Shown here piece by piece: positions 1-64,000 of a stretch of 64,000 nucleotides of DNA. Position numbers and translations under genes: made by a program. Each line of letters starts with the position of its first letter. Positions within the stretch are counted from its first letter, which is position 1. The DNA lies in contig NZ_CP036532.1 of the NCBI RefSeq assembly GCF_004331955.1, forward strand, positions 2,294,001 through 2,358,000, written 5' to 3'. The notes below the pieces were generated by a model, which was given only the letters and a program-made list of their open reading frames with translations, was not told the origin of the DNA and ran no database searches. The DNA is from Roseitalea porphyridii. GTDB taxonomy: Bacteria; Pseudomonadota; Alphaproteobacteria; Rhizobiales; Rhizobiaceae.

Positions 1-1074
1 GCCTACGATTTCCTCGAAAAGCCCTATGCGCCAAGCCGGCTCGTGGACACGGTCAGGCGGGCGCTCGACAAGCGCCGGCTGACGCTTGAGAACCGCGCGC
101 TGCGCTCGCAGGTCGGCGGCCGCGACGCGATCGAGGCGCGCCTGACCGGCCGCAGCGCACAGATGGTGGCGCTGCGCCACCGCATCCGCGCGATCGCCGA
201 AACCGAGGCGGACGTGCTGATCGTCGGCGCCACCGGCACCGGCAAGGAAGTGGCCGCGCGCGCCCTGCACCGGGCCAGCAGCCGCAGCGAACGTCCTTTC
301 GTGCACATCAATTGCGCCGCGCTGCCCGAGGCGCTGATCGAGAGCGAACTGTTCGGCCACGAGGCCGGCGCCTTCCCCGGCGCGACGCGGGCCCGGTATG
401 GCAAGTTCGAGCACGGGCGCGGCGGCACCGTGTTCCTCGACGAGATCGAATCGATGCCCCAGCCGATGCAGGCGAAGCTGCTGCATGTGGTCCAGGATCG
501 CGCCATCACGCGGCTGGGCTCCAACGATCCGGTCGAGCTCGATGTCCGTTTCATCGCTGCCAGCAAGACCGATCTCGAGGCCGCGGCCGCCGCCGGCCGG
601 TTCCGCAGCGACCTGCTCTACCGGCTGAACGTCGTCACGCTGCGCGTGCCCGACCTCACCGAGCGCCGGGAGGACGTGCCGCGCCTGTTCGTCCAGCTCG
701 TCAACGAAGCGGCCGCCCGCTACAAGCGCCCTGCCCCGGCCATTCCCGGCGCCGTGCTCAACGCGGTCGCCGCGCGCGACTGGCCCGGCAATGTGCGCGA
801 GCTGCGCAACGCGGCGGACCGGTTCGCGCTCGGCCTCGATCTGGACATCGGCGTCAACGGCGTCGGCGCAGGACCCGGTACGGCGCCGGTCAGTCTCGCC
901 GAGCAACTCGCCGAGCACGAGAAGGCCCTGATCGCGGCCAGCCTCACCGCCCACGCCGGCAGCCTCAAGGAGACCTACGAGGCGCTCGGCCTTTCGCGAA
1001 AGGCGCTCTACGAGAAGATGCAGAAATACGGCCTGTCGCGCGATGCCTTTACGACGGACGAGGCCGGCGCCTGA
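1..1074 (+). CDS. DctD-like sigma-54-dependent response regulator, 5' truncated by window
   Basis: The reading frame is open from base 1, so the start lies outside the window. The first residues (AYDFLEKPY) are the end of a receiver domain. A sigma-54 AAA+ domain follows with Walker A GATGTGKE, Walker B GGTVFLDEIE and WPGNVREL. A Fis-type helix-turn-helix closes the protein (LSRKALYEKMQKYGL). The sigma-54 contact loop reads GAFPGA instead of GAFTGA. To my recollection this loop and the DEIESMP stretch are typical of the C4-dicarboxylate regulator DctD. The gene lies directly upstream of a TRAP transporter that has a sigma-54 promoter, so it probably activates that operon, with a sensor kinase upstream of the window. 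The substrate may not be a dicarboxylate, because the transporter is TAXI type. Confidence 0.85.
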   Translation, partial: AYDFLEKPYAPSRLVDTVRRALDKRRLTLENRALRSQVGGRDAIEARLTGRSAQMVALRHRIRAIAETEADVLIVGATGTGKEVAARALHRASSRSERPFVHINCAALPEALIESELFGHEAGAFPGATRARYGKFEHGRGGTVFLDEIESMPQPMQAKLLHVVQDRAITRLGSNDPVELDVRFIAASKTDLEAAAAAGRFRSDLLYRLNVVTLRVPDLTERREDVPRLFVQLVNEAAARYKRPAPAIPGAVLNAVAARDWPGNVRELRNAADRFALGLDLDIGVNGVGAGPGTAPVSLAEQLAEHEKALIAASLTAHAGSLKETYEALGLSRKALYEKMQKYGLSRDAFTTDEAGA

Positions 1075-1089
1075 CGGGGCGGCTGCCCG

Positions 1090-1140
1090 TGTGTCGATTT
1101 CCGCCCACTTTGGCGGGGCGCATGTGTCGTATTCCGCCCA
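1090..1140 (+). promoter_or_regulatory. Tandem upstream activator sites of the TRAP operon
   Basis: Two copies of an 18-bp element, TGTGTCG-(A/T)(T/A)-TTCCGCCCA, lie at 1090-1107 and 1123-1140. They differ at two positions and start 33 bp apart, about three helical turns. Each copy is an imperfect dyad. They sit between the activator's stop codon and a sigma-54 promoter, so they are likely binding sites of that activator. They are closer to the promoter than typical sigma-54 enhancers. Confidence 0.65.
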
Positions 1141-1160
1141 TCGGCGCGCGGTTTTCGCAC

Positions 1161-1175
1161 TGGCGCCGGTTTTGC
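1161..1175 (+). promoter_or_regulatory. Sigma-54 (-24/-12) promoter for the TAXI-TRAP operon
   Basis: The sequence TGGCGCCGGTTTTGC matches the sigma-54 consensus TGGCAC-N5-TTGC, with the invariant GG and GC exactly 10 bp apart. Transcription should start near 1186, which leaves a leader of about 130 nt before the binding-protein gene. Confidence 0.7.
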
Positions 1176-1316
1176 CGCCCGACCGCTGTTGCGTCGCGGT
1201 GGCGCCGGGCTCAAAGCGGCGCCCATGTCCGCGTTCCGGACACGGACGGGAGGAGGCCCGTCCGGCAAACGGCCGACGCCGCCATGCGGCGGGCCGCGTA
1301 TCAACAGGAGGATCTC

Positions 1317-2300
1317 ATGAAACTGTCTCAGATGATGTCGGCTGTCGCCCTCGTCGCGCTCACCGCCACGGCGGCTGGCGCGCAGGATCGCGAAGGCTGG
1401 CCGGAGAGCTTCACGGTCGGCACCGCCAGCCAGGGCGGCACCTATTTCGCCTACGGTTCGGGCTGGGCCAACCTGGTCGCCGAGGAACTGGGCCTTTCGG
1501 GCGGCGGCGAGGTGACCGGCGGACCGATGCAGAACATGGCGCTCGTACACACGGGCGAAGCCGCATTCGGCATGACCACGATGGGACCGGCCGCCGAATC
1601 GATCGCCGGCACGAACCCGATCGCGCCGGGTCTCGAAATGACCAATGCGTGCGCGATGTTCCCGATGTACCAGACGCCGTTCTCGGTGACCGCGCTGTCC
1701 TCGTCGGGCATCGGCTCGATCGCCGACATTCCCGCCGGCGCCAAGATCGGCTTCGGCCCGGCAGGCTCGACCTCGGACACCTACTTCCCGCGCATGATGG
1801 AAACGCTCGGCGTCGAATTCGAACGGCGCAACGGCGGCTGGTCCGACCTTGGCGGCCAGCTGCAGGACGGCCTGCTCGACGTGATCGCGTTCGCCGCCGG
1901 CGTGCCGGTTCCGGCGGTCAGCCAGCTCGAGGTGCAGACCGACATCAACATCATCGAGTTCACCGAGGAAGAGCAGGCGCAGATCATGGAGGCTTTCCCG
2001 GTCTCCGAGTTCACGATCGGCGCGGACACCTACACGACGCTCGAAAGCGACGCGCGCTCGGTGTCGATGTGGAACTTCGCGATCGCCAACTGCGAACTGC
2101 CCGAAAGCTTTGTCAACGCGGTCGTTGACGTCGTCATGTCGGACAATGAGCGCATGGTGAACATCCACCGCGCCGCCGCCTCGACCGTTCCGGAGAACTG
2201 GGACAAGAACAAGGTCATGAAGTGGCATCCCGGTGCCGCCAAATGGTTCATGGAAAATGCCGGCGCCGACATTCCCGCCGACATGATCCACGGCGGCTGA
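1317..2300 (+). CDS. TAXI-family TRAP transporter solute-binding protein
   Basis: A 327-residue periplasmic protein. It begins with a clear signal peptide (MKLSQMMSAVALVALTATAAGAQ, roughly residues 1-23) and continues with FTVGTASQGGTYFAYGSG, the glycine-rich start of TAXI (TRAP-associated extracytoplasmic immunogenic) receptors. It captures the substrate for the fused permease encoded next. The start at 1317 is supported by a strong CAGGAGG site 6-8 bases upstream; longer in-frame starts have no such site. It is first in the operon behind the sigma-54 promoter. TAXI proteins bind organic acids or amino acids such as glutamate; the ligand here cannot be read from sequence. Confidence 0.92.
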   Translation: MKLSQMMSAVALVALTATAAGAQDREGWPESFTVGTASQGGTYFAYGSGWANLVAEELGLSGGGEVTGGPMQNMALVHTGEAAFGMTTMGPAAESIAGTNPIAPGLEMTNACAMFPMYQTPFSVTALSSSGIGSIADIPAGAKIGFGPAGSTSDTYFPRMMETLGVEFERRNGGWSDLGGQLQDGLLDVIAFAAGVPVPAVSQLEVQTDINIIEFTEEEQAQIMEAFPVSEFTIGADTYTTLESDARSVSMWNFAIANCELPESFVNAVVDVVMSDNERMVNIHRAAASTVPENWDKNKVMKWHPGAAKWFMENAGADIPADMIHGG

Positions 2301-2313
2301 CCGGCTTCGGTCA
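2298..2313 (+). other. Stem-loop between TRAP binding-protein and permease genes
   Basis: TGACCG and CGGTCA form a 6-bp stem with a GCTT loop that starts at the stop codon of the binding-protein gene. There is no T-run, so it is more likely an mRNA 3' stability element or weak attenuator than a full terminator. It could favour excess binding protein over permease. Confidence 0.4.
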
Positions 2314-2418
2314 GACCAGTCACGAGTTGCCGCGCCCGGACGCCGGGCGTGGTCTTCGCGCGGGATCGTGGCACACTGGCGCCCTGCGCCGCATGCATGC
2401 CGCGACCGGGAGGGGATG

Positions 2419-4659
2419 ATGAGCGAGAAAACCGCACAAACCGACGAGGTGGTCGTTGCCGATGGGGTCGACGAAGAGCCCGTCGAAAGCAACCGCCGCC
2501 TCTATGAGGGCCGCACCTATCTCGTGATCAGCTTGTTCGCCACCGTCTACGCGGCTTTCCACATGGCGGCGCTGAACGGCCTTTCGATCTCGGAGATGAC
2601 CGGCGGCGCGGTCGTCATCCCCTTCCTTCCCACCTTCCCGATGGAGACCTGGAATTTCCGGATCGTCCATATCGCCGGCGCGCTGGCGCTCGGCTTCCTT
2701 CTGTTCGGCGGCACGCGCTTTGCTTCCGATCGCAGCGAAACCAACCCGCTGTTCACCTGGGCCGCGCTGGCGCTGATGGTCCCGGCGCTGTTCGCGCTGG
2801 GAACGGCCCTGTCGTTCGCCGTCGAGATCGCCGGCGGGGTGATGTGGAACGGCATGGATGCGGGCATCCGTTTCAACGAGACCTGGCTGTTCGGCGCCCC
2901 GCTGATGACCGCGACGGTCGGCGGCATCGTCCTGTCCTGGTTCGACCGGCGCGGACGCGGCGCGGTCAACCCGCTCGATCTGGTGCTGGCGGTCTGCGGC
3001 GTCGCGGTCGCCGCCTATCTGATCACCATCTATGGCACCCTGATGCGCAACTCGACCGGCACGCCGTTCGCGCCGATCGGCATCTCCATCTCCGCCGTCG
3101 CCGGCACGCTGCTGATCATGGAACTGACCCGCCGCGTCGCCGGCATGGCGCTGGTGGTGATCTCTGCGATTTTTCTGCTCTACGTCTTCACCGGCCACTA
3201 TCTGCCCGGCTTTCTGAATTCGCCGGCCATTTCCTGGCAGCGCTTCTTCTCCCAGGTCTACACCGATGCCGGCATTCTCGGCCCGACCACCGCCGTCTCG
3301 TCGACCTACATCATCCTGTTCATCATCTTCGCCGCATTCCTGCAGGCGTCCAAGGTCGGCGACTATTTCGTCAACTTCGCCTTTGCCGCCGCCGGACGGG
3401 CGCGCGGCGGACCGGCCAAGGTGGCGATCTTCGCCTCGGGCCTGATGGGCATGATCAATGGCACCAGCGCCGGCAACGTCGTCGCCACCGGATCGCTGAC
3501 CATCCCGCTTATGAAGAAGGTCGGCTATCACAAGAAGACCGCCGGCGCGATCGAGGCCGCCGCCTCCACCGGCGGGCAGATCATGCCGCCGATCATGGGC
3601 GCGGGCGCCTTCATCATGGCCGAGATCACCGGCATTCCCTACACCGAGATCGCCATTGCCGCGATCATCCCGGCGGTGCTCTACTTCATCTCGATCTTCT
3701 TCATGGTCGACTTCGAGGCTGCCAAGCTCGGCATGCGCGGCATGCGCGAGGACGAACTGCCCAAATTCGCCGACATGGCCCGCCGCGCCTTCCTGTTCAT
3801 CCCGATCATCATCCTGATCTACGCGCTGTTCCAGGGCTATTCGGTGATCCGCGCGGGCACGCTGGCGACCGCCGCCGCCGCCGTCGTCAGCTGGCTGACC
3901 CCGCATCGGATGGGCCTGCGCTCGATCATCAAGGCCTTCAACATCGCCGGCGTCATGTCGATCCAGATCATCGCGGTGTGCGCCTGCGCCGGCATCATCG
4001 TCGGCGTGATCTCGCTGACCGGCGTCGGCGCCCGGTTTTCCAACCTGCTTCTGGGTCTCGCCGAAGCCTCCCAGCTGCTGGCCCTCATCTTCGCGATGTG
4101 CATCGCGATCCTGCTCGGCATGGGCATGCCGACGACGGCGGCCTACGCGGTCGCCGCATCGGTGGTTGCGCCCGGTCTCGTCGAACTCGGAATCCAGCCG
4201 CTGACGGCGCATTTCTTCGTGTTCTATTTCGCCGTCGTCTCGGCGATCACGCCGCCGGTGGCGCTCGCCTCCTACGCGGCCGCGGGCGTCTCCGGTGCAA
4301 ACCCGATGGAGACCTCGGTCGCCTCGTTCAAGATCGGCATTGCCGCCTTCGTCGTCCCGTTCATGTTTTTCTACAATTCTGCGCTCCTGATGGATTCGCA
4401 CACGATCGAGATCATACGCGCGGTCCTGACCGCGATGCTCGGCGTGTTCCTGCTGGCGGCCGGGGTTCAGGGCTGGTTCTTCGGCAAGAAGACGGTCTGG
4501 TTCCTGCGCGTCGCGCTGATCGGCACCGCGCTGGTGCTGATCGAGGGTTCGGTGATGACCGACATCATCGGGCTTGCCATGGCCGCGCTGGTCTTCTTCG
4601 TCCAGCGCGTCCTCAAGCCGCGCGAGGGGCTCAGCATCGGCGTGCGCGGCGCCGACTGA
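2419..4659 (+). CDS. TRAP transporter fused permease (DctQ-DctM, TAXI type)
   Basis: A hydrophobic protein of about 746 residues in which the small (4-TM, DctQ-like) and large (12-TM, DctM-like) TRAP subunits are fused, as is usual for TAXI systems. The N-terminal 45 residues are hydrophilic (EEPVESNRRLYEG). The large-subunit signature is visible in INGTSAGNVVATG, STGGQIMPPIMGAGAFIMAE and GMGMPTTAAYAV. It imports its substrate with a sodium or proton gradient using the preceding binding protein. ATG codons occur at 2416 and 2419; GGAGG at 2409-2413 is better spaced for 2419. It ends 6 bp before the convergent HMG-CoA lyase gene. Confidence 0.93.
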   Translation: MSEKTAQTDEVVVADGVDEEPVESNRRLYEGRTYLVISLFATVYAAFHMAALNGLSISEMTGGAVVIPFLPTFPMETWNFRIVHIAGALALGFLLFGGTRFASDRSETNPLFTWAALALMVPALFALGTALSFAVEIAGGVMWNGMDAGIRFNETWLFGAPLMTATVGGIVLSWFDRRGRGAVNPLDLVLAVCGVAVAAYLITIYGTLMRNSTGTPFAPIGISISAVAGTLLIMELTRRVAGMALVVISAIFLLYVFTGHYLPGFLNSPAISWQRFFSQVYTDAGILGPTTAVSSTYIILFIIFAAFLQASKVGDYFVNFAFAAAGRARGGPAKVAIFASGLMGMINGTSAGNVVATGSLTIPLMKKVGYHKKTAGAIEAAASTGGQIMPPIMGAGAFIMAEITGIPYTEIAIAAIIPAVLYFISIFFMVDFEAAKLGMRGMREDELPKFADMARRAFLFIPIIILIYALFQGYSVIRAGTLATAAAAVVSWLTPHRMGLRSIIKAFNIAGVMSIQIIAVCACAGIIVGVISLTGVGARFSNLLLGLAEASQLLALIFAMCIAILLGMGMPTTAAYAVAASVVAPGLVELGIQPLTAHFFVFYFAVVSAITPPVALASYAAAGVSGANPMETSVASFKIGIAAFVVPFMFFYNSALLMDSHTIEIIRAVLTAMLGVFLLAAGVQGWFFGKKTVWFLRVALIGTALVLIEGSVMTDIIGLAMAALVFFVQRVLKPREGLSIGVRGAD

Positions 4660-4665
4660 GCGGTC

Positions 4666-5565
4666 TCAGGCTACGTCGGGAAACCCGCCCGCCTTCATCA
4701 CCTGCCCCGGCAGCGAATGGCCGAGCGCTTCCTCGAGCCACCGCGCGGCGCCGATACAGGCCTCGAGATCGAGCCCGGTCTCGATGCCGGCCCGATCGAG
4801 CATGTAGACAAGGTCCTCTGTCGCGATGTTGCCGGTCGCCGCCGGTGCGAACGGACAGCCGCCGACCCCGCCAAGGCTTGCATCGAGCGTCGCCGCTCCC
4901 GCCTCGATCGCCGCCCACGCATTGGCGATGCCGGTGTTGCGCGTGTTGTGGAAATGACAGCGGATCGGGATCTTCGGAAACCGCGCCCGCACCGCGCCGA
5001 CCCGCCTCGCCACGTCGCGCGGCGTCGCGACGCCGATCGTGTCGGCGAGCGCGATCTCGCGCGGCGCGATGGCGGCGAGCGCATCGACGATCGAAAGCAG
5101 CCGGTCGACCGGTATCTCCCCCTCGAACGGACAGCCGAAGGCGGTGCCGACCGTGACGCCCACCGGCACGGCCCCCCTGGCGCGCGCGGCGATCGTCTCG
5201 AGCTGGCCGATCGTCTCGAACGCATCCGCGCCCTGGTTGCGCTGGTTGAAGGTATCGGAGGCCATGACCGCAAAATTGACCTCGTCGACACCGGCCTGAA
5301 GCGCCCGCGAGAAGCCGCGATCGTTCAGGGCCAGCCCCACATAGGTCACATCGGCACGCGCGGGCAGGCCGGACATCACCGCCTCGGCGTCCGCCATCTG
5401 CGGGACCTTCTTGGGATTGACGAAGCTCGCCACCTCCATCCGCCGCACGCCCGCCGCGATCGCCCGGTCGATCAGCGTCAGCTTGTCCGCGGTCGACAGC
5501 AGCGTCTTCTCGTTCTGCAGGCCGTCGCGCGGCGACACTTCGACGATCTCGATGGCGGCCATCAT
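4666..5565 (-). CDS. mvaB: Hydroxymethylglutaryl-CoA lyase family protein
   Basis: A 299-residue TIM-barrel DRE-family lyase. The N-terminal SPRDGLQNE holds the catalytic Arg-Asp pair. Metal-binding His residues are in HFHNTRNTG, and the family signature GGVGGCPFAPAATGN contains the active-site Cys. The expected reaction is HMG-CoA to acetyl-CoA plus acetoacetate, as in leucine or organic-acid breakdown. It is monocistronic and divergent from the HpsN-like dehydrogenase. No leucine-catabolic partners are nearby, so it may serve a related hydroxyacyl-CoA made from the TRAP substrate. The start MMAA follows GGAGAAGG; the second Met at 5562 is equally possible. Confidence 0.88.
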   Translation of the reverse strand: MMAAIEIVEVSPRDGLQNEKTLLSTADKLTLIDRAIAAGVRRMEVASFVNPKKVPQMADAEAVMSGLPARADVTYVGLALNDRGFSRALQAGVDEVNFAVMASDTFNQRNQGADAFETIGQLETIAARARGAVPVGVTVGTAFGCPFEGEIPVDRLLSIVDALAAIAPREIALADTIGVATPRDVARRVGAVRARFPKIPIRCHFHNTRNTGIANAWAAIEAGAATLDASLGGVGGCPFAPAATGNIATEDLVYMLDRAGIETGLDLEACIGAARWLEEALGHSLPGQVMKAGGFPDVA

Positions 5566-5661
5566 CCTTCTCCGGCTCGGGGTGTGAACCCTGCGTTGTC
5601 TTCGACATGCGACCCCAGCCGGGCCCTGTCAACAAGCGTCGCGAAACCACTTGATCGCGCG

Positions 5662-5681
5662 TTGAGAATACGTATTCTCAA
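5662..5681. promoter_or_regulatory. Perfect 20-bp palindromic operator before the HpsN-like gene
   Basis: TTGAGAATAC is followed immediately by its exact reverse complement GTATTCTCAA. The central CG and the length fit LacI-family operators. It lies between the divergent lyase and dehydrogenase genes, and a LacI-type regulator is encoded downstream at 7039, so that regulator is the likely binder. It touches the ATG at 5681, which argues that translation really begins at 5702. Confidence 0.65.
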
Positions 5682-5701
5682 TGCAACAGGGAGTGCCCGT
5701 C

Positions 5702-7033
5702 ATGCCGATCCGCCATCTGAAGACCGCAAAGCCCGAGACCGAACGCGCCGAGGAGGATTCCAGGGTTCGCGCCATCGTCGAGGAAACGCTCGCCGAGATC
5801 GAGGCACGGGGCGACTCGGCGGTGCGGGACCTGTCCGAGAAGTTCGACAATTATGCCCCGCCCGCCTTCAGGCTGACCGAAAGCGAGATCGAGGCCCTCA
5901 TGGCAAGGGTCTCCGAGCGCGACATGGACGACATCCGCTTCGCCCAGGCACAGGTGCGCAACTTCGCACAGGCCCAGCGCGATTCCATGCTCGACATCGA
6001 AGTCGAGACGCTGCCCGGCGTCATCCTCGGCCACAAGAACATCCCGGTCCAGTCGGTCGGCTGCTACGTGCCCGGCGGCAAGTTCCCGATGGTCGCCTCG
6101 GCTCACATGTCCGTCGCGACCGCCTCGGTGGCCGGCGTGCCGCGCATCATCGCCGCCACTCCGCCCTTCAAGGGCGAGCCGAACCCGGCCGTCATCGCGG
6201 CCATGCATCTGGGCGGCGCGCACGAGATCTACGTGCTCGGCGGCATCCAGGCCGTCGGCGCCATGGCGCTCGGCACCGAGACGATCGAACCGGTGCACAT
6301 GCTGGTCGGCCCCGGCAACGCCTTCGTCGCCGAGGCCAAGCGGCAGCTGTTCGGGCGCGTCGGCATCGACCTGTTCGCCGGCCCCACCGAAACCATGGTC
6401 ATCGCCGACGAGACGGGCGCGGACGCCGAACTGTGCGCGACCGATCTGCTCGGCCAGGCCGAGCACGGCTACAATTCGCCCGCCGTCCTCGTCACAAATT
6501 CCGAAAAGCTCGCCTGCGACACGCTCGCCGAGATCGACCGGCTGCTGGCGATCCTGCCGACCGCCGAGACGGCATCGAAGAGCTGGGAGGATTATGGCGA
6601 GGTGATCGTCTGCGACAGTTATGACGAGATGCTCGCCGTCGCCGACGACATCGCCTCCGAGCACGTGCAGGTGATGACCGATCGCGACGACTGGTTCCTT
6701 GAACACATGACCTGCTACGGCGCACTGTTCCTTGGCGCCCGCACCAACGTCGCCAATGGCGACAAGGTGATCGGCACCAACCACACCCTGCCGACGAAGA
6801 AGGCGGGCCGCTATACGGGCGGGCTGTGGGTCGGCAAGTTCCTCAAGACCCATTCCTATCAGAAGGTGCTCACCGACGAGGCGGCCACCGAGATCGGCGA
6901 ATACTGCTCGCGCCTGTGCATGCTGGAGGGCTTTGTCGGCCACGCCGAGCAGGCCAATGTGCGCGTGCGCCGCTATGGCGGCCGCAACGTGCCCTACGGC
7001 GCCGCCGCCGAGCCGAAGCTGGCGGCCGAGTGA
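5702..7033 (+). CDS. Histidinol-dehydrogenase-family enzyme, likely sulfopropanediol 3-dehydrogenase (HpsN-like)
   Basis: A protein of 443 residues with the full HisD catalytic set: GQAEHG (metal-binding Gln and His), ASEHVQ (catalytic Glu-His), [14 protein letters not shown] (metal Asp) and a C-terminal His in EGFVGHAEQ. No other his genes are near, and the neighbours are a TRAP transporter, a LacI regulator and a cupin. The [17 protein letters not shown] stretch resembles, as I recall it, the HpsN branch, which oxidises 2,3-dihydroxypropane-1-sulfonate to sulfolactate with NAD. The substrate is inferred. The start at 5702 is chosen over 5681 because AGGGAG is correctly spaced before it and 5681 lies in an operator palindrome. 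Confidence 0.75.
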
Positions 7034-7038
7034 CGCCG

Positions 7039-8151
7039 ATGCCGACCGACCGATCAGACCAGCCCAAGACGGCTCCGGCACGGGTGACCTCCCACGATGT
7101 CGCCGCGCGCGCCGGCGTCAGCCAGCCGACGGTCAGCCGCGTGTTCTCGGCCGACCCAAAGGTTTCGCCCGATCTGGCAAGGCGCGTGCGCCGCGCCGCC
7201 GCCGAACTGGGCTACCGTCCCAACCGCCTCGCCCGCTCGCTGACGACCGGCCAGTCGCGGACGATCGGGCTGGTGCTCGCCTATCTCGACAACCCCTTCT
7301 ACGGCGAGGCGATCTCGCACCTGTCCGAGGCGCTCGAGGCGCGCGGCTATCACATCATGATCCGGATCGCCTCAAACCTTGCCGAGGAGGTCGACGGCGT
7401 CGTCGACGACATGGTCGACCATCAGGTCGACGGCATCATCCTCGCCTCGGTCTCCATGTCCAATGCGCTGACCGGGCGCCTGCGCGAGGCGAACATTCCC
7501 TTCGTCCTGTTCAACCGGGGCCAGGAAGACGCTTCGCTCGCCACCGTCACCTCGGCCAACTTCGACGGCGGCCGGCGCGCCGCGCACTTCCTCGCCGCCG
7601 GCGGGCACACGCGCATCGCCCATGTCTCCGGCTGGCAGAAATCGCTCAACGGCCGTGACCGGCAGGCCGGCTTTCTGAACGGTCTTGCCGAGAACGGTCT
7701 GGAACCGCTCGACATCATCGACAGCCATTACAGCCGCGACATCGCCGCCGCGGCCACGCGCGAGATGTTCAAGGGCGCGATCCGCCCCGACGCGATCTTT
7801 GCCGGCAACGACCACATGGCCTTCGCGGTGATCGAGACGCTGCGTTACGGCCTGGGCCTGAAGGTGCCGGGCGATGTCTCGGTGATCGGCTATGACGACG
7901 TCGCCATGGCCGCCTGGCCGAGCTTCGACCTGACCACGCTGCGCCAGCCCGCCCGGCGCATGGCCGAAGCGGCCTCGGCCCTGCTGCTCGACCTGATCGC
8001 CGGCCATGAGCCCGCGCGCGCCCGCGTCGAGATCGACAGCGAACTGATCGTGCGCGGCAGCGCGCGCATTCCGCCGGGCTGGAAACGCACGCCCGGAACC
8101 GGCTTTTCAAGACCCGGCGCGACGACGCCGGACGCCAGGAGGACGATATGA
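7039..8151 (+). CDS. LacI-family transcriptional regulator
   Basis: A protein of 370 residues: a short polar leader, then a LacI helix-turn-helix (DVAARAGVSQPTVSRVFS) and hinge (YRPNRLARSLTTGQS), then a periplasmic-binding-protein-like effector domain. It follows the HpsN-like gene by 5 bp. A GTG at 7030 overlapping that gene's stop (GTGA) is an alternative start. Its own stop overlaps the ATG of the next cupin gene, so dehydrogenase, regulator and cupin look like one operon. The palindrome at 5662-5681 is its probable operator. The effector is unknown. Confidence 0.9.
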   Translation: MPTDRSDQPKTAPARVTSHDVAARAGVSQPTVSRVFSADPKVSPDLARRVRRAAAELGYRPNRLARSLTTGQSRTIGLVLAYLDNPFYGEAISHLSEALEARGYHIMIRIASNLAEEVDGVVDDMVDHQVDGIILASVSMSNALTGRLREANIPFVLFNRGQEDASLATVTSANFDGGRRAAHFLAAGGHTRIAHVSGWQKSLNGRDRQAGFLNGLAENGLEPLDIIDSHYSRDIAAAATREMFKGAIRPDAIFAGNDHMAFAVIETLRYGLGLKVPGDVSVIGYDDVAMAAWPSFDLTTLRQPARRMAEAASALLLDLIAGHEPARARVEIDSELIVRGSARIPPGWKRTPGTGFSRPGATTPDARRTI

Positions 8152-9113
8152 CCCCGCAGGAACTCGACGCCCGCATCGTGCGCTATGGCGATCTGGTGCC
8201 GTGCAAGACCGCCTTCATCGACGCGCACACGCCAGGCTCCGACCAGAAGGAGAACTTCACCATCATCGGCGGCGGCGTGTCCGAGAGCCCGGACCAGCAC
8301 GTGCACATCAAGGACACGCCCGGTTTCAACATCGGCGCGGCGGGCCAGCCGCCCAAGTGCCGCAACTCGCTGCATTCGCATCGAACCGCCGAGGTGTTCT
8401 TCGTGCTCAGGGGGCGCTGGCGCTTCTTCTGGGGCCGCTGGGGCACGGCGGGCGAGGTCGTGCTCGAGGAAGGCGACATCTTCAACATCCCGACCGGCAT
8501 CTTCCGGGGGTTCGAGAACATCGGCACCGACTACGGTATGATCATGGCGATCCTGGGCGGTGACGATGCCGGCGGCGGCGTCATCTGGGCGCCGCAGGTG
8601 ATCGAGGACGCCCGCGACCACGGCCTGGTGCTGGCCGAGACCGGCAAGCTCTACGACACCAGGAAGGGCCAGAGCCTGCCCGAGGGCGTCTCGCCCATGC
8701 CGCTCCTGACCGAAGAGGAACTGACCGCCTTCGCCGAACCGTCGGCCGCCGAAGTCGTGCCAGATTTCGTCGCCCGCTACTGGGACCTGATGGCGGTCGC
8801 GGCCGATGCGCCGGCCAGGGTGATCGGCCCCGACGCCCTTCTCACGGACCGGCCGGGCTTCGAAGTTGACTTCATCACGCGCGGCTCGATCGGCGAGGAC
8901 GCGTACACCACCGACCGGCACGAAGTGCTGATGCCCGTCCGGGGTTACTGGCGTCTCGACGTCGACGGGACGCGCACCGTGCTCAATCCCGGCGACACCT
9001 GCGCCGTCCCGCCCGGCGCCAGGCGCAGTCTCGCCCCGGCGATGACCGGCGAGGCGAGCCTCTACCGCGTCCGCAACACCGACGACCCGGCCGGTCCGAC
9101 CCGCGCCCACTGA
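8148..9113 (+). CDS. Two-domain cupin protein
   Basis: A 321-residue protein with two cupin folds. The first (about residues 60-140) carries LHSHRTAEVFFVLRGRW followed by GDIFNIPTG; the second (about 235-310) has TDRHEVLMPVRGYWRL and GDTCAVPPGARR. The first domain keeps the His/Glu metal ligands, while the second looks degenerate. Bicupins include dioxygenases, isomerases and decarboxylases; no specific reaction can be assigned. ATGA overlap with the LacI gene and a CAGGAGGA site upstream support the start and co-expression with the HpsN-like dehydrogenase. Confidence 0.8.
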   Translation: MTPQELDARIVRYGDLVPCKTAFIDAHTPGSDQKENFTIIGGGVSESPDQHVHIKDTPGFNIGAAGQPPKCRNSLHSHRTAEVFFVLRGRWRFFWGRWGTAGEVVLEEGDIFNIPTGIFRGFENIGTDYGMIMAILGGDDAGGGVIWAPQVIEDARDHGLVLAETGKLYDTRKGQSLPEGVSPMPLLTEEELTAFAEPSAAEVVPDFVARYWDLMAVAADAPARVIGPDALLTDRPGFEVDFITRGSIGEDAYTTDRHEVLMPVRGYWRLDVDGTRTVLNPGDTCAVPPGARRSLAPAMTGEASLYRVRNTDDPAGPTRAH

Positions 9114-9172
9114 GCCCGGACGGGATACGGTTCGGCACCGCGCGGCGCGATGCTCTTGCGCCGCGCGCACCG

Positions 9173-10345
9173 ATGTCCGATGACCGCGCAATGGACACGA
9201 TCGAGATCCTCGGCCGGCTGATCGCCTTCGACACGGTCAGCGACCGGCCCAACCTGCCGCTGATCACGTGGCTGCGCGACCTGCTCATGGACGCCGGCGC
9301 CGAGGTCCATCTGATCGGCGACGAGACGGGCACGAAGGCCAATCTCTATGCCACGATCGGCCCGACCGACCGGCCCGGCGTACTGCTGTCCGGCCACACC
9401 GATGTGGTGCCCGTCGAGGGTCAGGCCTGGACGGTGCCGCCCTTCAAGATGACCGAGCGCGACGGCAGGCTGCACGGACGCGGCACCGCCGACATGAAGG
9501 GCTTCGTCGCCGCCGCAACGGCCTGCGCACTGAAGGCGGCCAAACGCGACCTGACGACGCCGCTCCACCTTGCTTTTTCGCACGACGAGGAGATCGGCTG
9601 CATCGGCGTGCGCTCGCTGATCGCCATGCTCGACGACGCCCCCTTCGTGCCGCGCTTCTGCATCGTCGGCGAGCCGACCGAAATGAAGGTCGGCACCGGC
9701 CACAAGGGCAAGACGGCTCTGACCGCCATCTGTACCGGCCGCGAGGCCCATTCGGCGCTCGCCCCGACCGGCGTCAACGCGATCCACCTCGCTGCCGACC
9801 TCATTGCCCATCTGCGCGCCATTCAGGCGGACCTCGCCGAACACGGCGCTTCGGACGCCGCCTACGACGTGCCCTACACCACCGTTCATGCCGGCATGAT
9901 CGAAGGCGGCGTCCAGCTCAACATCGTGCCCAACAGCTGCCGGCTCGACTTCGAGATCCGCAACCTCGCCGAGGACGACCCGGACGCCATGCTTGCCGAC
10001 ATCCGTGACGAGGCCGACCGGATTGCCGGTCGATATCACGACGTTGCGCCCGAAAGCGGAATCAGTATCGAAACCGCGTTCAGCTATCCCGGACTGGCGA
10101 CGCCCGTCGATGCCGAGGTGATCGCGTTCGTCACGTCGCTGACCGGTGGCAACGAGACGATCAAGCTCGCCTATGGCACCGAGGGCGGCCTGTTCTCGCG
10201 CGATCTGGGCATCCAGACGGTGATCTGCGGGCCGGGCTCGATGGCGCAGGGCCACAAGCCGGACGAATACGTCACCGTCGAACAGGTGCGCCGCTGCGAC
10301 GCCATGCTCGATGCCCTGCTCGACCGGCTGGCGACGGGCCTTTGA
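9173..10345 (+). CDS. argE: M20-family deacetylase, acetylornithine deacetylase-like
   Basis: A 390-residue M20A metallo-hydrolase. Zinc-site motifs are in order: SGHTDVVPVEG (His), GRGTADMKG (bridging Asp), SHDEEIGCIG (catalytic Glu pair) and VGEPTEMK. A dimerisation insert follows. ArgE removes acetyl from N-acetylornithine, but many alphaproteobacterial paralogues act on other N-acyl amino acids, and none of the other arg genes is near. It lies 59 bp after the bicupin gene and may belong to the same unit. A second ATG at 9191 is possible. Confidence 0.85.
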   Translation: MSDDRAMDTIEILGRLIAFDTVSDRPNLPLITWLRDLLMDAGAEVHLIGDETGTKANLYATIGPTDRPGVLLSGHTDVVPVEGQAWTVPPFKMTERDGRLHGRGTADMKGFVAAATACALKAAKRDLTTPLHLAFSHDEEIGCIGVRSLIAMLDDAPFVPRFCIVGEPTEMKVGTGHKGKTALTAICTGREAHSALAPTGVNAIHLAADLIAHLRAIQADLAEHGASDAAYDVPYTTVHAGMIEGGVQLNIVPNSCRLDFEIRNLAEDDPDAMLADIRDEADRIAGRYHDVAPESGISIETAFSYPGLATPVDAEVIAFVTSLTGGNETIKLAYGTEGGLFSRDLGIQTVICGPGSMAQGHKPDEYVTVEQVRRCDAMLDALLDRLATGL

Positions 10346-10376
10346 GCCAGGCCACCGATCCGGCGGTAATTCGCCC

Positions 10377-10407
10377 TTGAACCTCGAGGAGCTAGAGGGA
10401 TTAGCTC
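10377..10407 (+). promoter_or_regulatory. MerR-type promoter/operator of the CDF exporter
   Basis: TTGAAC (-35) at 10377-10382 and TAGCTC (-10) at 10402-10407 are 19 bp apart, the stretched spacing typical of MerR-activated promoters. Between them lies the dyad CCTCGAG-GAG-CTAGAGG (10382-10398, one mismatch). This layout is characteristic of CadR/ZntR/PbrR metal sensors. No MerR gene is in the window. Confidence 0.6.
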
Positions 10408-10428
10408 AGGCGCAAAAGGAGCGCCGCG

Positions 10429-11358
10429 ATGGGCCACCGTCATCATCATCACCACCATATCGACGCCGACGCCGGCGACCGCCGGGTCGGGTTCGCCATC
10501 GCCGTCAATTTTCTGCTGACGGCCGCGCAGATCGTCGGCGGCCTGATCTCGGGCAGCCTGGCGCTGATCGCCGACGCGCTGCACAATCTGTCTGACGCGA
10601 TGTCGCTGGTGATCGCCTTTGCGGCGCGACGCATCGCCCGGCGCGGCGCCGACGACACGATGACCTTCGGCTATGACCGCATCGAGGTCGTCGCCGCGCT
10701 GATCAATTACACGACGCTCATCCTGCTCGGCCTTTACCTTGGCTATGAGGCGATCCTGCGTTTCCTCGATCCCCAGCCGGTCGACGGCTGGCTGGTGGTG
10801 ATCATCGCCGGCCTGGCGCTGATCGTCGATCTGGCGACGGCCGCCCTGACCTGGGCGCTTTCCAAGCAGTCGGTCAACATTCGCGCCGCCTTCCTGCACA
10901 ATCTGGCCGATGCGCTCGGTTCGGTCGCCGTGATCGTCGCGGGCACGCTGATCATCTTGTACGACTGGCGGCTGATCGACCCGGCCATCACGCTGCTGAT
11001 CGCCGGCTACATCCTCTACATGTCGTTCGCCGAGATCGGCGGCGTCATCCGCATCCTGATGCTCGGCACCCCACCCGGCCTCGACCCCGAACAGGTCATG
11101 TCCGCCGTCGAGACGGTCCGCGGCGTCGCCGAGGTCCATCACGTCCATCTGTGGCAGATGGGCGAGCACCGCCATTCCTTCGACGCGCACCTGCGTATCG
11201 CCGAGGGGCAATGGGACAATGCCGACGCGGTCAAGGCTGAGGTCAAGGCTTTGCTCGCCGACCGGTTCGGCGTGACCCATTCGACGCTGGAGATGGAGTG
11301 CGCCCGCCACGGCTGCACCGATGCGCGGCGGCTCGGCCACGAAACCGCACAGGGTTAG
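10429..11358 (+). CDS. Cation diffusion facilitator (CzcD/ZitB-type) metal exporter
   Basis: A 309-residue inner-membrane CDF protein with six predicted helices. Metal-site motifs are ALIADALHNLSDA in TM2 and AFLHNLADALGS in TM5; a cytoplasmic domain follows (HHVHLWQMGEHRHSFDAHL). The extreme N-terminus carries seven His (MGHRHHHHHH), a natural metal-binding tail. It should export zinc or a similar divalent metal using the proton gradient. AAAGGAG lies before the ATG, and a MerR-type promoter lies upstream. The last 4 bp overlap the convergent DeoR gene. Confidence 0.92.
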   Translation: MGHRHHHHHHIDADAGDRRVGFAIAVNFLLTAAQIVGGLISGSLALIADALHNLSDAMSLVIAFAARRIARRGADDTMTFGYDRIEVVAALINYTTLILLGLYLGYEAILRFLDPQPVDGWLVVIIAGLALIVDLATAALTWALSKQSVNIRAAFLHNLADALGSVAVIVAGTLIILYDWRLIDPAITLLIAGYILYMSFAEIGGVIRILMLGTPPGLDPEQVMSAVETVRGVAEVHHVHLWQMGEHRHSFDAHLRIAEGQWDNADAVKAEVKALLADRFGVTHSTLEMECARHGCTDARRLGHETAQG

Positions 11359-12134
11359 GCGTCCGCGCCCTGCCCGTTCGCGACATGCACCGCCGTACCC
11401 CATCGGGCGCATGACCGCGCCAGCGCCGGCGGCAGCGCCCGGTCGGAAAAGACCGCATCCACATCGGCCATCGAGGCGATGCACACCGGCGCGGCGCGGT
11501 CGAACTTGGACGCATCGGCCACAAGGAACACCGCGCGCGCATTGGCGATGATCGCCCGGCTGACATGCACCTCGCGCAGGTCGAAATCGTAAAGATCGCC
11601 CGCCTCGTCGAGCGCCGAGGCGCCGATGATGGCGATGTCCACCTTGAACTGCCCGATCGTCTGGCTCGCCAGATCGCCGACCAGCCCGCCATCGGCGCGC
11701 CGCAGCACGCCGCCGGTGACGATGATCTCGCAACCCTCGTTCGGCGCCAGGATGGAGGCGACGTTGATGTTGTTGGTGACCACCGTCAGCGGACCGCGAT
11801 CGACCAGATGGCGCGCGACCGCCTCGGTCGTCGTTCCGATATTGATGAACAGCGACGCATTGGCCGGCACGTGCCGGGCGACGAGCGCGCCGATCCGGTC
11901 CTTGGCGCCCGCGTTCAGCCCGCGCCGCTCCTCGTAGACGATGTTGGCGACGCCCGAGCGCAGCGCCGCCCCGCCATGGACCCGTTCGATGCGTCCGGCG
12001 GCGGCCAGTTCGGCCAGATCGCGTCGGATCGTCTGCTCGGTGACCGCAAACCGGCGCGCCAGTTCCTCGACCGTGGCCTGCCCGCTGCCGCGCAGAACCG
12101 AAAGAATGTCGTTGCGCCTTAGCCCGGACGCCAT
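11355..12134 (-). CDS. glpR: DeoR-family regulator, GlpR-like
   Basis: A 259-residue DeoR repressor. The N-terminal winged helix has RRNDILSVLRGSGQATVEELARRF and VTEQTIRRDLAEL. The C-terminal sugar-phosphate sensor has INIGTTTEAVARHL and VVTNNINVA. It is divergent from glpD, which makes glycerol 3-phosphate regulation the best guess. The start MASGL at 12134 follows AGGAGG; a longer frame to 12179 lacks a good site. Repeats at 12196-12220 are its probable operator. Confidence 0.88.
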   Translation of the reverse strand: MASGLRRNDILSVLRGSGQATVEELARRFAVTEQTIRRDLAELAAAGRIERVHGGAALRSGVANIVYEERRGLNAGAKDRIGALVARHVPANASLFINIGTTTEAVARHLVDRGPLTVVTNNINVASILAPNEGCEIIVTGGVLRRADGGLVGDLASQTIGQFKVDIAIIGASALDEAGDLYDFDLREVHVSRAIIANARAVFLVADASKFDRAAPVCIASMADVDAVFSDRALPPALARSCARWGTAVHVANGQGADA

Positions 12135-12195
12135 GGGCCAGCCTCCTGAATCATCATCGGCACGCATTGCTTCGATCACAATTGCGCCCTAAAAT

Positions 12196-12220
12196 GAAAA
12201 TAATCGAAAAGAACCGAACA
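12196..12220. promoter_or_regulatory. Phased repeat operator between glpR-like gene and glpD
   Basis: GAAAA, GAAAA and GAACA begin at 12196, 12206 and 12216, an exact 10-bp period within an AT-rich stretch. On the other strand this reads as TTTTC/TGTTC repeats, the style of DeoR/GlpR operators. It lies 62 bp above the glpR-like start and 28 bp above the glpD start. Confidence 0.5.
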
Positions 12221-12247
12221 TACCAGCGCACACGGCGAAACCCTACC

Positions 12248-13849
12248 ATGAGCACCGGAACCCAGCAGCAACCCGTCGACCTGTTCGTCATCGGCGGCGG
12301 CATCAATGGCTGCGGCATCGCCCGCGATGCGGCCGGCCGGGGGCTTTCGGTGGCGCTGGCCGAGATGAACGATCTGGCCTCGGCCACCTCGTCGGCCTCG
12401 ACCAAGCTTTTCCATGGCGGACTGCGCTATCTTGAATATTTCGAGATCCGGCTGGTGCGCGAGGCGCTGATCGAGCGCGAGACGCTGCTGCGCGCCATGC
12501 CGCACATCTCCTGGCCGATGCGCTTCGTTCTGCCCTTCCACCCGGACATGCGTTTCGAGAGCACGACGCCCACCTCGCGGCTTCTGTCCTTCGTCATGCC
12601 CTGGATGAAGGGCCGCCGCCCGGCCTGGCTGATCCGGCTTGGCCTGTTCCTTTACGATCATCTGGGCGGCCGGAAGATCCTGCCCGCCACGCGCACGCTC
12701 GATCTGCGCGCCGATCCAGCCGGCGCTCCGCTGCAGGACCGCTTCGAGAAGGCGTTCGAATATTCCGACTGCTGGGTCGAGGATGCGCGCCTTGTCGTGC
12801 TCAACGCCCGCGACGCCGAGGACCGGGGCGCGCGCATCATGACACGGACCCGTGTCGTCACAGCCGAAAGGTCCGGCGACCTGTGGGCCGTCACGATGCG
12901 CCACGAGGCGACCGGCGAGACCGAGACGGTGCACGCGCGCGCGCTCGTCAATGCGGGCGGGCCATGGGTCGAGGACATCATCCGCAACACGGTGCGCCAG
13001 AACACGTCCGAGGGCGTGCGGCTGGTGCGCGGCAGCCATATCGTCACGCGCCGCCTGTTCGACCACGACAAATGCTATTTCTTCCAGGGCGAGGACGGGC
13101 GGCTCGTCTTCGCCATCCCCTACGAGACCGATTTCACGCTGATCGGCACCACCGACCGCGAGCACGAGGGCGCTCCCGGCGAGGCCGAATGCACCCCCGC
13201 CGAGCGCGACTATCTGCTTGCCTTTGCCTCGCATTATTTCAAGCGGCCCGTCACGGCCGACGACATCGTCTGGACCTATTCGGGCGTCCGGCCGCTCTAT
13301 GATGACGGCGCGTCGTCGGCGACGGCGGCGACGCGCGACTATGTGCTCTCGCTCGACACCGCGCCGGGTGCGCCGCTTCTGAACGTGTTCGGCGGCAAGA
13401 TCACCACATATCGGCGCCTCGCCGAAAGCGCGCTCGAAAAGCTCGGCGACCGCCTGCCTGACACCGGCCGGCCTTGGACCGCCGGCGCGCCCCTGCCCGG
13501 CGGCGACTTTCCCGTCGATGGCTTCGACGACCTCGTCGCGGACCTTGCGCGGGACTTCCCGTTTCTCGACCAGCGCTGGGCGCGGCGGCTGGTTCGCGCC
13601 TATGGCACCTGCGCCCGCGCCATGCTCGGCGATGCGCGCCGCATCGACGATCTGGGCGAGGCGTTCGGGGCGACGCTCACCGAACGCGAAGTCTGCTGGC
13701 TGATGGACAATGAATATGCCCTCACCGCAGAGGATGTCGTCTGGCGCCGCTCCAAGCTCGGCCTGCGCCTTGGCGCCGACCGGATCGCCGCCCTCGACGC
13801 CTTCATGGCCGCGCGCGCGGCCGGCGAGAAGCGCGACGCGGCCGAATAG
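12248..13849 (+). CDS. glpD: Aerobic glycerol-3-phosphate dehydrogenase
   Basis: A 533-residue FAD-dependent enzyme at the membrane that oxidises sn-glycerol 3-phosphate to DHAP and feeds quinones. The N-terminal dinucleotide fold is VIGGGINGCGIARDAAGRG. FAD-DAO motifs STKLFHGGLRYLEYFE, VRGSHIV and NVFGGKITTYRRLAE follow, then a helical C-terminal domain ending about residue 525. The length is normal. It is divergent from a GlpR-like repressor, but no glpF, glpK or ugp genes are in the window. The start follows an AT-rich operator region. Confidence 0.95.
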   Translation: MSTGTQQQPVDLFVIGGGINGCGIARDAAGRGLSVALAEMNDLASATSSASTKLFHGGLRYLEYFEIRLVREALIERETLLRAMPHISWPMRFVLPFHPDMRFESTTPTSRLLSFVMPWMKGRRPAWLIRLGLFLYDHLGGRKILPATRTLDLRADPAGAPLQDRFEKAFEYSDCWVEDARLVVLNARDAEDRGARIMTRTRVVTAERSGDLWAVTMRHEATGETETVHARALVNAGGPWVEDIIRNTVRQNTSEGVRLVRGSHIVTRRLFDHDKCYFFQGEDGRLVFAIPYETDFTLIGTTDREHEGAPGEAECTPAERDYLLAFASHYFKRPVTADDIVWTYSGVRPLYDDGASSATAATRDYVLSLDTAPGAPLLNVFGGKITTYRRLAESALEKLGDRLPDTGRPWTAGAPLPGGDFPVDGFDDLVADLARDFPFLDQRWARRLVRAYGTCARAMLGDARRIDDLGEAFGATLTEREVCWLMDNEYALTAEDVVWRRSKLGLRLGADRIAALDAFMAARAAGEKRDAAE

Positions 13850-13857
13850 GTCTCAAC

Positions 13858-14568
13858 TCAGGCAAGGGGACGCGCGAGCCAGGCGGCAAGGGCCGCATTG
13901 ACCGCGCCCGGCGCTTCGAGCGTGCTGATATGGCCGGCGCCCTCGATCACCGTCAGGTCCGCGTCTGGCAGCAACCGCGCCATCTGTTCATGGATCTTCG
14001 GCGGGCACATGCGATCCTCGACGCCGCATAGGACCAGCGCCGGGCCGGCGAAGCCGCGCAACGTCTCGGTCTGGTCGGGCCGGTCACGCAGCGCCTTCGA
14101 CTGGCGAATGAACACGTCCGTCCCCAGCGCCATTGCCATGTCGAGGAAGAGCGCGTTCAGCCTCGTATCCCCGGCATTGGCCGCAGCCAGGTAATGCGGC
14201 TTCATCTCGGCGATGAAGACCGCCTCCAGCCCCTCCGCGCGAACCCGCGCGATCTGATCGTCGCGGATCGCCCGGCGGCGGTCACTGTCGGGGCCGAAGC
14301 TCGTATCGAGCAGCGCAAGGCGCATCACGCGGCCGGGCGCGCGGCGCACCATTTCCTGCGCGACGATACCGCCCATGGAAAGGCCGGCCAGGTTGAAGCG
14401 CTCGGGCAGCCGGCCGAGCAAGACGTCGGCCAGCGCGCCGATCGTGTCCGCGTCGGAGATGTCGCCGACCACGATGTCATACTCACCTTCAAGCGCGGCC
14501 ATCTGCGGCGCGAACAGGCGTTCATCGCACATCATGCCCGGCAGCAGGCACAGCGTTTCCCGGTCCAT
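13858..14568 (-). CDS. Alpha/beta hydrolase
   Basis: A 236-residue alpha/beta-hydrolase. It starts LCLLPGMMCDERLF, with nucleophile elbow GLSMGG (Ser about residue 72), acid in CGVEDRMCPP and His in EGAGHIS, so the triad is complete. Substrate not identifiable. It lies 5 bp after the MetE-like gene on the same strand and is probably co-transcribed, which suggests a small ester, lactone or thioester linked to that enzyme's product. Confidence 0.8.
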   Translation of the reverse strand: MDRETLCLLPGMMCDERLFAPQMAALEGEYDIVVGDISDADTIGALADVLLGRLPERFNLAGLSMGGIVAQEMVRRAPGRVMRLALLDTSFGPDSDRRRAIRDDQIARVRAEGLEAVFIAEMKPHYLAAANAGDTRLNALFLDMAMALGTDVFIRQSKALRDRPDQTETLRGFAGPALVLCGVEDRMCPPKIHEQMARLLPDADLTVIEGAGHISTLEAPGAVNAALAAWLARPLA

Positions 14569-14573
14569 GGCGG

Positions 14574-15707
14574 TCAGAGGCGGTCCGAGGCGAGCCGCGC
14601 ACCCGCGGCCAGCGCGCCCAGCTTGGCATAGGCGATCTCGGGGTCGACCGCGCCGAACCCGGCGAACGTGCCGAAGCCGCAATCCGACCCGGCGATGACC
14701 CGTTCGGCGCCCACGATCCCCGTGAAGCGCTCGAGGCGTTGCGCCACCAGTTCTGGGTGCTCGACAAAGTTGGTGGTGGTGTCGACGACGCCCGGCACCA
14801 GCACCCGGTCGTCGGGGATCTCGGCCTTGCGGTCGCGGAACACGGTCCATTCATGGGCGTGGCGCGGATTGGAGGTTTCAAACAGAAGATATCGGGCCTT
14901 CGCCTTCATCAGGACCGGAAAGACCGCCGCCATGTCGATGTCGCACACGTGCGGGCCTTCGTAATTGCCCCAGCAGATGTGCACCCGCACACTGTCCTGC
15001 GGCACGTTCTCGAGCGCATGGTTGAGCGCTTCCACATGGCTCTCGGCGATACGGACGAACTCGGCGTCGGAAAGATCGGCGAACAGCATGTGCCGCGACA
15101 GCGCCAGGTCGGGGCAGTCGAGTTGCAGATCGAGCCCGGCGGCGACGATCGTCTCGTATTCGGCGCGCATCGCGTCGGCCAGCGCCGCCAGATAGGCCTC
15201 GCGCGAGGGGTAGTGCTGGTTCTGCAGAAACAGCGAGATCACGCCCGGCGACGCCGCGTTCATGAAGCCGCGCTCCGCCCCGTGCGCGGCCATGGCCACC
15301 TTGAGGTTGGCGATGTCCTTTTCAAGTTCCCCCTGCCCCTTCGACCGCACCTCGCCGGTGCACATGGGACGGGCATACTTCGGCGTGCCGCCTTCCCTGG
15401 CGAGCCGTTCGAGGAACGTCGGAAATTGCTTGAGGTCGGCCGGCGCGTTGCGCGGGCTGTCGCCGGAAAAGCCGGTGTAGCGGTCCTTGACGTAGGTGGC
15501 ATAGGAGATCTTGGACGTCTCGCCGTCCGAGACGATGTCGACACCGGCCTCGACCTGACGGCGCACGGTCTCGTCCACAGCCTCCGTCATCGCCGCATCG
15601 AAGGCTGCGGTATCGTAATCCTCACCCCTTTCGCGCGCGAAGATGAAGTCGACGACCTTCTGCGTACGCGGCAGCGAGCCGACATGGGTCGTGGCGATTG
15701 TCGTCAT
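14574..15707 (-). CDS. MetE-like cobalamin-independent methyltransferase core protein
   Basis: A 377-residue protein matching only the C-terminal catalytic half of MetE (UROD/MetE fold): N-terminal TTHVGSLPRT, middle VDIVSDGETSK, zinc-type LQLDCPDLALSRH and C-terminal IAGSDCGFGTFAG. It lacks the N-terminal MetE domain and so may transfer methyl or alkyl groups from a donor other than methyl-tetrahydrofolate triglutamate, or act as a thiol lyase like epoxyalkane:CoM transferase. AGGAGAG precedes the ATG. It heads a two-gene unit with a hydrolase. Confidence 0.82.
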   Translation of the reverse strand: MTTIATTHVGSLPRTQKVVDFIFARERGEDYDTAAFDAAMTEAVDETVRRQVEAGVDIVSDGETSKISYATYVKDRYTGFSGDSPRNAPADLKQFPTFLERLAREGGTPKYARPMCTGEVRSKGQGELEKDIANLKVAMAAHGAERGFMNAASPGVISLFLQNQHYPSREAYLAALADAMRAEYETIVAAGLDLQLDCPDLALSRHMLFADLSDAEFVRIAESHVEALNHALENVPQDSVRVHICWGNYEGPHVCDIDMAAVFPVLMKAKARYLLFETSNPRHAHEWTVFRDRKAEIPDDRVLVPGVVDTTTNFVEHPELVAQRLERFTGIVGAERVIAGSDCGFGTFAGFGAVDPEIAYAKLGALAAGARLASDRL

Positions 15708-15805
15708 CGTGAACTCTCCTGGCTTGGCATTGCGACTTTGCGCCGCTTGGCCGCCGCTCGCCGATTGACAGCGACGAGGCCGGCCCGCATGTGAGGGCCG
15801 ACGAC

Positions 15806-16765
15806 ATGAACACCATGCTGACAACGATCCTCATCGTGCTCGCGGTCGCGTTGGCCGCGCTCGGCTTCTGGCTTTGGACGCCGGACCTTTCGCGCGACCG
15901 GCTGGAAGCGCGCTATTTCGCGCCGGACGGCGCCTATATCGATATCGACGGCGTGCGGCTGCACGTGCGCGACACCGGTCCGCGCGGGGCGCCGGCCATC
16001 ATCATGCTGCACGGGCTCGGTTCGAGCCTTCACACATGGCAGGCCTGGGCCGACGCGCTCGACGACCGCTATCGCGTCATCCGGCTCGACCTGCCCGCGC
16101 ACGGGCTGACCGGCGCCGACCCGACCGGCGACTACTCGATGGACCGCTGGGTCGCCCTGCTCGACGGGCTGATGGACGCACTCGAGATCGAAACGGCCGC
16201 GCTCGTCGGAAACTCGATGGGCGGCCGTCTTGCCTGGATGACGGCGGCCGAGCGACCCGCGCGCGTCTCCGCCCTCGTGCTCGTCTCGCCCGACGGGTTC
16301 GAGAGCCCAGGCTTCGAATATGGCAGGTCGCCTGACGTCCCCGCCCTGATGGGGCTGATGCGCTACACCCTGCCCGCCTTCATGCTGCGCTCCAATGTCG
16401 AGATCGCCTATGCGGAAAAGGACGCCCTCGCCGACAATGTGTTCCGGCGCTACCACGACATGATGCGCGCGCCGGGCAACCGCGCCGCGCTGATCGACAT
16501 GATGGGCCAGGTCATGCTTGTCCCGCCCGAGCCGCTTCTGGCGCAGATCGAGGCGCCGACGCTGCTCGTCTGGGGCGAACGGGACCGGATGATCCCGGCC
16601 ACCAACGCGCAGGACTATCTCGATGGGATCGACGGCGCCGAACTGGTCGCCTTCCCCGCTCTCGGACACGTTCCGCACGAGGAAGCGCCGGCCCGCTCGT
16701 TGCCGCCGGTCGCCGATTTCCTCGACCGGCACCTTGCCGAACGCCGCGATCTCGATTCCGGCTGA
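15806..16765 (+). CDS. Membrane-anchored alpha/beta hydrolase
   Basis: A 319-residue protein with one N-terminal membrane helix (LTTILIVLAVALAALGFWLW) followed by an alpha/beta-hydrolase domain: LHGLGSSLHTW (oxyanion), GNSMGG (nucleophile Ser), WGERDRMIP (Asp) and LGHVPHEEAP (His). The substrate is unknown. GAGGG lies 8 bases before the ATG at 15806; a GTG at 15791 is less likely. It is convergent with the following NTF2-like gene, 5 bp apart. Confidence 0.82.
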   Translation: MNTMLTTILIVLAVALAALGFWLWTPDLSRDRLEARYFAPDGAYIDIDGVRLHVRDTGPRGAPAIIMLHGLGSSLHTWQAWADALDDRYRVIRLDLPAHGLTGADPTGDYSMDRWVALLDGLMDALEIETAALVGNSMGGRLAWMTAAERPARVSALVLVSPDGFESPGFEYGRSPDVPALMGLMRYTLPAFMLRSNVEIAYAEKDALADNVFRRYHDMMRAPGNRAALIDMMGQVMLVPPEPLLAQIEAPTLLVWGERDRMIPATNAQDYLDGIDGAELVAFPALGHVPHEEAPARSLPPVADFLDRHLAERRDLDSG

Positions 16766-16770
16766 GGCCA

Positions 16771-17739
16771 TCAGCCCGTCTGCATGACGATCTGCTTCCA
16801 GATCGCCGTCTCGTCGTAGAGCACGTAATCCCGCCGGAGACCGCGCGGGCCGTATTCGGCATGGCTGATGCCGAGCACATGCACCTCGGCCCCGGTCGGC
16901 CTGCCGAAGGCACCCCAGCCGTCATGCTTGCCGGTCAGCGACCAGCGCACCGCCGCGCGCGGGCTCATCATCGGGTCCTGATTGCCCATGGCGTGCTCGA
17001 TCCTGAATGTCGCCGAGGGAAACGCGGCGCGCAGACCCATCCAGAACCGGTCGGCCGCCTCGCGTCCGTGCGCGGTCACGGCGCCGGGATGTTCGAGTTG
17101 GCAGGCGCGGTCATATTCAGTGCCGATCAGCGCCATCTCGGCGGTCATGATCCGCGTCAGCATGTCGGCGTAGCGCGCACCGAACTCGTCGTCGTTTCCG
17201 GTCCCCGTATAGGGGCCGGGGCGATCGGTGGCCGGCGTCAGCGGCTGCACGCATGCATCCGGACCGCCCTCCGCCTCGATCAGGCCGGCCGCATAGGCCT
17301 TGGGGTCCCAGCCCATCTGCCGGACGATGGCGCCCTGGTCCCGGATCAGCCATTCATCGTTGATCTGGTTGTCGATGGCGTGGCAGTCGGCAAGGATCCG
17401 GTACGTCAGTTTCGTGCCGGTCGCCGGCCCGTAGACGCCGTCGCCGGCGTGCGTCGCCGTCGAAACGATACGGTGCGAGGACAGCATGCCCGTTTCGGGC
17501 GTGCCGCACCAGATCACGTCCTCGCCCAGCAACTGCCGGTCCGGGAACTCGGACAGCGTCGCCATGGTCGCGGCGATCACGCCCTGATTGCCGACGACCA
17601 CCGACGCCGGTGACCGCACGACGATGTCCTCGGCATAGTAGCGATGCAGCGTGTGGATGCCCCGGTCTTCCCAGATCTCCTTGGTGATGCCGAGTATGTA
17701 GTCGGGGAAGTCGGAAAACTTCGCGTCGAAACCCTTCAT
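16771..17739 (-). CDS. NTF2/SnoaL-fold tandem-domain protein (A)
   Basis: A 322-residue cytoplasmic protein without signal peptide. It appears to contain two NTF2/SnoaL-like cone domains (about 1-150 and 185-315): the N-terminal one has FPDYILGITKEIWEDRGIHTL and YYAEDIVVRSP, the C-terminal one GREAADRFWMGLRAAFPSATFRIEH. Its start overlaps the LacI stop (ATGA), making it the last gene of the transporter operon. NTF2-fold enzymes include cyclases, isomerases and dehydratases; the reaction is not recognisable. It is more divergent than the three NTF2-like partners in this locus. Confidence 0.75.
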   Translation of the reverse strand: MKGFDAKFSDFPDYILGITKEIWEDRGIHTLHRYYAEDIVVRSPASVVVGNQGVIAATMATLSEFPDRQLLGEDVIWCGTPETGMLSSHRIVSTATHAGDGVYGPATGTKLTYRILADCHAIDNQINDEWLIRDQGAIVRQMGWDPKAYAAGLIEAEGGPDACVQPLTPATDRPGPYTGTGNDDEFGARYADMLTRIMTAEMALIGTEYDRACQLEHPGAVTAHGREAADRFWMGLRAAFPSATFRIEHAMGNQDPMMSPRAAVRWSLTGKHDGWGAFGRPTGAEVHVLGISHAEYGPRGLRRDYVLYDETAIWKQIVMQTG

Positions 17740-18758
17740 GTGTCCCAATCCTCGGGCAGGCGCGCGGAGCCGCGCACGATCAGCGGCGCAGGAAGAACAT
17801 GCTGCTCGGCCGTTTCGCCTGGTCTTTCGATCATCTTCAGAAGCGTCGCCACGGTGCGCTCGACCATCAGGTTGGCGCGCTGGCGCACCGTCGTCAGGTC
17901 GTAGGCCGGCCACGCCGCCGGCGGTACGTCGTCAAAGCCGATCACCGAGACATCGCCCGGGACCGAAAGGCCCAGTTCGAAGCGCAACACGTCCATCGCG
18001 GCGAACGCCATGTGGTCGTTGGCGGCGAACAGCGCATCGGGGTGGTCGGAGCGGTCGAACATGCGCCGCGCGGCATCGCAGGCCTGCTCGTAGTGGAAGT
18101 TGCCGACCTGCCGCTCGTAGCCGTTGATGCCGAGCGCGCGCAGGCCTTCGAAGAACCCGCGCTCGCGGTCCCGCTGCGTCGAGGCGCCCTCCCAGCCCGC
18201 GATGTGGCCGAAGCGGCGGTGGCCGGCCGCGTGCAGGAACTGCGCGACCTGCCGGCCGCCTTCGAGATTGTCCGAGGTCACCGCCGACACTGCGGCATCG
18301 TCCTGCGAGCGGTTGAAGAGCAGGACGGGCACGCCCGCCGCCTGACAGCGCGCGGTCAGTTCCGATGACAGCGCCACCGACGCCATGATGATCCCGTCGA
18401 CCTGGTAGTCGAGGATCTCGTCGAGCACCTGGTCGATATTGTCCGACGTCTGCGAGGCCATGAAGACGAGGACGTGGTAGCCCTCGGCCTGGAGCGCGTT
18501 CGACAGCTTCTCGAGCGCCTCGGGGTAGAAGTAGTTCTCCAGATAGGCGACGACGAGCCCGATCATGCGGCTGCGGCCGGTGATCAGCGAGCGGGCCAGC
18601 ACGTTCGGCCGGTAGCCGAGCTTTTCGGCCGCTTCCCGCACCTTCTCGGCGGTCTTGGACGACACGCTCGCGCCCGGCGTGAAAACACGGCTGACGGCCG
18701 ACCGGCTGACCCCGGCGAGCCGCGCCACGTCGCTCGATGTCACCTTCTCATGGCCCAT
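17736..18758 (-). CDS. LacI-family regulator embedded in the NTF2/ABC operon
   Basis: A 340-residue LacI repressor: helix-turn-helix SSDVARLAGVSRSAVSRVF, hinge YRPNVLARSLITGRS and effector domain DGIIMASVALSSEL through SVIGFDDVPPAAWP. It is translationally linked on both sides: TGATG with the preceding NTF2 gene and ATGA with the following one. Being internal to the operon, it should be autoregulated. The two TTGCA-N6-TGCAA sites at 24979 and 25034 are its likely operators. Confidence 0.9.
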   Translation of the reverse strand: MGHEKVTSSDVARLAGVSRSAVSRVFTPGASVSSKTAEKVREAAEKLGYRPNVLARSLITGRSRMIGLVVAYLENYFYPEALEKLSNALQAEGYHVLVFMASQTSDNIDQVLDEILDYQVDGIIMASVALSSELTARCQAAGVPVLLFNRSQDDAAVSAVTSDNLEGGRQVAQFLHAAGHRRFGHIAGWEGASTQRDRERGFFEGLRALGINGYERQVGNFHYEQACDAARRMFDRSDHPDALFAANDHMAFAAMDVLRFELGLSVPGDVSVIGFDDVPPAAWPAYDLTTVRQRANLMVERTVATLLKMIERPGETAEQHVLPAPLIVRGSARLPEDWDT

Positions 18759-19819
18759 CAGGGTTCTCCGACGGGAAACGGTATCGGCGCCATCGATCGG
18801 GCCTTGTTGAACTCGCGCAGCCGCGCGAACACGTCGACACCAAGCTGGCGGTAGGCGTCAAGCAGGTCCACCAGAACCCAGTTCTCGCGGATCAGCCCGT
18901 TCTCGATCCGCCAGAAATCGAGACTGCGCATGGTGATGCGCTTGCCCGACGGCGCGATCCCCATCCAGCCGTCATCGGTGACGGTCTGGATCATGTTCGG
19001 CCAGCCGGTCACGGCCACATAGTCACCGTCGCCGAAGAAGTGATAGACGATCTCGTCGACATACCGCCCCCGGTCGGGCATGCCGCGCAGGAACGGGATC
19101 TGGTGCCAGTTGCGAAAGCCGGCGATGCCGCGCCCGGTGCCGATCCCGGACGGGCCGTACCAGCTCATCTTCGCGTGCCAGAAGCGTTCCATCTCCATCA
19201 CCTCGGGCCCGCCCTCGCCGGGATGGCGCTTCATCGCATCGAGCATGTCGACCACATGCCGGCAAGAGGCCGCGCTTGTGACGGCATCGTGCGGGCCCGG
19301 CACCAGCCCGTCCTGTGTCGCCGGCCCCGGCACGTGCCATTCGCGGCCGAGCGAGGGCGCCATCGGCCAGGCGCGGGCCTGCATCATCACTTCGGGAATG
19401 TCCCACAGCGCCTGCATCTCGGTGACACGGCCATCTTCGAAGCGGAAGAACTCGTGAAAGCGCATGGCGACCTGATGGCCGGTGGGCGGGATGTCGAGCC
19501 ATGGCGCAACGAAGGTGCCCGTATAGTAGCCGCCGCAGCCGACCCAGTCCGCGCCCTGTTCGGTCGCACCGGCCATGACGATGTAGTCGCGCCGCTCGAG
19601 GTCCGGCCAGGCCGTGGCAAGCCGCGCGTAGGCCGTCTCGTAAAGGGCTTCGGGTCCTTCCATCTCGCCAAGCGGATGGGCCAGCCGCACCGGCGCATCG
19701 GGCGCGAACAGCGCCCCGAGCGCCGATCTCGCTTCGTTCGGCGTGAAATCGTAGAGCGCCGCCCGCAGCGGCGCCAGGGCCGCCTTGTGGGCGGTGTGGC
19801 GATCGGTATCGGCCTTCAT
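18758..19819 (-). CDS. NTF2/SnoaL-fold tandem-domain protein (B)
   Basis: A 353-residue protein with two SnoaL-like domains. The first contains FHEFFRFEDGRVTEMQALWD and VPGPATQDGL; the second contains WYGPSGIGTGRGIAGFRNWH and ends with ENWVLVDLLDAYRQLGVDV. The GPAT-DG linker, the WYGP-GIG block and the NWV-D-Q-GVDV tail are shared with protein D at 25082, so the two are paralogues. It overlaps neighbours at both ends (ATGA, TGATG). The function is unknown; co-expression with a sugar-type importer suggests it acts on the imported compound. Confidence 0.78.
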   Translation of the reverse strand: MKADTDRHTAHKAALAPLRAALYDFTPNEARSALGALFAPDAPVRLAHPLGEMEGPEALYETAYARLATAWPDLERRDYIVMAGATEQGADWVGCGGYYTGTFVAPWLDIPPTGHQVAMRFHEFFRFEDGRVTEMQALWDIPEVMMQARAWPMAPSLGREWHVPGPATQDGLVPGPHDAVTSAASCRHVVDMLDAMKRHPGEGGPEVMEMERFWHAKMSWYGPSGIGTGRGIAGFRNWHQIPFLRGMPDRGRYVDEIVYHFFGDGDYVAVTGWPNMIQTVTDDGWMGIAPSGKRITMRSLDFWRIENGLIRENWVLVDLLDAYRQLGVDVFARLREFNKARSMAPIPFPVGEP

Positions 19820-20358
19820 GCCCCCGCTCCATGGTCGGGCTGCGGCGGGGTCTTCTCGCCGCGGTCAAACGCCTCCCAGCCCTCGCCGCCGAAGACATCG
19901 ACGCCCAGTTGCGCCAGAACGTGCGGAAAATCGACCATCACCCAGTTGTCGACGATCTTTCCGTCGACGACCTTCCAGAAGTCCATGTAGCGGATCTCCA
20001 CGCGCTTGCCCGTCGGTTCGAGCCCCATGAAGCGGCCCGAATGCGTCGCCTCCTGCCGGCCGAAGGCGGCGGCCCACTCGCCCATGAACAGCCGCGCCTC
20101 GTCGACGCAGACCTTGTCGGAAAACGCCGCCTGGAACGGGCGTTGCCAATTGTCCTGGAACTGCGGCAGACCGGTCTTGGTGCCGCAACCGCAATTGCCC
20201 ATCCAGCGGAAGCTCTCTGCGAAGAACTCGCCCATGTCGGCGATGCGGTGATCGTTGAGACCGTCGACCATCGCCTCGATGACGCGGCGGGTCTCGCCGG
20301 TCTTGGACATGTCCGTATCGCGGCTGAGTGCGGCTTGTTGGGGTCGGGACCCTTTCAT
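19816..20358 (-). CDS. NTF2/SnoaL-fold single-domain protein (C)
   Basis: A 180-residue SnoaL-like polyketide-cyclase-family protein: VIEAMVDGLNDHRIADMGEFF at the N-terminus, FMGLEPTGKRVEIRYMDFWK in the core, and a C-terminal DNWVMVDFPHVLAQLGVDVF that matches the tails of proteins B and D. It corresponds to one domain of those proteins. The start at 20358 overlaps the permease stop as ATGA; an internal ATG at 20310 is possible. No signal peptide. Function unknown. Confidence 0.78.
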   Translation of the reverse strand: MKGSRPQQAALSRDTDMSKTGETRRVIEAMVDGLNDHRIADMGEFFAESFRWMGNCGCGTKTGLPQFQDNWQRPFQAAFSDKVCVDEARLFMGEWAAAFGRQEATHSGRFMGLEPTGKRVEIRYMDFWKVVDGKIVDNWVMVDFPHVLAQLGVDVFGGEGWEAFDRGEKTPPQPDHGAGA

Positions 20359-21512
20359 CCCTTGACGGCTCCTGCGGTCAGGCCGCTGACGATCTGGCGC
20401 TGGAAGATCATCACCAGAAGGAACAGCGGCGCGGTGATCGAGACGGCGGCGGCGATGGCCTCGACCTGGTCGGTCGTGGTCGTCTCGCGGTTGAAATAGC
20501 CGGCGATTGCCGGAACCATGGTCTGGTTCTGCGCATCGAGCAGCAGCGATGTCACCAGAAGATCATTGTAGGCCAGAAGGAACGAGAACAGGCCCGTCGT
20601 GATCACGCCCGGCCACATGACCGGCATGATCACCCAGCGAAAGGCCTGGAAATGCGTGCAGCCATCGACCCGGGCCGCCTCGTCAAGTTCGTTCGGGATG
20701 TTCTGGAAGAACGAGCGCAGCATCCAGATCGTGAACGGCTGGTTGATCGCCACCAGCACCGCGATGACGGCCAGCGGCTGGCCGTAAAGGGTCGGCGCGT
20801 TCTCGCCCAGGATCGGCCGCAGAATCTCGGCTGAATTGATGAACACCGGCAGATAACCCGCCACCAGCACCGAATGCGGCAGTGCGCGGAAGATCAGCGC
20901 GACGATCAGGATCCAGAAGGCAAGGCTCGAGCCCGACCGCGCAAGGCCATAGCCGGCCAGCGTGCCGACGGTAAGCGAAATCGTCACCACGCCGGCGGTG
21001 ACGATCAGAGAGTTCTGGAAGTTGCGCCAGAACCCGTTCTCGATCCACACGGCATAGTAGTGCTCCGTCGTCAGACCCAGCACCGGGACGCCGAGCGGAC
21101 CGGCGATCGGATTGAGCGCACCAAGCACGATCGGCAGGATACCGAAGAAGACGACCAGGAACGCGACCGCGTAGGCGGCCGCGCCGACCAGCCAGCCGAT
21201 CACGGCCAATCCCTTCGGCGTCAGACGCTCGACCCATTTCGGCAGCCGCGAAAAGGCAAGGCGACCCGCGGCGATCAGAACGATCAGCCCTGTCACGATA
21301 TCGAGGATCGAAAGCCCGTTGCCGTCCGCGCGCGTCGTCGGACCGAACACCACGTTCAGCGGGTTGGCCGAAAACGCGTCCACCGGCGACTTGAAGCTCA
21401 TCACCGCGATCCAGACGATCGGAAAGGCGGCGATCACGCACCACAGGGTGAGGAAGGACGCGGATGTGAGCCGCAGCGAGAACGGTTGCTGGAGAGCCTT
21501 CGACGTTGCCAT
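20355..21512 (-). CDS. Sugar-type ABC transporter permease (MalG-like)
   Basis: A 385-residue inner-membrane protein longer than usual for the family because of an extra hydrophobic N-terminal stretch (about 65-130). The ABC contact loop is visible as NELDEAARVDGCTHFQAFRWVIMP, typical of the CUT1 class. It pairs with the upstream MalF-like permease, whose stop overlaps its start as TGATG. It imports a carbohydrate-like substrate with the binding protein and ATPase of this operon. Confidence 0.92.
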   Translation of the reverse strand: MATSKALQQPFSLRLTSASFLTLWCVIAAFPIVWIAVMSFKSPVDAFSANPLNVVFGPTTRADGNGLSILDIVTGLIVLIAAGRLAFSRLPKWVERLTPKGLAVIGWLVGAAAYAVAFLVVFFGILPIVLGALNPIAGPLGVPVLGLTTEHYYAVWIENGFWRNFQNSLIVTAGVVTISLTVGTLAGYGLARSGSSLAFWILIVALIFRALPHSVLVAGYLPVFINSAEILRPILGENAPTLYGQPLAVIAVLVAINQPFTIWMLRSFFQNIPNELDEAARVDGCTHFQAFRWVIMPVMWPGVITTGLFSFLLAYNDLLVTSLLLDAQNQTMVPAIAGYFNRETTTTDQVEAIAAAVSITAPLFLLVMIFQRQIVSGLTAGAVKG

Positions 21513-22537
21513 CAGTGCGCACTCCCCTTGTGGTCGCGCCAGGTGCGACGCAGCAGCGGGATCAGCAGGACGACGATGCCGATCATCGTCAGCATGGCGC
21601 TGGCCGAGGCGCGGCTGATGGCACGATTGCCCGCATCGTCCGGCGTCAGCAGGTCATAGGTCAGCCATTGCAGCGTGATGCGATGGGCCTGCGAGGAAAA
21701 GCCGACCACCTCCTCGAAGGCGCGGTAGGCATCCATCAGATGGATCAGCGCCACGAAGATGATCAGCGGCATCAGATGCGGCACGACGACATAGCGCAGC
21801 CGTTCGAACCGGCTCGCCCCGTCGATGATCGCGCTTTCCAGCGTGTCCTGGTTCACCGTCTGCAAGCCCGCGTAGAAGATCACGAAGGCGAACGGTGCCA
21901 CGTGCCAGACGCGATAGAACATCATCAGCAGTTCGATCGCCCAGCCGTTCGCCGCAACCGAGATGTCGGTGGCGAACATGTCTTCCATCAGGGCGGTGAT
22001 GATGCCGTCGCCATAGAACAGCCATCGGATCGAAAGCGCCCCGATCACCGGCGTGATGATGAACGGCAGCAGCGACACGAAGATGATCTGACCGCGGATC
22101 GACCGGGCCGCGTTGTTGACCGCGAGCGCGATCGCAAGACCAAGGCCGATGACGAGCGGCAGCGTGACGAGCGTGAATGTCAGCGTGAAACGCAGCGCCT
22201 TCCAGAAGTCGATGGCGAGAATCGAGTTCCAGGCTCCGCTGGCGATGGCCGAGCCCACCTGCTCGAGCTGCAGCACGCGCGCATAGCTCAAAAGGCCCAC
22301 CCACTCGGTCGTCGTGAGCGGATTGCCGTTATCGTCGAGGACCGGGGTGGTCTTCGTTTCGGTCACGCAGGTCTGCCCCAGAAAGCCGGGCGTGCACGTC
22401 TCGACCTCGACCGTCTCGACGACCGGCTGCGTGATCTGGAAGCTCTGAAGGAAGACGCTGGCGAGCGGGAAGGCGATGAACAGCAGCATCATCACCACCG
22501 AAGGCCCGACGAACCACGCAAGTGTCCTGAACTTCAT
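21512..22537 (-). CDS. Sugar-type ABC transporter permease (MalF-like)
   Basis: A 341-residue CUT1 permease with six or more membrane helices. The first periplasmic loop contains two Cys (CTPGFLGQTC) that could form a disulfide. The EAA loop reads QDTLESAIIDGASRFERLRYVVVPH. The ATG at 22537 has GGGGGAGG five bases upstream; the GTG at 22543 overlaps that site and is less likely. Partner of the MalG-like permease. Confidence 0.92.
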   Translation of the reverse strand: MKFRTLAWFVGPSVVMMLLFIAFPLASVFLQSFQITQPVVETVEVETCTPGFLGQTCVTETKTTPVLDDNGNPLTTTEWVGLLSYARVLQLEQVGSAIASGAWNSILAIDFWKALRFTLTFTLVTLPLVIGLGLAIALAVNNAARSIRGQIIFVSLLPFIITPVIGALSIRWLFYGDGIITALMEDMFATDISVAANGWAIELLMMFYRVWHVAPFAFVIFYAGLQTVNQDTLESAIIDGASRFERLRYVVVPHLMPLIIFVALIHLMDAYRAFEEVVGFSSQAHRITLQWLTYDLLTPDDAGNRAISRASASAMLTMIGIVVLLIPLLRRTWRDHKGSAH

Positions 22538-22561
22538 CGCCACCTCCCCCGATGGAAGGAA

Positions 22562-22610
22562 CCGGGCTGCTCCGCGAACGGACGGGCCGTCCGCGGAGCG
22601 CCGCCCCGGT
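22562..22610 (-). other. Strong stem-loop between ABC binding-protein and permease genes
   Basis: Nested complementary arms flank the gap: GCTCCGCG (22569-22576) with CGCGGAGC (22592-22599), inner GGACGG with CCGTCC, and outer CCGGG with CCCGG. There is no T-run. It probably stabilises the binding-protein mRNA or partly terminates, giving more binding protein than permease. Confidence 0.5.
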
Positions 22611-22612
22611 CC

Positions 22613-23836
22613 TTATTCGATCAGGCCGGCTTCCTTGGCGGCCGTGATGTAGGCTTCCTCGACTGCGGCAAGCGTCGCCTCGGCGTCCCGCTCACCCGTG
22701 AAGAAGGCGGGCAGTTCGTTGCCGAGGGCGGTGTGCATAAGGCCCATCTGGCTGGTCGAGGGGTACGATTGCGGTGCCGGATCGGCGCTGGCCGTGGCGA
22801 TCGCGCCCTGTGCCAGCCGGTTCGGCTCATAGCCGGAGATCAGCCAGATTGCATCGTCGCTGTTGGCCTGGACCATTTCGGTGTCCAGCCCTTCCATGGC
22901 GACGCGGAAGGCCGCCTCGGCTTCTTCGTCGGGAATGTTCCTGGCGATGACGATGCCGTCCCACCACAGCGTCGTCGCCGGGGCTCCGCCTTCCATGGCG
23001 AGCGGCGCGGCAGCCGCATTGACCTTGCCGACCACCTGGCTTTCGGCCTCGTCATCCATGGCTGCGCCGCGGCTGGCCCACAGATTGGCCATGGCGATCT
23101 TGCCCTGCTGGAACTGCTGCTGGACGTAGGTCGAGTCCGAGACCAGATATTCGGGGTCCATGTACTCGGTCATGCGCTTCATCATGTCGAGCGCCTTCAT
23201 GCCGGCTTCGGTGTTCACCGTCGGCATCGAGTCGGCGTCCGTGAACTGGCCGCCAAAGCCCAGGAACATGTTGTTGAAGTCCTGCGCCAGGTTCCAGCCC
23301 GACATCATCGTCGCGCCCAGCGGATAGTCGACCACATCCGCTTCCTCGATCCTGGCGGCCGCGTCGAGCACCTCGTCCCAGGTCGTCGGCACCTCGATGC
23401 CGAGTTCGTCGAAGATGTCCTGGCGATACATCAGGTGCTGCGTGTTCACCATCATCGCGATCGCCATCGTCTGGCCATCGACCTTGATGAGCTGGTTGGG
23501 CGCCAGATCCTGGCCGTACTCGGCGACGAGATCGTCGAGCGGGCGGATCGTGCCCTCGTTGAGAAGCGGCGTGACCGTGCCGTTGGAGACCCCGCCGATG
23601 TGATAGAGCGAGGGATTGGCGGCGAAGGCTGCCGGTTGCTTGGTGCGGAACTCCTGGTCCAGCTCCGCTTCCACATTGCCGCATTCGGCCATGGCGTCGG
23701 TAACGGCCTTCCAGGCCTCGAAACCGGCCGACAGCGACTTGATCGGAACGTCGTTCTCGAACGCGCAATCGGCCTGCGCGCCGGCCGTTGCCAGCAGCGA
23801 GACCGCGCCGGCCATCAACAAGGTCTTCAACTTCAT
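22613..23836 (-). CDS. ABC transporter extracellular sugar-binding protein (family 1)
   Basis: A 407-residue periplasmic protein with a signal peptide (MKLKTLLMAGAVSLLATAGAQA, cleavage about residue 22). It has the architecture of MalE/UgpB-type receptors (WDEVLDAAARIEEA, YVQQQFQQGKIAMANLW, WWDGIVIARN). It supplies ligand to the MalF/MalG pair. GGGAG precedes the ATG. Ligand unknown; the many aromatic residues near the cleft fit a sugar, polyol or glycoside. Confidence 0.92.
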   Translation of the reverse strand: MKLKTLLMAGAVSLLATAGAQADCAFENDVPIKSLSAGFEAWKAVTDAMAECGNVEAELDQEFRTKQPAAFAANPSLYHIGGVSNGTVTPLLNEGTIRPLDDLVAEYGQDLAPNQLIKVDGQTMAIAMMVNTQHLMYRQDIFDELGIEVPTTWDEVLDAAARIEEADVVDYPLGATMMSGWNLAQDFNNMFLGFGGQFTDADSMPTVNTEAGMKALDMMKRMTEYMDPEYLVSDSTYVQQQFQQGKIAMANLWASRGAAMDDEAESQVVGKVNAAAAPLAMEGGAPATTLWWDGIVIARNIPDEEAEAAFRVAMEGLDTEMVQANSDDAIWLISGYEPNRLAQGAIATASADPAPQSYPSTSQMGLMHTALGNELPAFFTGERDAEATLAAVEEAYITAAKEAGLIE

Positions 23837-23894
23837 GGTCTTCTCCCTTTCTCTGGCGGACGCGTTCATCGCGCTCGCCGAACCAACTGGCGGA

Positions 23895-24947
23895 TCATTG
23901 AGCGTCGATGCGCTCACCGGTCTTGGCGTCGAACAAATGGCAGATCTCCGGCGGCACCGAGATGCTGACCGTATCGTCGATTTCGGCGCGATACTCCTTG
24001 CCGGCCTTCACCGAGACCATGGACCCGCCCGCGCGCACGGCGATCATCGTCGCATCGCCGAGCAGTTCGATCGTGTAGATTGGTGCCGTGATCTCGCCCT
24101 GTCCCTCGCCGACGCGCGCATCCTCGGCACGGAAGCCGAGTGTCGCCGGACCATCGGGTCCCGTGAGACCGGCGATGGAGACGTTGTGGCCGGTGAACGT
24201 ACCGCCCTCGAGCACGCCTTCCATCAGGTTCATCGCGGGCGAGCCGATGAAGCCGGCAACGAACGTGTTGGCCGGCCGGTCGTAGATCTCGGTCGGCGTT
24301 CCCACCTGCTGCACGACGCCCTGCTTCATCACGACGACGCGGTCGGCGAGCGTCATCGCCTCGATCTGGTCGTGCGTGACGTAGATCGTCGTCACCTTCA
24401 GTTCGTGGCTGAGGTTCTTGATCTGAGCCCGCGTGGACACGCGCAGCTTCGCGTCGAGGTTCGACAGCGGCTCGTCCATGAGGAACACGTTCGGCTCGCG
24501 CACGATGGCGCGGGCGAGCGCCACGCGCTGGCGCTGGCCGCCGGACAGTTCGGCCGGCTTGCGGTGCATGAACGGTTCGAGTTCGACCATCGCCGCGGCG
24601 CGCTTGACGCGCTCGTCATGACTTGCCTGATCGACTTTTCGCACCTTCAGCGGAAAGCGGATGTTCTCGTAGACGTTCATGTTCGGATAGAGCCCGTAGC
24701 TCTGGAACACCATCGCGATGTCGCGGTCCTTGGGATCGAGATCGTTGACGACCCTGCCATCGATCGAGATCGTGCCCTCGGTGACATCCTCGAGGCCGGC
24801 GATCATGCGCATCGTGGTCGTCTTGCCACAGCCCGAGGGACCGAGCAGGACGAGAAACTCCTGGTCGGCGATCGTCAGGTTGAAGTCGTCGACGCCGACG
24901 AAACTGCCCCAACGCTTGGACACATTGCGAAGCTGGATCTCAGCCAT
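23895..24947 (-). CDS. ABC transporter ATP-binding protein (UgpC/MalK type)
   Basis: A 350-residue ATPase. Walker A GPSGCGKTTT, Q-loop MVFQSYGLYPNM, signature LSGGQRQRVALARAI, Walker B VFLMDEPLSNLD and switch VTHDQIEA are all intact. A C-terminal regulatory OB domain follows (LGFRAEDARVGEG). It is first in the operon, preceded by GGGGAGG and two LacI-type operators. It powers the CUT1 permeases encoded downstream. Confidence 0.94.
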   Translation of the reverse strand: MAEIQLRNVSKRWGSFVGVDDFNLTIADQEFLVLLGPSGCGKTTTMRMIAGLEDVTEGTISIDGRVVNDLDPKDRDIAMVFQSYGLYPNMNVYENIRFPLKVRKVDQASHDERVKRAAAMVELEPFMHRKPAELSGGQRQRVALARAIVREPNVFLMDEPLSNLDAKLRVSTRAQIKNLSHELKVTTIYVTHDQIEAMTLADRVVVMKQGVVQQVGTPTEIYDRPANTFVAGFIGSPAMNLMEGVLEGGTFTGHNVSIAGLTGPDGPATLGFRAEDARVGEGQGEITAPIYTIELLGDATMIAVRAGGSMVSVKAGKEYRAEIDDTVSISVPPEICHLFDAKTGERIDAQ

Positions 24948-24978
24948 TCGTACCTCCCCGTACGTGTTGGCCGCGCGC

Positions 24979-24994
24979 TTGCACACGATTGCAA
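24979..24994. promoter_or_regulatory. LacI-type operator 1 of the NTF2/ABC locus
   Basis: TTGCACACGATTGCAA: perfect TTGCA/TGCAA arms around a CG centre. It lies 32 bp above the ATPase start in the divergent promoter region. A near-identical copy is 55 bp away at 25034. It is the probable binding site of the LacI regulator encoded at 17736-18758. Confidence 0.68.
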
Positions 24995-25033
24995 AAAGCG
25001 TAGACTCCGTGCCACGAATTTGGCAAGCGATTT

Positions 25034-25049
25034 TTGCACACGAGTGCAA
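25034..25049. promoter_or_regulatory. LacI-type operator 2 of the NTF2/ABC locus
   Basis: TTGCACACGAGTGCAA differs from operator 1 by one base and has the same TTGCA/TGCAA arms. It lies 33 bp before the divergent NTF2-like gene. Paired sites flanking a divergent promoter allow looping or joint control of both transcripts. Confidence 0.68.
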
Positions 25050-25081
25050 GGACAGCTTCGGCCAGAGGAACGCAACCGGCA

Positions 25082-26083
25082 ATGAGCGACTGGCGTACCG
25101 ACACACGCACCTTCCTGAACGCCTTGATTCGCGTACCGGATCTCGAACTCGAGCCATTCGCGCGCACCGCCATCGCCGACGACACGATCTGGGACATCGC
25201 CGCCCCGGTCGGCCGGCTCGAGGGCCGCGAGGCGGTGCTCGACGGTTTCGTCCGCCCCCTGCGACGGGCACTGCGGCGGGTGTACCGGCGCGACGAGATA
25301 TTCTTCGGCGCCCGCAACCGGCGCGAGGCCGGCGGCGACTGGGTCTGCGCGGTCACCCATTATGTGGGCGTTTTCGACCGCGACCTGTTCGGCGTCCTGC
25401 CGGCCGGCCGGATGGCTTTCGCGCGCTCGGGCGAGTTCTACCGGATCGCGAACGGGATGATCGTCGAAGCGAAGATCATTCTCGACCTGATCGACCTGAT
25501 GCGGCAGGCGGGACGCTTTCCCCTGCCCCGCATGCTCGGCACGGAAATGCTGTTTCCCGGCCCGGCCACCCATGACGGCATCCTGCCGAACGATCCGGCG
25601 CGCGGCGAGGCGTCCCTCGACATCGTCGAGGCGATGATCGGCGACCTGCAGGAGTTCGATCCCGAGACCTTCCACTCGGAATCCCAGACCGGCACGCACG
25701 GTCACTGGCACGAGGACATGATGTGGTACGGCCCCGGCGGCATCGGCTCGACCTTCGGCTGGGACGGCTTTGTCAGCCATCACCGCGCCGCCTTCCTGCG
25801 TGCCTTTCCCGATCGCAGGGGCGGCAACCATTTCTGCCGCATCGGCGATGGAGATTTCGCCGCCTTTTCGGGTTGGCCATCGATGACGATGACCCACAGG
25901 GGCGACTATCTGGGCGTGCCGGCCACCAACCGGGCGATGACGCTGAACGTGATGGACTTCTACCGGATCGCCGACGCCAAGATCATCGAGAACTGGGTGC
26001 TGCTCGACTATGTGTCCCTGTTCGACCAGATGGGTGTCGACGTGATCGCCCGTTCGGCGGCCATGGAGAGCCATTTCCTCTGA
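25082..26083 (+). CDS. NTF2/SnoaL-fold tandem-domain protein (D)
   Basis: A 333-residue protein, paralogue of protein B: GPATHDGILPND, WYGPGGIGSTFGWDGFVSHH, GDGDFAAFSGWPSM and the tail ENWVLLDYVSLFDQMGVDV. It has two SnoaL-like domains and no signal peptide. It is transcribed divergently from the ABC operon, across two LacI-type operators, so it should belong to the same regulon. Conserved acidic and His residues in GHWHEDMMWYG could form an active site. The function is unknown. Confidence 0.8.
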   Translation: MSDWRTDTRTFLNALIRVPDLELEPFARTAIADDTIWDIAAPVGRLEGREAVLDGFVRPLRRALRRVYRRDEIFFGARNRREAGGDWVCAVTHYVGVFDRDLFGVLPAGRMAFARSGEFYRIANGMIVEAKIILDLIDLMRQAGRFPLPRMLGTEMLFPGPATHDGILPNDPARGEASLDIVEAMIGDLQEFDPETFHSESQTGTHGHWHEDMMWYGPGGIGSTFGWDGFVSHHRAAFLRAFPDRRGGNHFCRIGDGDFAAFSGWPSMTMTHRGDYLGVPATNRAMTLNVMDFYRIADAKIIENWVLLDYVSLFDQMGVDVIARSAAMESHFL

Positions 26084-26163
26084 ACCCTCGAACGTCTGGG
26101 CTTTCTTGCCGCCGTCCGCGCCCGCTATAGGTGCCCCGTCATCACGCCAGCACGGAGCAGCCC

Positions 26164-26478
26164 ATGTTCGTCGCCATGAACCGGTTCAGGATCAACGAGG
26201 GTCAGGAAGAGGCGTTCGAGGAGGTCTGGCGCAACCGGCAGTCGCGGCTTGCCGACGTGCCCGGCTTCGAGAGCTTCCACCTGCTCAGGGGCGCCTTTGA
26301 CGAGGAGAGCCGCACGACCCTCTACGCGTCGCACACGATCTGGCACAGCGAGGCCCATTTTGCCGACTGGACGCGCTCGGAGCATTTCCGCGCCGCTCAC
26401 AGGAACGCCGGCGACAACCGCGGCATGTATGCGGGCCATCCGGTCTTCGAAGGCTTCACCGCCGTTCTCAGCGAATAG
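26164..26478 (+). CDS. Antibiotic-biosynthesis-monooxygenase-fold protein, IsdG/HmoA-like heme oxygenase
   Basis: A 104-residue ferredoxin-like ABM-domain protein. Residues equivalent to the IsdG triad are present: Asn6 (AMNRF), Trp69 (FADW) and His79 (RAAH), with the family's ten-residue Trp-His spacing. It could degrade heme to release iron in the cytoplasm. It stands alone and is convergent with the L,D-transpeptidase gene. Start at 26164 after a GGAGC-like site. Confidence 0.8.
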   Translation: MFVAMNRFRINEGQEEAFEEVWRNRQSRLADVPGFESFHLLRGAFDEESRTTLYASHTIWHSEAHFADWTRSEHFRAAHRNAGDNRGMYAGHPVFEGFTAVLSE

Positions 26479-26481
26479 CGC

Positions 26482-26925
26482 CTACCGGCGGACGACGATC
26501 GACGTCGCAGCGCTGCCGTGCGCGACGACCATGTCGAAGAGCGTGCGGGCATGATCGGGGTGCAGCCGTACGCAGCCATGTGAAGCCGGCCGGCCGAGCG
26601 CGCCGATCTCGGTGGTCCCGTGGATCGCATAGCCGCCGTGAAAGAAGATCGAATGCGGCATGGGCGCCATGTCGTACTTGCGCGAATACCACATGCGCTC
26701 GAGCCGGATGGGCCGGTAGGTTCCGACCGGCGTACGGTAGCCCGATCGCGCCGTCGACACAGCCCAGCGATGCAGCACGCCATCGCCGGACCGCACGGTC
26801 ATCTGCTGGTCCGAGAGGTCGATCGTCACCGTCAGCGAGGCGGCGGCCGCAATGCCGGCCCCGAGCAGATGCAGGGCGACGAAGGCGATCGCGGCCAGCC
26901 GCAGCATCGGCATTGCCGGTTTCAT
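26482..26925 (-). CDS. L,D-transpeptidase (YkuD domain)
   Basis: A 147-residue secreted enzyme. The signal sequence (residues 1-29, ending AGIAAAA) precedes a minimal YkuD domain with IHGTTEIGALGRPASHGCVRL, containing the catalytic His and Cys. It forms 3-3 peptidoglycan cross-links or anchors proteins to the wall. It overlaps the upstream polymer-forming membrane-protein gene as ATGA, suggesting a joint envelope role. Confidence 0.9.
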   Translation of the reverse strand: MKPAMPMLRLAAIAFVALHLLGAGIAAAASLTVTIDLSDQQMTVRSGDGVLHRWAVSTARSGYRTPVGTYRPIRLERMWYSRKYDMAPMPHSIFFHGGYAIHGTTEIGALGRPASHGCVRLHPDHARTLFDMVVAHGSAATSIVVRR

Positions 26926-28175
26926 GACGAAGCCTTGCCATCGCCGTCGTCGGATGTCGCCGTTCCGCCGTCGCCGGCCTGCTGACCCGCCGACGCAGGG
27001 CCCGGTTCGCTGGGAGCCGCCGCAGCGACTGCCGTGCCGCGTCCGCCGAAACGGTCGACGATCATCAGCGCGATGGCCCCGAGGCCGAGCAGCACGACGA
27101 TGAAGTTGATCAGCCAGCCCAGGAGCGGAATGAAGTTCAGCATCGCCATGACGACCAGCCCGACGAACAGTGCGAGCAGCTTGCGCGTGTTGTCGGCCGC
27201 GTCGAAGCCGAATGCGGAGCCGAGCCGCAACGCCACGCTGTAGGTGCCGAGCAGGTAGGCCAGCATCCAGCTTGCGACGATGAAGAGGATCACGACCGGG
27301 ATCAGCGGAATGCCGATGATCGTCATGGCGCTCACCGGCACCAGGCCGAACAGCGTCGCCAGCGCCAGAAAGCCCAGCAGGATCGACGGTCCGGGCCGGT
27401 CGTGTGCCTTGCCGTAGCCTTCGGCGACCAGACGGGGCGCAAAGGCGATCAGGATCGCGCCGAGCGCGGTCAGGAACGCAAGCGAGACGATGAAACCCCA
27501 GAGCATCGCGAAGAAGGATGGCCAGAAGAGCTGACCGGGCTCCTGGAATGCCTCGCGCATCTCGCGCAGACCCTCGTCGGAAGCGAGCTGGATGAAGCGC
27601 ACGCGTTCGGCCCCGATGACGCCCTCGGGGATGTCGATTTCCTCGGGGGCGGCATAGACCAGTTCGCCGTCGATCCGGGCGCCACCGCCGAAGCCGATAT
27701 CGCCACCGGTCAGCCGGACATCGCCGGAGACGGGCGCGTTGAGCCGGATGCGGCCGCCCGCCGCCATCAGGCTTCCGGCGACCGGCGCATCGACCTCGAT
27801 CCGGCCGGCGGTCAGCCGCGCATTGCCGCCCACATCGGCGCCGGGGCGCAGCCGCACCGAAAAGCCGGACGCGGTAACGTCCTCGCCAACCGGGGCCGCC
27901 ACCGACACGAAACCGCCGACGGCGTAGAGGTCGGCGCCGATCGTCCCGCCTACATCGACGTCGAAACCCGCCGCATGGCCGTCGCCGGCCACATTGCCGT
28001 TGAGCGCGGCCGAAAATCCGCTGGCGAACGCGTCGCGGCCTGCCGCTTCATCGACGACCGCATCGGCGCCCGCCGCGAACACGTCGCCGCCGACTGTGAC
28101 CGTCTCGGCGCGCACCGGCGCGGCCAGAAACAGCGCCAGGAACAGGAAAGTCGCAAAGCCCTTCGTGATGGTCAT
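26922..28175 (-). CDS. Bactofilin-like polymer-forming domain membrane protein
   Basis: A 417-residue protein. A signal peptide (1-23) leads to about 150 residues of short Gly/Ala/Asp repeats of the beta-helical bactofilin kind (VGGDVFAAGADAVV, GNARLTAGRIEVDAP, GDVRLTGGDIGFGG). About five hydrophobic helices (about 225-385) and a low-complexity Ala/Gly/Ser/Asp tail follow. The layout suggests a periplasmic scaffold tied to the inner membrane. GGAGG precedes the ATG. Coupled to an L,D-transpeptidase; the exact role is unknown. Confidence 0.75.
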   Translation of the reverse strand: MTITKGFATFLFLALFLAAPVRAETVTVGGDVFAAGADAVVDEAAGRDAFASGFSAALNGNVAGDGHAAGFDVDVGGTIGADLYAVGGFVSVAAPVGEDVTASGFSVRLRPGADVGGNARLTAGRIEVDAPVAGSLMAAGGRIRLNAPVSGDVRLTGGDIGFGGGARIDGELVYAAPEEIDIPEGVIGAERVRFIQLASDEGLREMREAFQEPGQLFWPSFFAMLWGFIVSLAFLTALGAILIAFAPRLVAEGYGKAHDRPGPSILLGFLALATLFGLVPVSAMTIIGIPLIPVVILFIVASWMLAYLLGTYSVALRLGSAFGFDAADNTRKLLALFVGLVVMAMLNFIPLLGWLINFIVVLLGLGAIALMIVDRFGGRGTAVAAAAPSEPGPASAGQQAGDGGTATSDDGDGKASS

Positions 28176-28238
28176 GGCCAGTCCTCCGTGAAAGGATCCG
28201 GCCCAATGCTATCGGCCGACGATGACGGTTCATTGATC

Positions 28239-28898
28239 CTAATCATCTCCGGTTCGAGCCGATGTCCCGGCACGTGCGAGGATGCGCATCACTTCGGCAT
28301 CATCGACCTGGTCGAAATCGTCGTAAAAGGCGCCGACCGCATGAAACCGCTCCGGGCTGGCAAGGCAGATCGTTTCGTCGGCCAGTTCGCCGAGCGCTTC
28401 GAGCGTCGCCGGCGGCGCGACCGGCAGCGCCAGGATCAGCCGAGCGGGTCGCTGGCCGCGGACCAGTTGCAGGCCCGCCCGCGCCGTCGCGCCGGTTGCC
28501 ACGCCGTCATCGACGAGGATCACGGTTCGACCGGCGAGCGGCACCGGCGCGTGATCGGCAAAATAGAGCGCGCGCCGCCGCTCGATCTCGGCGAGCTGCG
28601 GCTTGGCGAGCTCGCGCAGATCAGCCTCGGTCAGGCCCAGCGCCCCGGCGATTTCCTCGTTGACGGCAAGCTGCATGCCGTCACCGTCAGAAACCGCCGC
28701 GACCGCCAGTTCGGGCTGGTGCGGCGCGCCGACCTTGCGGATCAGCAGCACATCGAGCGGCGCGCCCAGCCGATCGGCGATCGGAGCGGCGACCGGCACG
28801 CCGCCGCGCGGCAGCGCGATGACGACCGGGTCTTCGACCGGCGGCAGCGCATCGGCCAGCTTTTCGCCGGCATGGGTGCGGTCACGGAAAAGACTCAT
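28239..28898 (-). CDS. Phosphoribosyltransferase-domain protein
   Basis: A 219-residue protein of the orphan phosphoribosyltransferase type. N-terminal VIALPRGGVPVAAPIADRL and PRPP loop VILVDDGVATGATARA are clear; the rest matches the group often annotated as putative phosphoribosyl transferase beside stress proteins. Substrate base unknown. The start at 28898 (MSLFRDRTHAG) is preferred over an in-frame TTG at 28904. It lies just outside the salvage island, 80 bp from the aldolase gene's stop; a link to purine salvage is possible but unproven. Confidence 0.82.
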   Translation of the reverse strand: MSLFRDRTHAGEKLADALPPVEDPVVIALPRGGVPVAAPIADRLGAPLDVLLIRKVGAPHQPELAVAAVSDGDGMQLAVNEEIAGALGLTEADLRELAKPQLAEIERRRALYFADHAPVPLAGRTVILVDDGVATGATARAGLQLVRGQRPARLILALPVAPPATLEALGELADETICLASPERFHAVGAFYDDFDQVDDAEVMRILARAGTSARTGDD

Positions 28899-28978
28899 GG
28901 CCAAAGGCTAGCGCATGCGCGCCATCGCGGCCAAGTCAGGCACCGGTCAGAACCACGATCGGTCGAGACCGGGTGCAA

Positions 28979-31051
28979 TCAGCGCAGCGCCGCTTCGATG
29001 TTGCCGCCGTCGACCGTCAACACATGGGCCGTCGTCCGTTCGGCCCGTGCGAGCGCGACGAACGCATCCGCCACATGGCCCGCCTCCACTTCCGCCTTCA
29101 GCAGATTGCCGGCCATGTAGTCGGCGGCGCTCACCCCGCGCGCGTCGGCGCGGCTGGCGATGAAATCGTCGGTCAGAAGCCCCGAGCGGATACGGTCGGC
29201 ATTGACACCGTTGACGCGGATGCCCTCCCCGCCGAGTTCGAGCGCCAGTTGCCGGACGAGGAAGAACGTCGCCGCCTTGGGCAGGCCGTAGGCGCCGAAC
29301 CCCTTGCCCGGATTGACCGCCTGCTTGGAGACGTTGAACAGGAACTGCCCGCCCCGGCCCTGCGCCCGCATCACGCCGGCGGCGGCGCGCGCCAAGGCAA
29401 GATGCGAAAAGAAGTTCAACTCGAAACTCTTGCGGACCGTCGCGTCGGGCAGATCGAGCAGCATGCCCTGCATCGCCGCCCCGGCATTGGAGACGACGAT
29501 GTCGATCCCGCCGAACCGGCCGCAGACGGCGTCCATCACCGTTTGCGCGGCGTCCGGCGCGGTCAGGTCGGCCTCGATGGTGAGCGCCTTGTCGCCGAGC
29601 GTCTCCTTTGCCGCTGCGAGCGCGTCGGCTGACAGATCGGCGATGGCGACGCTGGCGCCGAGCGCGGCGAACGCCTTCGCCGTCGCAAGGCCGATGGCGC
29701 CTGCCCCGCCCGTGACGAGCACGACGCGGCCGGCGAACTCCTTCGGCTTTGATTTCGCCAGCTTGGCCTGTTCGAGCGACCAGTGCTCCATGTCGAACAG
29801 ATCCGCCTCGCCGATCGGCCGGAACCCGCCGGCCGCTTCACCGAGCGTCATCACTTCGATGGTCTGCTCGCCGATATCGGCCGCAGCCGCCGCCGCGCCG
29901 CTGTCCTTGCCGATGCCGACGAGCCCGACGCCCTCGATCCAGGCAAGCCCCGGCGTCGGTTCCAGCATCGTCTTGATGCCGCCGACGCGTTCATTGTTGG
30001 TCTCGAAATAGGTCCGGTACTCGTCCGCCCAGCGCTCGGCTGCGGCCCTGATCGCCGCTTCCCCGCCATCGACGTCGGCGCGGGTCAGATGCAGCGGAAA
30101 GCCCTTGGTGCGGATCACATGGTCGGGCGAGCCCACCCCGCGCCGCGACAGGCTTTCAAGATCGTCGCGCTCGAGGAACGCGGCGACCGCCGGCCCGCCG
30201 CGCACGTCGAAGACGGGCATCGGCATCGCGGCGCCGTGATGATCGCTGCGGATGGCGCCGAGCACGCCGCGCAGGATCGGCAAGACCTGCGCCGCGCGCG
30301 CCGGATCGGCCGGCACGCGCACGGTGTGAACGCTCGTGCCGAAAGTGCGGCCGCCGGCCCGCTCGGCCAGCCAAGTCTCGACCCGGTCGGTATGGTCGAT
30401 GACGCGGTCATAGCTCTGCTTCGCCGTCTCGCCGAAGGTGAAATGGCCATGGTTGAGCAGCACCAGACCTTCGACCGAGGGATCGGCCTCGAAGATTTCG
30501 GCCGCCTTCTTCGCCAGCGCGAAGCCCGGCATGATGTAAGGCACGGCAGCCACCCGGTCGCCGAAGATCTCGGCGATCGCCGCCTCCGCCTGAGGCAGAT
30601 TGGCGAGCGCCAGAAATGCCGTCGCATGGGTATGGTCGACGAAGGTGTGCGGCAGGAAGGCGTGCAGCAGCGTCTCCACCGACGGGTTGGGCGAGGACGA
30701 TTGCAGAAGCGCCGCCCGCTGCGCGTCGACCATCGCCTCGTCGGACAGCGCGTCCAGCGACCGCAGCTTCAGCAGCGGGTCGAGCCAGACACCCGGAAGG
30801 CCCGGCCCCTCGATCGTGTCCAGATCCCAGCCGCTGCCCTTGATGTGCAGGACGCGCCGCTCTTCGCCATGCAGGTTCGGCCGGGTGACCTTGACCGAGG
30901 TGTTGCCGCCGCCATGCATGACCAGATCGGGGTCCGAGCCGATCAGCCGCGAGGTGTAGACCCGGTGACCGAGCGCCCGGTCGGCCTCGCTGTCGCCTTC
31001 GGCCGCGGCATAGGCCTCGGCCTTCTTGTCGTCCCAGCGATTGTCGCGCAT
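28979..31051 (-). CDS. Class II aldolase (RhaD-type)/short-chain dehydrogenase fusion
   Basis: A 690-residue two-domain enzyme. Residues 1-430 are a RhaD-like zinc aldolase (MHGGGNTSVK, VDHTHATAFLAL, LVLLNHGHFTFGE). Residues 435-690 are an SDR with VLVTGGAGAIGLA, SNAGAAMQG and the YGLPKAA Tyr-Lys pair. In rhamnose loci this fusion splits rhamnulose 1-phosphate to DHAP and lactaldehyde and oxidises the aldehyde. Here there is no rhamnose isomerase or kinase, but mtnA and mtnK are adjacent. The likely substrate is therefore a 5-deoxy- or 5-methylthio-ribulose 1-phosphate, giving DHAP plus acetaldehyde or methylthioacetaldehyde. Start at 31051 after GGGAG. Confidence 0.88.
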   Translation of the reverse strand: MRDNRWDDKKAEAYAAAEGDSEADRALGHRVYTSRLIGSDPDLVMHGGGNTSVKVTRPNLHGEERRVLHIKGSGWDLDTIEGPGLPGVWLDPLLKLRSLDALSDEAMVDAQRAALLQSSSPNPSVETLLHAFLPHTFVDHTHATAFLALANLPQAEAAIAEIFGDRVAAVPYIMPGFALAKKAAEIFEADPSVEGLVLLNHGHFTFGETAKQSYDRVIDHTDRVETWLAERAGGRTFGTSVHTVRVPADPARAAQVLPILRGVLGAIRSDHHGAAMPMPVFDVRGGPAVAAFLERDDLESLSRRGVGSPDHVIRTKGFPLHLTRADVDGGEAAIRAAAERWADEYRTYFETNNERVGGIKTMLEPTPGLAWIEGVGLVGIGKDSGAAAAAADIGEQTIEVMTLGEAAGGFRPIGEADLFDMEHWSLEQAKLAKSKPKEFAGRVVLVTGGAGAIGLATAKAFAALGASVAIADLSADALAAAKETLGDKALTIEADLTAPDAAQTVMDAVCGRFGGIDIVVSNAGAAMQGMLLDLPDATVRKSFELNFFSHLALARAAAGVMRAQGRGGQFLFNVSKQAVNPGKGFGAYGLPKAATFFLVRQLALELGGEGIRVNGVNADRIRSGLLTDDFIASRADARGVSAADYMAGNLLKAEVEAGHVADAFVALARAERTTAHVLTVDGGNIEAALR

Positions 31052-31086
31052 GATCGTCTCCCGAGGCGGCCGCACCGCGCCTTCTT

Positions 31087-31114
31087 TGACAAATGTCAGA
31101 TGATGATGTCAAAT
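31087..31114. promoter_or_regulatory. Candidate SorC-type operator, aldolase/regulator gap
   Basis: TGACAAATGTCA (31087-31098) is an inverted repeat TGACA-AA-TGTCA. A further half-site TGTCAAAT lies at 31107-31114. It lies between the divergent aldolase and regulator genes. The TGAC-N4-GTCA pattern recurs at 34573 and 50579, and in degenerate form at 41925. Confidence 0.62.
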
Positions 31115-31139
31115 AGCTAAAAGTGGAAGTGGGGCGGAT

Positions 31140-32132
31140 ATGCCATCGGCTTCGGTTCGGCGCTCGGCCGGTCAGATCAGCGGCGAGGACATCGTGGTGG
31201 AGGCCGCCTGGCTCTACTACCATGACGGGCTGAACCAGAACGAGATTGCCGCCCGCCTCAAGGTCTCCCGCGCCACCGTGGTCAACTACCTTCAGGAAGC
31301 GCGCGAGCGCGGCTACATCAACATCACGCTGGCCGCCGAACCGTTCACCAATCACCGGATCGCGCACGAACTGTGCGGCATGTTCGAGCTGCGCGCGGCC
31401 TACGTGCTGCCGGACGGCGCCGGCGGCGAGCTGGAACAGTTCGAACGGGCGGTGCGGGGCGCGGCGAACTGGCTGCCGTCCCTGCTCGCCCCCGGCGACC
31501 GGCTCGGCGTCGCCTGGGGCAAGACCATCTACGACACGGCCGACCAGATCGAACCGGTCACGATCCCCGATCTGGAGGTGATCCAGCTCGTCGGCTCGAT
31601 GGCGACCCCTTACGGCTTTTCCGCCGAGGTCTGCTCGTCCAACGTCGCCCGCAAGCTCGGTGCCAAATGCGTCAACCTGCATGTGCCGGCCCTCCTGTCG
31701 ACCCCCCAGATCGCCGCGATGCTGCGCAAGGAGGCGATCATCGCCGCCCAACTCGAGGCGATCGACCGCTGCAACAAGACCCTGTTCGCGGTCGGCTCAT
31801 GCGACCATGACAGCCACATCGTCACCTCGGGCATCGCCAGCCATGCCGATCTGGACTGGTACGTCGCCCACGGGGCCGCCGGCGTGCTGTGCGGGCGCTT
31901 CATCGATGCCGGCGGCGAGCCGGTGCGCGGCCCGCTGGACGAGCGGATGATCGGCGTCGAACCGACCGCCCTGCGCGGCAAGCAGACGGGGCTGCTGGTC
32001 TCGGTCGGCCAGGAAAAGACGGTCGCCATGCTCGCCGCCCTGCGCGGCGGCTACGCCACCCATCTGGTCACCAGCAGAACCACGGCAGAACATTTGCTGT
32101 CGCTGGCCGAACGCGCCGAAACGGCGGCCTGA
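31140..32132 (+). CDS. SorC/DeoR-type sugar-phosphate-responsive regulator
   Basis: A 330-residue regulator of the SorC (Bacillus DeoR/CggR) family. The N-terminal helix-turn-helix is AAWLYYHDGLNQNEIAARLKVSRATVVNYL; the C-terminal sugar-binding domain has GDRLGVAWGKTIYD, VIQLVGSM and KTLFAVGSCD. Members sense phosphorylated sugars, which fits a pathway of ribose and ribulose 1-phosphate derivatives. It is divergent from the aldolase fusion and ends 8 bp before the convergent mtnA gene. It is the only regulator in the island and the best candidate to bind the recurrent TGAC-N4-GTCA sites. Confidence 0.88.
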   Translation: MPSASVRRSAGQISGEDIVVEAAWLYYHDGLNQNEIAARLKVSRATVVNYLQEARERGYINITLAAEPFTNHRIAHELCGMFELRAAYVLPDGAGGELEQFERAVRGAANWLPSLLAPGDRLGVAWGKTIYDTADQIEPVTIPDLEVIQLVGSMATPYGFSAEVCSSNVARKLGAKCVNLHVPALLSTPQIAAMLRKEAIIAAQLEAIDRCNKTLFAVGSCDHDSHIVTSGIASHADLDWYVAHGAAGVLCGRFIDAGGEPVRGPLDERMIGVEPTALRGKQTGLLVSVGQEKTVAMLAALRGGYATHLVTSRTTAEHLLSLAERAETAA

Positions 32133-32140
32133 CGCGCCGG

Positions 32141-33238
32141 TCAGCGCTTCTTTTCCGGGAACAGCTTCAGCAGCCCCTCTTCGCTCGCCTCGGCGACGCC
32201 GCGCTCGGTGATCAGCCCGGTCACCAACCGTGCCGGCGTCACGTCGAAGGCCGGATTGGCGCCGGGCGTGCCATCGGGCGAAATCTGCACATGGGCCGTC
32301 GAGCCGTCGTCGAGCTTGCCGAACACACGCGTCACCTCGTCCTGGTTGCGCTCCTCGATCGGGATTTCGGCGAGCCCGTCATGGACGGTCCAGTCGATCG
32401 TGCTGGAGGGCAGCGCGACGTAGAACGGAATGTCGTTGTCGCGCGCGGCGAGCGCCTTCAGATAGGTGCCGATCTTGTTGCACACATCGCCCGACGCGGT
32501 CGTCCGGTCGGTGCCGACGATCACCACGTCGACATCGCCATGCTGCATCAGATGGCCGCCGGCATTGTCGACCACCAGATGATGGTCGATGCCGTGGCTG
32601 TTGAGCTCCCACGAGGTGAGCTGGGCGCCCTGATTGCGCGGCCGGGTCTCGTCGACCCAGACATGGACGTTCATGCCGTCCTCGACCGCCTGGTAGATCG
32701 GCGAAGTCGCCGTGCCCCAGTCGACGGTCGCGATCCAGCCCGCATTGCAATGGGTCAGAACGTTGACCGGCTCGCCCGGCCCTTTTTTCCGCGCGATCTC
32801 GCGCAGGATCTCCAGCCCGTGCAGACCGATCTGCCGGTTGGTCTCGACGTCCATGTCGCAGATTTCGGCCGCCCTGCGCATTGCCTCGTCGGCGCGCCGC
32901 TCGACCGGCGTGTTGCGCAGCATCGAACGCATGTCGTCGAGCGCCCAGCGCAGATTGATCGCCGTCGGCCGCGTCGCGTGGAGCACCTCCCAGGCATTGT
33001 CGAGCGCCGCGTCCGAGGCATCGCGCGCCATCTCGACGGCGACGCCGTAAGCGGCCGTCGCGCCGATAAGGGGCGCGCCGCGCACCCACATGTCGCGGAT
33101 GGCTGTGGCGAAATCGTCGAGCCCGTCGAGACTGACGATCCGGAACTCGTGCGGCAGCCAGCGCTGATCGATGATCATCACCTTGCCGTCATCCTCGTTC
33201 CGCCAGATCGAGCGGTAGTGCGTGTCGCCAACCTTCAT
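32141..33238 (-). CDS. mtnA: 5-Methylthioribose-1-phosphate isomerase family protein
   Basis: A 365-residue protein of the MtnA/eIF2B fold. N-terminal [16 protein letters not shown], catalytic Cys in [11 protein letters not shown] and catalytic Asp in [13 protein letters not shown] are conserved. It converts 5-methylthioribose 1-phosphate (or 5-deoxyribose 1-phosphate) to the ribulose 1-phosphate. It is the second gene after mtnK with ATGA overlap. The rest of the aerobic methionine salvage set (mtnB, mtnC/W/X, mtnD) is absent, so the product must leave by another route. Confidence 0.93.
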
Positions 33239-34503
33239 GCCGAAGCTCCCTTGTCCGCGCGGCGCGCCGCGGCGATCACCTGGTCGATGCCGGCGAAACC
33301 GGCACGGCCGAGCACCAGCGTGCGGCCCAGCCGGAGCGCCTTTTCCTCGAGCGGCGCGCGCTTCTCCGCATCCTCGATCGTGTCGAACTCGGCGATGTGC
33401 GCCAGCCCCAGAACGCGGCGGTGCATCTCGATTCCGGCGATCGCCAGCGCATCGATGAAGATCTCGCCGATCACCTCGCGCAGCGCGGCATCGGATGCGG
33501 GGTGGTGGCCCTGATCCTCATAAAGCGTCTTCGGATAGAGGATGCCGGTACGCTCGCTGTGCCACAGATTCTCAAACTCGGCGGCGAACACGGTCCACGT
33601 CTCGCCGATCACTTCCAGCAGCCAGTCCTGATAGGCGGCGCGCTCGGCCTCGTCGCCGATATGGCCGGGCATCGCCAGGAACGCCATCAGGTAGTTGCCC
33701 AGCAGCATGCCGATGTCGAACCCCATCGGTCCGTAGAAGGCGAACTCGGGGTCGATGATCTTCGCCTCATGGTCGGTGACCATGATCGAGCCGGTGTGCA
33801 GATCGCCATGGCACATCGTCTCGGCCTTGGCGGTGAAGGCGCGCTTGAAGTGCTGCGCGACGATCTTGAGCTGCTGGTCCTGACGCAGTTCGGCGACGAC
33901 GCCGTCAAGCTGCGGGCTTGTGTGCCGGTTCATCTCCGCGTCGAAATAGGGATCGGTGAAGACCAGGTTCTCGGTGATGTCGCACAGATCGACATTGTCC
34001 GAAAACAGCGCCACGTCCGCCTTCTTCTGCCGCGTCTGCATGCAAAGGTCGGACCCGCGAAACGCGGTGCGCGCGCAGAATTCGCCCAGCGTGCGGCCGA
34101 GCCCCTCCACGCGCCGCCCCGCCATCATCTGTTGGCGCAGGATGATGTGCGGGTTCAGATACTCCATGACGATCAGCGCCTGCGCCTCGTCATAATGATA
34201 GATTTCCGGCACCCGGCCCGGATCGCGCGCGGCCTGGCGCGTCAGCGCGTGATATTCGAAGAAGGCGCGGTTGAGCGGCAGGGGCCAGCTCTCGCCGACC
34301 AGCCGCACATAGGGCAGTGCCTGCTTGACGATCGCGGTGCCCGCAGTACCCTCGACGATGAAGACCAGATTGAGGTTGCCGTCGCCCACCTCGCGCACCG
34401 TCCAGGCCGTCGCGTCGGGCCCGATCCGGCGCGTCAGCGCGTCGATGCCGCCCAGCCTCTGGCCCAGCGTTTCCGGCGTCAGCGCTTCATATGTGTCGCT
34501 CAA
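33235..34503 (-). CDS. mtnK: 5-Methylthioribose kinase family protein
   Basis: A 422-residue kinase of the choline/aminoglycoside kinase fold. Motifs include [15 protein letters not shown] (nucleotide loop), [18 protein letters not shown] (catalytic loop) and [13 protein letters not shown] (metal Asp). It phosphorylates O1 of 5-methylthioribose, or 5-deoxyribose, in the cytoplasm. I place the start at the TTG at 34503, because GGGAGGAG lies four bases before it and the resulting [13 protein letters not shown] matches the family's start; upstream in-frame codons lack a site. Divergent from the Rbs-type transporter across a shared operator. Confidence 0.9.
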
Positions 34504-34558
34504 GCCGCTCCTCCCTCGTGCCAGCCATGCCATCGACCGTAGGAGCCATTTCAATCAG

Positions 34559-34584
34559 TTGTCAATATGCGTTGACTTTTGTCA
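34559..34584. promoter_or_regulatory. Candidate SorC-type operator, mtnK/rbsA-like gap
   Basis: TGACTTTTGTCA (34573-34584) is a TGAC-N4-GTCA inverted repeat. A half-site TTGTCAAT lies at 34559-34566. It stands between the divergent mtnK and transporter genes. The same pattern occurs at 31087 and 50579, and in degenerate form at 41925. Confidence 0.62.
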
Positions 34585-34619
34585 TGTGAGTTGGTTTGCT
34601 TCGGTTCGGGAGGAGTTCC

Positions 34620-36134
34620 ATGACCGATCTGGCATGCCGCATTTCTGGCATCGACAAGGCGTTCGGTGAAAACCGCGTTCTCCGCAAGCTCAGCCTCGAT
34701 CTGCCCGCCGGCACCGTCACCGCGCTGATGGGCGCCAACGGCGCGGGCAAGTCGACGCTCGTCAAGATTCTCAGCGGCGTGCATGCCCGCGACGCCGGCA
34801 CCATCACGCTGATGGGCGAGCCCTTCGCTCCCGCGACGCCATCCCGGGCGATTCGCGCCGGTGTCGTCACCGTCCACCAGAACATCAATGACGGCGTCAT
34901 TCCCGATCTCGACGTCGCCTCGAACCTTCTGATCGACCGTCTGGCCGAGGCCAATTACGGCTTCATGCTGCGCCGGCGGCGCATGCTGGAAGATGCGCGC
35001 GCCATCGCCGCGGGCATGGACCTTGCGATCGACGTGCGCACGCCGGTCGCCCAGCTCGGGGTCGCCGACCGCCAGCTCATCGCCATCGCCCGCGCCATGG
35101 CGCACGAGCCCAAGCTGCTGATCCTCGACGAACCCACCTCGTCGCTGTCGGCGGCCGAGGCCGAGCGGCTGTTCCGGCTGATCGAGAAGCTGCAGTCGCA
35201 GGGCGTTGCCGTGCTCTACATCTCGCACCGCATGTCCGACATCCGCCGCATCGCCGACCGCGTGGTCTCGATGCGCGACGGCGAGATTTCAGGCGTGTTC
35301 GAGGGTCCCGGCATCGATTACGAGGGCGCGGTCAACGCCATGCTCGGCCACCGCATGACCGAGGTCGACTTCACCGTGCCCGACGCCGGCGCACCCGTGG
35401 TCGCGCTGCGCGACGTCCAGCTCCGGCCCGACACGGCACCCTTCTCGCTCGATCTGCACGACAACGAGATCGTGGTCGTCACCGGCCTGCTCGGCTCGGG
35501 CAAGACCATGCTCGCCCAGGCCCTGTTCGGAATGGCCGCGCCACACGCCGGCACGATCACGCTCGACGGCAAGCCGTTCGCGCCAAAAAGCCCCGGCCAG
35601 GCGATCGCCCGCGGCGTCTTCATGTCGCCCAAGGACCGCGCCAGCAACGCGGTCGTCCACGACTTCAACCTGACCCGGAACATGACCGTGCCGTTCCTGT
35701 CGCGCTTCGGCCGGCTGTCCTTCGTCGACCGCGGCCGCGAGCGCGCGACGGCGCGCCAGATGATCGACGATCTGTCGATCGTCTGCCAGTCCGAGACCGA
35801 CGGGATCGGCACGCTTTCGGGCGGCAACCAGCAGAAGGTCATGCTGGCGCGCTGGCTGTCGCAGCCCAGCCGCCTCTTGATCCTCGACGAGCCGTTCCAG
35901 GGCGTCGACATCCGCGCCCGCCGCGACATCGGCCACAAGATCCGCGCCACCGCCGGCGACCGCGCCACGCTTGTCCTCGTCGCCGAACTGGACGAGGCCT
36001 TCGAGATCGCCGACCGCATCGTCGTCTTCCACGACCACACGGTGAGCGCGCAGTTCCGCAACGAGAACATCGACGTCAACGCCGTGCTCGCCGCCGTCAC
36101 CGGCGCGACGGGCACCGAACGGCAGACCGCATGA
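34620..36134 (+). CDS. Ribose-type ABC transporter ATP-binding protein (two ABC domains)
   Basis: A 504-residue RbsA-type double ATPase. Domain 1 has GANGAGKST, QLGVADRQLIAIARAM and LLILDEPTSSL; domain 2 has GLLGSGKTM, LSGGNQQKVMLARWL and LLILDEPFQGVD. It energises the adjacent permease. The ATG at 34620 follows GGGAGGAG. In operon with permease, binding protein and, after a terminator, a mutarotase; divergent from mtnK. The import substrate is inferred to be a free 5-modified ribose. Confidence 0.93.
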   Translation: MTDLACRISGIDKAFGENRVLRKLSLDLPAGTVTALMGANGAGKSTLVKILSGVHARDAGTITLMGEPFAPATPSRAIRAGVVTVHQNINDGVIPDLDVASNLLIDRLAEANYGFMLRRRRMLEDARAIAAGMDLAIDVRTPVAQLGVADRQLIAIARAMAHEPKLLILDEPTSSLSAAEAERLFRLIEKLQSQGVAVLYISHRMSDIRRIADRVVSMRDGEISGVFEGPGIDYEGAVNAMLGHRMTEVDFTVPDAGAPVVALRDVQLRPDTAPFSLDLHDNEIVVVTGLLGSGKTMLAQALFGMAAPHAGTITLDGKPFAPKSPGQAIARGVFMSPKDRASNAVVHDFNLTRNMTVPFLSRFGRLSFVDRGRERATARQMIDDLSIVCQSETDGIGTLSGGNQQKVMLARWLSQPSRLLILDEPFQGVDIRARRDIGHKIRATAGDRATLVLVAELDEAFEIADRIVVFHDHTVSAQFRNENIDVNAVLAAVTGATGTERQTA

Positions 36135-36135
36135 G

Positions 36136-37212
36136 ATGAGCTTGGACTCCACACCCGACCAGCAGGCCGAAAAAGCCGCCCCGATGAGCGAACACGATCG
36201 CCAGAGCCGCGGCGTGATGATCGACCTTGCGATCCGCTATGGCTTTCTGTGCCTGCTGCTCGGCATGATCGTCTTCTTCTCGATCTTCGCCGACGGTTTC
36301 GCAGGGCCACGCTCGGCCGTCTTCATCTTCCAGTCGGTCGCCATCACCGGCATTCTGGCGCTCGGCGTCACCTGCACGCTGGTCGTCGGCGGGTTCGATC
36401 TTTCGATCGGCTCGGTCGCGACATCGTCGATGATGCTGTCGGCCTACATGATGGTGATTCTCGAACAATCGGCCTTCGTCACCATTGTTGCCTGCCTGCT
36501 GATGGGTGCCTTCATCGGCCTCGTGAACGGGCTGATGATCGTCAAGACCAAGGTGCCCGACCTTCTGGCGACGCTCGGCATGATGTTCCTGCTGCTCGGC
36601 CTGCAGCGCATTCCGACCGAAGGCCGGTCGATCGCCACCGGCATGACGCTGCCCGACGGCTCGACCGCCGAGGGCACCTTCTCGTCCTTCTTCCTGTCGA
36701 TGGGCCGGCACCGGTTCGACTTCGTTCTGGACGATCTGATCCCGGTCTCGGTGGTCTTCCTGATCGTCATCGGCATCCTCGTCTGGGTGTTCCTCGAACT
36801 GACCCGGCACGGACGGCTGATGTACGCGATCGGCTCGAACGAACGCGCCGCCAGTCTGACCGGCACTAACGTGAACCGCTACAAGATCATGGCCTACATG
36901 ATCTCCGGCACGCTCGCCTCGGTGGGGGGCCTGCTGCTCGCCGCACGCCTCGGCCGTGGCGACATCGCCTCGGGCACCAACCTGCTGCTGGACGCGGTCG
37001 CCGCCGCGCTGATCGGCTTCGCCGTGCTCGGCGCGGCCAAGCCGAACGCGTTCGGCACCGCGATGGGCGCGCTGTTCGTCGGCATCCTGCTTCAGGGCCT
37101 GACGATGATGAACGCGCCCTACTACACCCAGGATTTCATCAAGGGCTTCGTCCTCGTGATCGCCCTTGTCTTCACCTTCTCGCTTTCCGCCCGAAGGGCC
37201 GGAAGCCACTGA
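36136..37212 (+). CDS. Ribose-type ABC transporter permease
   Basis: A 358-residue inner-membrane protein of the RbsC/AraH family with a hydrophilic N-terminal 35 residues and about nine helices. Typical motifs are GVTCTLVVGGFDLSIGS, GRLMYAIGSNERAASLTG and GRGDIASGTNLLLDAVAAALIG. It starts one base after the ATPase stop codon; an internal ATG at 36184 is possible. It forms the channel of the Rbs-type importer. Confidence 0.92.
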   Translation: MSLDSTPDQQAEKAAPMSEHDRQSRGVMIDLAIRYGFLCLLLGMIVFFSIFADGFAGPRSAVFIFQSVAITGILALGVTCTLVVGGFDLSIGSVATSSMMLSAYMMVILEQSAFVTIVACLLMGAFIGLVNGLMIVKTKVPDLLATLGMMFLLLGLQRIPTEGRSIATGMTLPDGSTAEGTFSSFFLSMGRHRFDFVLDDLIPVSVVFLIVIGILVWVFLELTRHGRLMYAIGSNERAASLTGTNVNRYKIMAYMISGTLASVGGLLLAARLGRGDIASGTNLLLDAVAAALIGFAVLGAAKPNAFGTAMGALFVGILLQGLTMMNAPYYTQDFIKGFVLVIALVFTFSLSARRAGSH

Positions 37213-37240
37213 AAATGCTCACGTAACAGGAGGAGAGAGC

Positions 37241-38296
37241 ATGAAGATCCTACGCAGAACGGCACTGGCCATGGTTGCCAGCCTGGCCGCGTCCGCAACG
37301 CTGGCAACCGGCGGCGCGGCGCAGGCCCAGGACATGCCGGCACCTTTCGACAACCCCGAAGACGTCACCATCGCACTGGTGCGCTACCTGTCGACGGGCG
37401 ACTTCTTCCAGTCCTATCTGGCCGGCGTGGAAGCCCAGGCCGAGGCGCTCGGCGTCGACCTGCGCGTCTTCGACAGCCGCCAGGATGCGGCGCTTCAGGC
37501 CGACATGGTCGACCAGGCGATCGCGCTCGGCGTCGACGGCATCATCATCCAGCACGGGCTGACCGAGTCCATGCAGGAAGCGGCCCAGCGGGCCGTGGAC
37601 GCGGGCATCAAGGTCGTCGCCTTCGACGTCAATGTCGAGAACGATGCGATACCGCAGATCGAGCAGTCCGACCGTGACCTCGCCCGTCTGGTTCTGGAAC
37701 AGGCGATCAAGGACAATGGCGAGGAGTGGAAGGCCGGCTATGTCTACGTGCCCGGCATCGCTCCGCTCGACCGGCGCGACGAGACCTGGCGCGAGTTCAA
37801 GGAGCGCTATCCGGGCATCGACGAGGTCGCCCAGTTCGGCACCCTCGACAATCCGATCGCCAACTCCAACGCCAACCAGGCCCGCTCGGTGCTCCAGGCC
37901 AACCCGGACATCGAGGTCGTGTTCGCGCCCTATAACGAGTTCGCGCGCGGCGTGAAGATCGCCGTGGACGAGGCCGGCCTTTCGTCGGACATCGACATCT
38001 ATTCGGCCGACGTGTCGACCTCCGACATCGTCGCCATGCGTGAGCCGGACAGCGCCTGGGCGGCAACGGCTGCAACCAACCCGGCCGTGGTCGGCGAGGT
38101 CTCGGTGCGCGCGCTGGCGATCATGCTGGCCGGCGGCGATCCGGGCTCCAGCGTGATCATCCCGCCGACCCTGATCACCCAGGACATGCTCAACGAGATG
38201 GACATCTCGAACATGGAGGAACTGTCGTCGAACCTGGCCCAGTTCGCCCATGCCGATGTCGCCATGACCGACTGGATGCCTCTGCCGCCACGCTGA
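37241..38296 (+). CDS. Ribose-type ABC transporter substrate-binding protein
   Basis: A 351-residue periplasmic protein with a signal peptide (1-30, ending GGAAQAQ). It has the periplasmic-binding-protein class I fold of RbsB: VTIALVRYLSTGDFFQSYLAGVEA, DGIIIQHGLTESMQEAAQRAVDAGIKVVAFDV and VVFAPYNEFARGVKIAVDEAG. AGGAGG precedes the ATG. It delivers the sugar to the Rbs-type permease. Ligand not known, but mtnK, mtnA and a mutarotase as neighbours suggest 5-methylthioribose or 5-deoxyribose. Confidence 0.92.
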   Translation: MKILRRTALAMVASLAASATLATGGAAQAQDMPAPFDNPEDVTIALVRYLSTGDFFQSYLAGVEAQAEALGVDLRVFDSRQDAALQADMVDQAIALGVDGIIIQHGLTESMQEAAQRAVDAGIKVVAFDVNVENDAIPQIEQSDRDLARLVLEQAIKDNGEEWKAGYVYVPGIAPLDRRDETWREFKERYPGIDEVAQFGTLDNPIANSNANQARSVLQANPDIEVVFAPYNEFARGVKIAVDEAGLSSDIDIYSADVSTSDIVAMREPDSAWAATAATNPAVVGEVSVRALAIMLAGGDPGSSVIIPPTLITQDMLNEMDISNMEELSSNLAQFAHADVAMTDWMPLPPR

Positions 38297-38311
38297 GCCA
38301 TTCCGTTCCCG

Positions 38312-38345
38312 AAGGGGCCGCCGCGCGCGGCCCCTTTCTTCTTTG
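38312..38345 (+). terminator. Rho-independent terminator/attenuator after the Rbs-type binding-protein gene
   Basis: A perfect 10-bp stem AAGGGGCCGC/GCGGCCCCTT with a 5-nt loop is followed by TTTCTTCTTT. It stops 13 bp before the FucU-like gene, so read-through must express that gene. This would give much more binding protein than mutarotase. Confidence 0.75.
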
Positions 38346-38358
38346 GGGAGACCCGCAC

Positions 38359-38802
38359 ATGCTCAAGGGCATCGACGCGCGCGTGACGCCGGACCTGATG
38401 GACGCGCTGATGCGCATGGGCCATGGCGACGAGATCGTCATCGCCGACGCGAACTTTCCCGCCCACGCGACCGCCGCGCACTGCCATGTGCCCGAGCCCA
38501 TCCACCTGCCGGCAATGGACGCGGTCGAGGCGGCCGAACTGATCTGCACGCTGCTGCCGCTCGAGGCGTTCTTCGACTATTGCGCGCTGCGCATGCAGAT
38601 CGACGGCGCGCCCGACGAGATGGGCGAAGTCCATACGCAGGTCTTCGCCGTGCTCGAACGCCAGAAGCCCGACGGCGCCGTCCTGTCGAGCCTTGAGCGA
38701 CAGGACTTCTACGCGCAGGCGAAACAGGCCTTTGCCGTGGTCGCCACCAACGAGGCGCGCCCCTTCGGCTGCTTCATCCTGCGCAAGGGCGTGATTTTCT
38801 AG
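38359..38802 (+). CDS. FucU/RbsD-family sugar mutarotase
   Basis: A 147-residue cytoplasmic protein of the RbsD/FucU fold: LMDALMRMGHGDEIVIADANFPAH with the catalytic His near residue 22, and a C-terminal FGCFILRKGVIF. It interconverts sugar anomers so that imported sugar can be used by the kinase; MtnK-type kinases act on one anomer. GGGGAG precedes the ATG. Its last 4 bp overlap the convergent RuBisCO-like gene. Confidence 0.88.
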   Translation: MLKGIDARVTPDLMDALMRMGHGDEIVIADANFPAHATAAHCHVPEPIHLPAMDAVEAAELICTLLPLEAFFDYCALRMQIDGAPDEMGEVHTQVFAVLERQKPDGAVLSSLERQDFYAQAKQAFAVVATNEARPFGCFILRKGVIF

Positions 38803-39947
38803 GCGGTCTCGCGCTCGGCGCGGGCCGCATCGACCGCCCTGCGCATCGCCGTCACCGCCTCGCCGATCTTGTCGCCGGCCCGCAGCAGGCTGCCGCCGAG
38901 CAGATAGACGACATCGTCGCCATACATGCGCACCATGTCGGCGGCGCGCTCGACACTCATGCCGCCGCCCGGCGACGGCAGCATCGGCCTGCCATGCCCG
39001 TGCGGATCCCGGCAGGCCTCGGCGATCGACAGGCATTCCTCGGCCGAAAAGCCGAACCGCCCGCCGACATTGGGAAAGACCGAGATGTCCGAACCGGCGA
39101 GCCGCTGCAGCACGCCATACATCATCGCGTGGGTGAAGCCGGTGTCGGGCGACAGCACGAACGGGCCGGTGAAGCTCGGATGGGTCATGATCGGCAGGTC
39201 GAACGCGGGGTCACAGGCCAGCTGGTGGACGATCTCGAAGCCGAGCAGGCCCGGCATCAGCAGCACCCCGCCCGAGCCCGCCGTCTTGGCGAAGAAGGCA
39301 CGCTCGACGAGCTGGTCCGGCCGGCCGGTGATGTTGGCAAAATGCAGCGCCGAGGTGCCGAATTCGGCATTGGCGCGCGCCACCGCGGCGGCGACCTTTT
39401 CGGTGCGCTCCTCGAACGGGGACATCGGCTGGTCGGCGAGGCCGTGATCGTCCTTGATGATGTCGGCGCCGCCGGCAACGCAGCGCCAGGCGATCTCCGC
39501 AAGCTGGTCGGACGTCGAGCCCTGCGGCTTGATCACCGGCGAAATCAGCCCGCCTTCCGGCCGGCCGGCGCGCTGACGCACGCCCGCGATGCCGAAACGC
39601 GGACCGGCGAACCGTTCGGCGATCACCGGGCCGGGGTCGACGCCGACGACCTTGATGCCCTGCTGGATCGACGAATTGCCGAACATGACATTCAGGAGTT
39701 GCACCAGTTCGGTACCGGCGCTGTCGGGCGAATAGGAGATCGTCACGTCGAACACGCCCCGCCTCGCCATCACCGCGCGACCGACCTGTCCGACGATCTC
39801 GTCGGCGATGAAGCCTTCGGGCACGATGTCGCCGGGGATCTCGACGGTCTGCTCGAGCGCCACGTCATGGGCGCGGCGCATTGCCGCCGACGCGCTCTCG
39901 GCGAGGATCCGGTAGGTGACGGTGAACCGTTCGGCCTCCGCCGCCAT
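38799..39947 (-). CDS. RuBisCO-like protein (form IV)
   Basis: A 382-residue RuBisCO large-subunit fold protein, shorter than true RuBisCO. Aligning by eye: the first catalytic Lys is kept (VIKPQG, but the next Lys is Gln); the carbamate motif reads KDDH instead of KDDE; the active-site His is kept (IMTHPSF); the loop-6 Lys is missing (GGRFGFS). So it should not fix CO2. Form IV proteins enolise or isomerise sugar phosphates or decarboxylate keto-acid phosphates. In this context a 5-modified ribulose 1-phosphate is the likely substrate. The sequence looks closer to the 3-oxo-isoapionate-4-phosphate decarboxylase branch (OiaX/OiaT) than to the R. rubrum methylthioribulose isomerase. The start overlaps the transketolase stop (TGATG). 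Confidence 0.85.
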   Translation of the reverse strand: MAAEAERFTVTYRILAESASAAMRRAHDVALEQTVEIPGDIVPEGFIADEIVGQVGRAVMARRGVFDVTISYSPDSAGTELVQLLNVMFGNSSIQQGIKVVGVDPGPVIAERFAGPRFGIAGVRQRAGRPEGGLISPVIKPQGSTSDQLAEIAWRCVAGGADIIKDDHGLADQPMSPFEERTEKVAAAVARANAEFGTSALHFANITGRPDQLVERAFFAKTAGSGGVLLMPGLLGFEIVHQLACDPAFDLPIMTHPSFTGPFVLSPDTGFTHAMMYGVLQRLAGSDISVFPNVGGRFGFSAEECLSIAEACRDPHGHGRPMLPSPGGGMSVERAADMVRMYGDDVVYLLGGSLLRAGDKIGEAVTAMRRAVDAARAERETA

Positions 39948-40951
39948 CACAGCGCCTCGGCCTTGACGGCCGAATGCACCGCATCGACGCGCGCGGCCGA
40001 AAGCTGCTCCTCGGTGATGCCGGTCTTCTGCCCGATCAGCGTCTCGATGCCGGCAACGAGCGCCGAGGCGTCGAGCCCGTAATGCTTCATCAGATAGCCG
40101 CGCGAGCCGCCATGGGCATAGGTGTCCTTGAGGCCGAGCCGCACCAGCCGCTTGCCGACGCCATTGTCGGCCATGATCTCGGCGACCAGCGAGCCGACAC
40201 CGCCCTCGGTAACGTGGTTTTCGAGCACCACGACGCCCTTGGACACCGATGCGATGTGATCGAGCAGCGGTTTCTCGTCGAACGGCTTGATCGTGTTGAT
40301 GTGCAGATGACGGACCGAGACGCCGGCCTTTTCGAGCGCCTCGCGCGCCCGCAGCGCCTCTTCGGTGGCGATGCCCGAGGTGACGACCAGAACGTCCTCG
40401 CCGAGCGCCAGTTCGCGCATCTGGCCGACCACGATGGGCGTATCGAAAAGGCGCGGCACCGAGCCGCGCAGCACCCGGCAATAGACCGGCCCGTCGATCG
40501 AATCGGCGGCCTCGCAGATGCTCTCGACCTCGGTCGCATCGCCCGTCTCGAGCACCGTCATGTTGGGGATCGAGCGCATCACGGCGACATCTTCGATCGC
40601 CTGGTGGGTCATGCCGCCGGGCGTCGTCACGCCGGGCAGGAAGCCCATCAGCCGCACCTTGCGGCGCGGATAGGCGACCGATGCCATCAGCTGGTCGTAG
40701 GGCCGCCGGTACAGGAACACGCCGAACGAGTGCAGGAACGGCCGGAACCCGGCAAGCCCGAGCCCGCCGGCAAAGCTCATCATGTTCTGCTCGGCCATGC
40801 CCAGAGAGACGAACTGGTCCGGATGCCGGTCGCGGAACCCGTCGATCTCGCACGACGAGGTCAGATCGGCCGAAAGGCACAGAACGTCGGGATCGGCGGT
40901 GGCGAACTTTTCGAAGGCGGCCGCATAGGGCCGTGTGACCATCTCGACCAT
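39947..40951 (-). CDS. Transketolase C-terminal subunit (split enzyme)
   Basis: A 334-residue protein with the transketolase pyrimidine-binding and C-terminal domains: VSLGMAEQNMMSFAGGLGLAG (catalytic Glu), GVTTPGGMTHQAIEDVAVMRSIPNM and VVVLENHVTEGGVGSLVAEI. It needs the N-terminal subunit encoded upstream, with which it overlaps as TGATG. Split transketolases work in side pathways such as apulose 4-phosphate or sulfofructose cleavage. Here the co-operonic RuBisCO-like protein suggests a 1-modified xylulose 5-phosphate or related ketose phosphate. Confidence 0.9.
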   Translation of the reverse strand: MVEMVTRPYAAAFEKFATADPDVLCLSADLTSSCEIDGFRDRHPDQFVSLGMAEQNMMSFAGGLGLAGFRPFLHSFGVFLYRRPYDQLMASVAYPRRKVRLMGFLPGVTTPGGMTHQAIEDVAVMRSIPNMTVLETGDATEVESICEAADSIDGPVYCRVLRGSVPRLFDTPIVVGQMRELALGEDVLVVTSGIATEEALRAREALEKAGVSVRHLHINTIKPFDEKPLLDHIASVSKGVVVLENHVTEGGVGSLVAEIMADNGVGKRLVRLGLKDTYAHGGSRGYLMKHYGLDASALVAGIETLIGQKTGITEEQLSAARVDAVHSAVKAEAL

Positions 40952-41886
40952 CAGTGCGCTCCCTCGGCGATATCGACCGGCTCGACACCGAGCTCCTCGG
41001 CGATCGCCTTGTTCATCTCGTCGCGCTCCTCGGGCGTCTTGAATCGCACATAGTGAAGGCGCGGGAACCGGCGCTGCAGGAAGCTCATCCCGTGCGTCGG
41101 CGAGGACCGCGCCAGGATGATCAGCGGCCGGTCCTCGTGCGGCTCGGCCTTTGCCTGGCGCATCGCATCGAGATCGTGCGCGTCGATCTCGACGCAGACG
41201 GCGCCGAACGCGCGGAACTTTTCGGCGATGTCGCGCACTTCCATCACCGAACTCATCGCGCCGTCGCACTGCTGGTCGTTGACGTCCATCAGCGCCCACA
41301 GATTGTCGATGCGGTGATGGGCGGCCGCCTGCACCGCCTCCCAGGTCTGGCCCTCCTGGACCTCGCCGTCGGACATGAAGACGCACACCTGCCCCTCCTC
41401 GCCGCGCCGCTTGCGGCCGAAGGCGAGGCCCGCGCCGGTCGAAAGGCCGATGCCGAGCGTGCCGTTGTGCACTTCCATGCCCGGCGAGTGCTCGGCGCCG
41501 ATCATCTCGACCGACGATCCGTCCTTATTGAACATCTCGAGCCCTTCGGGCGCCATGCGGCCGGTCTCGATCAGCGTGGCATAGGCGACCAGCGCATAGT
41601 GGGCCGGCGCGATGAAGAGCCGGTCATAGCGCGGCTCGAACGGGCCGTTATAGCCCGCCCCCGTCACGTAGTCCGGATTGTCCGCCGACGGTACGCCGCC
41701 GAAGGGTCTTGGCACCGCCGGCAGGGTCGGCTCGCCCAGATTGAGCGCCTCGTTGTAGAGAAAAGCGAGCTGTTCGGCGGCCGAGCATGCCTGGCTGAGA
41801 TAGCCGCCATTGTTGCGCATGCAGTGCTCGAACACGCGCCGCCTGATGCCCAGCGCCACCTCTTCGGTCGACTTGCGGTTTTTCAC
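40951..41886 (-). CDS. Transketolase N-terminal subunit (split enzyme)
   Basis: A 311-residue thiamine diphosphate-binding half. It has GTLGIGLSTGAGLAFG and a ThDP/Mg motif with SDGEVQEGQTWEA ... LMDVNDQQ (GDG replaced by SDG). It begins with GTG at 41886 (MKNRKSTEEV). It is the first gene of an operon with the C-terminal subunit and the RuBisCO-like protein. A candidate SorC-type operator lies about 40 bp upstream. The catalytic role depends on the partner subunit. Confidence 0.9.
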   Translation of the reverse strand: MKNRKSTEEVALGIRRRVFEHCMRNNGGYLSQACSAAEQLAFLYNEALNLGEPTLPAVPRPFGGVPSADNPDYVTGAGYNGPFEPRYDRLFIAPAHYALVAYATLIETGRMAPEGLEMFNKDGSSVEMIGAEHSPGMEVHNGTLGIGLSTGAGLAFGRKRRGEEGQVCVFMSDGEVQEGQTWEAVQAAAHHRIDNLWALMDVNDQQCDGAMSSVMEVRDIAEKFRAFGAVCVEIDAHDLDAMRQAKAEPHEDRPLIILARSSPTHGMSFLQRRFPRLHYVRFKTPEERDEMNKAIAEELGVEPVDIAEGAH

Positions 41887-41924
41887 GTCCCAACCTCGTT
41901 TTGGAGCGGACTCTACGGCCCACT

Positions 41925-41936
41925 ATACAAATGTCA
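41925..41936. promoter_or_regulatory. Candidate SorC-type operator before the transketolase/RuBisCO-like operon
   Basis: ATACAAATGTCA matches TGACAAATGTCA at 31087 in 10 of 12 bases, with the GTCA arm intact. The related stretch GGCTTTTGTGAAAT follows at 41946-41959. It is the weakest of the four sites. Confidence 0.45.
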
Positions 41937-41976
41937 AGGCTATCTGGCTTTTGTGAAATCCGTACGAAACGAGTGA

Positions 41977-42753
41977 TCAGTACGGCGTGTCGCCGCCGTC
42001 GATCGTGATCGCCTGGCCGCGGATGATCTGCGCCGCATCACCCAGAAGGAACGCGATCACTCGGCCCACTTCGACCGGCTCGATATGCCGACCCAGCTGC
42101 GCCGGCACCATCGAGCCGAACAATTCGTTCCGGTCGGTGCCGCTCTTTTCGGAAATGAAATCGGCGACCGCGCCAAGCATGTCGGTCGCCACCCCGCCCG
42201 GACACACCGCATTGACGTTGATCCTGTCGGCCGCCCATTCGAGCGACAGCGAGCGCGTCAGGTTGATCACGGCAGCCTTCGACGCGTTGTAGCCGGCCAT
42301 GTTCGGATAGCCGACCTTGCCGGCGTTCGAGGCGACGTTGACGATCGCCCCGCCCTTGCCCGCCATCAGCGCGGCGGCCGCCTGCGCGGCGACCAGCACG
42401 CCCTTGACGTTGACGGCATACTCGGCGTCGAAATCGGCCGGCTTCATCTCGGTCGCCGGCCCGAGCCGCACGATGCCGGCATTGTTGACCAGCCCGTCGA
42501 ACCGCCCGAAGCGGTCTCGAAGCGCGCCGAGCGCGGCATCCATCGACGCGCGGTCGGTGACGTCGGCGGCGAGGCCGATGACCGTTTCGCCCGATGGATC
42601 AAGCGTTTGCGCGGCTTTTTCGACTCGGTTTCCATCGAGGTCGATCAGCCCCGCCCTGCCGCCGGCCTCGACGATCGCCCGCGCGATCCCCTGCCCGATG
42701 CCGCCGGCCCCGCCGGTGACCGCGATCACCCTTCCGTCCAGACGTCCCGTCAT
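41977..42753 (-). CDS. Short-chain dehydrogenase/reductase (1)
   Basis: A 258-residue classical SDR: VTGGAGGIGQGIA (NAD(P) loop), VNNAGIV, Ser in NVASNAGK and YNASK active site, with AITIDGGDTPY at the C-terminus. Asp after the second strand (LIDLDGN) favours NAD. It is the last gene of the nucleoside-salvage operon, 31 bp after a second SDR. It could oxidise a sugar or aldehyde product of the pathway; substrate not known. Confidence 0.88.
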   Translation of the reverse strand: MTGRLDGRVIAVTGGAGGIGQGIARAIVEAGGRAGLIDLDGNRVEKAAQTLDPSGETVIGLAADVTDRASMDAALGALRDRFGRFDGLVNNAGIVRLGPATEMKPADFDAEYAVNVKGVLVAAQAAAALMAGKGGAIVNVASNAGKVGYPNMAGYNASKAAVINLTRSLSLEWAADRINVNAVCPGGVATDMLGAVADFISEKSGTDRNELFGSMVPAQLGRHIEPVEVGRVIAFLLGDAAQIIRGQAITIDGGDTPY

Positions 42754-42784
42754 GGCGCTCTCCTGTTCTTGTTATGATGTCTTC

Positions 42785-43582
42785 TCACCAGGTCGGATGG
42801 GCGGTCACGCCGCCATCGACGACCAGATTGGCGCCTGTGATCCAGCGCGCCGCGTCGGAGGCAAGGAACAGCGCCGCATCGGCAATGTCCTCGGGCCGGC
42901 CGAGCCGTTCGAGCGGCGCCGCCGCCTTCCACCGTTCCACGCCCTCGGGCCAGCCTTCCTCGATCCCGTCGCGATGGATCAGCCCCGGCGAGACGGCGTT
43001 GACGCGCAGGCCGACCGGCCCCAGTTCGAGCGCCGCCGCCCGCGTCAGCATGATCAGCGCCGCCTTGGAGGCGGCATAATGGCTGTGGCCCGGCGCCGGG
43101 TTCAGCCCCTCGATCGAGGCGATGTTGACCGCCGCGCCCTTCGTCGTGCCGGTCTCGCGCATGTGCGCCGCGAGCGCCCGGATCAGCCCGAACGGGCCGG
43201 TCACGTTCGCCGCCATCATCGCCGCCATGTCGTCGGCGCCGATCTCGTCGAACATGGCGACGGGCTGGATGCCGGCATTGTTGACGACGATGTCGACGCC
43301 GCCGAACACCGTGGCGACGCGCGAGAGAAGTTCGGCGCAGTCGGCCTCGGCGGTCAGGTCCGCGCCGACGGCCAGCGCCTCGCCGCCCGCTTCGCGGATC
43401 GCACCGACGAGCGCGTCGGCCGCCGCCTCGTTGGTCCTGTAATGGACGGCGACGTTGGCGCCCGCCTCGGCGAAACGCCGCGCAATGCCCGCGCCGATGC
43501 CGCCGCTGGCGCCGGTGACGATGGCGGTGCGGCCGGAAAGGTCCAGCAATTGCCCGACGGGCGGATAGGTCGGTTCGGCCAT
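42785..43582 (-). CDS. Short-chain dehydrogenase/reductase (2)
   Basis: A 265-residue classical SDR: VTGASGGIGAGIARRF, VNNAGIQPV, Ser in IASIEG, YAASK and a C-terminal GANLVVDGG. HYRTNE after the second strand suggests NADP preference, unlike SDR 1. It starts 11 bp after the phosphorylase stop. Two SDRs of different cofactor preference in one operon suggest an epimerisation or two successive redox steps; this is inference. Confidence 0.88.
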   Translation of the reverse strand: MAEPTYPPVGQLLDLSGRTAIVTGASGGIGAGIARRFAEAGANVAVHYRTNEAAADALVGAIREAGGEALAVGADLTAEADCAELLSRVATVFGGVDIVVNNAGIQPVAMFDEIGADDMAAMMAANVTGPFGLIRALAAHMRETGTTKGAAVNIASIEGLNPAPGHSHYAASKAALIMLTRAAALELGPVGLRVNAVSPGLIHRDGIEEGWPEGVERWKAAAPLERLGRPEDIADAALFLASDAARWITGANLVVDGGVTAHPTW

Positions 43583-43593
43583 GATCGTTTTCC

Positions 43594-44427
43594 TCAGTCC
43601 AGCGTGGGCAGCAATTGTTTCAGGACGGCGGCGATCCGGCCGCCGCAGATCTCGGCATGGGCGAGCACGTCCTCGATCGTGTCGGGCTTCTGGTCGGGTC
43701 CGCCGGTCGCCTTGTTGGTGATGCCCGAAAGGCCGAGCACCGGCAGACCGCAATGGGCCGCAGCGATCACCTCCATGACGGTCGACATGCCGACCGCATC
43801 GGCGCCGGTCGAGGCGAAGTAACGCCGTTCGGCGGCGGTCTCCAGCGATGGCCCCGCTATGCCCATATAGATGCCCCGGCGCAGCGCCACGCCCGCCTTG
43901 TCGGCCACCGCGAGCGTCGCTTCGCGCAACGCCGGATCATAGGCATGCAGAAGGTCCGGAAAGCGCGGGCCGATCGCCTCGTCGTTCGCCCCGGTCAGCG
44001 GGTTGTGTCCGGTGAAGTTCATGTGATCGTCGATCAGCATGACCTCGCCCGCGTCGAAGTACGGATTGAGCCCGCCCGCCGCATTGGTGACGATCAGCCG
44101 TTTCGCGCCCAGGCCCTTGAGCACGTAGACGGCGAGCGCGATATCGCGCGCCGGCCAGCCCTCGTACAGATGGAACCGGCCCTGCATGACGACCGCGTCC
44201 GTGCCGTGCAGCCGGCCGAACACGAAGCGCCCCGCATGGCCCGGCGCCGTCGAATGGGGAAATCCGTCGATCTCCGTATAGGGCACGTGCACCGGATCGG
44301 CGACTTCGGCCGCAAGCCCGCCGAGCCCGGTGCCGAGGATCAGCGCGGTGTCGACGGGACGGTCAGTCCTGGCGCGAATGGAGGCGAGCGCCGCGTCAAG
44401 GCGCGCGAGCTGGCTTTGCTGGGACAT
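43594..44427 (-). CDS. Purine nucleoside phosphorylase (6-oxopurine type)
   Basis: A 277-residue trimeric-type phosphorylase: LILGTGLGGLAAEV (phosphate loop), MQGRFHLYEGW, GPSLETAAERRYF and GMSTVMEVIAAAHCGL followed by SGITNKA. The Asn in ITNK marks inosine/guanosine-type PNP rather than methylthioadenosine phosphorylase. It would cleave 5'-modified inosine to hypoxanthine and the 5-modified ribose 1-phosphate, the MtnA substrate. That fits the deaminase gene 18 bp upstream. Use on normal inosine or guanosine cannot be excluded. Confidence 0.9.
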   Translation of the reverse strand: MSQQSQLARLDAALASIRARTDRPVDTALILGTGLGGLAAEVADPVHVPYTEIDGFPHSTAPGHAGRFVFGRLHGTDAVVMQGRFHLYEGWPARDIALAVYVLKGLGAKRLIVTNAAGGLNPYFDAGEVMLIDDHMNFTGHNPLTGANDEAIGPRFPDLLHAYDPALREATLAVADKAGVALRRGIYMGIAGPSLETAAERRYFASTGADAVGMSTVMEVIAAAHCGLPVLGLSGITNKATGGPDQKPDTIEDVLAHAEICGGRIAAVLKQLLPTLD

Positions 44428-44445
44428 GGGCTACTCCGGTGGGAT

Positions 44446-45768
44446 TCAGGCGATGGAAGCGGCGATCTGCGGCGCCATGGCCTGCACTTCGGCGATGGGG
44501 CCCGCCAGATCGAGCCGGGTCAGCTGGCCGTCGCGCACCACCTGCTCGCCGGCGAGGAAGACATGGGCGATGTCGGACTTGTTGGTCGAATAGACCAGAT
44601 GCGTGACCGGCTCGAACAGGGGCACGGCATGGGCGCGCTGCACATCGACCAGCACCATGTCGGCGAATTTGCCGGGCTCGAGCGTGCCGATCCGGTCGCC
44701 CGCCTGCAGCGCCGTCGCGCCATCGCGCGTCGCCATGGCGAGCGCCTGCGCCGTGGTCACCGCCTCGGCATCCATTGTCGCGCCCTTGTGCAGCATGGCC
44801 GCCAGCCGCAGCGCCAGCCACATGTCCAGATCGTTGCCGCTGATCGCCCCGTCCGTGCCCAGCGTCACGCGCACGCCGGCGTCCAAAAGATCGGGCACGC
44901 GGGCGATGCCGGAGCCGAGTTTGAGGTTGGAGACCGGATTGTGAACGGCGCTCGCGCCCGTCCGGGCAAGGATGTCGATCTCCTCGTCGTCGAGATGGAC
45001 GCAATGGGCGAGCACCGTGCGCTCGTCGAGCAGGCCCAGATGATCGAGATGCCGGATCACCGAACGGCCGTAGCGGTTCTGGACGTCGGCCTGCTCGGCC
45101 CGCGTCTCGGCGGCATGGACGTGGTAGAGCGCGCCATGCGCCTCGGCGATGTCCTTGGCAAGGCGCAGATTGTCCGGCGAGACGGTGTAGGCGCCGTGCG
45201 GCATGGTCGCCACGAACACATCGTCCGCCTCGGCGAAGTCGGCAATGAAGCGTTCCGCGTCGTTCGGCCGGGTCTCGGCTGTCTTCTTGTCCATGCCCGG
45301 CGGGTCGAAGAAGATGCCGCCCGTTGCGACGCGAAGGCCGACCATGCGCGCCGCCTCGACGGTCTGCCGCGGATACCAGAACATGTCCATGACCGTGGTG
45401 ACGCCCGAAAGGAGCTGCTCGGCGAAACCGACAACCGAGCCCAGCCGGGTCGTTTCGGGATCGAGGATGGCCGCCTCGGCCTTCCACACGGTCTGCAGCC
45501 AGGCTTCGAGCGGCAAATTCTCGACCAGCCCCCGGAACAGGCTGTCGCCGGCATGGCAGTGCGTGTTGATCAGGCCCGGCATGAGAATGTGGCCGCTGCC
45601 GTCGACCACCCTGCCCGCGCGGTCCTTCATCGCTTCGAGCGCGTTTTGGTCGAGGACATGCGCGATGCGCCCGTTCGAGACCGTCACCCCGCCCTTTTCG
45701 ATGACGCGATTGTCCGCGTCGGCGGTGACGACGATGGCGTTCTCGATGATCAGGTCGAATTCGGACAT
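44446..45768 (-). CDS. Amidohydrolase, MTA/SAH/5'-deoxyadenosine deaminase-like
   Basis: A 440-residue ATZ/TRZ-type amidohydrolase. Metal ligands: NTHCHAGDSLFRG (His-x-His), VHAAET, AHCVHLD and GTDGAISGNDLDMW. The last motif and overall length match the 5'-methylthioadenosine/S-adenosylhomocysteine deaminases. It would convert a 5'-modified adenosine to the inosine form before phosphorolysis. It follows the nucleoside permease by 9 bp and precedes PNP. Other cyclic amidine substrates remain possible. Confidence 0.85.
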   Translation of the reverse strand: MSEFDLIIENAIVVTADADNRVIEKGGVTVSNGRIAHVLDQNALEAMKDRAGRVVDGSGHILMPGLINTHCHAGDSLFRGLVENLPLEAWLQTVWKAEAAILDPETTRLGSVVGFAEQLLSGVTTVMDMFWYPRQTVEAARMVGLRVATGGIFFDPPGMDKKTAETRPNDAERFIADFAEADDVFVATMPHGAYTVSPDNLRLAKDIAEAHGALYHVHAAETRAEQADVQNRYGRSVIRHLDHLGLLDERTVLAHCVHLDDEEIDILARTGASAVHNPVSNLKLGSGIARVPDLLDAGVRVTLGTDGAISGNDLDMWLALRLAAMLHKGATMDAEAVTTAQALAMATRDGATALQAGDRIGTLEPGKFADMVLVDVQRAHAVPLFEPVTHLVYSTNKSDIAHVFLAGEQVVRDGQLTRLDLAGPIAEVQAMAPQIAASIA

Positions 45769-45777
45769 GGCGTTTCC

Positions 45778-46683
45778 TCACGCGTTGCGGCGCATGCGCC
45801 ACCAGGACAGGACCACCAGCACGACGAGCGTCGCCACATAGGGCATCATGTCGGTGAACTGCTGCGGCCAGCCAAGGCCCTGCACCCGGAACGACAGGCT
45901 GTCAACGAAGCCGAACAGGCACACGATCGCCAGAAGCGGCAGCGGCCGCCCGCGCGTCAGAAGCACGGCGACGACGGCGATCCAGCCGCGCCCGGCACTC
46001 ATGTTTTCGACGAACAGGTTGACGTTGGCGATGGAAAGCTGCGCGCCGGCCAGCCCGCACAGCGCGCCGCACGCAACCAGCGCATAAAGCCGCACCCGTT
46101 CGGGGCTGACGCCACCGGCGGTCAGCGCGGCCGGGTTCTCGCCGGCGGCGCGGATGCGCAGGCCGAGCCGGTGCCGCAGGAAGAAAAGGTGCAGACCGAC
46201 GGCGATGGCGATCGCCAGATAGAACAGCGGCGACTGGCCCGACAGCACCGGACCGACAAGCGGCACATCCTCGATCAGCGGCAGCCGGACGCCGTCGAAG
46301 CCGACGATGGCCGGATCGCGGAACGCGCCGGCGACGCCGAAGATGGTCCGCAGCAGATAGGTCGTCAGGCCCGCCGCAAGCAGGTTGAGGGCGATCGACA
46401 CGACGATCGGATCGCCCGGCCGGCGCAGATGGAACTCGGCGAACAGAAGCCCCATCAGCACGCCCGCGAAGATCGCCGCCGTCGCGCCCATCAGCGCCGA
46501 GCCGAAGAAGAACGCGCCGCACACGGCCGCGAACGCGCCCACCAGGATGAACCCTTCGAGCGCGATGTTGAACACGCCCGCACGCTCGCAGATGGCCCCG
46601 CCGAGCGCGGCCAGCAGGATCGGCGTGATGAAGCGGGGCAGCGAGCCGGCGAAGGCCGGATCGAACAGGGCCTCAAGTCCCAT
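45778..46683 (-). CDS. Nucleoside-type ABC transporter permease (NupQ-like)
   Basis: A 301-residue BPD_transp_2 permease with eight or more helices: TPILLAALGGAICERAGVFNIALEGF, RRPGDPIVVSIALNLLAAGLTTYLL and GLRIRAAGENPAALTAGGVSPERVR. It overlaps the first permease by 11 bp. With that permease, the double ATPase and the BMP receptor it forms a nucleoside importer of the Nup/Yuf class. Confidence 0.92.
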   Translation of the reverse strand: MGLEALFDPAFAGSLPRFITPILLAALGGAICERAGVFNIALEGFILVGAFAAVCGAFFFGSALMGATAAIFAGVLMGLLFAEFHLRRPGDPIVVSIALNLLAAGLTTYLLRTIFGVAGAFRDPAIVGFDGVRLPLIEDVPLVGPVLSGQSPLFYLAIAIAVGLHLFFLRHRLGLRIRAAGENPAALTAGGVSPERVRLYALVACGALCGLAGAQLSIANVNLFVENMSAGRGWIAVVAVLLTRGRPLPLLAIVCLFGFVDSLSFRVQGLGWPQQFTDMMPYVATLVVLVVLSWWRMRRNA

Positions 46684-47746
46684 CGCCGCCCTCCGTTTCG
46701 GTGCGCGTGCCCTCGAAGGTGAGGTTCGAGAAGCGGCTTGCGACGAACAGGATGATCACCGCCTGCATGGTGATCGCCAGTTCCTTGGGCACGCCGGCGG
46801 TGCGCTCCATGCCGGCCGCGCCGGTCTGCAGCGCGGCGAAGAAGAAGCCCGACAGCGGCACAGCCCAGGGCACCATCTGCACCAGCAGCACCGCGACGAT
46901 GCCGGTCCAGGCGTAAAGCGGCTGCACCAGCATGCCGTCGGCGTAGCGATAGTGGATGCCGAACACGGCGATCGCGCCGACGAGCCCGGCGATCGCCCCG
47001 CTCATGGCGAGCGTCTGCAGCGCGAGCCACCTGACCGGCAGGCCCGAGGCCTGCGCGAACGGCATCGAATAGCCGGTCATGCGCGTGCGATAGCCGTGCA
47101 CGGTCATCGAGGTGTAGACGATGGCGATCACGGCCGTCGCGATGATGAACAAGATGCCGATATCGAGCCGCGTGCCCGGAAAGAAGGGCAGCCAGGACGC
47201 GTTGTCGATCAGATGCGTCTGCGGCAGGCCGGACTGGACGTCGCGGAACGGATGGCCGACCAAGTAGGAGGTGATGTAGCGCGCCGGATAGTTCAGCAGG
47301 AGCGAACCGACCAGCAGCGGCACGCCGACATAGAGGTAGAGCACGCCGGCCAGCATCGCCCACAGCGCGCCGGCGGCCATGCCCGCCGCGATGCCTGCGG
47401 CGGTCACGAGCAACGGCGGGCCGGGCATGGCGATGCCGACCAGCGCCGCGGTGAACCCGCCGATGACCAGTTGGCCCTCCCCGCCGATGTTGAACAGGCC
47501 GGCGCGGAACGACAGCATCACCGACAGCGCCATGCCGATGATCAGCGCCGACCGCGACAGCGTCGTCATCAGATAGGCATAGCGTCGGCCGCCGAAGGCG
47601 CCGTTCAGGAACCCTTCGAGCGCCCCCCCGAACGAGGCGCCGGCGATCAGCATCAGCACGAACAGGATGCCGAGGATCCAGGCCAGCACCCATATCCAGG
47701 GCGTCAGCTCGCGCATCGGCGACAGGCGGTCCGGCACGCCGCTCAT
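46673..47746 (-). CDS. Nucleoside-type ABC transporter permease (NupP-like)
   Basis: A 357-residue permease: LSFRAGLFNIGGEGQLVIGGFTAAL and the conserved MTGYSMPFAQASGLPVRWLALQTLAMSGAIAGLVGAI. The N-terminal 15 residues are hydrophilic. It overlaps the ATPase stop as ATGA. It is one half of the nucleoside-import channel. Confidence 0.92.
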   Translation of the reverse strand: MSGVPDRLSPMRELTPWIWVLAWILGILFVLMLIAGASFGGALEGFLNGAFGGRRYAYLMTTLSRSALIIGMALSVMLSFRAGLFNIGGEGQLVIGGFTAALVGIAMPGPPLLVTAAGIAAGMAAGALWAMLAGVLYLYVGVPLLVGSLLLNYPARYITSYLVGHPFRDVQSGLPQTHLIDNASWLPFFPGTRLDIGILFIIATAVIAIVYTSMTVHGYRTRMTGYSMPFAQASGLPVRWLALQTLAMSGAIAGLVGAIAVFGIHYRYADGMLVQPLYAWTGIVAVLLVQMVPWAVPLSGFFFAALQTGAAGMERTAGVPKELAITMQAVIILFVASRFSNLTFEGTRTETEGGDGT

Positions 47747-49269
47747 GCGGCCGCCGCCCCGGCCGATGCGTCCTCGCCGTGCGAGAGCATGAAGGCGCCG
47801 ATCCGTTCACGGTCGGCGTCGGCGCGGTCCATCTGCCCAGAGACGCGGCCGCCATACATGACGACGATCCGGTCCGACAGCGCCATGATCTCGTCCAGCT
47901 CGCTGGAGATCAGAAGGATCGCGTGCCCCGCATCGCGCATCTTCAGAAGTTCGCCGTGGATGAAATCGATCGCGCCGATATCGACGCCCCAGGTCGGGTT
48001 CTCGGCGATGATCAGCGGCGTACCGCGCGACAGTTCGCGCGCGACGACCAGCTTCTGCTTGTTGCCGCCGGACATGGTGCCGGCCCGGGCGCGCGGCCCG
48101 GCCACCTTGATGCGATAGCGCGCGATCAGATCGGCGGCAAACCGGTTCATCGCCTCGGTGACCGCGAACGGGCCGCGCCGGAAGCCGTCTTCGTCCATCC
48201 GTCCGATCGACGCGTTCTCGCTGACCCGGCCGGGAAGCGCCAGGCCGACGCGCTGGCGATCCTCGGGAATGTAGGCCATGCCCGCCGCGCGCCGCGCCGC
48301 GACGTCCAGCCCGGCAACGTCCCGGTCCATGATCCTTACCGCGCCGGCATCGGGTTTGCGCAGGCCGGTCAGGGCGTGGACGAGTTCGGCCTGCCCGTTG
48401 CCGCTGACGCCGGCGATGCCGAGGATTTCGCCCTCGCGCACATCGAGCGAAATCGGCCCGACCGCCCGCGCGCCGCGGCCGATGACGAGATCGCGGACCG
48501 AAAGCACAGCCCGTCCCGGCGCGCCGTCGGCGCGCGCCGGATTGTCGTGCAGCGCCCCGCCGACGATGTCGCGGGCGATCTGCTCCTTCGATGTCGAGCC
48601 GATCGGGCCGGAAAAGACCAGCTTGCCGGCCCGCATGACCGACACCGCGTCGGCCATCGCCATCACCTCGTCGAGCTTGTGGGTGATCAGCACGATCGCC
48701 TTGCCCGCCTCCCGGAAGCTACGCAGCACGGCGAACAGCCGATCCGTCTCGGCCGGCGTCAGCACGGCCGTCGGCTCATCGAGGATGAGCATGTCGGCCT
48801 GCAGGTACAGAAGCTTCAGGATCTCGACGATCTGCCGCTGACCGAGCGACAGCGTTGCGACGCGCGCATCAAGATCGATCTCGATGCCGTAATCCGCCGC
48901 GACTTCGGCCAGCGCCCGGCGCGCCTCACCGAAGCGGACGAAGCCGGCCGGCCCGGCCGGTTCGTTGCAAAGAACGACATTCTCGAGGACCGTCATGTCC
49001 TCCTGCAACATGAAATGCTGATGGACCATGCCGAGCCCGGCGCGGATCGCGTGCTGCGGGCTCTTCCAGCGCACGGCCTTGCCGTCGAGCGTGACCGAAC
49101 CCTCCTGCATCGGCACCAGGCCGAACAGCGCGTTCATCACCGTCGACTTGCCCGCGCCGTTCTCGCCGACGATCGCGTGCACGCTGCCCGAAGCGAACGA
49201 CAGCGACACGTGGTCGACCGCCGTCAGCGGACCGAAGCGGACCACGATATCGCGCATGTCCACCTGCAT
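47743..49269 (-). CDS. Nucleoside-type ABC transporter ATP-binding protein (NupO-like)
   Basis: A 508-residue double ABC protein. Domain 1 is canonical (GENGAGKSTVM, LSLGQRQIVEILKLL, LILDEPTAVL). Domain 2 is degenerate at Walker A (GVSGNGQAEL), as usual in this class, but keeps MSGGNKQKLVVARELS. MAYIPEDRQRVGLAL is typical of BMP-linked ATPases. A second ATG at 49257 has AGGTGG before it and is a possible start. Confidence 0.93.
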   Translation of the reverse strand: MQVDMRDIVVRFGPLTAVDHVSLSFASGSVHAIVGENGAGKSTVMNALFGLVPMQEGSVTLDGKAVRWKSPQHAIRAGLGMVHQHFMLQEDMTVLENVVLCNEPAGPAGFVRFGEARRALAEVAADYGIEIDLDARVATLSLGQRQIVEILKLLYLQADMLILDEPTAVLTPAETDRLFAVLRSFREAGKAIVLITHKLDEVMAMADAVSVMRAGKLVFSGPIGSTSKEQIARDIVGGALHDNPARADGAPGRAVLSVRDLVIGRGARAVGPISLDVREGEILGIAGVSGNGQAELVHALTGLRKPDAGAVRIMDRDVAGLDVAARRAAGMAYIPEDRQRVGLALPGRVSENASIGRMDEDGFRRGPFAVTEAMNRFAADLIARYRIKVAGPRARAGTMSGGNKQKLVVARELSRGTPLIIAENPTWGVDIGAIDFIHGELLKMRDAGHAILLISSELDEIMALSDRIVVMYGGRVSGQMDRADADRERIGAFMLSHGEDASAGAAAA

Positions 49270-49301
49270 GGGTGCGGACCTCGAAAGGGCTGGAAGGAGG
49301 G

Positions 49302-49327
49302 GCGCGCCGCCGGCTCCGGCGGCGCGC
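49302..49327 (-). other. Perfect GC-rich stem-loop between BMP receptor and ATPase genes
   Basis: GCGCGCCGCCGG and CCGGCGGCGCGC form a 12-bp perfect stem around two bases. It lies directly after the receptor gene on the transcribed minus strand and lacks a T-run. Probably an mRNA-stabilising or attenuating hairpin that raises the receptor:ATPase ratio. Confidence 0.55.
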
Positions 49328-49335
49328 GGAAGTGC

Positions 49336-50349
49336 TTACTGCGCGAACATCGGGTCTTCGAGTTCAAGTTCGCCCGACGTGATCATCTCAGCCGCGTCGG
49401 TGATCGCCTCGACCAGTTCGGGGCGCTCGGTGACCAGGCACTCGCTGTCTGCCCAGCTTTCCTCCTCGAGCGCGACCAGCGACATGCCGCCTTCAGCAAG
49501 GCCGAGCGACATGGTGACCTGTTCGTCGCCCTCGATGATCTGCTCGATCGCCTGCACGATGGCGTTGTCGACGCGCTTGAGCGTGGAATCGACCAGAAGG
49601 CCGGGGGCTTCCGCGCACCAGTCGACATCGACCGAAAACGCCTTGAAGTCGTTCTCGCGGGCCGCCTCGAACACGCCGAAATCACCGCCCGCGGTGGCCG
49701 TGAAGATGACATCGGCGCCGGCGCCGTGGATCGCCACGGCCTGCTCCTTGGCGCGCACCGGATCGGCGAACGGGTTCTCGCCGCCCACCCAGCGCACATC
49801 GACCTCGATGTCCTCATTGACGGACTTTGCGCCCTGGGCATAGCCGTCCGTGTAGCGGTGCAGGAACGGGATATCGAGCGCGCCGACCACGCCGACCCGG
49901 TCGTTCTCGGTCAGCATGCCGGCGGCGACGCCGACCAGATAGCTCGCCTCATATTCGCGGAAGACCGCGCAATGGACGTTGTCGGGCCGGTTCTCGATGC
50001 ACTGGTCGACGATCAGATAGTCGATGTCGGGTGTCGTCGGGGCGAGCTGGGCGACGATGTCGTTGAACTCGAAGCCGAGCAGCACGATGATGTCGGCGCC
50101 CTCGTTGACCGCCGCATTGACATTGTCGAGACGGGCGGCGGCGGTGGAGCTCTCGAACGTCTGAACCTCGGCGCCGAACATCTCGCCGGCGCGCTCGGTG
50201 CCCGTCTGGCCGAGCTGCAGGAACGCGTTCACGCCGATCGGATCGGGCGAGACGTAGATGAACAGCTGGTCGTCCTGGGCATGGGCGACACCGGTGGCGG
50301 CGAGCGCCGCGACACCGGCGGCGGAAATCATGGAACGCAACGTCTTCAT
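49336..50349 (-). CDS. BMP-family nucleoside-binding protein
   Basis: A 337-residue periplasmic lipoprotein-like/BMP (PnrA/Med) receptor. Its signal peptide is MKTLRSMISAAGVAALAATGVAHA, with no lipobox Cys, so it should be soluble. It has EGADIIVLLGFEFND, YLVGVAAGMLTENDRVGVVGALDIPFLHRYTDGYAQGA and GADVIFTATAGGDFGVFEAA. BMP receptors bind purine nucleosides. It is first in the operon that continues through importer, deaminase, phosphorylase and two SDRs. Confidence 0.92.
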   Translation of the reverse strand: MKTLRSMISAAGVAALAATGVAHAQDDQLFIYVSPDPIGVNAFLQLGQTGTERAGEMFGAEVQTFESSTAAARLDNVNAAVNEGADIIVLLGFEFNDIVAQLAPTTPDIDYLIVDQCIENRPDNVHCAVFREYEASYLVGVAAGMLTENDRVGVVGALDIPFLHRYTDGYAQGAKSVNEDIEVDVRWVGGENPFADPVRAKEQAVAIHGAGADVIFTATAGGDFGVFEAARENDFKAFSVDVDWCAEAPGLLVDSTLKRVDNAIVQAIEQIIEGDEQVTMSLGLAEGGMSLVALEEESWADSECLVTERPELVEAITDAAEMITSGELELEDPMFAQ

Positions 50350-50578
50350 GGGCGGGGCCTCTCTGTTGAATGTTCTCGTCCGGCACGCCGGCTTGCCGCG
50401 ATATTGGGCAGCAACGGCGCCCTCCGTCCAGCCGGACTTTCTTGCGGGGCGGGCGGGCGGCGGTCTTGCGGCGAGCGGCAGCGGGGCGCGCCCGGCAGGC
50501 TCGCGGCGCGAAGGGGGCCGGTCCGAAGCCTGTGTGCATTGCGGATTGTCTTCATTTCAGACAATTATTAACCCACCG

Positions 50579-50590
50579 TGACAATTGTCA
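50579..50590. promoter_or_regulatory. Candidate SorC-type operator, BMP receptor/cupin gap
   Basis: TGACAATTGTCA is a perfect 12-bp palindrome 48 bp before the cupin start; CAGACAATTATT at 50558-50569 is a weaker neighbour. It is the best-formed of the four TGAC-N4-GTCA sites. The divergent gap (50350-50637, 288 bp) holds nothing else I recognise. Confidence 0.62.
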
Positions 50591-50637
50591 ATCCGCCCCC
50601 GGCATCGATCCCGGACGGCGGCGCAAGAGGAGCAAGT

Positions 50638-51024
50638 ATGGTGCCAGACTGGTTCGTGCGCGCCGGGGACAGGCCGGAATTCTGGACCGGCGAGCGCTGC
50701 TTCATCACCGAACTGATGAACCATCCGGCCGAGCCGGCGGTGTCGCTGGCCGTCGCCCGCGTCGAGCCGGGCGTGACCACCCAGCTTCACCGGCTCGACG
50801 GCGTCACCGAGCGCTATGTGGTGCGCAAGGGGCGCGGCATCGTCGAGGTCGACGGCATCCAGCAGCGCCTTGAAACGGGCGATCAGGCCTTGATACCGGC
50901 GGGCGCCGCCCAGCGCATCGAGAACGACGGCGACACCGATCTCGAGTTCTACTGCGTGTGCACGCCGCGCTTCTTTCCCGAAAGCTACATCGATCTGGAA
51001 ACGCCCGGCGACGCGAGCGCCTGA
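50638..51024 (+). CDS. Small cupin protein, possible CupA-like thio-sugar-phosphate lyase
   Basis: A 128-residue single-domain cupin. Motif 1 reads GVTTQLHRLDGVTERYVVRKG, keeping His and Glu but with Leu at the second His position. Motif 2 reads GDQALIPAGAAQRIEN and lacks the usual His. It ends FFPESYIDLE. AGAGGAG precedes the ATG at 50638. In Rhodospirillum rubrum a cupin (CupA) removes methanethiol from 1-methylthioxylulose 5-phosphate after the RuBisCO-like protein. The shared operator with this island makes a similar role worth testing, but the family link is not certain. Confidence 0.7.
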   Translation: MVPDWFVRAGDRPEFWTGERCFITELMNHPAEPAVSLAVARVEPGVTTQLHRLDGVTERYVVRKGRGIVEVDGIQQRLETGDQALIPAGAAQRIENDGDTDLEFYCVCTPRFFPESYIDLETPGDASA

Positions 51025-51050
51025 GCCGGTCACGCCGTAGTCTGGTCTGC

Positions 51051-52019
51051 TCAGACCCAGGGCAGACGGTCCAGATCGACATTGCCGCCGGTGACGATCA
51101 CGCCGACGCGCTTGCCGGCAAACGTCCCGCGATTGTTGAGGATCGCCGCCAGCGCCACCGCGCTCGACGGTTCGATCACGATCTTCATGCGCGTCCAGAC
51201 CAGACGCATCGCCGCCACGATCTCCGCTTCCGAGGCGGTCAGGATGTCGGCCACATGGCGCGACACGAAGTGCCAGGTCAGCGGCTTGAGCGGCGCGCGG
51301 AGCCCGTCGGCGATGGTCTGCGGCGCATCGTCGGCGATCAGGTGCCCGGCCCGCAGCGAGCGCAACGCGTCGTCGGCCTGTTCGGGTTCGGCGCCGAAGA
51401 CCTTGACCTGGGGCGCCTCGGCCGCGAGCGCCAGACAGGTGCCCGAGATCAGCCCACCGCCGCCGATCGGCGCGATCACCGCGGCGAGGTCCGGGATTTG
51501 GTCGATCAGTTCGCGCGCGCAGGTCGCCTGTCCGGCGATCACGCGGGCGTCGTTATAGGGGTGGACGATCCCGGCGCCGGTGCGGTCGACCAGTTCGGCC
51601 AGCGCCGCCTCGCGCGCCGAGGTCGACGGCACGCATTCGACGATCTCGCCGCCATAAGAGCGGACGGCGGCCTTCTTGGCTTCCGACGCCGTCGACGGCA
51701 TGACCACATGGCAGGCGATGCCCCGCCGGCCGGCCGCAAAGGCGAGCGCGGCGCCGTGATTGCCGGAGGAATGGGTGGCGACGCCGGCCCTCGCCTGTTC
51801 CTCATCGAGCCCGAACACGGCATTGGAGGCTCCGCGCGCCTTGAACGCGCCGGTCTTCTGCAGGTTCTCGCATTTGAAGAACAGCGACGCGCCGGTCAGC
51901 CCGTCGATGAAGGTCGAGGTCAGAACGGGCGTCCGGTGCAGGTGCGGCGCGATGCGCTCGTGCGCCTTTGCGACATCGGCAGGGCCCGGAAGCGCGGTCG
52001 CGTCCTCGGTGTCGGTCAT
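51051..52019 (-). CDS. Threonine/serine dehydratase-like PLP enzyme
   Basis: A 322-residue fold-type II PLP enzyme: FFKCENLQKTGAFKARGASNAV (Schiff-base Lys), ATHSSGNHGAALA (phosphate/carboxylate loop), GGGGLISG (PLP phosphate) and a C-terminal VTGGNVDL. It lacks the C-terminal ACT domain of biosynthetic IlvA, so it is the catabolic, serine-racemase-like or hydroxyaspartate ammonia-lyase type. GGGAG precedes the ATG. It is convergent with the cupin gene and not obviously part of the island. Confidence 0.88.
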   Translation of the reverse strand: MTDTEDATALPGPADVAKAHERIAPHLHRTPVLTSTFIDGLTGASLFFKCENLQKTGAFKARGASNAVFGLDEEQARAGVATHSSGNHGAALAFAAGRRGIACHVVMPSTASEAKKAAVRSYGGEIVECVPSTSAREAALAELVDRTGAGIVHPYNDARVIAGQATCARELIDQIPDLAAVIAPIGGGGLISGTCLALAAEAPQVKVFGAEPEQADDALRSLRAGHLIADDAPQTIADGLRAPLKPLTWHFVSRHVADILTASEAEIVAAMRLVWTRMKIVIEPSSAVALAAILNNRGTFAGKRVGVIVTGGNVDLDRLPWV

Positions 52020-52112
52020 ATCGTCGTCTCCCGTCCCTTTCGGCCATCCTGCGCCGCCGGACCCTTGACCGGTATCAACGCGCGCGAGTTTCGTCCATGC
52101 CATCCCGTTCGC

Positions 52113-54722
52113 ATGGAGCATCCCGGAACCAGCAACACGAGCGCGACAAGACCGGCCGGCCTGACCGCCGCCGAAGCGGCAGAGCGACTTGCACGGTTCG
52201 GCCCCAACGAGATCGCCGATCCCGGAAAACGGACCATCGTGTCGACGCTGCGCGAGGTGCTGACCGAGCCGATGCTGCTGCTGCTCGTGGTGGCGGCGCT
52301 GATCTATCTGGTCATCGGCGACGTCGCCGAGGGGCTCCTGCTCTCGGTGTTCGCACTGCTGTCGATCGTGCTGCTCGTCTATCAGGAACGACGCAGCGAG
52401 AACGCCCTGGCGGCGCTGCGCGCCATGGCCGCCCCGCAGGCGCACGTGATCCGCGACGGCGCGCCCGCCACCATCCCCGCGCGCGAGGTCGTGCCCGGCG
52501 ATCTGCTGGCGATCGACGAGGGCGAGCGGATCGCCGCCGATGCGCTGCTGCTGACCACCGAGGCGCTGCAGGTCGACGAATCGCTCCTGACCGGCGAGAG
52601 CGTGCCGGTGCGCAAGCGGCCCGCCGCGCCCGGCGAGACGGCCGACACCGATGCGAGACCGGGCGGCGAGGACGAACCATCGGTCTACTCGGGGACCCTT
52701 GCCGTCGCCGGCCATGGCCTCGCGCGGGTGACCGCGACCGGCGCGGCGACCAGAACCGGCGCCATCGGCCTGTCGCTGTCGACGATCGAGGTCGGCCGGA
52801 CCACGCTGCAGCAATCGACGGCGAAGATCGTGCGCCTGTTCGGGCTGATCGCCCTCGTCGTGTGCTCGGCGCTGGTGATCTGGTACGGCCTTGCCTTCGG
52901 CGACTGGATCGAGGGCGTCCTGTCGGGCATCGCCATCGCGATGTCGCTGCTGCCCGAGGAATTCCCGGTCGCGATGGCGGTGTTCCTTGCGATCGGGGCC
53001 TGGCGCCTGTCGCAGATCAAGGTCCTGGCGCGCCGGCCCGCCATCATCGAAACACTCGGCGCGACGACCGTGCTGTGCGTCGACAAGACCGGAACGCTGA
53101 CGCGGAACCGCATGCGCGTGGCGCGCGTGTCGGTCGATCGCCACTGGGTCGAGGCCGAGCGGGATGCGGTCGCCGCCGACGCGCGGGCCGGGGACCTTCT
53201 GAGGACCGCATGGTTCGCGTCACGGCACGGCTCGTTCGATCCGATGGATTTGGCCGTCGAGGCGGCATGCGAGCGCACGGGCGCGGTGACGACGGACCAG
53301 CATGCGGACTGGCCGCTCCTGCGCGAATACCCGCTGAACCCGGACCTTCTGGCCTTCACGCAGGTCTGGCGCGAACCCGATGGCGACCGGCGCGTCGCCA
53401 CCAAGGGCGCGCCGGAGGCGATCGCCCGCCTGTGCGGTCTCGACGAGGAAGAGCGCACCGCGCTGATGGCCGAGGTCGAGGCGATGGCGACGCAGGGGCT
53501 GCGGGTGCTCGCCGTCGCCGGCGCCCACCCGCCCGGCGATTCGCTGCCCGACGATCCGACCGGTTTCCGATTCGAATTCAAGGGCCTGCTGGGCTTTGAG
53601 GATCCGTTGCGCGAGACGGTGCCGCAGGCCATGCGCGAGGCGATGGCGGGCGGCATCGCGGTCAAGATGATCACCGGCGACTATGCGGCCACGGCGACCG
53701 CCATGGCGCGCCACGCCGGCATCGCCAACCCCGACCACGTATTGACCGGCGCGCAACTCGAACGGCTCGGCGACGACGAAACCGGCCGCGCCGTGGCCGA
53801 GACCAACGTCTTCGCCCGCATGATGCCGGCCCAGAAACTGCGGCTCGTCGGCGCCCTCAGGGACGATGGCGAGATCGTCGCGATGACCGGCGACGGCGTC
53901 AACGACGCGCCGGCGCTGAAGGCGGCCAACATCGGCATCGCCATGGGACAGCACGGCACCGATGTGGCGCGCGCTGCGGCGGGAATCGTGCTGCTCAACG
54001 AGGATTTCGGCACCATCGTCAGCGGCGTGCGCATGGGCCGGCGCATCTTCGAGAATTTGCGCAAGGTGATGATCTACATCGCCGCCATCCACGTGCCGAT
54101 CGCCGGGCTCGCCCTCTTTCCCCTGCTGATGGGCCTGCCGCCGGTGCTGATGCCCATGCATGTCGTGCTCATCGAGATGATCATCGATCCGATGTGCACG
54201 ATCGCCTTTGAATCGACGCCCGAGGAAAGCGACATCATGGAGCATCCGCCAAGGCCGATCGACGACCCGCTGATCGGCGGCCGGCAATTGCTCCTCGGCC
54301 TGGCCCAGGGCGCGCTGCTGCTGGTGGCGTGCCTGGGCGGCTACATGGCGCTGATCGCATCGGGCAAGAACGCCGACGTGGCCCGCACGATGGCCTTCAT
54401 CGCGCTGACGGCGGGCAACACCGGCCTCGCCCGTGTCAACGCCAGCCGTGCCCTGACGATCGGCACGCTGTTCGCACGCGGCTACCGCATGTTCGGTGCG
54501 ATCGCCCTTCTGGCGGCCACCGTCGTGACCGCGTGCATCGTGGTGCCCGCGCTGCGGGACCTGTTCGCCTTCGCCGTGCCCGCGCCGCAGGAGATCGCGC
54601 TCGCGGTCGGCGTCGGGATCGCGGCGGTCGTGATCGTCGACTTCTTCAAGCTGCTGCCCGGCGTTCGCAGGATCATGGGGCGGGTGGAACGGGCCCCGAC
54701 CGTGCGCGCCCGCGCGGTTTGA
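52113..54722 (+). CDS. P-type cation-transporting ATPase
   Basis: An 869-residue P2-like ATPase. Landmarks in order: N-terminal actuator-type LTAAEAAERLARFGPNEI, VDESLLTGESVPV (actuator), GIAIAMSLLPEEFPVAMAVF (TM4 ion-site motif PEEFP), VLCVDKTGTLTRN (phosphorylated Asp), TKGAPEAI (nucleotide domain), MTGDGVNDAPALKAANIGIAMG and six C-terminal helices. The ion is uncertain; PEEFP differs from the PEGLP of SERCA-like pumps. It is followed 65 bp later by a universal stress protein gene. Confidence 0.9.
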   Translation: MEHPGTSNTSATRPAGLTAAEAAERLARFGPNEIADPGKRTIVSTLREVLTEPMLLLLVVAALIYLVIGDVAEGLLLSVFALLSIVLLVYQERRSENALAALRAMAAPQAHVIRDGAPATIPAREVVPGDLLAIDEGERIAADALLLTTEALQVDESLLTGESVPVRKRPAAPGETADTDARPGGEDEPSVYSGTLAVAGHGLARVTATGAATRTGAIGLSLSTIEVGRTTLQQSTAKIVRLFGLIALVVCSALVIWYGLAFGDWIEGVLSGIAIAMSLLPEEFPVAMAVFLAIGAWRLSQIKVLARRPAIIETLGATTVLCVDKTGTLTRNRMRVARVSVDRHWVEAERDAVAADARAGDLLRTAWFASRHGSFDPMDLAVEAACERTGAVTTDQHADWPLLREYPLNPDLLAFTQVWREPDGDRRVATKGAPEAIARLCGLDEEERTALMAEVEAMATQGLRVLAVAGAHPPGDSLPDDPTGFRFEFKGLLGFEDPLRETVPQAMREAMAGGIAVKMITGDYAATATAMARHAGIANPDHVLTGAQLERLGDDETGRAVAETNVFARMMPAQKLRLVGALRDDGEIVAMTGDGVNDAPALKAANIGIAMGQHGTDVARAAAGIVLLNEDFGTIVSGVRMGRRIFENLRKVMIYIAAIHVPIAGLALFPLLMGLPPVLMPMHVVLIEMIIDPMCTIAFESTPEESDIMEHPPRPIDDPLIGGRQLLLGLAQGALLLVACLGGYMALIASGKNADVARTMAFIALTAGNTGLARVNASRALTIGTLFARGYRMFGAIALLAATVVTACIVVPALRDLFAFAVPAPQEIALAVGVGIAAVVIVDFFKLLPGVRRIMGRVERAPTVRARAV

Positions 54723-54787
54723 TGCCGATCAAGCCACCCGCCGCCGCGCCGGTGCATGCTGTTGCGGCATTTTCCGGAGGACAAGCC

Positions 54788-55624
54788 ATGACCCCCAAGA
54801 CTATCCTCTATCCGCTGGGTATGGACCAGCCGCTCGACGAACTGCGCCCGGCGATCGAACTGTGCCGGGCCCGCGAGGCGCATCTGACCGTGTTGCTGAT
54901 CGCGCTCGCCCCACCCCCGCCGATCGCCGTCGACACCGTGATCCTGTCCGATGCCTGGGCTTCGCAGGCAGAGGAGATCAAGAAGGAGTTGCACGCCCAT
55001 GGCGAGCGCGCACGCGACCTGATCGCCGAAAGCGGCATCTCCTGCGAGATCAAGCGCTCGCTGATGGTCGACAGCTCGATCGAACTGGCCGTCGCCGAAC
55101 ACGCCTTCTTCGCCGATGTGACGCTGATCTCGAGAACGCTGCCCGAGAAGTCGGGCTTTGCCGATCACGTGGCGAGCGGCGTCCTGTTCGGTGCCGGCAA
55201 GCCCGTGCTCGTCGGCGCGCCTGCGCAGTTCGAAACCCTCGACTGGAAGACCGTGCTGATCGCCTGGGACAACGAAAAGCCAGCGGTGCGCGCCATCGCA
55301 GAGGCGCTGCCCATCCTGCGCGCCGCCGAGGCCGTGCACATCCTGTCGATCGACCCCGATGCGAGCCGCACCGGCGACGGCGAGGCGCCCGGCTGGGATC
55401 TGGCGGCCTACCTGTCGCGGCATGGCGTCAGCCTGACGGTCCACACCCAGCCCAGCGGACAGTTGGCGGTCTCCCGGGTGATCGTCGAGTTCGCCGACGA
55501 TATCGGCGCGGACGGCATCGTCATGGGCGCGTTCGGCCATTCGCGCCTGCGCCAGCGCCTGCTCGGCGGCACGACCCGGTCGATGATGGACGATTGCCCA
55601 CTGCCGGTGCTGATGGCGCACTGA
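54788..55624 (+). CDS. Universal stress protein, tandem UspA-like domains
   Basis: A 278-residue protein with two Usp folds (1-150 and 151-278). The second domain keeps the nucleotide-type GAFGHSRLRQRLLGGTTRSMM (G-2X-G-9X-G-S/T); the first is degenerate (SRTLPEKSGFADHVASGVLFG). GGAGGA precedes the ATG. It lies behind the P-type ATPase and may be co-transcribed. The group is stress-induced; the specific role is unknown. Confidence 0.9.
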   Translation: MTPKTILYPLGMDQPLDELRPAIELCRAREAHLTVLLIALAPPPPIAVDTVILSDAWASQAEEIKKELHAHGERARDLIAESGISCEIKRSLMVDSSIELAVAEHAFFADVTLISRTLPEKSGFADHVASGVLFGAGKPVLVGAPAQFETLDWKTVLIAWDNEKPAVRAIAEALPILRAAEAVHILSIDPDASRTGDGEAPGWDLAAYLSRHGVSLTVHTQPSGQLAVSRVIVEFADDIGADGIVMGAFGHSRLRQRLLGGTTRSMMDDCPLPVLMAH

Positions 55625-55655
55625 CCGGGACCGGAAGTCTTCCGGCTCGGCTCGC

Positions 55656-56873
55656 TCAGTTCCGGTCGCCGGCCGGCGCGGCCCGGTCGGCGATCAGGCG
55701 CCCGTCACGCAGGAGGTCGCTCGGATAGAGGATGACCCGCTCTCCCGGCGCCAGCCCCGCCGCCACCTCGGCGACCGTGTCGTTCATCCGGCCCAGTTCG
55801 ACCGTCCGCACCCGCGCGACCCCGTCCTCGGCGACGAAGACCGCCCAGTCGCCATCGTCGCGATAGAGCGCGCTGATCGGCGCCCTGACGACGTCGTCGG
55901 CCCGCCAGACCGTCAGCCGCGCGACCACGCGATAGCCGTGGCCGAGCCCTTCGGGCACCTCCTCCAGATCGAGCACCGCATTGACGCGCTGCTCCTCGAT
56001 GCCGAGCGCCGAGACCTTGGTGAAGGCGGCCGGCTCGACCTTGCGCACCGTGGCGCCCAGATCACGGTCGCCGCCCCAGTCCGAGATCGTCGCCGTCGTG
56101 CCCGGACCGATCCGCACCGCGTCCGACGACAGAAGATCGACGGCGACCTCCAGATCGTCCGGCCGGCCCATTTCGGCGACCACCGTGCCCACATTGACCG
56201 CCTGCTCGGAGCGCACCTTCACGCCGAGCACGATGCCGTCGATCGGCGCGCGCAGCGTGACGCAGCATTCGCCGTTGCCATTGCCGGGTTCGTCGCCGGG
56301 CTGCGCCAGCCGCGCCTCCACGCTCGCCAGTTCCGCAAGGCGCAGATTGATGTTGGCGAGCGCGCTTTCCACCTGCGCCTGCTTGAGCTGCAGATCGCCG
56401 AAGGCGCGTTCGAGTTCGCTGTCGGAGACGATGTTGGTCTTGGCCAGTTCCGAGGCGCGCTCATAGGCCGATCGGGCGAGGTTCAACGCCGTCTGTGCCC
56501 GCGCATGCTCGACATTGGCAAGCGCGACCGCAGCGCGCGCCGCCTCGGCCGCCGCCTGCAGCTCGGTCCGCGTGCGCAGGTCGAGAAAGGGCGGATCGAG
56601 CGGGTGGATCGTGGCGATCACATCGCCCCGGCTGACCGTATCGCCCTCTTCCAGCGCGATCCGGTCGATGCGGCCGGCCAGCGTCGAGGAGACCGCATAG
56701 ACGTCGCGCACCCGCGTCATGCCCTCCTCGTCGATCGCGACCGCCATGGCGCCGCGCGAGACCGTGCCCAGATCGACGAGCACCGGCTGCTCGCGCAGCG
56801 AGACATGGATGCCGTAGCCGACCACCGCCACGGCGATCAGCCCGACGATCCATTTTGCCCATGCGCCCTTCAT
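55656..56873 (-). CDS. HlyD/MacA-type periplasmic adaptor protein
   Basis: A 405-residue membrane-fusion protein: one N-terminal helix (WIVGLIAVAVVGYGIHV), lipoyl half (LAGRIDRIALEEGDTVSRGDVIATI), a coiled-coil hairpin (about 95-185, rich in Ala/Glu/Leu) and a second lipoyl half (LRAPIDGIVLGVKVRSEQAV). Two adjacent Cys (GECCVTL) precede it. It links the inner-membrane ABC permease to export or adhesion across the periplasm. It follows the permease gene by 4 bp. Confidence 0.9.
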   Translation of the reverse strand: MKGAWAKWIVGLIAVAVVGYGIHVSLREQPVLVDLGTVSRGAMAVAIDEEGMTRVRDVYAVSSTLAGRIDRIALEEGDTVSRGDVIATIHPLDPPFLDLRTRTELQAAAEAARAAVALANVEHARAQTALNLARSAYERASELAKTNIVSDSELERAFGDLQLKQAQVESALANINLRLAELASVEARLAQPGDEPGNGNGECCVTLRAPIDGIVLGVKVRSEQAVNVGTVVAEMGRPDDLEVAVDLLSSDAVRIGPGTTATISDWGGDRDLGATVRKVEPAAFTKVSALGIEEQRVNAVLDLEEVPEGLGHGYRVVARLTVWRADDVVRAPISALYRDDGDWAVFVAEDGVARVRTVELGRMNDTVAEVAAGLAPGERVILYPSDLLRDGRLIADRAAPAGDRN

Positions 56874-56877
56874 CGTC

Positions 56878-59247
56878 TCATTCCCTTGTCTTGAGGACCT
56901 CGATCAGGTCGAGCCTGTTGATGCGCCGGCGCACAATCAGCGCCGAGACCAGTGCCGCGGCGACCACCACCAGGCTCGCCGTCGAGAATGTCGACTGATC
57001 GACCACCAGCGGGATTCGGTACAGGTCGCTCTCGAACCCCTGCGAAACCGACCAGGCGAAGCCGTAGCCCAGAAGCCACCCGAGCGGCTGCGCGATCAGT
57101 ACGATCGCCCCCAGTTCGATCATCAGGATCGAGGCGACCTCGGCCCGCGTGAAGCCGAACACGCGCAGGCTCGCCAGTTCGCGCGCCCGCTCGGAAAGCT
57201 GGATGCGCGCCGAATTGTAGATCACGCCGAACGTGATGATCACCGCCAGGATCACGTAAATCGTCACCGAGATGGCGATGTTCTCCTCGATCGTGGCGCG
57301 GAAATTCTCGCGCGACAGGCTCAAAAGCGCGATCGAGGCGATGCCGGGCGTCTGCTTGACCGCCGCGTAGGTTTGGTCGAGCAGGCGCGCGTCGATGCGC
57401 ACCCGGGCGCCCGAAATGCGCTCGCCGTCGCGCATCATCCGGTTCATCGCGCCCAGCTCCATGTAGGCGGTCAGGCCCACGAAGCCCTGCACGACGCCGA
57501 CGACCGGCACGCGGGCTTCGCGGTCGTCGCGCTGCATGAAGTCGACATGGGCCAGATCGCCGACCCGCAGCGCGAGCTGTTCGGCGACGCGCTCGGACAG
57601 GATCAGCCCGTTGCTCGGCAGCGCGACCGGCGCCTGGTCGAGATCGAGCACCCGCGTCAGATCGGTTCGCGCCGGCAGGCCCTCGATCACCATGCGTTTT
57701 TCGATGTGCCGGTTCGACAGCGTCACCGCGACCTGGCGGAACGGTTCGGCTTTCATGACGCCCGGAAGGTTCGCGATGGCGCGAAGCGCGTCGGGGTGAC
57801 GCTCGCCGGCGAAGGTGATCGCCGCATCCTCGCGCGCAGTCTGGAAGAAGATCTGATCGATCATGTGATCGATCGAATCGAACGAGAACATCGCGGTCAC
57901 GAGCAACGCCACCGAAAACGATGTGCCGATCGCGGTCAGACCGGTTCGGACCGGATGCCGCCACAGATGCCGGAACGCCATGGTTGTCAGCTGCGAGAAG
58001 ACGCGGTGCATCAGCCCCTGGCCGATGCCGAGACTGCGATAGCGCGTCGGCGCGGGCGGGCGCATCGCCACCGCCGGCGGCAAAGCGACGACGGTGCGGA
58101 TCGCGCTTGCGGCTCCGGCCAACGCCGCGCCCACCGAGACGAGCGCGGCGATCACGTAAAGGTCGGTGCTCTGCGCGAAGACGAGGAACGGAAACGAGAA
58201 GAACTGGCCGTAGAGCTCGGCCATCGCCCCGCCCAGCCACGCGCCGGCGATGCCGCCCACCGCAAGCCCGACGAACGAGATGGCGATGACGAACTTGGCG
58301 TAATGCCAGGCGACGCCCGCGCTGGAATAGCCGTTCGCCTTCAAGAGCCCGATCTGCTCGCGCTCGAGCGCAATCATCCGCGACAGGATCATGTTGACGA
58401 GGAACGCCGACACGAACAGGAAGATCGGCGGGATCACGCCGGACATGGCATTGAGCTGTTGGAGTTCGGCGTCCAGGAACGCGTGCGAGGTCTGGTCCTC
58501 GCGCCCGAACGCGCCGGTGCCGCCATAGTGCTCGAGCAGCGCGTCGACCGTCTCGATGATCGCGTCGATGTCGGCGTCGCGCAGGGTCGTCAGCACGACA
58601 TCGTTGAACAAGCCGGTCATGTCGAAGGCGGCCGCCAGCGCCCGGCGCGGCATGAACACGATCCCGTAGCGGCGCTGGTCGGGCACCATGTCGCCCGGCC
58701 CGATCGCATAGATGTATTCGGGCGACAGGACGATGCCCGTGATCGTTAGTTCGCGCTTCTTGCCGTTGATCAGCGTGCCGAACGTGTCGCCCGGCGCAAA
58801 GCCGTGTGCCTGCGCGAACGTCTCGACGACGGCCACCTCGTTGGCCCGCGTGGGAACCGGCAGCCGCCCCGAACGCATATAGAGCCGGTTGACGGCCGGA
58901 TCGCCGAAATCGGGCAGCGACACGGCGATCCCGGCGGCCGGTTCGACCATCCCCTCGATGTCGAGGATCAGCGTCTTGACGATGCGCGTTTCCACCGCCG
59001 CCACGCCCTCGATCGCCGCGAGCGCGCCGCGCAGCCTTTCGGGCGCGCGGTTGGCCGAGGCGAAGACGCTGGCGAACAGGTAGCGCTCGTAGAACGCGGC
59101 GCGGGTCTCCTCGAGCGTCCGGTTGGCGCCGATGAAGACGACGATCGTCATCACGCCGCACGCCATCACCAGCGCCACCGCCAGCACCTGGGCCCACAGC
59201 CGTCCCAGATCGCGCAACAGCTTCCTGTCGAGCGCGCCGATCATCAC
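56878..59247 (-). CDS. FtsX/MacB-type ABC transporter permease
   Basis: A 789-residue protein with two FtsX-type permease units: an N-terminal helix ([20 protein letters not shown]), a large periplasmic domain, about three helices (285-390), a second periplasmic domain, and three or four C-terminal helices ([40 protein letters not shown]). This duplicated layout is that of the LolE/DevC-like exporters that act with HlyD adaptors. The start overlaps the ATPase stop as ATGA. Cargo unknown, perhaps a lipid or peptide. Confidence 0.9.
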
Positions 59248-59972
59248 CAGACCACCTCGGCCGGCGCGATCCGCTCGGCATTGACCTCCATCGCGGCGAT
59301 CTCGCCATCGAGGAAGTGGAAGACGCGATGGGCGATCTTCCGGATACCGGCATTGTGCGTGATGATCGCGGTCGTGGTTCCGAACTCGGCGTTGATCCGG
59401 GCGAGCGCCTCCAGCACGATCACGCCGGTCTTGGAATCAAGCGCGCCGGTCGGCTCGTCGCACAGCAGCACGTCCGGGCGCTTGGCGATCGCCCGCGCGA
59501 TCGCGACGCGCTGCTGTTCCCCGCCCGAAAGCTGGGCGGGGAAATGGCTCATCCGGTCGCCGAGATCGACCATGGCGAGCGCCTCCTCCGGCTTCATCGG
59601 ATCGCGCGCCACTTCGGTGACGAGCGAGACGTTCTCCCACGCCGTCAGCGAGGGGATCAGATTGTAGAACTGGAAGACGAAGCCGATATGGTTGCGCCGG
59701 TAGCGGGTGAGCTGCCGGTCGGTGTAGGCGGTCAGATCCTGTCCCTCGAACAGCACCGTGCCGCTGCTCGCCCGGTCGAGCCCGCCGATGATGTTGAGAA
59801 GGGTCGACTTCCCGCTCCCCGAAGGACCCAGCAGGACCGCCATCTCGCCCTCGTGCAGCGTCATGTCGATACCGGCGAGCGCGCGCACCTCCACCTCGCC
59901 CGAGGTGTAGACCTTGGTCAGATCGTCGACGTCGAACACCGCCGGTGCGGCGCCGTTGGGCTGATCGCGCAT
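59244..59972 (-). CDS. LolD/MacB-type ABC transporter ATP-binding protein
   Basis: A 242-residue ATPase with [18 protein letters not shown] (Walker A), [16 protein letters not shown] (Q-loop), [15 protein letters not shown] (signature), [15 protein letters not shown] (Walker B) and [11 protein letters not shown] (switch). It is first in a three-gene exporter operon (ATPase, FtsX-type permease, HlyD adaptor). Confidence 0.94.
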
Positions 59973-60225
59973 GCACGGACCCTACACGGGCATGCCGATC
60001 CGCCATTGACGCGAATCAAGAAGGACCCGGGTCCGGCGACTACTCCGGCGCCAGAACCGCGCACGCCGAACCTCGATCGGATTGCGAAGCGCCCGAATCG
60101 ATCGCTGAGGCAAAGACCGCAAGCCCATGAATCGGCGCACACTTTCGACTTCCACGACGAAGGCAGGCGGTTGGCGCTTGCCTTCGGGCGTCCGACCGGC
60201 CAGTTGAAGGGCGGCGGAGAGATCC

Positions 60226-60447
60226 ATGGGTTCGTTTTTCGACTTCAACCATCCCTTCTTCAGACCGCTCTGGCGGCGAATCGCCGTCGTCGGCGTCTGC
60301 GCGACATGGGGCGCGTTCGAGATCTGGATGGGCGCGACGGGTTGGGGCGTCCTCTTTCTGGGGCTCGCCGCGCTCTGCTTCTGGGGCCTGTTCATCCGCT
60401 TCAATCCGCGGACACAAGGGGAGGAAGGCGACAAGGACAGGCGCTGA
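60226..60447 (+). CDS. Small membrane protein of unknown function (DUF3329-like)
   Basis: A 73-residue protein. FFDFNHPFFRPLWRR is followed by two hydrophobic helices (IAVVGVCATWGAFEIWMG and WGVLFLGLAALCFWGLFI) and a charged tail. The opening resembles small DUF3329-type proteins of alphaproteobacteria, from memory only. It stands alone, preceded by about 250 bp (59973-60225) with no recognisable gene, and convergent with the mannitol dehydrogenase gene. GGCGGAGAG lies upstream of the ATG. Confidence 0.65.
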   Translation: MGSFFDFNHPFFRPLWRRIAVVGVCATWGAFEIWMGATGWGVLFLGLAALCFWGLFIRFNPRTQGEEGDKDRR

Positions 60448-60450
60448 CCC

Positions 60451-61899
60451 CTATGGCGCGAGTGCCGCACTCACCCCCTTGCGGTCGAGCATGACCACGG
60501 CCTCGGCGACGGCATCGGCGAAGGCGATATCCTCGGCGAGCGCGCCGAACACGGCCTTTTCGCGGACCATCTGCCGCGCGAACCCGGCCATGTCCGGCAG
60601 GACCGAGGCGGCAAGATCGGTGAACCGGTCAGCCATCGGATCATCCACCTTGCCACCCGCGTGGCCCACGTAGGCGATCCACGCCCCGACCGCCCTTGTC
60701 AGCGCCGTGTGCGCGAGCCCCCGCCCCCGCCGGTCGGCGATCGTCGCCAGCAGGCGCTGCGGCACCTTCTGGCTGCCGTCCATGGCGATCTGCGCGGTCC
60801 TGTGGCGCAGCGCCGGGTTGAGGAACCGCGCGGTGAGCGCATCGCAATAGCCGGTCAGCTCGTTCCGGCCCATGGCGAGCGTCGGCATGACTTCGTCCCA
60901 CAGCGCGGCGACGAACCGCGCCAGCGCCGGATCGCCCATCGCATCGGACACGGTCTCATGGCCGGCGAGCTGTCCGAAATAGGCGAGCGCCGAGTGAGCG
61001 CCGTTGAGCATGCGCAGCTTCATCGTCTCGAACGGGGCGACATCGGCGACCATCTGCGCCCCGGCCGCCGCGAAGTCGGGCCGATCGGCGGAGAACGCGT
61101 CCTCGATCACCCACTGGCTGAACGGCTCGGTGATGACCGGCCATGCGTCCTCAAGCCCGGTCAGCGCGGCGATCTCGGCCCGGTCGTCATCGGTCGTTGC
61201 CGGGACGATCCGGTCGACCATCGTTTCGGGAAACGCCACCTCGCTCTCGATGAACGCGGCAAGCGCCTCCTCGCGTGCTGCGGCGAACTGTGCGACGACG
61301 CGCCGGACGGTCCGCCCGTTCGATGGAAGATTGTCGCAGCTGAGCACGGTGAAGGGCGCCACGCCGGCCGCGCGTCGCGCCCTGAACGCCTCGGCCAGAA
61401 GGCCCGGCACTGTCGACGGCGTTCCGGGCGCGGCCAGATCGGCGCGGATGCCGGCATGGGCCGTGTCGAGATCACCGGTCGCCGGGCTCCGGCAATAGCC
61501 CTTTTCGGTGACGGTCAGCGACACGATCCGGATCGCCGGGTCACACATGCGGGTCAGCAGTTCGGCCGTGCCCTTGTCCGAATAGACCACTTCGCACAGC
61601 GATCCGATGATGCGCGCCCGTGTCGTGTCACCGTCCCGCACCGCCAGCGTGTAAAGCCCGTCCTGTGGCGCCAGCGCATCGCGCATGTCGGGCCGCCTCA
61701 GACTGGCGCCAACGATCCCCCAGCCCGGGTCCGCCGCGAGGCAGTCGTCGACATAGACGGCCTGGTGGGCGCGGTGAAAGTTGCCGATCCCCAGATGCAC
61801 GATACCCGGGGTTACCCGCGCGCGATCATAGCCGGGCTGCTCGACATCCTGGCGGGCACGGGCAAGCGTTCTGGCCGACAGGCGCGGCACGTCGTTCAT
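60451..61899 (-). CDS. Mannitol dehydrogenase/fructuronate reductase family enzyme
   Basis: A 482-residue polyol-specific long-chain dehydrogenase. The N-terminal Rossmann domain has IVHLGIGNFHRAHQAVY; the substrate domain has VITEPFSQWVIED and the catalytic KLRMLNGAHSALAY (Lys and Asn/His). It interconverts a polyol such as mannitol or arabitol with its ketose, or an aldonate with its ketose, using NAD. No polyol transporter is adjacent, so specificity is undetermined. Confidence 0.9.
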   Translation of the reverse strand: MNDVPRLSARTLARARQDVEQPGYDRARVTPGIVHLGIGNFHRAHQAVYVDDCLAADPGWGIVGASLRRPDMRDALAPQDGLYTLAVRDGDTTRARIIGSLCEVVYSDKGTAELLTRMCDPAIRIVSLTVTEKGYCRSPATGDLDTAHAGIRADLAAPGTPSTVPGLLAEAFRARRAAGVAPFTVLSCDNLPSNGRTVRRVVAQFAAAREEALAAFIESEVAFPETMVDRIVPATTDDDRAEIAALTGLEDAWPVITEPFSQWVIEDAFSADRPDFAAAGAQMVADVAPFETMKLRMLNGAHSALAYFGQLAGHETVSDAMGDPALARFVAALWDEVMPTLAMGRNELTGYCDALTARFLNPALRHRTAQIAMDGSQKVPQRLLATIADRRGRGLAHTALTRAVGAWIAYVGHAGGKVDDPMADRFTDLAASVLPDMAGFARQMVREKAVFGALAEDIAFADAVAEAVVMLDRKGVSAALAP

Positions 61900-61929
61900 G
61901 GCTGGTCCTTCGGGGTCCGCCGGTCCGGG

Positions 61930-62394
61930 TCAGGCCCGCTTCTTCTTGCGGCCGTAGAGTTCGAGCTTGTGGTAGACGATGTCGTAGCCAAGCTCTGCGG
62001 CGATCTCGGCCTGGAGCCGCTCGATCTTCTCGGAGCGGAACTCGATCACGTCGCCGGTCTCCAGATCGATCATGTGGTCGTGATGGGGCGAATCGGCGGT
62101 CTCGAACCGCGCCGGCGCGCCCTCGAAGCTCAGGCGCAGGATCACGCCCTTGTCCTCGAGCACGCTCAGCGTCCGGTAGACGGTCGACAGCGACACGGTC
62201 GGCTCGATCTCGCTGGCCCTCTGGAACAGTTCGTTCGCATCGGGATGATCGTCCGCATCGGCGAGCGTGCGCAGGATCGCGCTGCGCTGCCGTGTGATCC
62301 GCACGCCCGCATCGCGCAACGCGTCCTCAAGTTCGCCGGCGCTCATCGGCTTGGAACTGATGGGATCGGCGCTGACGGTCCTGGATTCGATCAT
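61930..62394 (-). CDS. Fur-family metalloregulator (Fur/Mur type)
   Basis: A 154-residue Fur protein. The winged helix has TRQRSAILRTLADADDHPDA and SLSTVYRTLSVLEDKG; the dimerisation domain has HHDHMIDLETGDVIEF, where the usual Cys pair is absent (LETG), as in alphaproteobacterial Fur/Mur. It senses Fe or Mn. A 16-residue polar extension precedes an alternative start at 62346. Tandem repeats just upstream may be its own operator. Confidence 0.88.
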   Translation of the reverse strand: MIESRTVSADPISSKPMSAGELEDALRDAGVRITRQRSAILRTLADADDHPDANELFQRASEIEPTVSLSTVYRTLSVLEDKGVILRLSFEGAPARFETADSPHHDHMIDLETGDVIEFRSEKIERLQAEIAAELGYDIVYHKLELYGRKKKRA

Positions 62395-62407
62395 GGTCCG
62401 AGCCTCG

Positions 62408-62447
62408 CCCAGTTGCGAAGCATGTGCAAGTCCCAGTTGGGAATCAT
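62408..62447. repeat. Direct repeat upstream of the Fur-family gene
   Basis: CCCAGTTGCGAAGCAT (62408-62423) and CCCAGTTGGGAATCAT (62432-62447) match at 14 of 16 bases with a 24-bp period. The second copy contains the dyad TCCCA-GT-TGGGA. They fill the 52-bp gap between the Zur-like and Fur-like genes on the minus strand and overlap the Zur-like stop codon. Possible autoregulatory operator. Confidence 0.45.
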
Positions 62448-62863
62448 CAGGCCGCGCAGTCCGCGCAAACCCCCCGCATCTCGACCACCGATGCGCGAAG
62501 CTGGAATGCCGCCTCGGCAGCCAGGCGGTTGAGTTCATCGCCCATCGTGCCGTCTTCCAGCTCGCGCACATCCCCGCAGCGGTCGCAGATGGCGAACGCG
62601 ATCGTCTCGTGCGCTTCACCGTGTCCGTGGCGGCAGGCGACATAGGCGTTCAGGCTCTCGAGACGGTGCACCAGCCCCTCGCCGACCAGTTTCTCGAGCG
62701 CACGGTAGACCTGAAGCGGCGCGCGGAAGCCATCATCGCGCAGCGCGTCGAGGATCGCATAGGCGCTCAGCGGACCCTGCGCGCTGGTCAGCGTGTCCAG
62801 CACCAGCCCCTGATTGCGCGTCAGCGGCGGGCCATCGCCAGCGGGTCTGGTTTCAGCGCTCAT
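62447..62863 (-). CDS. zur: Zinc uptake regulator
   Basis: A 138-residue Fur-superfamily repressor with Zur hallmarks: LSAYAILDALRDDGFRAPLQVYRALEKL (DNA-binding), ACRHGHGEAHETIAFAICDRCGDV and C-terminal VCADC, which provide two CxxC structural zinc pairs. It represses zinc import when zinc is ample. It overlaps the znuB stop by 11 bp, in the znuCB-zur order usual for Rhizobiales. Confidence 0.93.
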   Translation of the reverse strand: MSAETRPAGDGPPLTRNQGLVLDTLTSAQGPLSAYAILDALRDDGFRAPLQVYRALEKLVGEGLVHRLESLNAYVACRHGHGEAHETIAFAICDRCGDVRELEDGTMGDELNRLAAEAAFQLRASVVEMRGVCADCAA

Positions 62864-63671
62864 CGACGGACCTCCGGGCTCTGGCGATACGACCGAACGG
62901 CAGCAGGCTTACGGCGAAAAGCGTGACCGCCGCAACCACGATGGACGGGCCCGAGGGCGTGTCGAACTCGAGCGAGCCGAAAAGACCGAGCACCACCCCG
63001 GCAACGCCGACCGCCGCGGCGATCAGCGCCATCTGCTCGGGTCCGGTCGAAAAGCGCCGTGCGGTCGCGGCCGGAATCAGCAGCATGGCCGTGATCAGGA
63101 GCGCGCCGACGATCTTCATGGCGATCGCCACCGTGACGGCCAGCAGCACCATCAGCGCAAGATCCGCCCGCCCCGGATCCATCTGCTCGGCCCGGGCGAG
63201 GTCGGGGCTGATGGTTGCGGCAAACAGCGACCGCCACGTCATCAGCAGTCCGGCCAGAACGGCCGCGCCGCCCAGATAGATCACCGCGATATCGGTGCGC
63301 GAAACGGCGAGGATGTCGCCGAACAACAGCGCCATCAGGTCGACCCGCACCCAGGTCATGAAGGCGAGCACGACCAGCCCGATGGCGAGCGTTGAATGCG
63401 CCAGCAGGCCGAGCAGCGCGTCCGAGGACAGGCTGCGCCGCCGCTGCAGCGCCAGCAGAGACAGCGACACGCCGAGCGCCATCGCGAAGACGCCGAAGGT
63501 CGTGTTCAGTTCGAACAGGATCGCGAGCGCCACGCCGAGCAGCGCGGCGTGCGAGAGCGTGTCGCCGAAATAGGCCATGCGCCGCCAGACGATGAAACAG
63601 CCCAGCGGGCCGGCGACGAGGGCGACGCCGACGCCGGCGACCAGCGCCCGCACGAAGAAGTCATCGAGCAT
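62853..63671 (-). CDS. znuB: Zinc ABC transporter permease
   Basis: A 272-residue inner-membrane permease of the metal ABC-3 family with about eight helices: RRMAYFGDTLSHAALLG, SSDALLGLLAHSTLA and MKIVGALLITAMLLIPAATAR. It imports zinc with ZnuC and a ZnuA not seen here. The start at 63671 overlaps the ZnuC stop by 11 bp. Confidence 0.93.
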   Translation of the reverse strand: MLDDFFVRALVAGVGVALVAGPLGCFIVWRRMAYFGDTLSHAALLGVALAILFELNTTFGVFAMALGVSLSLLALQRRRSLSSDALLGLLAHSTLAIGLVVLAFMTWVRVDLMALLFGDILAVSRTDIAVIYLGGAAVLAGLLMTWRSLFAATISPDLARAEQMDPGRADLALMVLLAVTVAIAMKIVGALLITAMLLIPAATARRFSTGPEQMALIAAAVGVAGVVLGLFGSLEFDTPSGPSIVVAAVTLFAVSLLPFGRIARARRSVDER

Positions 63672-64000
63672 GGCCGCCCTCTCCGTGTTCCGCGCCGCGG
63701 TCCTCGCCGGCGTCGTGATGATGGCCATCGTCGGGATGGCAATGGTCGGTGATGGTCCCGTCGGCATGGCGCACGCGCCCGTCGGGCAGATGCGTGTGAT
63801 CGTGATGATGCTTGTAGACGGCCAGCGCCTCGTCGGCGCGCGGGCCGAACAGGCGCCTGTATTCCTCGCTCGCGGCCACCGCCACCGGCGTGCCCTCGCA
63901 GCAAACATGGCCGTTGAGGCAGATCACCCGGTCGGTCGCCGCCATCACGACGTGCAGATCGTGCGATATCAGCAAGATGCCGCAATGCCAGTCGTCGCGG
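63661..64000 (-). CDS. znuC: Zinc ABC transporter ATP-binding protein, N-terminal part outside window
   Basis: Only the last 113 codons are present. They start in RDDWHCGILLISHDLHVVMAATD, which contains the H-loop His, and continue through VICLNGHVCCEGTP. The C-terminal 50 residues are rich in His and Asp (HHHDHTHLPDG, DGHHHDAG), a likely zinc-binding tail. It is the first visible gene of znuC-znuB-zur. Confidence 0.9.
   Translation of the reverse strand, partial: RDDWHCGILLISHDLHVVMAATDRVICLNGHVCCEGTPVAVAASEEYRRLFGPRADEALAVYKHHHDHTHLPDGRVRHADGTITDHCHPDDGHHHDAGEDRGAEHGEGGHAR

Follow-up and report, generated by a model that had tools for sequence, protein, structure and literature searches.

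RuBisCO-like proteins (RLPs) of the DeepYkr clade convert methylthioribulose 1-phosphate to 1-methylthioxylulose 5-phosphate (MTXu-5P), which is the substrate of a cupin. In R. rubrum and R. palustris, the MTA-isoprenoid shunt combines a DeepYkr RLP with a cupin to give 1-deoxyxylulose 5-phosphate. According to excerpts of a 2018 article, feeding the cupin that makes an isoprenoid precursor was the single known in vivo function of a DeepYkr RLP (PMC5893883). Methylthioribose derivatives can also enter the DHAP shunt, which consists of MtnK or MtnP, MtnA, and Ald2. Term counts in two papers (PMC10986504; PMC12632272) gave no occurrence of "transketolase".

The window analysed here is a stretch of 64,000 nt from Roseitalea porphyridii (NZ_CP036532.1, GCF_004331955.1, positions 2,294,001-2,358,000, forward strand). 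It encodes an RLP next to the two halves of a split transketolase (TK), named TKN and TKC (Table 1). The initial annotation described these three genes as joined by TGATG overlaps and placed them beside mtnK and mtnA. The genes are real: TGATG is found at both the RLP/TKC and the TKC/TKN junction. mtnK and mtnA lie about 4-7 kb off, separated by opposite-strand genes for a sugar ABC transporter and a FucU-type protein. The gene set apparently represents a new breakdown route for a sulfur-containing sugar left from methionine use. Judging from sequence comparison, it is most likely a variant of MTA/methylthioribose salvage in which the RLP makes MTXu-5P and the split TK cleaves it instead of a cupin (probability roughly 0.55). 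Searches of the open-licence literature found no papers on a "split transketolase" and no report of a thio-sugar route combining an RLP with a split TK.

Table 1. Features of the locus (positions within the window)
Feature	Position	Strand	Remarks
Fused class II aldolase/short-chain dehydrogenase (SDR), likely DHAP-shunt branch	28979..31075	-	NF006192, 864.6 bits vs cut-off 639
SorC-type regulator	31140..32132	+	PF04198 sugar-binding domain
MtnA-type isomerase	32141..33238	-	PF01008; named from PF01008 and position next to mtnK
MtnK, methylthioribose kinase	33235..34554	-	TIGR01767, 488.4 bits vs cut-off 275
Sugar ABC transporter ATPase	34596..36134	+	Start codon not resolved
Sugar ABC transporter permease	36136..37212	+	
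Sugar ABC transporter substrate-binding protein	37241..38296	+	Peripla_BP_4
FucU/RbsD-type sugar mutarotase	38359..38802	+	Convergent with RLP gene
RLP, DeepYkr clade, KDDH motif	38799..39947	-	382 aa
TKC, C-terminal TK half (Pyr and C domains)	39947..40951	-	334 aa; TGATG overlap with RLP
TKN, N-terminal ThDP-binding TK half	40951..41886	-	311 aa; begins with GTG; shares TGATG with TKC
Sigma-70-like promoter match upstream of TKN	41910..41937	-	10/12, consensus match only
Purine nucleoside phosphorylase, likely feeder	43594..44427	-	
Amidohydrolase-family deaminase, likely feeder	44446..45768	-	Best model PRK09045, below cut-off
ABC transporter, likely for nucleosides (ATPase, two permeases, and a binding protein of Bmp type)	45778..50349	-	

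The RLP scored above the cut-off of Pfam RuBisCO_large, and its RuBisCO-like fold was confirmed by a structural model (pLDDT 92.5; Foldseek hit to 3QFW, E 1.6e-37). VIA Z values of 44.8 for 3QFW and 44.6 for the MtnW structure 2ZVI are a tie; VIA does not separate the two. The metal site is as first described: Lys165 and Asp167 are retained, and His168 is the third ligand (KDDH). The reported lack of the loop-6 Lys was also borne out, as Arg297 occupies the column, presumably that of the loop-6 Lys, which holds Lys in five other RLPs (L010-L014). KDDH is no peculiarity of this protein. K.DH, a pattern of the present alignment rather than a published family definition, marks the clade as a whole and was invariant in 85/85 TK-type rows (three without an adjacent TK, and some duplicates) and 11/11 cupin-type rows.

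The trees place the RLP in the DeepYkr clade. A 60-row tree set MtnW apart and joined the protein to 3QFW and the cupin-linked RLPs (100/100), and the grouping with cupin-linked RLPs reached an SH-aLRT of 99 in a 122-row tree. R. rubrum Rru_A1998 was represented by ten cupin-adjacent RLPs and by 3QFW from R. palustris; the "cupin" label of 3QFW was assigned and not read from its gene neighbourhood, and 3QFW is presumably RLP1, given that 2QYG is titled rlp2. The suggestion that the protein is closer to the apionate branch than to the R. rubrum isomerase did not hold. The model of OiaX (3-oxo-isoapionate-4-phosphate decarboxylase) gave 71.8 bits against a curated cut-off of 700, compared with 640.8 bits for a 316-aa cut piece of another RLP (L016), and the 122-row tree places the window RLP far from L016 and its kin. 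Membership of MtnW, the DK-MTP-1-P enolase, was likewise rejected (179.5 vs 409 and 133.3 vs 513.6 bits). Since the RLP groups firmly with a known clade of methylthioribulose-1-P 1,3-isomerases, its step is probably not new. Firm grouping with a known enzyme, which the initial annotation named as a refutation, thus half applies, and the novelty lies in the TK. The window RLP shares only 36-43% identity with the cupin-linked ones and has a loop (269-274) absent from 11/11 cupin-type rows, so its product could differ.

The pairing of TKC and RLP is conserved across genomes. Among the best 80 of at least 470 relatives, TKC lies immediately upstream of the RLP in 77 loci, including two Thiotrichaceae, one Myxococcota, and one Chloroflexota record. 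This set leans towards close kin, a bias answered by the random samples described below; given the recurrence in both, coincidental adjacency was rejected. The three exceptions all belong to the window's own genus, and their genomes encode a TKC (84%) elsewhere. The sole genus member devoid of the RLP also lacks this TKC. Of the 52 loci from the same set with at least 9 kb on both sides of the RLP start, 46 had mtnA, 42 mtnK, and 41 an ABC transporter nearby. The identity cut-offs in these neighbour counts, and among the evidence for the fused aldolase/SDR, were our own choice. In the junction count (79), the in-frame start closest to the end of TKC was taken, a choice biased towards short spacings, and two pairs of loci that are the same contigs judging by length (L036/L071 and L037/L104) are both included.

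Some loci depart from the common order. In one draft genome (G262), MtnA and TKN form one single ORF, followed by TKC and RLP. Two Thiotrichaceae loci (L113, with about 9 kb covered, and L108, with 924 bases) have TKC and RLP without TKN upstream. One genome listed as 100% complete (G657) encodes the same TK (TKN 78%, TKC 84%), and searches for a RuBisCO-family gene and MtnA found neither there. Hence, the TK is not strictly dependent on the RLP, and an obligatory linkage was rejected. Weak MetY-like proteins (29-33% identity) occur near the cluster in three loci. An E1-like protein was seen 3' of the RLP in L083 and L099 and was not found in L091; it gives no clue to the chemistry.

The split TK stands where the cupin methylsulfurylase stands in other DeepYkr loci. 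In random genomes, the RLP neighbour was a TK in five cases and a cupin in ten, never both within the roughly 1.5 kb covered on either side. The class sample (289 genomes) gave 12 non-self RLP matches, with one TK, nine cupins, one contig end, and one RLP of another class. The phylum sample (398 genomes), in which up to four candidates per genome were scored, gave five non-self matches, four with a TK and one with a cupin. TK- and cupin-neighboured RLPs were split on one branch in 96% of 200 bootstrap trees; the exact split had moderate branch support (87/42), with the long rows L145 and L134 close by. The cupin MTXu-5P methylsulfurylase was found in 0/5 genus genomes at E 0.001, in a search that included no positive genome; by tblastn, the same query retrieved ten other cupins (51-67% identity). 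The ARD dioxygenase was found in 0/5 genus genomes, and MetY scored above its cut-off in 5/5.

The TK itself has the family's domains and an altered active site. PF00456, PF02779, and PF02780 all exceeded their cut-offs, so the N, Pyr, and C domains are present across TKN and TKC. TKN retains its SDGE stretch and TKC the Glu of GMAEQN, presumably the cofactor-binding and catalytic motifs. The GHP motif, presumably the holder of the donor-site His103 of yeast TK, is absent from 77/77 RLP-linked TKN, and 83/83 RLP-linked TKC carry FLPG[IV].TPGG.THQ. Human and C. hydrogenoformans TK show GHP and H.G...GEDG at the corresponding sites. The residue matching yeast Asp477, assumed to contact a hydroxyl on the aldehyde half, is also missing, which does not readily fit a xylulose-5-phosphate-like substrate and is a point against our main reading. 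Three split TKs without a neighbouring RLP (L135-L137, 41-43% identity) lack GHP and GED as well; the losses are therefore not specific to a methylthio substrate. In the same alignment, L148 appears to be dxs and L149 tkt.

Gene order and its conservation, the RLP clade, the exchange of partners, the fusion, and the missing residues are observed; for R. porphyridii, the individual reactions and the nature of the sugar are inferred, and most of all what becomes of the two-carbon unit. Imported methylthioribose would enter via the ABC transporter, FucU, and MtnK, and nucleoside-derived methylthioribose 1-phosphate via the deaminase and phosphorylase. MtnA would convert methylthioribose 1-phosphate to 5-methylthioribulose 1-phosphate, and the RLP would shift the carbonyl, like its DeepYkr relatives, to give MTXu-5P. 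The ThDP-dependent TK could then cleave the C2-C3 bond, releasing glyceraldehyde 3-phosphate and keeping a methylthio-C2 unit on ThDP. Beta-elimination of the methylthio group, comparable to the water loss in phosphoketolase, would yield methanethiol, probably released by the TK, and an acetyl unit; MetY could remake methionine from the former. That the enzyme is in fact a C-S lyase forming glyceraldehyde 3-phosphate, methanethiol, and acetate or acetyl phosphate is a tentative proposal. The first of two ideas in the initial annotation, formation of a 1-modified xylulose 5-phosphate by the RLP and its cleavage by the TK to glyceraldehyde 3-phosphate and a two-carbon unit, agrees with the position of the RLP in its clade, the replacement of the cupin by a TK, the other genes of the cluster, the joining of MtnA to TKN in one ORF, and the missing donor-site His; its chemistry is conjectural. 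The aldolase/SDR of the cluster could use the same ketose 1-phosphate, a point against the main reading.

Other readings were weighed. Transketolase is used in apiose pathways, which would suit apionate-type chemistry with a decarboxylase and a TK. The distance of the RLP from OiaX by score and tree deprives this reading, and with it the second idea of decarboxylating a branched keto-acid phosphate, of support; together with the mtnK/mtnA company, it makes the reading very improbable. A true ketol transferase or lyase acting on MTXu-5P, which would keep the C-S bond and either transfer the whole methylthio-C2 unit to an acceptor aldehyde or release it as 2-(methylthio)acetaldehyde, would agree with the transketolase-family domains and retained motifs, and profile searches listed no phosphoketolase model for either half. 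However, the adjacent aldolase/SDR would already give DHAP and methylthioacetaldehyde, and a second route to this aldehyde gains little. Moreover, the replaced cupin liberates the methylthio group, according to the excerpts of PMC5893883. This alternative is rather unlikely.

The substrate may also be 5-deoxyribose, with the RLP forming 1-deoxyxylulose 5-phosphate for cleavage by the TK as a side route alongside the DHAP shunt. In the part of PMC6079011 available, the kinase DrdK accepted both sugars, and DrdK, DrdI, and DrdA together processed methylthioribose too; an aldolase is also encoded in the cluster. Nonetheless, this aldolase by itself would give DHAP and acetaldehyde, and a BisC-family S/N-oxide reductase within three genes of the TK in seven loci hints at a sulfur substrate, which leaves the deoxy-sugar improbable. 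Ordinary ribose 1-phosphate catabolism via xylulose 5-phosphate was set aside because the related DrdK did not accept ribose (same part of PMC6079011). An arsenosugar was weighed as a further candidate substrate. Alternatively, the TK could serve another 1-substituted pentulose phosphate made by a dehydrogenase, a xylulokinase-like kinase, and an epimerase, with the RLP as second entry point. Two genomes (G657 and G001) group the TK with BisC, a XylB-like FGGY kinase, a Zn dehydrogenase, an L-ribulose-5-P-4-epimerase-like protein, and a SorC gene, all matched by models below their cut-offs. Both routes yield a pentulose 5-phosphate and are hence compatible, but with the RLP as fixed neighbour in 77 of the best 80 loci and the other set in two genomes, we give this little credence.

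If the MTXu-5P reading is correct, a conserved and widespread cupin-to-TK exchange creates a further fate for methylthioxylulose phosphate. A TK whose active site is altered would apply transketolase chemistry to a thio-sugar, and methanethiol would be formed without oxygen. As a C-S lyase, the enzyme would allow oxygen-independent methylthioribose catabolism with recovery of all carbon and sulfur, and sulfoxide forms might enter in parallel through the BisC-type reductase. Sulfoxide sugars did not appear among the matches listed from the open-licence literature on methylthioribose.

Compared with known systems, the window RLP shares the RuBisCO superfamily with OiaX but is far under that family's cut-off and has His where the OiaX-side RLPs (L010-L014) have Glu. 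The split-chain TK of Carboxydothermus hydrogenoformans (6YAJ/6YAK) is the top PDB match for both window halves. In contrast to it, the histidines of GHP and SGHP are missing from the window TKN, which has an additional insert, and TKC lacks the H and D of H.G...GEDG and has a C-terminal extension. The locus encodes the DHAP-shunt set together, namely MtnK, MtnA, and a class II aldolase that forms one protein with an SDR, and the RLP and TK are extra genes. The MTA-isoprenoid shunt shares the RLP clade, the K.DH motif, and the upstream MtnA with the window, whereas its cupin is replaced by a split TK, from which glyceraldehyde 3-phosphate and a two-carbon unit would be expected.

In the window, the genes of the RuBisCO-like protein (RLP) and of the C- and N-terminal halves of a split transketolase (TKC and TKN) form one operon. 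The junctions TKN/TKC and TKC/RLP both read TGATG, as the initial annotation had claimed. Two SDR genes lie upstream of this operon and are found beside the cluster in few relatives.

Features of the transketolase and RLP clusters (window positions unless a locus, L, or genome, G, is named; C, contig)
Feature	Position	Strand	Remarks
RLP	38799-39947	minus	Pfam RuBisCO_large over cut-off
TKC	39947-40951	minus	Pfam Transket_pyr and Transketolase_C over cut-off
TKN	40951-41886	minus	Pfam Transketolase_N over cut-off
Two SDR genes	41977-43753
Fused class II aldolase/SDR	28979-31075		adjoins mtnA
MtnA-TKN single ORF, 656 aa	L134:7149-9119	minus	TKC and RLP next
E1-like ThDP protein, 780 aa	L083:8308-10647		directly after RLP
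E1-like ThDP protein, 780 aa	L099:11147-13489		directly after RLP
AMP-binding protein	L083:15498-17219		downstream of mtnA
Transketolase locus of G657	L160 (G657:C3:350500-370400) with L166
Transketolase locus of G001	L131 with L165 (G001:C33)

A single scan provided 80 named loci (the best 80 of 470 relatives), with RLPs 45-84% identical to that of the window. Among these 80, TKC lies directly upstream of the RLP in 77 (69 by a script rule and eight on inspection), TKN is present in 71, and no cupin was found. A contig end falls inside TKC in four of the nine loci without a found TKN (L079, L100, L106, L115). Two Thiotrichaceae loci, L108 and L113, have TKC and the RLP; TKN was not found in the 924 bases and about 9 kb, respectively, read upstream of TKC. 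No transketolase is near the RLP in L039-L041, which come from genus-mates with an 84% TKC elsewhere in their genomes, and another genus-mate, G003, has neither the RLP nor the 84% TKC. The TKC-RLP junction was measured 79 times (once for each of the 77 loci and again for L036 and L037, repeats of two of them) by a script that used the start codon closest to the TKC stop. Of these junctions, 45 are TGATG-type and 15 ATGA-type, and the spacing is at most 30 bases in 78.

In random genome samples, the transketolase stands in the place of a cupin methylsulfurylase, the other neighbour of such RLPs. The class sample (289 genomes) gave 12 non-self RLP matches at E 1e-25: one beside a transketolase, nine beside a cupin, one of another RLP class (G096) and one, in G287, that ends 33 bases before the contig end, has no transketolase upstream and clusters with the cupin-type RLPs in the trees. 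The transketolase case is a draft genome, G262, where MtnA and TKN share one open frame of 656 aa ahead of TKC and the RLP. In the phylum sample (398 genomes), four of the five non-self matches at E 1e-40 adjoin a transketolase and one a cupin. Within the roughly 1.5 kb covered to either side, no RLP of either sample had both a transketolase and a cupin; one of the cupin cases, G291, carries a 41% TKC relative on a separate contig. The reverse search of the phylum sample returned five non-self TKC matches of at least 57%, four beside an RLP and one in G657, whose genome has no RuBisCO-family gene. Five further matches at 38-43% are other split or fused transketolases.

The RLP itself belongs to a group shared with the cupin-type proteins, the DeepYkr clade. 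Characterised DeepYkr enzymes, such as that of R. rubrum, convert methylthioribulose 1-phosphate to 1-methylthioxylulose 5-phosphate. Its closest solved structure is the R. palustris RLP 3QFW, both by sequence (E 2.6e-68) and by Foldseek (E 1.6e-37), and VIA-align ties 3QFW with MtnW (Z 44.8 and 44.6). A 60-row tree unites the TK-type with the cupin-type RLPs (100/100), apart from MtnW and 4NAS; the two types split on a single branch with support 87/42, and 96% of 200 bootstrap trees require one change of neighbour. A 122-row tree agrees and puts L016 (640.8 bits with the OiaX model over a 316-aa piece) and its kin far from the window RLP. The proposal that the protein stands nearer the apionate branch was not upheld: it scores 71.8 bits against an OiaX cut-off of 700, and OiaX identity was rejected. 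One cupin-linked RLP on a long branch (L145, from G604), 43% identical to the window protein vs 36-41% for the others, could be an intermediate.

The metal-site stretch reads KDDH, and the alignment agrees with the initial annotation that the carbamate Lys and the Asp are kept and that His replaces the metal Glu. Lys165, Asp167 and His168 are invariant in 85/85 TK-type rows (the best 80 of 470 relatives, L035, L036, L037, L134 and the window; three without an adjacent transketolase, some duplicates) and in 11/11 cupin-type rows (ten RLPs adjoining a cupin, and 3QFW). The motif is therefore a mark of the clade and not a trait of the window protein. At the position of His168, Glu is found in two MtnW, one photo-type and five further RLPs. 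Residue 166 varies (KDDH in 28 and KEDH in 52 of the best 80 of 470 relatives), and Arg297 stands at a column where those five further RLPs carry Lys.

The gene company fits a methylthioribose substrate. In 52 loci (from the best 80 of 470 relatives), the sequence extends 9 kb or more on each side of the RLP start; among these, with identity cut-offs chosen by the analyst, mtnA occurs in 46, mtnK in 42, an rbs-type transporter in 41, SorC in 42, an aldolase/SDR in 32 and fucU in 11. The fused aldolase/SDR of the window is likely a form of the DHAP-shunt aldolase. Deaminase and PNP genes immediately precede the RLP in L039 and L041. Neither the cupin nor the classical-salvage dioxygenase was found in the five genus genomes, and MetY is over cut-off in all five, so freed methanethiol could be used. 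In L083 and L099, the RLP is followed by a homodimeric-PDH-E1-like ThDP protein; genes for MtnA and a deaminase are close by (and PNP in L083). L083 also encodes an AMP-binding protein of acyl-CoA-synthetase type, which may activate acetate.

Judging from its clade, the RLP would enolise its substrate at the Mg-carbamate site and so move the carbonyl. ThDP of the transketolase would add to C2, the C2-C3 bond would break and glyceraldehyde 3-phosphate would leave. The remaining carbanion would bear a beta methylthio group, whose departure would leave enol-acetyl-ThDP, a precursor of acetate or acetyl phosphate. Alternatively, the transketolase may transfer or release the methylthio-C2 unit intact; however, methylthioacetaldehyde is already expected from the aldolase/SDR of the same cluster, which weakly favours C-S cleavage.

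The transketolase was aligned with the C. hydrogenoformans split enzyme, human transketolase and two further family proteins of the window genome. RLP-type TKN has lost the SGHP and GHP histidines and kept the His of SKGH/PAH; RLP-type TKC has lost the H and D of H.G...GEDG and kept the final HQ. GHP occurs in 0/77 TKN and FLPG[IV].TPGG.THQ in 83/83 TKC (70 and 76, respectively, of the best 80 of 470 relatives, plus L035-L037 and L131-L134). GHP holds the donor-site His (His103 of yeast transketolase). A hydrophobic residue replacing the ligand of the donor C1-hydroxyl would suit a methylthio carbon. The losses are only suggestive of such a substrate, since GHP and GED are likewise missing from L135-L137, split transketolases 41-43% identical to TKC with no RLP in the stretches read.

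A second setting involves BisC-family molybdopterin S/N-oxide reductases, found at most three genes from the transketolase in 6/90 stretches (L067, L077, L082, L085, L090, L131) and in L160. BisC directly adjoins the RLP in L082, L085 and L090 (one subclade) and TKN in L077 and L131. In L160 and L067 its distance is one or two genes. The sugar transporter of L160 recurs in L077, L082 and L085 (binding proteins 78-86% identical). The transketolase of G657 and G001 keeps company with BisC, a SorC gene, an epimerase-like protein, a Zn dehydrogenase and a XylB-like kinase (275 and 257 bits, under the cut-off of 380). For G001, similarity alone identifies the dehydrogenase and epimerase-like copies. 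RLP and MtnA are both missing from the G657 genome. Read together in the simplest way, the two settings would be alternative routes, through kinase and epimerase or through MtnA and RLP, to a 1-substituted pentulose 5-phosphate that the transketolase would split, with a sulfur-containing substituent that may arrive oxidised.

No report of an RLP-transketolase pairing was found in the open-licence PMC literature. The gene partnership is real, conserved and unreported in the searchable literature. Its RLP belongs to a known clade, and the novelty lies in the transketolase, whose reaction is a proposal. PMC8102628 reports a promiscuous transketolase using 5-deoxyribose as acceptor, a reaction that differs from the one proposed for the RLP-linked enzyme.
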